DNA of 21,564 nt, taken from positions 1-21,564 of the IMG/VR virus record IMGVR_UViG_3300040856_000417, one strand, 5' to 3'. Positions within the stretch are counted from its first letter, which is position 1. Each line of letters begins with the position of its first letter. The stretch comes from a virus. Made by a program: the position numbers and the translations under genes. Positions 1 through 21,564 of this stretch are shown in pieces. Below the pieces are notes generated by a model. The model ran no database searches and had not been told where the DNA came from. It worked only from the letters and a program-made list of their open reading frames with translations.

Positions 1-456
1 AAGTTTTCAAACCGTAAGGCTATTGTAGTCTCAGTGCCATTGGGTTATGACGGGCCAATCAAGGCGGGATACACCTTGCTTGTCCACCACAACGTATTTA
101 AGTTCTACAACGACATGAAAGGTCGTCGTAAGAGCGGGCGTAGCTTCTTCAAGGAAGACTTGTTCTTCGTTGATGCCGAGCAGTTCTTTATGTACCACGA
201 CGGCAACAAGTGGCACGCTCACGACAGGTACTGCTTCGTTTCTCCCATCCCCGCTGAGGAGTGCTTTATCGAGAAGCCTACGCACGAACCACTCATGGGA
301 CGTATGGAATATCCAAATGACTATCTTGTAAGCAAGGGAGTTCACACGGGAACCATCGTTTCGTTCACGCCCGACAGCGAGTACGAGTTTGACGTAGACG
401 GTGAGACCATGTACAGGGTATACGACCATCAGATAACCATGCGCCATGAACACTAA
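1..456 (+). CDS. Possible GroES-like co-chaperonin, 5' end missing
   Basis: The frame is open from base 1, so the gene very probably begins upstream; the first usable start inside the window is a GTG at base 34, but the residues before it (IVVSVPLGYDGPIKAGYTLL) read as part of the same protein. The visible 151 residues look like a small beta-barrel protein: an N-terminal strand, the segment KAGYTLLVHHNVFKFY, a tyrosine/phenylalanine-rich middle (FFKEDLFFVDAEQFFMY), and a C-terminal part GTIVSFTPDSEYEFDVDGE followed by YRVYDHQITM. The layout (K/V-A-G-x-x-x-L-V..., G-T-I-V-x-F-x-P, then a final strand) is reminiscent of GroES/Cpn10, where the barrel caps GroEL during folding; several tailed phages carry such co-chaperonins for coat folding. 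No clear mobile loop can be identified, so this is a weak fold-level suggestion. The gene overlaps the next by 11 bases, which places it in the packaging operon. Confidence 0.55.
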   Translation, partial: KFSNRKAIVVSVPLGYDGPIKAGYTLLVHHNVFKFYNDMKGRRKSGRSFFKEDLFFVDAEQFFMYHDGNKWHAHDRYCFVSPIPAEECFIEKPTHEPLMGRMEYPNDYLVSKGVHTGTIVSFTPDSEYEFDVDGETMYRVYDHQITMRHEH

Positions 457-730
457 GGATGTAAAGCTCAAGATTATTGAAGCAGGTCATCGTGCCGTGG
501 AACAGCTTATCAAAGTTGCCAAGGAGCAAATCATCAAGCACGACCCGGAGGACGACCTGTCGGCTGACAGGCTCAAGAACGCGGCAGCTACAAAGAAACT
601 GTGCATCATGGATGCATTCGAAATCCTAAATAGAATCGAGGCCGAGAGAGAAGCTATCGAGACATTGGAAACAGGCTCTACCAAGAAGGTAGATACAAAG
701 CAAGGATTTGCAGAACGAAGGTCTAAATAA
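446..730 (+). CDS. Putative terminase small subunit
   Basis: This 94-residue, strongly helical and charged protein overlaps the gene before it by 11 bases and the large terminase after it by 23 bases. Position directly upstream of the large subunit is where the DNA-recognition subunit (TerS) of the packaging motor is usually encoded. The middle carries a conserved-looking block, LSADRLKNAAATKKLCIMDA, inside a long predicted helix running to about residue 75, followed by a polar lysine-rich tail (TGSTKKVDTKQGFAERRSK). TerS proteins form rings through such helices and bind DNA with an N-terminal helix-turn-helix; no convincing helix-turn-helix is visible here, and 94 residues is short for the family. 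The ATG at 446 has no Shine-Dalgarno site, as usual in Bacteroidota. The role is inferred from position and size, not from a diagnostic motif. Confidence 0.6.
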   Translation: MNTKDVKLKIIEAGHRAVEQLIKVAKEQIIKHDPEDDLSADRLKNAAATKKLCIMDAFEILNRIEAEREAIETLETGSTKKVDTKQGFAERRSK

Positions 731-2957
731 CAACTTGCATCGTGTCATACATGACTACATCCCCAAGCATGTGCTTTCTACTAAGAACAAAGCAAAGACT
801 TGGAAGTACGGCTATGACCCCAAGTATGACCTTGTAATCATATCTAAGGACGGAACTCTCGGTGAGGTATACGAGATTCAGAACCTAAAGATTGGCCTGC
901 CCAAGCCTCCCAAGGCGTGTCCTCAAAGACACACCAAGAGAAGTGAGCAGTATTGGGAGAGAGAAGAAATCCCTGCTCACCTGAATAAAATCCAATCCAT
1001 CTTCCAATGGAACGAGATGACCTCGGACTTCAAGTCGAGGTACGTTGACTATATCGAGCGTGAGTTCGACAGGAGGGACGATGGCTATTGGTTCATGAAC
1101 GATGGCAAGCCAACCTATCTCACAGGGGCGCACTACATGTACTTGCAATGGACAAGCATTGACGTAGGCTACCCCGACTTCCGTGAGGCCAACCGCTTGC
1201 TCTACATCTTTTGGGAGGCGTGCAAGGCTGACCGGAGGAGCTTCGGTATGGTGTACCTGAAGATTCGTCGTTCAGGTTTTTCGTTTATGTCGTCGTCAGA
1301 GTGTGTAAACACCGCCACGCTTGCCAAAGACTCCCGCGTCGGCATCCTGTCGAAGACGGGTACTGATGCCAAGAAGATGTTTACCGACAAGGTTGTGCCC
1401 ATCAACAGCCGACTTCCGTTCTTCTTCAAGCCCATCATGGACGGGATGGACAAGCCCAAGACAGAGCTTGCGTACCGTGTGCCTGCGTCTAAGATTACCA
1501 AGAAGAATATGTTCGACGTGGACGACGATGAGATTCAAGGTCTCGACACCACGATTGATTGGAAGAACACTGACGACAACTCTTACGATGGTGAGAAGCT
1601 CTTGCTCCTTGTACATGATGAGAGCGGTAAGTGGCTCAAGCCGAATAGCATCCTAAACAATTGGCGCGTCACCAAGACGTGCTTGCGTTTGGGTAGTAAG
1701 ATTATCGGCAAGTGCATGATGGGGTCAACCTCCAACGCCTTGTCCAAGGGTGGGGGAAACTTCAAGGATTTGTACCGAGACTCTGACGTGCTCAAGAGAA
1801 ACAAGAACGGACAGACCAAGAGCGGGATGTACTCCTTGTTTATTCCTATGGAATGGAACATGGAAGGCTTTATCGACCGCTACGGTATGCCTGTCTTCAA
1901 AACCCCTGAAAAGGCCATAGAGGGCATCGACGGAGAAGATATCCATCAGGGTGCGATAGACTATTGGGAGGCTGAAGTAGAGTCCCTTAAATCGGACGCA
2001 GATGCCCTGAACGAATACTACAGGCAGTTTCCCCGTACAGAGTCGCACGCTTTCAGGGATGAAAGCAAGCAGTCCATCTTTAACCTAACCCGCATCTATC
2101 AGCAGATAGATTACAACGACAGCTTGATTATCAATCAGCACGTTACACGGGGTAGCTTCAGATGGCAGGACGGCATCAAAGACAGCAAGGTCATATTCTA
2201 TCCTGACAACTCAGGACGCTTCAAGGTGTCGTGGGTTCCTAAGAAGCAGATGCAGAATAGAGTGTCGGAGCGCAACGGTATCAAGTATCCGGCCAACGAC
2301 CACCTCGGTGCATTTGGTTGTGACTCTTACGATATCTCAGGCGTAGTCGGTGGAGGCGGCTCAAACGGTGCGCTGCACGGACTTACGAAGTTTAATATGG
2401 ACGACGCTCCGAGCAATGAGTTTTTCTTGGAGTACATCGCCCGACCGCAGACGGCAGAGCTGTTCTTTGAGGATGTACTCATGGCTTGTGTTTTTTACGG
2501 CATGCCTATCCTTGTGGAGAACAACAAGCCCCGCCTACTCTATCACTTCAAGAATCGTGGATATCGAGGATTCTGCATGAATCGACCTGACAAAACATAC
2601 AACAAGCTATCTAAAACAGAGAGAGAGCTTGGTGGAATCCCTAACTCATCAGAGGATGTGAAGCAGGCGCACGCTTCAGCCATTGAATCCTACATCGAAA
2701 AGTATGTGGGAATAGATATGGACGGTTCGTTTAGGGATGCAGACGAGATGGGTTCTATGCTTTTCACTCGCACACTCGAAGATTGGGCGAAGTTCGATAT
2801 TACCAATAGAACCAAATTTGACGCAAGTATTAGTTCGGGATTGGCTATCATGGCTTGCCAAAAGCACCTGTATCAGCCCGAAAAGAAGACAAATAAATTA
2901 AGCCTTACCTTTGCAAGGTATAATAACAAGGGGGCTTACAGTGAACTGATTCGATGA
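708..2957 (+). CDS. terL: Terminase large subunit (packaging ATPase/nuclease)
   Basis: The protein (749 residues) is the motor that translocates DNA into the prohead and cuts the concatemer. The N-terminal ATPase half has an adenine-side region (DGYWFMNDGKPTYLTG, about residues 125-140), a degenerate Walker A (YLKIRRSGFSFMSS, about 182-195), a Walker B (LLLLVHDE, about 297-304) and a coupling motif (MMGSTSNA, about 340). The C-terminal RNase H-like nuclease has its first acidic motif at FGCDSYD (about 535-541), a second at ILVENN (about 600-605) and a likely third acidic site at SEDVKQAHA (about 647). The start is uncertain: the frame is closed by TAG at 690-692 and offers only TTG at 708 (used here), TTG at 738 or later codons; no ATG occurs until well into the conserved region. 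The stop overlaps the portal start as ATGA. The family is confident; the initiation codon is not. Confidence 0.95.
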   Translation: MQNEGLNNNLHRVIHDYIPKHVLSTKNKAKTWKYGYDPKYDLVIISKDGTLGEVYEIQNLKIGLPKPPKACPQRHTKRSEQYWEREEIPAHLNKIQSIFQWNEMTSDFKSRYVDYIEREFDRRDDGYWFMNDGKPTYLTGAHYMYLQWTSIDVGYPDFREANRLLYIFWEACKADRRSFGMVYLKIRRSGFSFMSSSECVNTATLAKDSRVGILSKTGTDAKKMFTDKVVPINSRLPFFFKPIMDGMDKPKTELAYRVPASKITKKNMFDVDDDEIQGLDTTIDWKNTDDNSYDGEKLLLLVHDESGKWLKPNSILNNWRVTKTCLRLGSKIIGKCMMGSTSNALSKGGGNFKDLYRDSDVLKRNKNGQTKSGMYSLFIPMEWNMEGFIDRYGMPVFKTPEKAIEGIDGEDIHQGAIDYWEAEVESLKSDADALNEYYRQFPRTESHAFRDESKQSIFNLTRIYQQIDYNDSLIINQHVTRGSFRWQDGIKDSKVIFYPDNSGRFKVSWVPKKQMQNRVSERNGIKYPANDHLGAFGCDSYDISGVVGGGGSNGALHGLTKFNMDDAPSNEFFLEYIARPQTAELFFEDVLMACVFYGMPILVENNKPRLLYHFKNRGYRGFCMNRPDKTYNKLSKTERELGGIPNSSEDVKQAHASAIESYIEKYVGIDMDGSFRDADEMGSMLFTRTLEDWAKFDITNRTKFDASISSGLAIMACQKHLYQPEKKTNKLSLTFARYNNKGAYSELIR

Positions 2958-5389
2958 AGGATGTTAAGATAAACATTTCATCTGCAGGTTTTCCGAGTCA
3001 ATTCGTGTCCGACGCTGAAAAGGACTCTTTTGAGTTTGGTCTGCAGGTTGGTCAGGCCATTCAATATGAATGGTTCAAGAAGGACGGAAGCCAATGCAGA
3101 TTCTACGACCAATGGAGGGCACTGCACCGATTGCGTCTTTACGCAAGGGGTGAGCAGTCCATTGCGAAGTACAAGCAGGAACTAGCCATTGATGGTGACC
3201 TATCATACATCAACCTTGATTGGACACCTGTACCTATTCTTCCCAAGTTCGTAGACATCGTCGTGAACGGTATGTCGGACAGGCTTTTCTCTGTCAAGGC
3301 ATACGCTCAAGATGCGCTGTCTCAATCTAAGCGCAGCAAGTATCAAGACCTTATCGAAGGTCAGATGATTGCCAAGCCTGTGTTGGAAAAGATTCAGGCA
3401 GCTACAGGAGCCAACCCCTTTGTTACAGAGCCTGAAGAGCTTCCTGAAAGCGACGAGGAACTGTCACTCTATATGCAGCTTAACTACAAGCCTGCTATCG
3501 AGATTGCAGAGGAGGAAGCCATCAACACCATCTTTGAAGAGAACCACTACGGTGACCTTCGCAAGAGGTTTGACTACGACCTTACGGTATGCGGTATCGC
3601 AGTGGCGAAGCACGAGTTCCTCAAGGGAAGCGGTGTGCAGGTGTCTTATGTTGACCCGGCCAATGTGGTGTACAGCTACACTGAAGACCCGCACTTCAAG
3701 GATTGTTTCTATTGGGGCGAGGTCAAGACGGTTAATGTCAATGAGCTTCTGAAGATTGACCCTACGCTGACTAACGAAGACCTTGAGAAGATTACCAAGT
3801 ATAGTCAGCAGTGGTACGACTACTTCAACGTAGCGCAGTATTACGACAACGACATCTTCTATCGCGACACGGTTACGCTGTTGTACTTCAATTACAAGTC
3901 CACCAACGAAATCGTCTACAAAAAGAAGACTTCTGAGAACGGCAACGTCAAGATGATTGAGAAGGATGACTCCTTCAACCCGCCATCTGATATGATGGAG
4001 GAAGGAAACTTCGAAAAGGTCTCCAAGAAGATTGACGTGTGGTATGACGGTGTCATGGTGATGGGAACAAATATGGTTCTCAAGTGGGAGATGGCTAAGA
4101 ACATGGTGAGACCTAAGTCCGCTAGTCAGCACGCCATCCCTAACTATGTAGCTGTAGCACCTCGTATGTATAAAGGTGTCATTGAGTCGTTGGTGAGAAG
4201 GATGATTCCTTTTGCTGACCTCATTCAGATGACGCACCTCAAGCTGCAGCAGGTTATTGCTCGTACAGTTCCTGACGGTGTATACATTGATGCTGATGGC
4301 CTGAACGAGGTTGACCTTGGGACAGGTAACGCATACAACCCTGAAGACGCTTTGCGTCTGTACTTCCAAACGGGTTCTGTTATTGGCAGGAGCTATACGC
4401 AGGACGGAGAGTTTAACAACGCTCGCGTCCCTATTCAGCAGCTCACCTCCAACTCAGGCGCGTCGAAGACGCAGATGTTGATTGCCAACTACAATCACTA
4501 TCTCGATATGATTCGTGCTGTCACGGGACTCAATGAAGCTCGTGACGGAAGCACACCCGACCCCAATTCTTTGGTTGGTGTACAGAAGTTGGCGGCACTC
4601 AACTCCAATACAGCTACAAGGCACATCCTCGATGGCAGCCTCTATCTGTTTAAGACCCTTGCGGAGGGATTGTCGTACCGCATCTCAGACATCTTGGAGT
4701 ATTCTGACTTTACCGAGGAGTTCGTAAACCAAATCGGAAAGTACAACGTCAGCATCCTCAATCAGATTTCTGACCTGTACATCTACGACTTCGGTGTGTT
4801 TATCGAGGTCTCTCCTGATGAAGAGCAAAAAGCTCAGTTGGAGCAGAACATTCAGATGGCTTTGTCGAAGGGTGATATCTACCTCGAAGATGCCATCGAC
4901 ATCCGCGAGATGAAGAACATCAAGCTCGCCAATCAACTGTTGAAGCTGAAGCGTAAGCAGAAGCAAGACCGTGAGGAGCAGCAGATGTTGCAGGGCAAGG
5001 CTATGGAAACTGAGAGACAGATGAAGTCTCAACAGTTTGCTGCGCAGGCTGCTATGCAGAAGTTGCAGGCCGAGACGCAATCGAAGATGCAGATTAAGCA
5101 GGCTGAGATTTCGTTTGAGATTGAGAAGATGAAGAACGAGGCGGAACTCAAGAAGATGCTCATGGAGCAGGAGTTCCAATACAATATGTCACTCAGAAAC
5201 ATTTCTGAGGACGCACTTCAGAGCAGAGAAACGCAGCGCGAGAAGGCTAAGGCTGAAAGGATTAGTCAGCAAAACACTGAACAGAGTAAGCTGATTAACC
5301 AACGCAAGAACAACCTCCCGCCTCAGAACTTCGAGTCTAACGAAGACAGTCTCGATGGCTTTGACCTTGCTGAGTTCTCGCCAAGATAA
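2954..5389 (+). CDS. Portal protein
   Basis: At 811 residues this is a large portal, near the size of P22-type and crAss-like portals. Portals form the dodecameric ring at one capsid vertex through which DNA enters and leaves. Visible landmarks are the wing region DWTPVPILPKFVDIVVNGM (about residues 90-108), a beta-rich central domain, the block MTHLKLQQVIARTVPDGVY (about 426-444), the NHYLDMIRAVTGLNEARDG helix region (about 514-532), the next helix with LVGVQKLAALNS (about 540-551), and a long charged, glutamine-rich coiled coil (about 660-780, with QQMLQGKAMETERQMKSQQF) that could form a barrel inside the head, as in P22 gp1. The start codon overlaps the terminase stop by four bases (ATGA), a layout that suggests translational coupling. 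A promoter-bearing gap follows, so the packaging block probably ends here. Confidence 0.93.
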   Translation: MKDVKINISSAGFPSQFVSDAEKDSFEFGLQVGQAIQYEWFKKDGSQCRFYDQWRALHRLRLYARGEQSIAKYKQELAIDGDLSYINLDWTPVPILPKFVDIVVNGMSDRLFSVKAYAQDALSQSKRSKYQDLIEGQMIAKPVLEKIQAATGANPFVTEPEELPESDEELSLYMQLNYKPAIEIAEEEAINTIFEENHYGDLRKRFDYDLTVCGIAVAKHEFLKGSGVQVSYVDPANVVYSYTEDPHFKDCFYWGEVKTVNVNELLKIDPTLTNEDLEKITKYSQQWYDYFNVAQYYDNDIFYRDTVTLLYFNYKSTNEIVYKKKTSENGNVKMIEKDDSFNPPSDMMEEGNFEKVSKKIDVWYDGVMVMGTNMVLKWEMAKNMVRPKSASQHAIPNYVAVAPRMYKGVIESLVRRMIPFADLIQMTHLKLQQVIARTVPDGVYIDADGLNEVDLGTGNAYNPEDALRLYFQTGSVIGRSYTQDGEFNNARVPIQQLTSNSGASKTQMLIANYNHYLDMIRAVTGLNEARDGSTPDPNSLVGVQKLAALNSNTATRHILDGSLYLFKTLAEGLSYRISDILEYSDFTEEFVNQIGKYNVSILNQISDLYIYDFGVFIEVSPDEEQKAQLEQNIQMALSKGDIYLEDAIDIREMKNIKLANQLLKLKRKQKQDREEQQMLQGKAMETERQMKSQQFAAQAAMQKLQAETQSKMQIKQAEISFEIEKMKNEAELKKMLMEQEFQYNMSLRNISEDALQSRETQREKAKAERISQQNTEQSKLINQRKNNLPPQNFESNEDSLDGFDLAEFSPR

Positions 5390-5406
5390 GTCTAATTTAT
5401 TGTCAT

Positions 5407-5414
5407 TACTTTTG
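5407..5414 (+). promoter_or_regulatory. Bacteroidota-type -7 promoter box (TACTTTTG)
   Basis: The only gap between portal and scaffold gene holds TACTTTTG, an exact fit to TAnnTTTG. No convincing -33 TTTG lies about 19 bases upstream. Transcription would start some 10 bases before the ATG at 5429, giving a very short leader. The promoter would let coat and scaffold be expressed apart from the packaging genes. Confidence 0.55.
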
Positions 5415-5428
5415 TAAAAATCTAATCT

Positions 5429-6547
5429 ATGGAACTCAAAGTTCGCGAGGTGACAGGCGCAGAAAAGTCACAACAAGAAATCGAGCAGGCACTTCTTGAC
5501 AAGCACGAGCAAGAAGTAAATGCCACAGAGGTGCAGGAGGTGAAGTCGGAGACGGCTGAGTCGCCTGCACAAGAAGAAGCACCTGTGCAGGAGGAAGCTC
5601 CGGCTCAGGAATCTAAGTCAGAGCTTTCTGACGACGACGTTCTTTCATATATCAAAAACAGATACGACAAGCAGATTGATTCTGTAGACCAACTTTTTGC
5701 CGAGCGCGAAGAGGCCGAGGAGCTACCTGAAGATGTCGCTGCGTATCTGAAGTACAAGAAGGATACGGGAAGAGGTTTCAACGACTTCGTAAAACTGAAC
5801 AGGGATTACGATGAGGTTGCCCCTGACCAACTCCTTCGTGAGTATTTGGTTGCCACCGAGAAGGGGTTAGATGCAGAAGACATCGACACCCTGATGGAGG
5901 CTTATTCTTTTGACGAGGAGTTGGATGACGAATCGACGATTAAGAAGACCAAGCTCAACAAGAAAAAAGCTATTGCGAAGGCCAAAGACTTCTTTGAGTC
6001 TCAAAAGGAAAAGTACGGAACGCCCCTTGAGTCGAGCGGGAGTTCTATTTCCAAGGAAGACAAAGAAAAGTTGGAGGCGTATAACCAATATATCCAAGAG
6101 TCAAGCTCTTTTGAGGAGTCAATGAAGAAGCGACAGCAAGTCTTTCTTCAGCAGACCAACGAAGTTTTCGGAAGTGAGTTCAAGGGCTTTGAGTTCACGC
6201 TTGACGAAAACAAGAAGGTCACCTTCTCTCCGGGTGATGCTACTGAGTTGAAGAAGGCACAGTCTGATGCAACCAACTTCCTTAAGAAGTATGTTGATGA
6301 GAATGGTGTCATCAAAGACGCAGCAGGTTACCACCGAGCGTTGGCTATCGCTATGAATCCCGAAAAGTTTGCCAAGTTCTTTTACGAGCAAGGCAAATCT
6401 GTTCAGGCTGACAGTACGATGCGTAAGATGAAGAATACTGACATGTCTATGCGCAGCGCACCTGAAGTCACGAGTAAGGGAGGAGTGCAAATAAAGTCCT
6501 TGAACAATGACTCAGGTCGAGGGCTAAAAATTAGGAGTCGCAAATAA
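5429..6547 (+). CDS. Putative capsid scaffolding protein
   Basis: The 372-residue product sits between portal and coat gene, the usual place for a scaffold that shapes the procapsid and leaves or is removed before packaging. Composition supports this: residues 1-70 are acidic and low in complexity (repeats such as AQEEAPVQEEAPAQE), the middle (about 70-290) is highly charged and helical with many lysine/glutamate heptad-like stretches, and the C terminus is basic (GRGLKIRSRK). P22-type scaffolds use a basic C-terminal helix pair to bind coat protein, so the tail end is a plausible coat-binding site. There is no visible protease motif and no cysteine in the sequence. The ATG follows an A/T-rich leader with no Shine-Dalgarno site, behind the promoter box at 5407. 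It could instead be an internal head protein. Confidence 0.7.
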   Translation: MELKVREVTGAEKSQQEIEQALLDKHEQEVNATEVQEVKSETAESPAQEEAPVQEEAPAQESKSELSDDDVLSYIKNRYDKQIDSVDQLFAEREEAEELPEDVAAYLKYKKDTGRGFNDFVKLNRDYDEVAPDQLLREYLVATEKGLDAEDIDTLMEAYSFDEELDDESTIKKTKLNKKKAIAKAKDFFESQKEKYGTPLESSGSSISKEDKEKLEAYNQYIQESSSFEESMKKRQQVFLQQTNEVFGSEFKGFEFTLDENKKVTFSPGDATELKKAQSDATNFLKKYVDENGVIKDAAGYHRALAIAMNPEKFAKFFYEQGKSVQADSTMRKMKNTDMSMRSAPEVTSKGGVQIKSLNNDSGRGLKIRSRK

Positions 6548-6562
6548 AACATTAAGAAAAAA

Positions 6563-8038
6563 ATGGCACTATCCGCTACACCGGGATTTGACCTCCAACC
6601 GAGTGCTCAACAGATTCCCGTCGCAACAAACTACATCAAGGACTTTGATTTCTTGAATCAGTACCTCCCTGACACCTACGAAAAGGAGTTCGAGAGATAC
6701 GGCAACAGAACCATCTCTTCATTCCTCCGTATGGTGGGTGCTGAGATGCCTTCTAACTCTGACCTCGTCAAGTGGGCAGAGCAGGGCAGACTGCACACCA
6801 AGTACACTCAGGTAGGAACAGCAGGCGTTGTCGCTGCAGGCACTGATGTTGTGGACTTCATTGTTAATGACAACATTGCTCCGGGTGGAACTACCGCTTC
6901 TGCTACAGGGGGTATCGCCTTGCGTGACAACCAAACTATCATGATTGTTTGGAACAATGGTGCAGGCTCTAACAAAGCTATCGTGAGCAACGTTGACCCT
7001 GTCGCCAAGACTTTCAAGGCCAACATCTATGAGCAGGCAGGTTCTGCTGCTGCTACCACCGCAGGTGGAAACGACTGCACCATCTTCATCTACGGTTCTG
7101 AGTTCAACAAAGGAACAGGAGGTATGAACGGCTCTCTCGAAGCTGACGACTTCATCTTCCAAAACAAGCCTATCATCTTGAAGGATACCTACGAGGTGAG
7201 CGGTTCTGACATGGCTCAGATTGGATGGGTTGAGGTTACTACTGAGAACGGAGCTACAGGATACCTGTGGTACTTGAAGTCTGAGCACGAGACTCGCTTG
7301 CGCTTTGACGACTACCTCGAAACTGCTATGATTGAGGCTGTTCCTGCAGACGCAGGCTCAGGTGCAGGTGACTACTTGCAGGGACTTACTGCCGCTCCGG
7401 GTACTTCTGTCGCAGGTCTCAACGGTTCTGAAGGTATCTTCTACACCGTGAACCAAAGAGGTAACGTGTACGCAGGTGGTAACCCCACTGTGCTTGCAGA
7501 CTTCGACACTGTGATTCAGCGTCTCGACAAGCAGGGTTCTATCGAGGAGAACGTTCTCTTCATCAACCGTCAGTTCTCGTTCGACATCGACGATATGTTG
7601 GCTGCTCAAAACTCCTACGGAGCGGGTGGTACTTCATTCGGTCTGTTCGACAACGACGAAGAGATGGCCTTGAACCTTGGCTTCTCAGGCTTCCGCAGAG
7701 GTTACGACTTCTACAAGACTGATTGGAAATACCTGAACGACCCAACTATGCGCGGTGGTCTGTCTACTGTGGCAGGCAGCGGTGCTGTGAACGGTCTTCT
7801 CGTTCCTGCAGGTTCTACTACCGTGTACGACCAAATCCTTGGTAAGAACGCGAAGCGTCCATTCTTGCACGTTCGTTACAGAGCGTCTGAGACTGAAGAC
7901 CGTCGCTACAAGACTTGGATTACAGGTTCTGCCGGAGGAGCTATGGTTAACGACATCGACAAGATGCAGGTTAACTACCTCTCTGAAAGATGCGTCTGCA
8001 CCCTCGGTGCAAACAACTTCGTAATCTTCAATGCGTAA
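6563..8038 (+). CDS. Major capsid protein (HK97 fold family)
   Basis: The product of 491 residues is the shell subunit. Length, position after a scaffold-like gene, and several blocks match coat proteins of Bacteroidota podoviruses: SSFLRMVGAEMPSNSDLVKW (about residues 51-70) followed by QGRLHTKY, a beta-rich insertion (about 80-200), FNKGTGGMNGSLEADDF, ILKDTYEVSGSDMAQIGW (about 210-227), GYLWYLKSEHETRLRFDDYL (about 233-252, a candidate long spine helix), GYDFYKTDWKYLNDPTMRGG (about 388-407), and a C-terminal YLSERCVCTLGANNFVIF. The start lies only 15 bases after the scaffold stop, behind the A-rich leader AACATTAAGAAAAAA with no Shine-Dalgarno site; such A-rich leaders favour strong translation in Bacteroidota. 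A very stable hairpin follows the stop. I see no N-terminal cleavage site. The HK97 fold is inferred from family knowledge. Confidence 0.92.
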   Translation: MALSATPGFDLQPSAQQIPVATNYIKDFDFLNQYLPDTYEKEFERYGNRTISSFLRMVGAEMPSNSDLVKWAEQGRLHTKYTQVGTAGVVAAGTDVVDFIVNDNIAPGGTTASATGGIALRDNQTIMIVWNNGAGSNKAIVSNVDPVAKTFKANIYEQAGSAAATTAGGNDCTIFIYGSEFNKGTGGMNGSLEADDFIFQNKPIILKDTYEVSGSDMAQIGWVEVTTENGATGYLWYLKSEHETRLRFDDYLETAMIEAVPADAGSGAGDYLQGLTAAPGTSVAGLNGSEGIFYTVNQRGNVYAGGNPTVLADFDTVIQRLDKQGSIEENVLFINRQFSFDIDDMLAAQNSYGAGGTSFGLFDNDEEMALNLGFSGFRRGYDFYKTDWKYLNDPTMRGGLSTVAGSGAVNGLLVPAGSTTVYDQILGKNAKRPFLHVRYRASETEDRRYKTWITGSAGGAMVNDIDKMQVNYLSERCVCTLGANNFVIFNA

Positions 8039-8051
8039 GATTGCCTAAGCC

Positions 8052-8098
8052 GTAAAGGGGAGGCGTGTCCTTGAGGACACGCTTCCCACTTTACTTTT
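8052..8098 (+). terminator. Long hairpin with T-rich tail after the coat gene
   Basis: Bases 8052-8070 pair with 8075-8094 around a TTGA loop; the arms match along about 19 pairs with one bulge and one G-T wobble, and are followed by TTTTCT. It fits an intrinsic terminator and may also protect the coat mRNA 3' end. The T tract is short, so some readthrough into the next gene is likely. Confidence 0.85.
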
Positions 8099-8119
8099 CT
8101 CAAATCTAATTTTTATCTA

Positions 8120-8869
8120 ATGAAGAAGACTGAACAGTACGTCGATAAGTCGTACAAGCTGACGCGGGAGGTAGCTCCGCTTTCGTACATGCTGCCCACC
8201 CGCAACACACGTCGTATGCCACTCTTGCACTTCGATGAAGAGACAGGCACGAACAGAGCGTTGCGCTATGCGCGTAACCAACAATCTCCTTATGAGGACG
8301 AGCAGGATGGCAACGCCATTGTTGAACCTATCATCTTTGAGGACGGCTTCCTTTATGTGGAGCGAAGCAATCAGGTGCTTCAGCACTTCCTGAGTGTCCA
8401 CCCTCTTTTCGGAAAGTCTTTCGTAGAGGTGGACAAGGAAAAGGATGCAGAAGCAGAGGTGGAATACTTGGCTCTTGAAGCTGATGCCCTTGCCGAGGCA
8501 CGTAACCTTTCGTTGGAAGAAATCGAAAACGTTGTCCGCGTGGCCTTCGGTCGCAATACGGAGCGTATGTCTTCTGCCGAGCTGAAGCGTGATGTCTTGG
8601 TGTTGGCTAAGAATGACCCTGAGAGCTTCTTAAACCTTATCCAAGACCCTGAGCTGAGGTTCTCCTCAAACGTTCGGAGGTTCTTCGATGCAGGGTTCTT
8701 GAGCACTCGTCGCCAAGGCACGGAGGTGTGGTTTAGCACACCGACCAACAAGAAGAAGATGCTTAGTGTCCCATTTGGGCTTGAGCCAACGCAAGCGGCT
8801 GCATCGTTCCTTAAGAGCGATGACGGAATTGAAGCGTTGAAGATGCTAGAGGCTCTACTTGAGGAGTAA
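8120..8869 (+). CDS. Conserved coat-adjacent structural protein, role unknown
   Basis: The 249-residue protein has two visible parts. Residues 1-110 form a compact region with PLLHFDEETGTNRALRY, QQSPYEDEQDGNAIVEPIIF and a strand-helix run through NQVLQHFLSVHPL. Residues about 110-249 are helical and charged (KDAEAEVEYLALEADALAEA, then SAELKRDVLVLAKNDPESFL) and end in DDGIEALKMLEALLEE. I recognise the type of protein from phages of aquatic Bacteroidota, where it tends to follow the coat gene, but I know of no assigned function. Candidates are a minor head protein or a head-completion factor. It lies between a strong hairpin upstream and a perfect terminator downstream, so it probably ends the coat transcription unit or has its own promoter; the leader contains TAATTTTT, one base off the -7 consensus. 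The ATG at 8120 has no Shine-Dalgarno site. Confidence 0.75.
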   Translation: MKKTEQYVDKSYKLTREVAPLSYMLPTRNTRRMPLLHFDEETGTNRALRYARNQQSPYEDEQDGNAIVEPIIFEDGFLYVERSNQVLQHFLSVHPLFGKSFVEVDKEKDAEAEVEYLALEADALAEARNLSLEEIENVVRVAFGRNTERMSSAELKRDVLVLAKNDPESFLNLIQDPELRFSSNVRRFFDAGFLSTRRQGTEVWFSTPTNKKKMLSVPFGLEPTQAAASFLKSDDGIEALKMLEALLEE

Positions 8870-8894
8870 GCACTATTACCCGACAGGGAAAGAG

Positions 8895-8923
8895 AGAGGA
8901 GCAGAAATGCTCCTCTTTTTTTT
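8895..8923 (+). terminator. Perfect GAAA-tetraloop terminator
   Basis: AGAGGAGCA (8895-8903) pairs perfectly with TGCTCCTCT (8908-8916) around a GAAA loop, and eight T residues follow (8916-8923). It closes the coat-adjacent unit. A nearly identical structure recurs at 11547. Confidence 0.93.
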
Positions 8924-8927
8924 GCCC

Positions 8928-8935
8928 TATCTTTG
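8928..8935 (+). promoter_or_regulatory. -7 promoter box TATCTTTG for the small-protein array
   Basis: TATCTTTG begins four bases after the terminator's T tract. It is flanked by a short inverted repeat (CCCTA/TAGGG). No -33 element is apparent. The first array gene starts 35 bases downstream, so the leader would be about 30 bases, longer than at the other promoters here. Confidence 0.72.
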
Positions 8936-8970
8936 TAGGGATATTTTTTTACTCACGCAGAATTTTTTAC

Positions 8971-9318
8971 ATGCAGAAGTATATCAAGGTTACAGGAATT
9001 CCCGCTGCTGTTCAGGTAGTAAACTGTAGAGACATCATTGGGATTGTTAGGCCCAACAGCACATCCCCAAGGTTTGGAATTACCACAACGGATACGGAGA
9101 CAAAAATTGTCTACATGGATTCTGAGAGTGGCCTATCAGAGGTTACATTATTTACCCACGCTGCGGCAGGCACCTCCGCAAATCGTATAGCGCAAGCTAA
9201 CTTTCTCAAGAACTTGATTGTTCAGGCGTGGGAGCAGCCCTACACAGAACCATTTCTTGCTGTTGAGGCAGATGACTTCCCTGTGGCTGTTACAGGTGTT
9301 AACCCCGCAAACGCATAA
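8971..9318 (+). CDS. Small array protein 1 (subfamily A)
   Basis: This is the first of nine adjacent small genes (115 residues). It opens with MQKYIKVTG, shared in form by most of the array, then VVNCRDIIGIV, a strand with KIVYMD, a helix (NRIAQANFLKNLIVQAW) and the close QPYTEPFLAVEADDFPVAVT. That ending recurs in array proteins 3 and 4 and defines subfamily A. The likely fold is a small alpha/beta protein with four strands, one helix and a final strand. There is no signal peptide, membrane segment or recognised domain. It carries a longer central loop (TSPRFGITTTDTETK) than its relatives. Position between coat and connector genes suggests a virion accessory protein; this is inference. Confidence 0.8.
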   Translation: MQKYIKVTGIPAAVQVVNCRDIIGIVRPNSTSPRFGITTTDTETKIVYMDSESGLSEVTLFTHAAAGTSANRIAQANFLKNLIVQAWEQPYTEPFLAVEADDFPVAVTGVNPANA

Positions 9319-9320
9319 TC

Positions 9321-9605
9321 ATGCAGAAGTATCTACAATTTACAGACGCTGAAGGTCAGGAGCACCTGATTAACCTGAATCACGTTTCGTTGGTTAATGG
9401 TGTATCATCCACTAGAACTGATTTTAAGTATTTTTCTACGGAGCTAAACACCGACGTGAACATTACTCATGGAACCGACAGGTTTCCTAACGAGTTTCAG
9501 CAGTATACCTTGGAGCAGATGAGGAAGTGCTTGTCTTCTGATTGGAAGAAGCCCGTGCTTGTGTGTGAACCACCTGTTGCTATTGCAGTAACTACAATCT
9601 CATAA
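9321..9605 (+). CDS. Small array protein 2 (subfamily B)
   Basis: The 94-residue product starts MQKYLQFTDAEG, close to protein 1 at both DNA and protein level for its first four codons, but its second half differs: FKYFSTELNTDVNITHGT, then a helix ending LEQMRKCLSSDWKKP, and a final strand IAVTTIS. The TH-D/G-x turn, the WF/LEQM-x-x-L-x-x-x-W helix and the short C-terminal strand are shared with array proteins 5 and 6, making subfamily B. It follows gene 1 after two bases (TAATC then ATG) and overlaps gene 3 by one base, so these genes are co-transcribed and probably translationally coupled. Function unknown. Confidence 0.8.
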   Translation: MQKYLQFTDAEGQEHLINLNHVSLVNGVSSTRTDFKYFSTELNTDVNITHGTDRFPNEFQQYTLEQMRKCLSSDWKKPVLVCEPPVAIAVTTIS

Positions 9606-9925
9606 TGGATATGACTAAGTACATTAAAGTTACAGGGGTTGGTGGAACGACTAACACGATTATTCCATGCAATGATTTATACAAGATGACCATTGATACA
9701 GTGGCTCCTCTTACCGCAGTTGATTTGAAATACTTTGATACTGACGTGGATTCTCATGCAATCATTTTGCAAACTGACGCTACTACGACAGAAAAACTTG
9801 CTGAACAAGCCACCTTCCTTGCCGACAAGATTGTAGAGGCGTTGCAGCTCCCATACGAAAAGCCTATGCTTGAGGTTTCTGCAGACGGATTCCCTTCACC
9901 GCTTAACTCAATCACAATTACGTAA
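9605..9925 (+). CDS. Small array protein 3 (subfamily A)
   Basis: The 106-residue protein begins MDMTKYIKVTGVGG; a second ATG at residue 3 gives a start that aligns better with the other array members, so the true start may be 9611. It then shows TIIPCNDLYKMTID, VDLKYFDTDVDSH, a helix AEQATFLADKIVEAL and QLPYEKPMLEVSADGFPS. The P-Y-x-x-P-x-L-x-V-x-A-x-x-F-P ending matches proteins 1 and 4. The first ATG overlaps the previous stop (ATAATG). No known domain is visible. Confidence 0.78.
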   Translation: MDMTKYIKVTGVGGTTNTIIPCNDLYKMTIDTVAPLTAVDLKYFDTDVDSHAIILQTDATTTEKLAEQATFLADKIVEALQLPYEKPMLEVSADGFPSPLNSITIT

Positions 9926-9927
9926 TT

Positions 9928-10251
9928 ATGCAGAAGTACCTCAAAATCACCGGACTTACGGTAGGCTTTAACACTGAGTCGATTGTGCCTGTTTACAATG
10001 TAGCACGAATTGCAAGGGATGGCACAGGGCCGAACTACACACTTGTGGAGCTAAAGTGTTTTTCTTCTCACCTTAGCGGAGACAACATTGCTATTACACA
10101 TGAGAACGCTACGGAAGCGAAAAATATCGAGATGTGCAATTTCGTCGCCGACCTCATTATGAAAGCTCAACAGCAGAAGTACACCGAGCCTTACCTTGAG
10201 ATAGCGGCCACGGACTTTCCTGTCACAGTAACCAACGTAGTTGTAAACTAA
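9928..10251 (+). CDS. Small array protein 4 (subfamily A)
   Basis: The 107-residue protein opens MQKYLKITGL and continues with SIVPVYNVARIARDG, LVELKCFSSHLSGD, IAITHEN, a helix ending NFVADLIMKAQQQ, and KYTEPYLEIAATDFPVTVT. It shares the YTEP-x-L-x-(V/I)-x-A-x-DFPV-x-VT ending with protein 1 almost exactly, so these two are the closest pair in the array. The ITH turn is also found in subfamily B, which links the two subfamilies. Two bases separate it from gene 3. Function unknown; likely virion accessory by position. Confidence 0.8.
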   Translation: MQKYLKITGLTVGFNTESIVPVYNVARIARDGTGPNYTLVELKCFSSHLSGDNIAITHENATEAKNIEMCNFVADLIMKAQQQKYTEPYLEIAATDFPVTVTNVVVN

Positions 10252-10256
10252 GGGTC

Positions 10257-10541
10257 ATGGAAAAGTTTATCACCATCACAGACACTACGACGGGTCAAAA
10301 GCATCTGATTCCCCTGAACCAAATTGCAGGATTCAACTCAACAACTACGGTGCTTACTATTAAGTATAAACCACCTAGCGCAGATTCGCCTGCAGAGTAC
10401 GATATCACTCACGATACCGCACCAAGCCCTACAGCTTTTAGAGTGTGGTTTGTTGAGCAGATGGAAGCCATTCTTGCATCAGATTGGAGGCATGTTACTG
10501 CCGAGCCTACACCGCCTTATACAGTAACATCAATCGTCTAA
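10257..10541 (+). CDS. Small array protein 5 (subfamily B)
   Basis: The 94-residue protein starts MEKFITITDTTTGQKHLIPL, followed by NQIAGFNS, VLTIKYKPPSAD, YDITHDTAPSPTAF, the helix RVWFVEQMEAILASDWRHV and PPYTVTSIV. It equals protein 2 in length and shares with protein 6 the W-F-V-x-E-M-E-x-I-L-A-x-x-W helix and the APPY/TPPY-x-VT-x-I end. The leader TAAGGGTC before ATG resembles that of gene 6 (TAAGTC), consistent with duplication of the unit including its leader. No function can be assigned from sequence. Confidence 0.8.
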   Translation: MEKFITITDTTTGQKHLIPLNQIAGFNSTTTVLTIKYKPPSADSPAEYDITHDTAPSPTAFRVWFVEQMEAILASDWRHVTAEPTPPYTVTSIV

Positions 10542-10544
10542 GTC

Positions 10545-10844
10545 ATGAAAAAGTATCTTACCCTTACAAACGGAGCTTCAGGGCAAAAATTTCCAATTGA
10601 CGTGACTCAGATTTTGGGCTTTGAAGATTCAACGGCCTCGACTACTCAGATGACAATCATCTTTAGACCTATTATAGGCAATGAAGATTTGAGACTGAGA
10701 ATCAGTCACGACGCTGCTCCTAATGCTTACGCCTTTCAGAATTGGTTTGTCGGAGAGATGGAGCGGATTTTGGCGGGCAATTGGAGAGAAGTTGAAGATG
10801 CCCCCGCGCCACCTTATGCCGTAACAGCTATCTTTATCGTTTAA
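10545..10844 (+). CDS. Small array protein 6 (subfamily B)
   Basis: The 99-residue protein begins MKKYLTLTNGASGQKFPIDV and continues with TQILGFEDS, MTIIFRPIIGNED, LRISHDAAPNAYAF, the helix QNWFVGEMERILAGNWREV and a PPYAVTAIF end. Its helix and C terminus match protein 5 position by position, which makes 5 and 6 the second close pair of the array. Three bases separate it from gene 5. The pairing of an acidic helix with aromatic anchors (W, F, W) could serve self-association. Function unknown. Confidence 0.8.
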   Translation: MKKYLTLTNGASGQKFPIDVTQILGFEDSTASTTQMTIIFRPIIGNEDLRLRISHDAAPNAYAFQNWFVGEMERILAGNWREVEDAPAPPYAVTAIFIV

Positions 10845-10854
10845 TTACAAGAAT

Positions 10855-11232
10855 ATGAGCGATTACAAATACATCAAGTTCACTGACCTCACTAGCGCGG
10901 TTGGTCAAACCGAGCAGACTGTGGCGATTTATGGACTCAGGAACAACACCTTTTCCTCAACGTATGTTACTGTTAACTTTCAATACATCCTTGGAGATGT
11001 AGCAGATAACGCATTTAGCATTGGCGTAGTCGGGCCGGATGGAAGTACGCCTTTTACGTCGGGCGGAGCAGCAGGATATGACGTTGACGCTTACGTTAAT
11101 TTTGCCAATGCGATTGTTGATTTTGTTCTTGATGCAGTAGAAAACGGAAAAAAGGTAACTGAGGTCAAAGCGGGTCTTGAGGGAACTATTCGTCAAGACC
11201 TTGGTGTCATTACAAGCGTTTCATTTAACTAA
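10855..11232 (+). CDS. Small array protein 7 (diverged)
   Basis: At 125 residues this is the longest array member. The start MSDYKYIKFTDLTSA keeps the K-Y-I-K-F/V-T signature, and VTVNFQYILGD corresponds to the third strand of the others. A glycine-rich stretch (GPDGSTPFTSGGAAG) replaces the compact ITH turn, and the helix YVNFANAIVDFVLDAVENG is followed by KVTEVKAGLEGTIRQDLGVI instead of either standard ending. It therefore belongs to the same set but to neither subfamily A nor B. A ten-base gap precedes it and three bases follow it. Function unknown. Confidence 0.76.
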   Translation: MSDYKYIKFTDLTSAVGQTEQTVAIYGLRNNTFSSTYVTVNFQYILGDVADNAFSIGVVGPDGSTPFTSGGAAGYDVDAYVNFANAIVDFVLDAVENGKKVTEVKAGLEGTIRQDLGVITSVSFN

Positions 11233-11235
11233 GCT

Positions 11236-11526
11236 ATGTTTACAAACGAAAAATACCTCAAGTTTACCGCACTATCAGGTCGTAGATTTTTTATTCGGGT
11301 AAGCGATATTATCAGTATTAATGTCCTTTCTGCAACTAGACTCGACATTGTGTATGCCCAAGCAGAGCAGGCGTCTCAGGGTTGGAATATCTCACTTACT
11401 ACTGCAGCAGACGCAAACGCAGCAGTCGCAGATTTTATGGCGCAGGCTATTGATATGCAGTCAACACCTTATACGGTGAGTGTAAGGGACTTGTCGGAAA
11501 ACGGATATGTAATCACAGGTCAGTAA
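11236..11526 (+). CDS. Small array protein 8 (diverged), last of the first unit
   Basis: The 96-residue protein starts MFTNEKYLKFTALSGRRFF and then shows IRVSDIISINVLS, LDIVYAQAEQ, WNISLTTAADANAAVADFMA and STPYTVSVRDLSE. The K-Y-L-K-F-T opening, the V-x-D-I-I strand and the P-Y-x-V ending place it in the array family, though the helix is shorter and alanine-rich. It is the last gene before a strong terminator (11547-11573), so genes 1 to 8 form one transcription unit. Function unknown. Confidence 0.76.
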   Translation: MFTNEKYLKFTALSGRRFFIRVSDIISINVLSATRLDIVYAQAEQASQGWNISLTTAADANAAVADFMAQAIDMQSTPYTVSVRDLSENGYVITGQ

Positions 11527-11546
11527 GACTATCCTACTACAGAAAG

Positions 11547-11573
11547 AGAGGGGCAATAGCCCCTCTTTTTTTT
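11547..11573 (+). terminator. Terminator closing the eight-gene array unit
   Basis: AGAGGGGC (11547-11554) pairs perfectly with GCCCCTCT (11559-11566) around an AATA loop, with eight T residues from 11566. Stem length, T count and the purine-rich approach match the terminator at 8895 but the stem and loop bases differ. Confidence 0.93.
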
Positions 11574-11576
11574 GGC

Positions 11577-11584
11577 TATCTTTG
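11577..11584 (+). promoter_or_regulatory. -7 promoter box TATCTTTG giving a leaderless message
   Basis: TATCTTTG begins four bases after the terminator T tract and ends only four bases before the ATG at 11589. With the usual Bacteroidota geometry the first transcribed base falls at or next to the start codon. A short inverted repeat (GCTA/TAGC) flanks the box. Confidence 0.72.
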
Positions 11585-11588
11585 TAGC

Positions 11589-11912
11589 ATGAACGGGCTA
11601 ATTAGAATACAGAGTGGGCGTGACCCTGACCTCTACATCCCCGTTGATTCTATCAAGGAGATAACGAGAACAGGGGCAGCACAAATCACTATTGTGACAT
11701 ACCCGGTATTGCTGAATAGGGCAGGTACTAATGATGCACCTGCTTATGTGCTTACAGAGACGGGTTCAGGTGCAGGCACTGCTGATGAGGATAACGTGCA
11801 AGCTCTAGTTGAGGCATGGACTTCTGTGCTTAGGGGTCAGCAATCTGTTGCCACCGTAAACTTTAGATTTCCTATTGACGGCTTTAGCAGGGCGATGTTT
11901 GTGTGGGCCTAA
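11589..11912 (+). CDS. Small array protein 9 (diverged), own transcription unit
   Basis: The 107-residue protein opens MNGLIRIQSGRDPDLYIPVD, followed by SIKEITRTGAAQITIVTYPV. The strand-(I/V)-P-V-D-S-I pattern and the third strand ending in tyrosine match the array plan, while the start lacks the K-Y signature. A loop rich in glycine and alanine (TGSGAGTADEDN) leads into a helix (VQALVEAWTSVLRG) and a final strand VNFRFPIDGFSRAMFVW, somewhat like the DFPV ending of subfamily A. It stands alone between a terminator-promoter cassette upstream and a weaker hairpin plus promoter downstream, so it can be expressed independently of genes 1-8. Four bases separate its ATG from the promoter box, so translation is probably leaderless. 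Function unknown. Confidence 0.74.
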   Translation: MNGLIRIQSGRDPDLYIPVDSIKEITRTGAAQITIVTYPVLLNRAGTNDAPAYVLTETGSGAGTADEDNVQALVEAWTSVLRGQQSVATVNFRFPIDGFSRAMFVWA

Positions 11913-11915
11913 GCC

Positions 11916-11933
11916 AAAAGCCCTCTGCTTTTT
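11916..11933 (+). terminator. Weak hairpin with short T tract
   Basis: AAAAGC (11916-11921) pairs with GCTTTT (11927-11932) around CCTCT, with five T residues from 11929. The stem is short and mostly A-T, so termination would be partial. Confidence 0.45.
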
Positions 11934-11940
11934 AATTCCG

Positions 11941-11948
11941 TATCTTTG
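11941..11948 (+). promoter_or_regulatory. -7 promoter box TATCTTTG for connector and tail genes
   Basis: TATCTTTG lies 14 bases before the ATG at 11963. Together with the preceding bases it forms a 16-base sequence (11933-11948) found again unchanged at 20289-20304. It would drive the connector genes and probably the nozzle. Confidence 0.7.
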
Positions 11949-11962
11949 CCTAAAACGAGGCA

Positions 11963-12934
11963 ATGATTAACTCAGTCAGACAATCTGTTCTGTCTGTGCT
12001 AAACAAGAATAACTACGGTTATCTCTCACCTGCTGACTTCAATCTATTTGCAAAGCAGGCACAGCTAGATATCTTCGAAAGTTATTTTTATCAGTACAAC
12101 TATCAGATAAACAAGGAAAACGCCCGACAGTCAGGCACGGGTATTGCGGACTTGGCGAAGGGCATCGAGGAGTCGATGGACTTGTTTTCTGTGACTCGTG
12201 GACTCAACCTCGATACAACCGCAGCAGGGCAGTACCTGATGCCATCAGCAGCCACCACAGGTAGCGACTACTACCTTGTTAACAAGCTCCTTGTGTATAA
12301 GGGCATCGTGACTTCAGGTACGACCACAGGGTTTACGGGGCCGGGCAACAACATTTTGACTGATAGTGGAGCTACTTTTTCGTCAGACACTATTGTAGCC
12401 GGAGATATTGTAGGAGTGGAGACAGCGACGCAGGGCGTTCAGTACGTGACCGTGGTATCTGTTAATTCGAACACACAGATTACTGTTACAGGAACTGTCC
12501 TTAGCGCAGCAGGTTTCCCCTACACCATCTTCAGCGCAAACACTCAACAGAACGAGGCAGAAAAGGTGACGCATAGCAAGATTACTATGCTCAACAACTC
12601 CATCTACACTGCTCCTACACTTGAGTACCCTGCGTACACCTCTGAGGAGACTTCAGTTCAGGTCTTCCCAAGCACCAATATGACAGCGGGTCGGGTGATT
12701 GCTCAATACTTTAGGTATCCTAAAGACCCGAATTGGACGTATGTAACTCTTGGTGGAGGTGAGCCTGTGTTCAATCAAACAGCGAGTGACTTCCAAGACT
12801 TTGAAGTGCCGCTTGATGAGGAGAACAATCTCACTATGAAGATTCTTCAGTACGCAGGTATTACGATTAGAGAGCCTGAAGTCTTTGGCTTTGCTACGGG
12901 TGAAGAAACCAAGGAGCAACAAAAAGAAGGATAA
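11963..12934 (+). CDS. Head-tail connector or ring protein (putative) with inserted beta domain
   Basis: The product has 323 residues. Its N terminus (INSVRQSVLSVLNKNNYGYL, then SPADFNLFAKQAQLDIFESY) is helical and of a type seen in aquatic Bacteroidota phages just before the tail-tube gene. Residues about 114-191 look like an inserted small beta domain: ILTDSGATFSSDTIVAGDIV, then YVTVVSVNSNTQITVTG and PYTIF, a pattern common in phage structural proteins. The flanking halves join smoothly across it (YKG to NTQQNEAEKVTHSKITMLN). The C-terminal part (FPSTNMTAGRVIAQYFRYPK) ends in a lysine/glutamate-rich tail. Role as a connector or ring beneath the portal is inferred from position. A promoter box lies 14 bases upstream, and the stop overlaps the next start by one base (TAATG). 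Confidence 0.68.
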   Translation: MINSVRQSVLSVLNKNNYGYLSPADFNLFAKQAQLDIFESYFYQYNYQINKENARQSGTGIADLAKGIEESMDLFSVTRGLNLDTTAAGQYLMPSAATTGSDYYLVNKLLVYKGIVTSGTTTGFTGPGNNILTDSGATFSSDTIVAGDIVGVETATQGVQYVTVVSVNSNTQITVTGTVLSAAGFPYTIFSANTQQNEAEKVTHSKITMLNNSIYTAPTLEYPAYTSEETSVQVFPSTNMTAGRVIAQYFRYPKDPNWTYVTLGGGEPVFNQTASDFQDFEVPLDEENNLTMKILQYAGITIREPEVFGFATGEETKEQQKEG

Positions 12935-13863
12935 TGGCGTACATCAATCAGTTTCAGTATTACGAGAACGGGGGAGCAAATCCTGAAGGAGCCAATTGGG
13001 GTTCCTATCAGTACGTTTCCCTGTACGATATTGTCAACAACTTCATGTTGATGTACTCAGGCAACCACAGCCTTGTCAACAACGAAGAGAGATACAAGGT
13101 TCTGTTTCATGCCAAGCGTGCCATTCAGGAGCTTAACTACGATGCCTTCAAGGAGCTGAAGGTTTTGCAGCTTACCATCACAGACCAATACAGGTTTATC
13201 CTGCCATCTGACTTTGTGAATTGGGTTCGCATCTCCATGTACAAGAATGGATACCTGTACCCGCTGACCGAAAACATTCAGGTCAACTACGCCAAGTCAT
13301 ACCTGCAGGACAACAACGAACGCATCTTGTTTGATGTGGACGGCAATGCTCTGTCTCCTGAGTTCTCAGAGATTGACTACCAACGCATCACGGGAGGTAA
13401 GAAAAGCATCTACCTCAATACGGGTCACCCCTTCGATGGTTTCGAGGGATACTTCGTAGGAGGCCATTGGTACTTTGAGACTCCTTTCGGTGGGGCGTGG
13501 TATGCGCTCAACACGGAGACGGCGAATGCCAATCCGACCTTTGCCATTGACCGAGCATCAGGCGTAATCAACTTCAGCTCTAACATCGGAACGGGAGCAT
13601 CTGTGGTTCTTGAGTACGTGTCAGACGGCATGGAGAATGGGGACGACAGCAAGGTTCACATCAACAAGCTCTTTGAAGACTTTGTTTACGCATACATCGA
13701 GTACGCCATCTTGAACAGCAAGTTGGGTGTGCAGGAGTATGTGGTCAACAGAGCACGCAAAAGAAAGGGTGCGCTGTTGCGCAACGCTAAAATCAGAATC
13801 AGTAATATCCATCCCGGCAGATTGTTGATGAACCTCCGTGGAATGGATAAGTGGATTAAGTAA
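12934..13863 (+). CDS. Tail tubular/adaptor protein (T7 gp11 or P22 gp4-like, putative)
   Basis: The 309-residue protein follows the connector with a one-base overlap and precedes the nozzle gene with another (TAATG at both ends), which suggests equal co-translation. The segment VSLYDIVNNFMLMYSGNHSL (about residues 25-44) and the helix ERYKVLFHAKRAIQELNYDA (about 50-69) are typical of adaptor proteins that bind the portal and carry the nozzle. A beta part follows (VLQLTITDQYRFILPSDFVN, then WVRISMYKNGYLYPL), a tryptophan/glycine-rich central region, and a C-terminal helix pair (KLFEDFVYAYIEYAILNSKL, then VVNRARKRKGALLRNAKIRI). Such order (adaptor then nozzle) is standard in podoviruses. The equivalence to T7 gp11 or P22 gp4 is by position and helix pattern. 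Confidence 0.75.
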   Translation: MAYINQFQYYENGGANPEGANWGSYQYVSLYDIVNNFMLMYSGNHSLVNNEERYKVLFHAKRAIQELNYDAFKELKVLQLTITDQYRFILPSDFVNWVRISMYKNGYLYPLTENIQVNYAKSYLQDNNERILFDVDGNALSPEFSEIDYQRITGGKKSIYLNTGHPFDGFEGYFVGGHWYFETPFGGAWYALNTETANANPTFAIDRASGVINFSSNIGTGASVVLEYVSDGMENGDDSKVHINKLFEDFVYAYIEYAILNSKLGVQEYVVNRARKRKGALLRNAKIRISNIHPGRLLMNLRGMDKWIK

Positions 13864-16800
13864 TGGCAAAGGACTTAAGGACGTTTACCAAGGGTAAGAT
13901 GAACAAGGAACTTGACGAACGTCTTGTTCCCGATGGCGAGTACACTGATGCGTTGAATATCCGAGTCGGGTCTACCGAGGAAGATGAGATGGGTGTCATT
14001 GAAACTACCCTTGGCAATACGCAGCTCACCACCCTTCAAGTCCAAAACACACCCCTGAGCACATCGGCTCGATGCATCGGTGCGCTTGAGGACGGCTCAA
14101 CAGAGACTCTCTATTGGTTCGTGCATGACCCTGCTTTTGCAGCATCAAGCAATACGGGCAAGCTCGACCTTATTGTCTCGTTCAACACGAGCACTCAGGT
14201 TACCACATACCATGTCATCAGCATGGATGACGGTGGTGGTGTCAAAACCACGTTGAACTTCAGCCCTAAATATCTTATTACGGGGGTTAGCTTGATTGAT
14301 GACCTTCTGTTCTTTACAGACGATTACAACCCACCAAGGCGCATCAATGTTACGCGCACTTACGGTGAGCCAACAAGTGGTGATGTAGACACCATCACAC
14401 CTGACGAGCTTCTCGTCATCAAGAGAGCACCTGTTACATCGCCTTTGGTGAACTCTAGCTTTAACAGCAACATCTCTTCTACGTTCATGGAGGAGAGGTT
14501 TATCTGCTTTGCTTACAGGTGGAGATATGACGACAACGAATACTCGGCTACGTCGCAGTTTTCTACGCCTGTCTTTACGCCCAAATCTTTTGACTTTACG
14601 CCCAAGAGCTACCTCAATGAGGGGTTCGTTAACAAGCACAACAACGCTACCATTACATACAACACAGGTGGCAGCCTTGTTAAGGGCATTGACATCCTGT
14701 TTAAGGAGGCCAATGACAGCACCATTAAGGTCATCGAGAAGCTCGACAAAGCGAAGCTCGGCCTGCCTGACAACAACGACCTGACGTTCAACTTCAGCGA
14801 CAGCAAAATCTTTACGATTCTGCCGAACTCTGAGATTCTAAGGTTGTACGACAACGTACCCCTGTTGGCTCAGGCGCAAACGCTTATGGGCAACAGGCTT
14901 ATGTACGGCAACTATCTTGAGGGCTATGACCTTATAGATAGCAGCGGCAACTCTACGCAGCTCAACTACATCTGTACGCTGAAGGAAAGCACCCTGTCTC
15001 AAGAAAACCTGCCTCCTGCCAACGTTAGTGGGGGCGCAGTTACATACACCCTTCCACAAAGCGTGACGGGTGGTTCGTCTCAAACCGTGACTGATGCCGG
15101 GCAGATTATTGACCTTACCCCTTTCTGTGTTGATGGTCAGGGCAACAGCAGGCTTACGGCGGGCAGCGTCATGGAGTTTGAGTTTCAGATTTACGTAGAG
15201 TCAGGTTCTCCACAAGAGGTGGGGCCGGGGCCATTTCCTTCGCAAGTGCCTCCCGGCACAAGCGGTTCGCCCCAAACTATTACTGCTACTTTTATTCTGA
15301 ACGCCAACTATAACACATTGGCTGATTGGATGGGCAGTGCCAACTTCCAAAATCAGGTTGGTACTTTGACCAACATTTTGCCCGTTTACGACGGGGGCGG
15401 TGCATCAACATCATGTGATGGAGGAACACTTACAGACAGCTATAACTGCGGTAGAGAGCAGCAGTTGGGTTCATTTACATTGGTAACTACAGGCATCACC
15501 TCAGCTACCACCATCGCTCAACCTGAGCCTGTCTCATTTGCTCAAACTGCGGGCAATAACTGCCAAGTGGTATTTCCCGGTCTGAGATACACAGACAATC
15601 CTGCTTCGCCCGCAAGCGACTCTTTCTTTTTCTACCGATTTGATACCGCTGCAACAAAGGTGACCTTCTTTCCTGCAGGGACAGCAGAAAGCCTTCACAG
15701 CAACCGAGGCTATGAGGTGGGCATCATGTACATGGACGAGTACAACAGGTCTACTACGGCCCTTGTAAGCAACAACAACGCTGTTCACGTTCCATGCTCT
15801 GCAAGCGATACCAAGAATCAGATTAGGGTAGAGATTCCTACGAGCCAAAAACCTCCCGCGTGGGCTACTAGGTATAAGTTTGGCATCAAGCCCGACGAAG
15901 CAGGGTACAATACCATCTACTCGAACACTTTCTTTCTTGACTCAACTCAAAACAGGGCTTACATCTTGCTTCAAGGCGAGAACCCTCGTAAGGTGGAAGA
16001 GGGTGACAGGCTTATTGTCAAGGCCGACACAAGCGGCCCTGTCAATGAGTGCCTGTATGTTACTGTCCTTGAGAAGAAGGTCATGCAGGCCGACGAGCTT
16101 CCGGGCAACGATGGCGTGACGGGAACCTATATGGTTATCAGCACTGACGGTCTTGCACTCAACGCATCACCGGGGTCTTTGAAGGACACGGGCATGGTGG
16201 AGGCCAAGGCGGAGGACTTCTTTAACATTGGTACTGATAGAGCACCATACATCTTGTTGCCTCTCAACGACCCTATGGGCAACCCTTCGGGTGGTAACTC
16301 AGGGCCGGGTTCGGATTACAATGTGCCTGCAGGCTCTATTGTAACCATCAAGCTACAGGGTGATAGGATTGGTACGGGTAATGTCTGTGAGGAAAGAAGA
16401 ATCGACATTGACGACCTGCAGTTTACTGTTACGCAGAACTACAGCAGCCTTGCTGATTGGTTCGCAGGCGATGATATTATTACCGCCCTCATCAATGAGG
16501 ACTTCTATACAGGAGGCGGAGGTGTTGGTCTTGTAAAGAACGCAGGGTCAGCCTCACCATCTTCACCTAACGACCCCTCAACTATTTCAGGTTCAGGTTC
16601 AGCCAACTTTGACACGGGTAACGGCAAGGACGACATGCGCGTTCCGAACGACCTTGATACCATTGGCATCCCTTCGGGCTTGGCTCAGAGCGAGTTCGGT
16701 GCTTGCGTGCTAACGTACCCAAGCGGAAGAAAGTATCTCGGTTTCCGTGGCACGATATGCTGCGGCAGCAACAACAATAAGACTTCACGCCTCAAAGGTC

Positions 16801-19442
16801 GTATCACGGTGCGTCGAGCAATTGACCTGTTGGTTTTCGAGACGTTGCCTGCTGATGCACAGCCTGACATCTTCTTTGAGTCCTCAGTGTCTTACCCTAT
16901 CACCAATGGATTCCACGAGGGCAATGTTCAAGACCAAACGTCTACGCAGTCGGCCATTGTGGATACAGCATTTTACAACTGCTACACCTATGGTAATGGC
17001 GTAGAAAGCTACAAGGTGCGCGACTCTATTGTGGGTAAGGACTTTAACCTTGGCAACAGGGTGACAGCTACGCAGGGTCAGGACTACAAGCAGGTTAGAC
17101 GATACGCTGACATTACGTATAGCGGTGTCTACAACCAAGAGAGCAACGTCAATAAGACCAATGAGTTCAACCTTGGCCTTTTGAACTTCAAGCCTCTTGA
17201 GCAGCGGTTCGGTTACGTCAGAAAGATGGCGGGTCGCGAAACCGATGTGCTTGTCTTGCAAGAGGATAAGATTTCTTATGTCCTCGCAGGCAAGAACTTG
17301 CTGTCCGATGCTGTGGGCGGAGGTGATGTCACGTCTATCCCTGAAGTTCTCGGAACGCAAATTGCTCGTACCGAAGAGTACGGTATCTCCAACAATCCTG
17401 AGAGCTACGCAGAGTACGGGTATGACAAGTTCTTTACCGATGCCAAGCGCGGTGTTGTCATTCAGCTCCGTGGCTCAGGTGCGCAGAACGAACAGCTCAA
17501 CGTCATCTCTGACCAAGGGATGAGCACATGGTTTAGGGAACTGTTCCAAGTGTCTTTCAACAAACAGAAGCTCGGAGCCTACGACCCTTACGCGGGTGAG
17601 TACGTCTTGAGTTCCAACCTCGCGAATCTGCCTTCAGAAAAGAAGGAGCTTCCTTGCGGTACATCACAAACATTCAACGTGGATAGCGGTGCAACTGCTA
17701 CTGCGACCTACGACCTTGGTACTACCACGGGAGACGTTGTTATCACCTATCAGTTTGTAGGCACGGGCAACTTTAATGACCTGAGATTTCAGTACGACGG
17801 TGTTACCTATAATACAACAGCACAGTCTTCTCCGACTATTGGTACGCTTACTGTTCCCAAGCCCAACCCCACTCCTACGACAGGCATTTTGACTGTCGGT
17901 GGCGCGGGGTCTAACGGCACGGTGCTGATTACGGTCAAGTGCCCTGACGCAGAGACCCTCAACGTTATTCAGGTATGCTTGACAAGCGCGTCTGATGCAG
18001 GTGAACTCATCCACAACGAGTTCTCCTTTGGACAGGGTACGTACACGTCGCCCACATCTTCCACGCAGGTTACGTTCAGCAACTCAGGTATCGCGCCTGT
18101 GGTTAGTCAGTACGACATCTTTACAGGTCTTAAGGGCAGTGGATTTATTCCAAGCGGAGGGTCTACTGTTACCGTGGCCGGAAACAGGTTCGGCTCAGAC
18201 ACTTATGTGACGCAGCCGGGAACACAGTTTTCGTACTTGAGAACCAATGTTAGCTATGCCAATACGCAAGCAGGCATCAACAGTCTCCTTGCGGCTATTG
18301 CAAGCCCACCTGCAGGTTTCGGTGGTTTGATTCCAACATCAGGCATCGGCTTACCGTACACCTTCGGTAGCTTTACCAACCTTGCGTCATCGACAAGAGA
18401 CAATCTGTACCTCGTTTACGACTACCGTCAGGCATCGGGTGCGACAAATCTCTGCTACGACGGTAGCAAGCCTGAACTTGCGTGCTGCTGCAGAACAGTG
18501 GTAACCGTTTATCTTGATGCGCCTGACCTTGCGGGAGCAACCACCATCTACACCGATGCTGCGCTTACTACGCCCGCACCTACAGGGTACTACTCTGATG
18601 CTAATGCGGGTGGCATTGGTATCTACAGGTTCCAAACAACATCAGGCTCTACTGCTACTCTATCACCACCTTCGACGTGTGCTGCTTGCACGCCCGGCTG
18701 TGGAAGAAACCCTGTATCAGGTCTGTTCTCTAAGGAAGCATACGGTGTGTGGGATTGCCTTGTGGGTGCTGCTCAGGGAGCTATAGTTATTTCGTTCCCT
18801 GCGCCTAGTAGCCCTGTGGGTATTAGAGCGACATACGACGGGACTGTTACCAACCTGCTTTCGGCAGCGGTGACGGGACAACGTCAGGCAGTAGGAAGCG
18901 GGGACTTTACTATCGTAGGCCAAACCGCTTCGACATGCCCACAAGTTCCCGGTGTAGTCAACGCTGACAACTTTGTAGCAAACGGAAACAGTTGGGTTTC
19001 GTCTAGTGGGTCTACGTCTTTCACCATACCTGCAAACGCGATGCAGGTTTCGCCTAACATCGGCAATATGGTTATGGTGATTAACAAGCCTAACACTTCA
19101 CCAAATAATGTCAAGTTAGAGATGCTTGCTCCATGTGGTGGAGGCACAACGCTTGAGGCGACGATTGAATGTCCCCAAAGAATAACAGGAATCAGTATTG
19201 GACGTAGGTCACCCGACCAAGCCTCAGCATGCGGAGGAGTGCTTATCAACGTTGGGTACTTCGTTCACACCGACGGTTCAGTTGGCGGTGACCCTCAACT
19301 GCACAGCTTTGCTTTTGGTGATGACGAAGCCGCAGGGGTTCTTGCGCAAGGATTTTATGCCTACGATGACGGAACAACTAACGGTGGATTCTTTACTGTT
19401 GGGGTGAATGGTATTGTAACACAAGTAGGAACATGCCCGTAA
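13863..19442 (+). CDS. Tail nozzle/stabilisation protein with long modular extension
   Basis: The product has 1859 residues, far above T7 gp12 (794) or P22 gp10 (472). The N terminus FTKGKMNKELDERLVPDGEY (residues 8-27) then TDALNIRVG and GVIETTLGN are hallmarks of the phage stabilisation/nozzle family, which closes the tail and releases DNA. Core blocks continue to about residue 1250: ITYSGVYNQESNVNKTNEFN (about 1083), VRKMAGRETDVLVLQEDKIS, YDKFFTDAKRGVVIQLRG and GMSTWFRELF, ending GAYDPYAGEYVL. After that come about 600 residues of different character: two copies of a beta module (about 1263-1361 and 1612-1771), a LTTPAPTGYYSD module (about 1555), cysteine clusters (CCC near 1540) and a C-terminal module ending VTQVGTCP. 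The usual next domain (GWxSFxS) is absent and is found in the following gene. The extension may act in host contact. Confidence 0.88.
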   Translation: MAKDLRTFTKGKMNKELDERLVPDGEYTDALNIRVGSTEEDEMGVIETTLGNTQLTTLQVQNTPLSTSARCIGALEDGSTETLYWFVHDPAFAASSNTGKLDLIVSFNTSTQVTTYHVISMDDGGGVKTTLNFSPKYLITGVSLIDDLLFFTDDYNPPRRINVTRTYGEPTSGDVDTITPDELLVIKRAPVTSPLVNSSFNSNISSTFMEERFICFAYRWRYDDNEYSATSQFSTPVFTPKSFDFTPKSYLNEGFVNKHNNATITYNTGGSLVKGIDILFKEANDSTIKVIEKLDKAKLGLPDNNDLTFNFSDSKIFTILPNSEILRLYDNVPLLAQAQTLMGNRLMYGNYLEGYDLIDSSGNSTQLNYICTLKESTLSQENLPPANVSGGAVTYTLPQSVTGGSSQTVTDAGQIIDLTPFCVDGQGNSRLTAGSVMEFEFQIYVESGSPQEVGPGPFPSQVPPGTSGSPQTITATFILNANYNTLADWMGSANFQNQVGTLTNILPVYDGGGASTSCDGGTLTDSYNCGREQQLGSFTLVTTGITSATTIAQPEPVSFAQTAGNNCQVVFPGLRYTDNPASPASDSFFFYRFDTAATKVTFFPAGTAESLHSNRGYEVGIMYMDEYNRSTTALVSNNNAVHVPCSASDTKNQIRVEIPTSQKPPAWATRYKFGIKPDEAGYNTIYSNTFFLDSTQNRAYILLQGENPRKVEEGDRLIVKADTSGPVNECLYVTVLEKKVMQADELPGNDGVTGTYMVISTDGLALNASPGSLKDTGMVEAKAEDFFNIGTDRAPYILLPLNDPMGNPSGGNSGPGSDYNVPAGSIVTIKLQGDRIGTGNVCEERRIDIDDLQFTVTQNYSSLADWFAGDDIITALINEDFYTGGGGVGLVKNAGSASPSSPNDPSTISGSGSANFDTGNGKDDMRVPNDLDTIGIPSGLAQSEFGACVLTYPSGRKYLGFRGTICCGSNNNKTSRLKGRITVRRAIDLLVFETLPADAQPDIFFESSVSYPITNGFHEGNVQDQTSTQSAIVDTAFYNCYTYGNGVESYKVRDSIVGKDFNLGNRVTATQGQDYKQVRRYADITYSGVYNQESNVNKTNEFNLGLLNFKPLEQRFGYVRKMAGRETDVLVLQEDKISYVLAGKNLLSDAVGGGDVTSIPEVLGTQIARTEEYGISNNPESYAEYGYDKFFTDAKRGVVIQLRGSGAQNEQLNVISDQGMSTWFRELFQVSFNKQKLGAYDPYAGEYVLSSNLANLPSEKKELPCGTSQTFNVDSGATATATYDLGTTTGDVVITYQFVGTGNFNDLRFQYDGVTYNTTAQSSPTIGTLTVPKPNPTPTTGILTVGGAGSNGTVLITVKCPDAETLNVIQVCLTSASDAGELIHNEFSFGQGTYTSPTSSTQVTFSNSGIAPVVSQYDIFTGLKGSGFIPSGGSTVTVAGNRFGSDTYVTQPGTQFSYLRTNVSYANTQAGINSLLAAIASPPAGFGGLIPTSGIGLPYTFGSFTNLASSTRDNLYLVYDYRQASGATNLCYDGSKPELACCCRTVVTVYLDAPDLAGATTIYTDAALTTPAPTGYYSDANAGGIGIYRFQTTSGSTATLSPPSTCAACTPGCGRNPVSGLFSKEAYGVWDCLVGAAQGAIVISFPAPSSPVGIRATYDGTVTNLLSAAVTGQRQAVGSGDFTIVGQTASTCPQVPGVVNADNFVANGNSWVSSSGSTSFTIPANAMQVSPNIGNMVMVINKPNTSPNNVKLEMLAPCGGGTTLEATIECPQRITGISIGRRSPDQASACGGVLINVGYFVHTDGSVGGDPQLHSFAFGDDEAAGVLAQGFYAYDDGTTNGGFFTVGVNGIVTQVGTCP
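17649..17947 (+). repeat. Beta module, copy 1, inside the nozzle gene
   Basis: Encodes residues about 1263-1361. It opens LPCG, has GDVVITYQFVGTG and the QYDGVTYN strand, then IGTLTVPKPNPTPTTGIL and a close VLITVKCP. It aligns with the copy at 18696 but lacks about 60 central residues. Confidence 0.6.
18696..19175 (+). repeat. Beta module, copy 2, inside the nozzle gene
   Basis: Encodes residues about 1612-1771. It opens GCG, has QGAIVISFPAPSSPVGIRAT and YDGTVTN, then IGNMVMVINKPNTSP and TTLEATIECP. The GIRxTYDG and (I/V)xKPNxxP signatures recur in surface modules of Bacteroidota phages as far as I can recall. Confidence 0.6.
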
Positions 19443-19443
19443 T

Positions 19444-19461
19444 CGTGTCCTTGAAGACACA
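19444..19461 (+). other. Short hairpin related to the coat-gene hairpin
   Basis: GTGTC (19445-19449) pairs with GACAC (19456-19460) around CTTGAA. The sequence differs by one base from the core of the hairpin at 8065-8080. No T tract follows, so it is not an intrinsic terminator as it stands. Confidence 0.5.
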
Positions 19462-19475
19462 CCAAAAGAACAGAT

Positions 19476-20288
19476 ATGCCTGTACCATTAGCTAATTACA
19501 CCCTGACATACGACACGGACGGACGCATCCAAGGATGGCCTTCGTTCTACAGCTACGTGCCCGACTATATGGTGGGCATGAACAGCCACTTTTATACGTT
19601 CTCAGGCGGTAATTTGTACAGGCACAGCACCAACACGGAGAGGAACAACTTCTACGGTACGGTTTACAACAGCACGGTAACTACACCGTTCAACTCACAG
19701 CCGCTTGACAACAAGCTGTACAAGACCTTGGCTTTGCAGGGTGCTGAAAGATGGGCCGCACAGATGGTTACTGACATTCAGACCTCATTCGCTATGCCCG
19801 CTGATTACTTCGAGGTCAAGGAGCAGACGTTCTTTGCCTTCGTCAGAAACCAAGACGCAGACGTCAACTTCAGGCTCCGTTCAGCGCAGGGTATTGGCGC
19901 ATGTAGCACTATAAACTTAACCGACCCCGCAGCCGTAGTGGTAAACTTCCAACAAGAAGTAAGCCTTAGCGGTATCAATGGAACGCCTACAACTCCCGGA
20001 AACGTGGGCGATATGCTGTATCAGGGAGGGTCTACACCGATATTGATAGGACAGATTACTGCAGTCAACGTAAATGCGCAGGCAGGTATCAACCAACTTG
20101 TTGTTGACACCACTGTTACGGGGGGTAGTTTACCCGCTCCAAATACATATTGTTTGTTTGCTCGCAACCAAATTGCTGAGTCGCACGGGGTGTTGGGTCA
20201 CTATGCACTTACCACCCTTACGCACCCCGGAAGGACACAGGGTGAGCTGTTCGCTGTACAGTCTGATGTAATGAAAAGCTATCCCTGA
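19476..20288 (+). CDS. Separate GWPSFYSY-domain protein, C-terminal nozzle part
   Basis: The protein (270 residues) starts MPVPLANYTLTYDTDGRIQ and runs into GWPSFYSYVPDYMVGMN (residues 20-36), FYTFSGGNLYRHST and RNNFYGTVYNSTV. In many marine and crAss-like phage nozzle proteins, as I recall the family, this GWxSFxSxxPxxM block follows directly after the GxYDxxxxEYxL segment at the C terminus of one long chain. The rest also fits that ending: DYFEVKEQTFFAFVRN, SAQGIGAC, NVGDMLYQGGSTPILIGQIT, PAPNTYCLFARNQIAESHGV and ELFAVQSDVMKSYP. Here it is encoded separately, 33 bases after the stop of the preceding gene and in the same frame, with stops TAA (19440) and TGA (19452) between. It probably docks with the nozzle protein in the tail tip. 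It ends in one of only two TGA stops here. Confidence 0.72.
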   Translation: MPVPLANYTLTYDTDGRIQGWPSFYSYVPDYMVGMNSHFYTFSGGNLYRHSTNTERNNFYGTVYNSTVTTPFNSQPLDNKLYKTLALQGAERWAAQMVTDIQTSFAMPADYFEVKEQTFFAFVRNQDADVNFRLRSAQGIGACSTINLTDPAAVVVNFQQEVSLSGINGTPTTPGNVGDMLYQGGSTPILIGQITAVNVNAQAGINQLVVDTTVTGGSLPAPNTYCLFARNQIAESHGVLGHYALTTLTHPGRTQGELFAVQSDVMKSYP

Positions 20289-20296
20289 TAATTCCG

Positions 20297-20304
20297 TATC
20301 TTTG
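20297..20304 (+). promoter_or_regulatory. -7 promoter box TATCTTTG before the acetyltransferase
   Basis: TATCTTTG ends seven bases before the ATG at 20312, so the message would have a leader of only a few bases. The 16 bases 20289-20304 are identical to 11933-11948. No -33 element is evident. Confidence 0.7.
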
Positions 20305-20311
20305 TTGGTGC

Positions 20312-20716
20312 ATGGAATTAACTATTCGAGTCCTAAAAGAAACTGATTACGAGGACATTCTCGTTGATTGGTGGAAAGATTGGGATTGGACTCCTCCAAA
20401 TCGGGACTTTCTGCCTGATAATGGCACGGGAGGAATGATAGTTTATGACGGCAACACTCCTGTGTGTGCAGGTTTTATTTACGTAACGAACTCCAAAGTT
20501 GCTTGGGTTGATTGGATTATATCGAACAAGAAGTATCGAGACCGTAGGTCAGAAGCTATAAGTATGCTTGTAGAATCCCTTACAAATATCTGCCAATCAA
20601 ACGGAGCAAAGTTTGTTTACGCATTGCTGAAGCACAATGGTCTTGTTAGCACCTATGAAAAACTTGGCTATATCGCAGGAGACTCGTACAACAAGGAAAT
20701 GATTAAAGCATTGTAA
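20312..20716 (+). CDS. GNAT-family N-acetyltransferase
   Basis: The 134-residue product has the layout of a compact GNAT enzyme, which moves an acetyl group from acetyl-CoA to an amine. Visible are an N-terminal strand-helix (LTIRVLKETDYEDILVDWW), a central beta strand pair (GGMIVYDGNTPVCAGFIYV), the CoA-binding strand and helix (VDWIISNKKYRDRRSEAISM, where YRDRRSEA stands for the Q/R-x-x-G-x-A/G loop but with the glycine replaced), and the end motif NGLVSTYEKLGYI, typical of the final part of the fold. The tryptophan-rich stretch DWWKDWDWTPP may shape the acceptor site. Substrate is unknown; the gene sits among virion genes behind its own promoter, so it may modify a host or virion protein. 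Two bases separate it from the next gene. Confidence 0.85.
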   Translation: MELTIRVLKETDYEDILVDWWKDWDWTPPNRDFLPDNGTGGMIVYDGNTPVCAGFIYVTNSKVAWVDWIISNKKYRDRRSEAISMLVESLTNICQSNGAKFVYALLKHNGLVSTYEKLGYIAGDSYNKEMIKAL

Positions 20717-20717
20717 G

Positions 20718-21533
20718 ATGGCAGCATTTACAACTATTGCAGCGGGATTGAGCTTGGCTATCACAGCGGGAACCACTACAAGTTCTTTTGTTCAAGCAGG
20801 CAAGCAGAAGAAGGCGCAGCGCAAGGCAGAGCGTGAGGCTTCTAAAAAAATGGCAAGCGCACGAAGGTCTCTTGAAAAGAACTACATGGAGTCGCTGTCT
20901 ATTCCGCTCGAAGCATACGAGCGCGAGATGGAGGCTATCAATGTTGGAACAGCACAGGCTACGCAGGCTGCCGTTGAAGGTTCTCAGCGTGGCGTAGCCG
21001 CTACAGCAGGTCAGGTTCAGCAGGTGGCTTCAGAGGCACAGGCCGAGCAGCGCACCAAGATGGCTGAAGACCTGTTTAACCTTGAGGCTGCCACGGCTGA
21101 AGAAGCAAGCCGCTTGAGAGACATTGGTGTTAACCTCGACCTCGCTGAGGCTGAGGGCGCACAGATGGCTGCGGCTGACGCAGCTCGTGCAAGGTCACAA
21201 GCTATTCAACAAGGCATTGAGGGTGTAGCTTCAACGGCACAACAGGGCTTGAGCATGGTTCCCTTGTATCAGAAGCAAGGAGCGGGTGCTAGACAGGCTG
21301 CTCTTACATCGACAGGCTTCGATGCGGAAACTCTCAAAAAAGCAAACCTTACCCAAGCAGATTTAGACACAGTAGGGGCAATGGGACGAAGAGATTTTAA
21401 GGCTTTTGAAAAGAGCCTTACGCCTCAGCAGAGAGGGCTGTTGTTCAACGCTGATTACTATGCGAACTTGATGCCCGGTGGTATGGATGCCTTCTACAAC
21501 ATCGGTAGCGGCACAACAGTAACAGGACGATAA
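20718..21533 (+). CDS. Internal-virion-like, alanine-rich helical protein
   Basis: The protein has 271 residues. The first 30 are hydrophobic and small (FTTIAAGLSLAITAGTTTSS), not a clean signal peptide but able to insert in a membrane. Residues about 30-175 are alanine/glutamate/glutamine-rich and form a long predicted coiled coil (KQKKAQRKAEREASKKMASA, and later EAQAEQRTKMAEDLFNLEAA). The end (about 215-271) is compact, with RDFKAFEKSLTPQQRGLLFN and YYANLMPGGMDAFYN. The plan and location after the tail genes recall T7 gp14-type internal proteins that are ejected with DNA to build a channel across the envelope. This is by plan only; a tail-associated or cargo protein is also possible. Its stop overlaps the next start (TAATG). 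Confidence 0.68.
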   Translation: MAAFTTIAAGLSLAITAGTTTSSFVQAGKQKKAQRKAEREASKKMASARRSLEKNYMESLSIPLEAYEREMEAINVGTAQATQAAVEGSQRGVAATAGQVQQVASEAQAEQRTKMAEDLFNLEAATAEEASRLRDIGVNLDLAEAEGAQMAAADAARARSQAIQQGIEGVASTAQQGLSMVPLYQKQGAGARQAALTSTGFDAETLKKANLTQADLDTVGAMGRRDFKAFEKSLTPQQRGLLFNADYYANLMPGGMDAFYNIGSGTTVTGR

Positions 21534-21564
21534 TGGCAAAGACGTACTTTAAGGCGCAGCCTAC
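21533..21564 (+). CDS. Start of the next gene, cut by window end
   Basis: An ATG overlapping the previous stop (TAATG) opens a frame reading MAKTYFKAQP before the window ends. The overlap matches the one-base coupling used elsewhere in this block, so it is probably a real gene, possibly another internal virion or cargo protein. Too little is present to assign a family. Confidence 0.6.
   Translation, partial: MAKTYFKAQP

Follow-up and report, generated by a model that had tools for sequence, protein, structure and literature searches.

A crAss-like podovirus muzzle probably made as two polypeptides, broken at an insertion-tolerant hairpin

The stretch analysed here (the window) is a virus record of 21,564 bases carrying a crAss-like structural gene block, in which head genes are followed by tail proteins, and then by two open reading frames (ORFs) on the forward strand, at 13863-19442 and 19476-20288. 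The block includes the terminase large subunit (708-2957; phrog_6681) and a head or packaging virion protein in the major capsid protein position (6563-8038). Nine small genes (94-125 aa; 8971-11912) separate the head genes from those of the tail tube; most of them are clearly paralogous, with pairwise E values down to 3e-28, and they form a tandem gene family. Downstream of the second of the two ORFs is a GNAT-type acetyltransferase-like gene (20312-20716; phrog_17252), and genes of this type also follow the corresponding ORF in relatives (L015:8733-9143 and L064:7819-8229).

The first ORF encodes chain A, of 1859 aa, which comprises a crassvirus-type muzzle (nozzle) core, the N-terminal part of the muzzle (residues 1-1249; 13863-17609), and a 610-aa extension (residues 1250-1859). 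The extension consists of two modules, M1 (residues 1250-1543, approximately 294 aa; 17610-18491) and M2 (residues 1544-1859, approximately 316 aa; 18492-19439). A TAA stop (19440-19442) and a 33-base spacer, together spanning 19440-19475 on the same strand, separate M2 from chain B, a 270-aa gene whose ATG at 19476 is in the same frame as chain A. The original prediction, made from the sequence of the window, is confirmed in placing the end of the core near residue 1250, at the strand GAYDPYAGEYVL (residues 1238-1249; 17574-17609), and in having about 600 residues and a stop intervene before the next gene. That gene does begin in the same frame 33 bases on, as had been claimed, but the GWxSF segment GWPSFYSYVPDYM said to open it instead occupies its residues 20-32 (19533-19571). 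The spacer contains a second in-frame stop, TGA at 19452-19454, such that the single polypeptide characteristic of a crassvirus muzzle is replaced in the window by two ORFs with two in-frame stops between them. It also contains the palindrome GTGTCCTTGAAGACAC at 19445-19460. Predicted RNA structure at the junction was no better than in shuffled sequences (z -0.08).

The spacer palindrome is not confined to this junction. The sequence GTGTCCTTGARGACAC has two exact copies in the window (19445-19460 and 8065-8080), is often intergenic, and is found up to seven times in approximately 10 kb of other viral contigs (L219, L192, L212, L236 and L244, with the L005 contig also among those carrying it). 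Allowing up to three mismatches, there are six matches in the window against 0.37 expected, while in host genomes nearly all of the matches listed are single, and are spread across many phyla. It looks like a dispersed phage signal.

The core matches the virion structural protein family phrog_14478 (2.9e-209), and is collinear with the whole muzzles of cultured phages, matching those of phi38:1, elemo and Gundel_1 strongly. Its match to gp44 of phiCrAss001 is weak but collinear, covering gp44 residues 28-155 and 1050-1166 by HMM, with the end of the core aligning to residues 1049-1168 in an hhalign profile match (P 1e-5); outside chain B, the sequence likeness to gp44 is weak. Chain B is the C-terminal muzzle domain, matching Pfam PF25729 (crAss_MUZ_C, the Crassvirus muzzle C-terminal domain) with an E value of 2.1e-11 and a score of 44.5 bits against a cut-off of 27, as well as phrog_38031 and phrog_18548. 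By sequence it aligns to gp44 from residue 1195. The search for distant relatives was run with single proteins, conservation across the chain B alignment being too low, and phmmer comparison of either chain with PDB sequences found nothing real, with gp44 being reached only by fold search. In that search, the two best Foldseek matches in the PDB to the predicted model of chain B (pLDDT 80) were the phiCrAss001 muzzle entries 7qol_P and 7qok_A (probability 1.00). VIA aligned the model to gp44 residues 1170-1371 with Z scores of 10.1 and 10.0, compared with 7.1 for the best unrelated chain; the alignment with Z 10.1 had an rmsd of 5.3 over 146 residues. Confidence in the chain B model is lowest over residues 1-26, where the lone strand lies, as would be expected of an unpaired strand. 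The first strand of chain B, YTLTY (19497-19511), and GWPSFYSYVPDYM would continue the last propeller blade, with the remainder of the chain corresponding to the ring-joining region.

Chains A and B are one ancestral muzzle chain in two pieces, because the two parts are contiguous in single-chain relatives. Core and C-terminal domain share one ORF in phi38:1, elemoF and Gundel_1, and the core and chain B each match the same contiguous chain in phi38:1 (gp97), elemo (gp22), Gundel_1 (gp60) and phiCrAss001 (gp44). The statement that relatives run straight from the core into the GWxSF motif proved accurate, as only 2 aa separate the ...EYVL strand from this motif in phi38:1, 4 in Gundel_1 and 17 in elemo. 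The junction reads like a short hairpin in the single-chain forms, with the sequence DVYFTYKDHCLCYSE in gp44, DEYLLVITDGNEYMTIGFSE in L080 and KEYVMHEKGVFTTAYS in phi38:1. The proposed derivation from a single nozzle chain is upheld by alignment to full-length muzzles, in which both proteins are collinear with single chains, as well as by the contiguous match to gp44. Neither of the findings that would have spoken against it was made: the GWxSF domain is fused to the core in 32 loci, and so not invariably separate, and the two proteins are both related to one chain. In a further group of single-chain muzzles (L121, L122, L130, L138, L140 and L142-L146), an unrelated-looking insert of 134-178 aa sits at the same hairpin turn, meaning this site tolerates insertions without splitting. 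No match to M1 was found in the inserts of the fused L121 and L142 types.

The extension at this site is indeed modular, and inserted at the end of the core, as originally suggested; yet it is not one insertion, as M1 and M2 have different histories. M1, delimited by profile survey and alignment, ends in LCYxxxxxxxACCxC, and in the survey adjoined the core in almost every split muzzle but in none of the fused ones examined, with a few split muzzles, such as L060, being without it. M2, delimited by its separate gene in relatives and by its structural model, is in those relatives an ORF of its own between the muzzle and chain B, beginning MATSxTYYLDAPSL... at the same residue as M2 here, and the M1 that precedes it terminates in ACCxC followed by a stop codon. 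In the window and L002-L005, M2 is joined in frame to M1 through sequence like LACCCRTVVTVYLDAPDL, and the boundary is gone. M2 is composed of an anchor motif of approximately 53 aa, followed by a variable beta-sandwich (model pLDDT 89.6), for which Foldseek and VIA gave no matches beyond generic beta-sandwiches (Z below 8); the strong fold matches were to unnamed viral proteins only. Comparison of M1 and M2 with Pfam and PHROGs found no family, enzymatic, ligand-binding or otherwise. Their place at the tail tip and their modular turnover, together with the beta-sandwich-type model in the case of M2, suggest a role in host contact.

Other split lineages have up to several genes between chains A and B, among them genes for glycosyltransferases and for a 2OG-Fe(II) oxygenase. 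Such glycosyltransferases (PF11397 and PF04488) and the oxygenase lie between the muzzle genes at L036:7176-8387, L023:5689-7977 and L038:6887-8143, and neighbouring proteins in the same intervals have long Pro/Thr-rich linkers. Phage-coded glycosylation of the tail tip is a possible function of these enzymes.

Across the 130 distinct loci in which both parts of the muzzle were found, 98 were split and 32 fused, the latter count including Maribacter phage Panino, which is broken elsewhere, further upstream. The Panino muzzle (L070) is in two pieces, at 4792-7632 and 7743-8705, with the break approximately 80 residues upstream in the core, which could be explained by a separate splitting event, an intron or an error in sequencing. 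The main split group forms one clade of 63 rows with a support of 98, and the window lies deep within it, beside L006. The split muzzles of phi46:3 and L157 instead group among fused phages and outside the main split clade, and a single clade of all split forms was rejected by an AU test on 29 rows (p-AU 0.0097). There have consequently been at least two changes between the split and fused states, either as two splits, or as a single split accompanied by re-fusion or recombination. M1 was nevertheless detected in both phi46:3 (5e-64) and L157 (5e-54), as it was in the window (2.8e-93), which favours a shared origin of its insertion. The split is old and clade-wide, and also present in cultured Pachyviridae. 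In phi18:3, gp114 and gp115 are a split pair, and GenBank notes mark both as detected in virions by MS/MS; hence two-gene muzzles exist in real virions, and the proposal of a two-chain nozzle, with both chains to be sought in virions, is borne out by these homologues. The window follows the pattern of phi18:3-type Pachyviridae, with core and M1 in one ORF, and the C-terminal domain in the next. The dN/dS values of 0.08-0.21 across the core, M1, M2 and chain B reflect purifying selection on all four, and therefore the two-gene state is not one of decay.

As the tree needs several changes, and gives no direction without a sure root, the fused state might itself be derived, with two ancestral genes having been joined in phi38:1, elemo and Gundel_1; L080, beside phi46:3, could be such a re-fusion. 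This is unlikely as a general history, since the most distant relatives, phiCrAss001 and FpV4, are single-chain, and M1 occupies the break in split forms, although local re-fusions may have happened.

The original prediction went on to propose that a stop had later been gained in this phage, making the split the recent and lineage-specific outcome of one extension being inserted into a single-chain muzzle. Fused outgroups do exist, and the window and L002-L005 combine a shared frame with a short spacer, but such a history is very improbable. The split is clade-wide, middle genes are separate in most split relatives, the boundary between M1 and M2 coincides with a gene boundary in relatives, and two in-frame stops separate chains A and B. 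The shared frame itself has no special meaning, because the frame relation, while the same in the near relatives L002-L005, is variable at the gene junctions of wider relatives. It is the fusion of M2 to M1 that is derived, because L006, the nearest relative outside the window lineage, has a separate M2, and the window is deeply nested in the split clade. Hence the account of a single insertion and a later stop conflates two events and inverts the direction of the second, as M2 was joined on through the loss of a boundary.

It is similarly hard to credit that chain B is a duplicate or a decoration protein with no remaining function in the propeller. A chain A without this region would leave both the propeller and the ring-joining domain open. 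The window, though possibly a fragmentary record, holds no second copy of chain B, and this chain evolves under purifying selection. That chain B is made by readthrough or joining to chain A, such that the two function as one chain, is suggested by little more than their common frame in the window lineage, and was rejected given the second in-frame stop in the spacer, the conserved ATG of chain B, the other frames or whole genes found between A and B in relatives, and the separate gene products gp114 and gp115 of phi18:3.

The preferred reading, to which we assign a probability of about 0.82, is that this crAss-like podovirus muzzle is made as two polypeptides, with the break at an insertion-tolerant hairpin that serves as a site for modules, and with M2 fused on in the window lineage. 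Chain A would provide the N-terminal part, consisting of the start of the ring-joining domain, the propeller blades, and the Ig and crass domains, and would end its core in one strand of the last hairpin. Chain B would add the strand pairing with this one, as well as the last part of the propeller and the ring-joining domain. The break falls at the turn of a predicted propeller beta-hairpin, and as chain A ends with the first hairpin strand, and chain B begins with the second, the closing strands of the last propeller blade would probably be supplied in trans. By analogy with phiCrAss001, the two would co-assemble with six copies of each. In the split clade, the insertion-tolerant turn became a gene boundary at which putative host-contact modules collect: chain A carries M1 at its end, next comes a middle gene of the anchor type (M2), and other lineages have several genes there. 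The joining of M2 to the end of chain A gave the window lineage its present order, of core, M1 and M2, followed by chain B.

The nozzle, or muzzle, acts as a gate that keeps DNA and cargo inside the tail. A more tentative extrapolation, which we consider somewhat less than evenly probable, is that the split at the hairpin gave the tail tip a protected site for cassettes, with chain B closing the propeller in trans, such that host-contact modules and enzymes modifying the virion (the glycosyltransferases, and the 2-oxoglutarate oxygenase, next to Pro/Thr-rich linkers) could be gained, fused and swapped without breaking the gate. If the two-chain arrangement holds, a propeller gate of this kind across a large marine phage clade, which includes cultured members, would explain why its parts are annotated as separate structural proteins, and would locate the part of the tail tip at which marine phages of the split clade exchange modules. 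The domain family and the Cellulophaga phage split pair are already in databases, and no paper describing the muzzle as split was found among the open-access papers searched.

Among known systems, the T7 nozzle gp12 is a single chain. The ring-joining domain and propeller of gp44 resemble gp12 (PMC10172136), and it is solely through this statement on gp44 that the likeness extends to the chains of the window. In the comparison with gp44 of Bacteroides phage phiCrAss001 (PDB 7qol and 7qok), the muzzle lies downstream of tail tube or ring genes in both genomes, chain B shares homology and fold with residues 1170-1371, and the core end matches residues 1049-1168, whereas gp44 is a single chain in which both M1 and M2 are missing. 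Published length variation in gp44 lies in the crass and IG2 domains (PMC10172136), at sites that differ from the split hairpin. The muzzles of Cellulophaga phi38:1, Flavobacterium elemoF and Tenacibaculum Gundel_1 are likewise homologous and collinear across the core and C-terminal domain, but are single chains without M1 or M2. The uncultured phage MW202828 (Manatee Spring) has a split muzzle with M1, a small anchor-type middle gene and a GNAT gene after chain B, although the middle gene is separate, annotated as a putative glycosidase, and not fused to the muzzle. In the Pachyviridae, Cellulophaga phages phi18:3 (gp114/gp115), phi46:3 (gp111/112) and phi13:2 (gp120/121) differ in having no middle gene, and no M2 anchor on chain A, and share only approximately 30% identity with the window, their proteins being annotated merely as structural; yet they have the same split, with core and M1 followed by a separate C-terminal gene.
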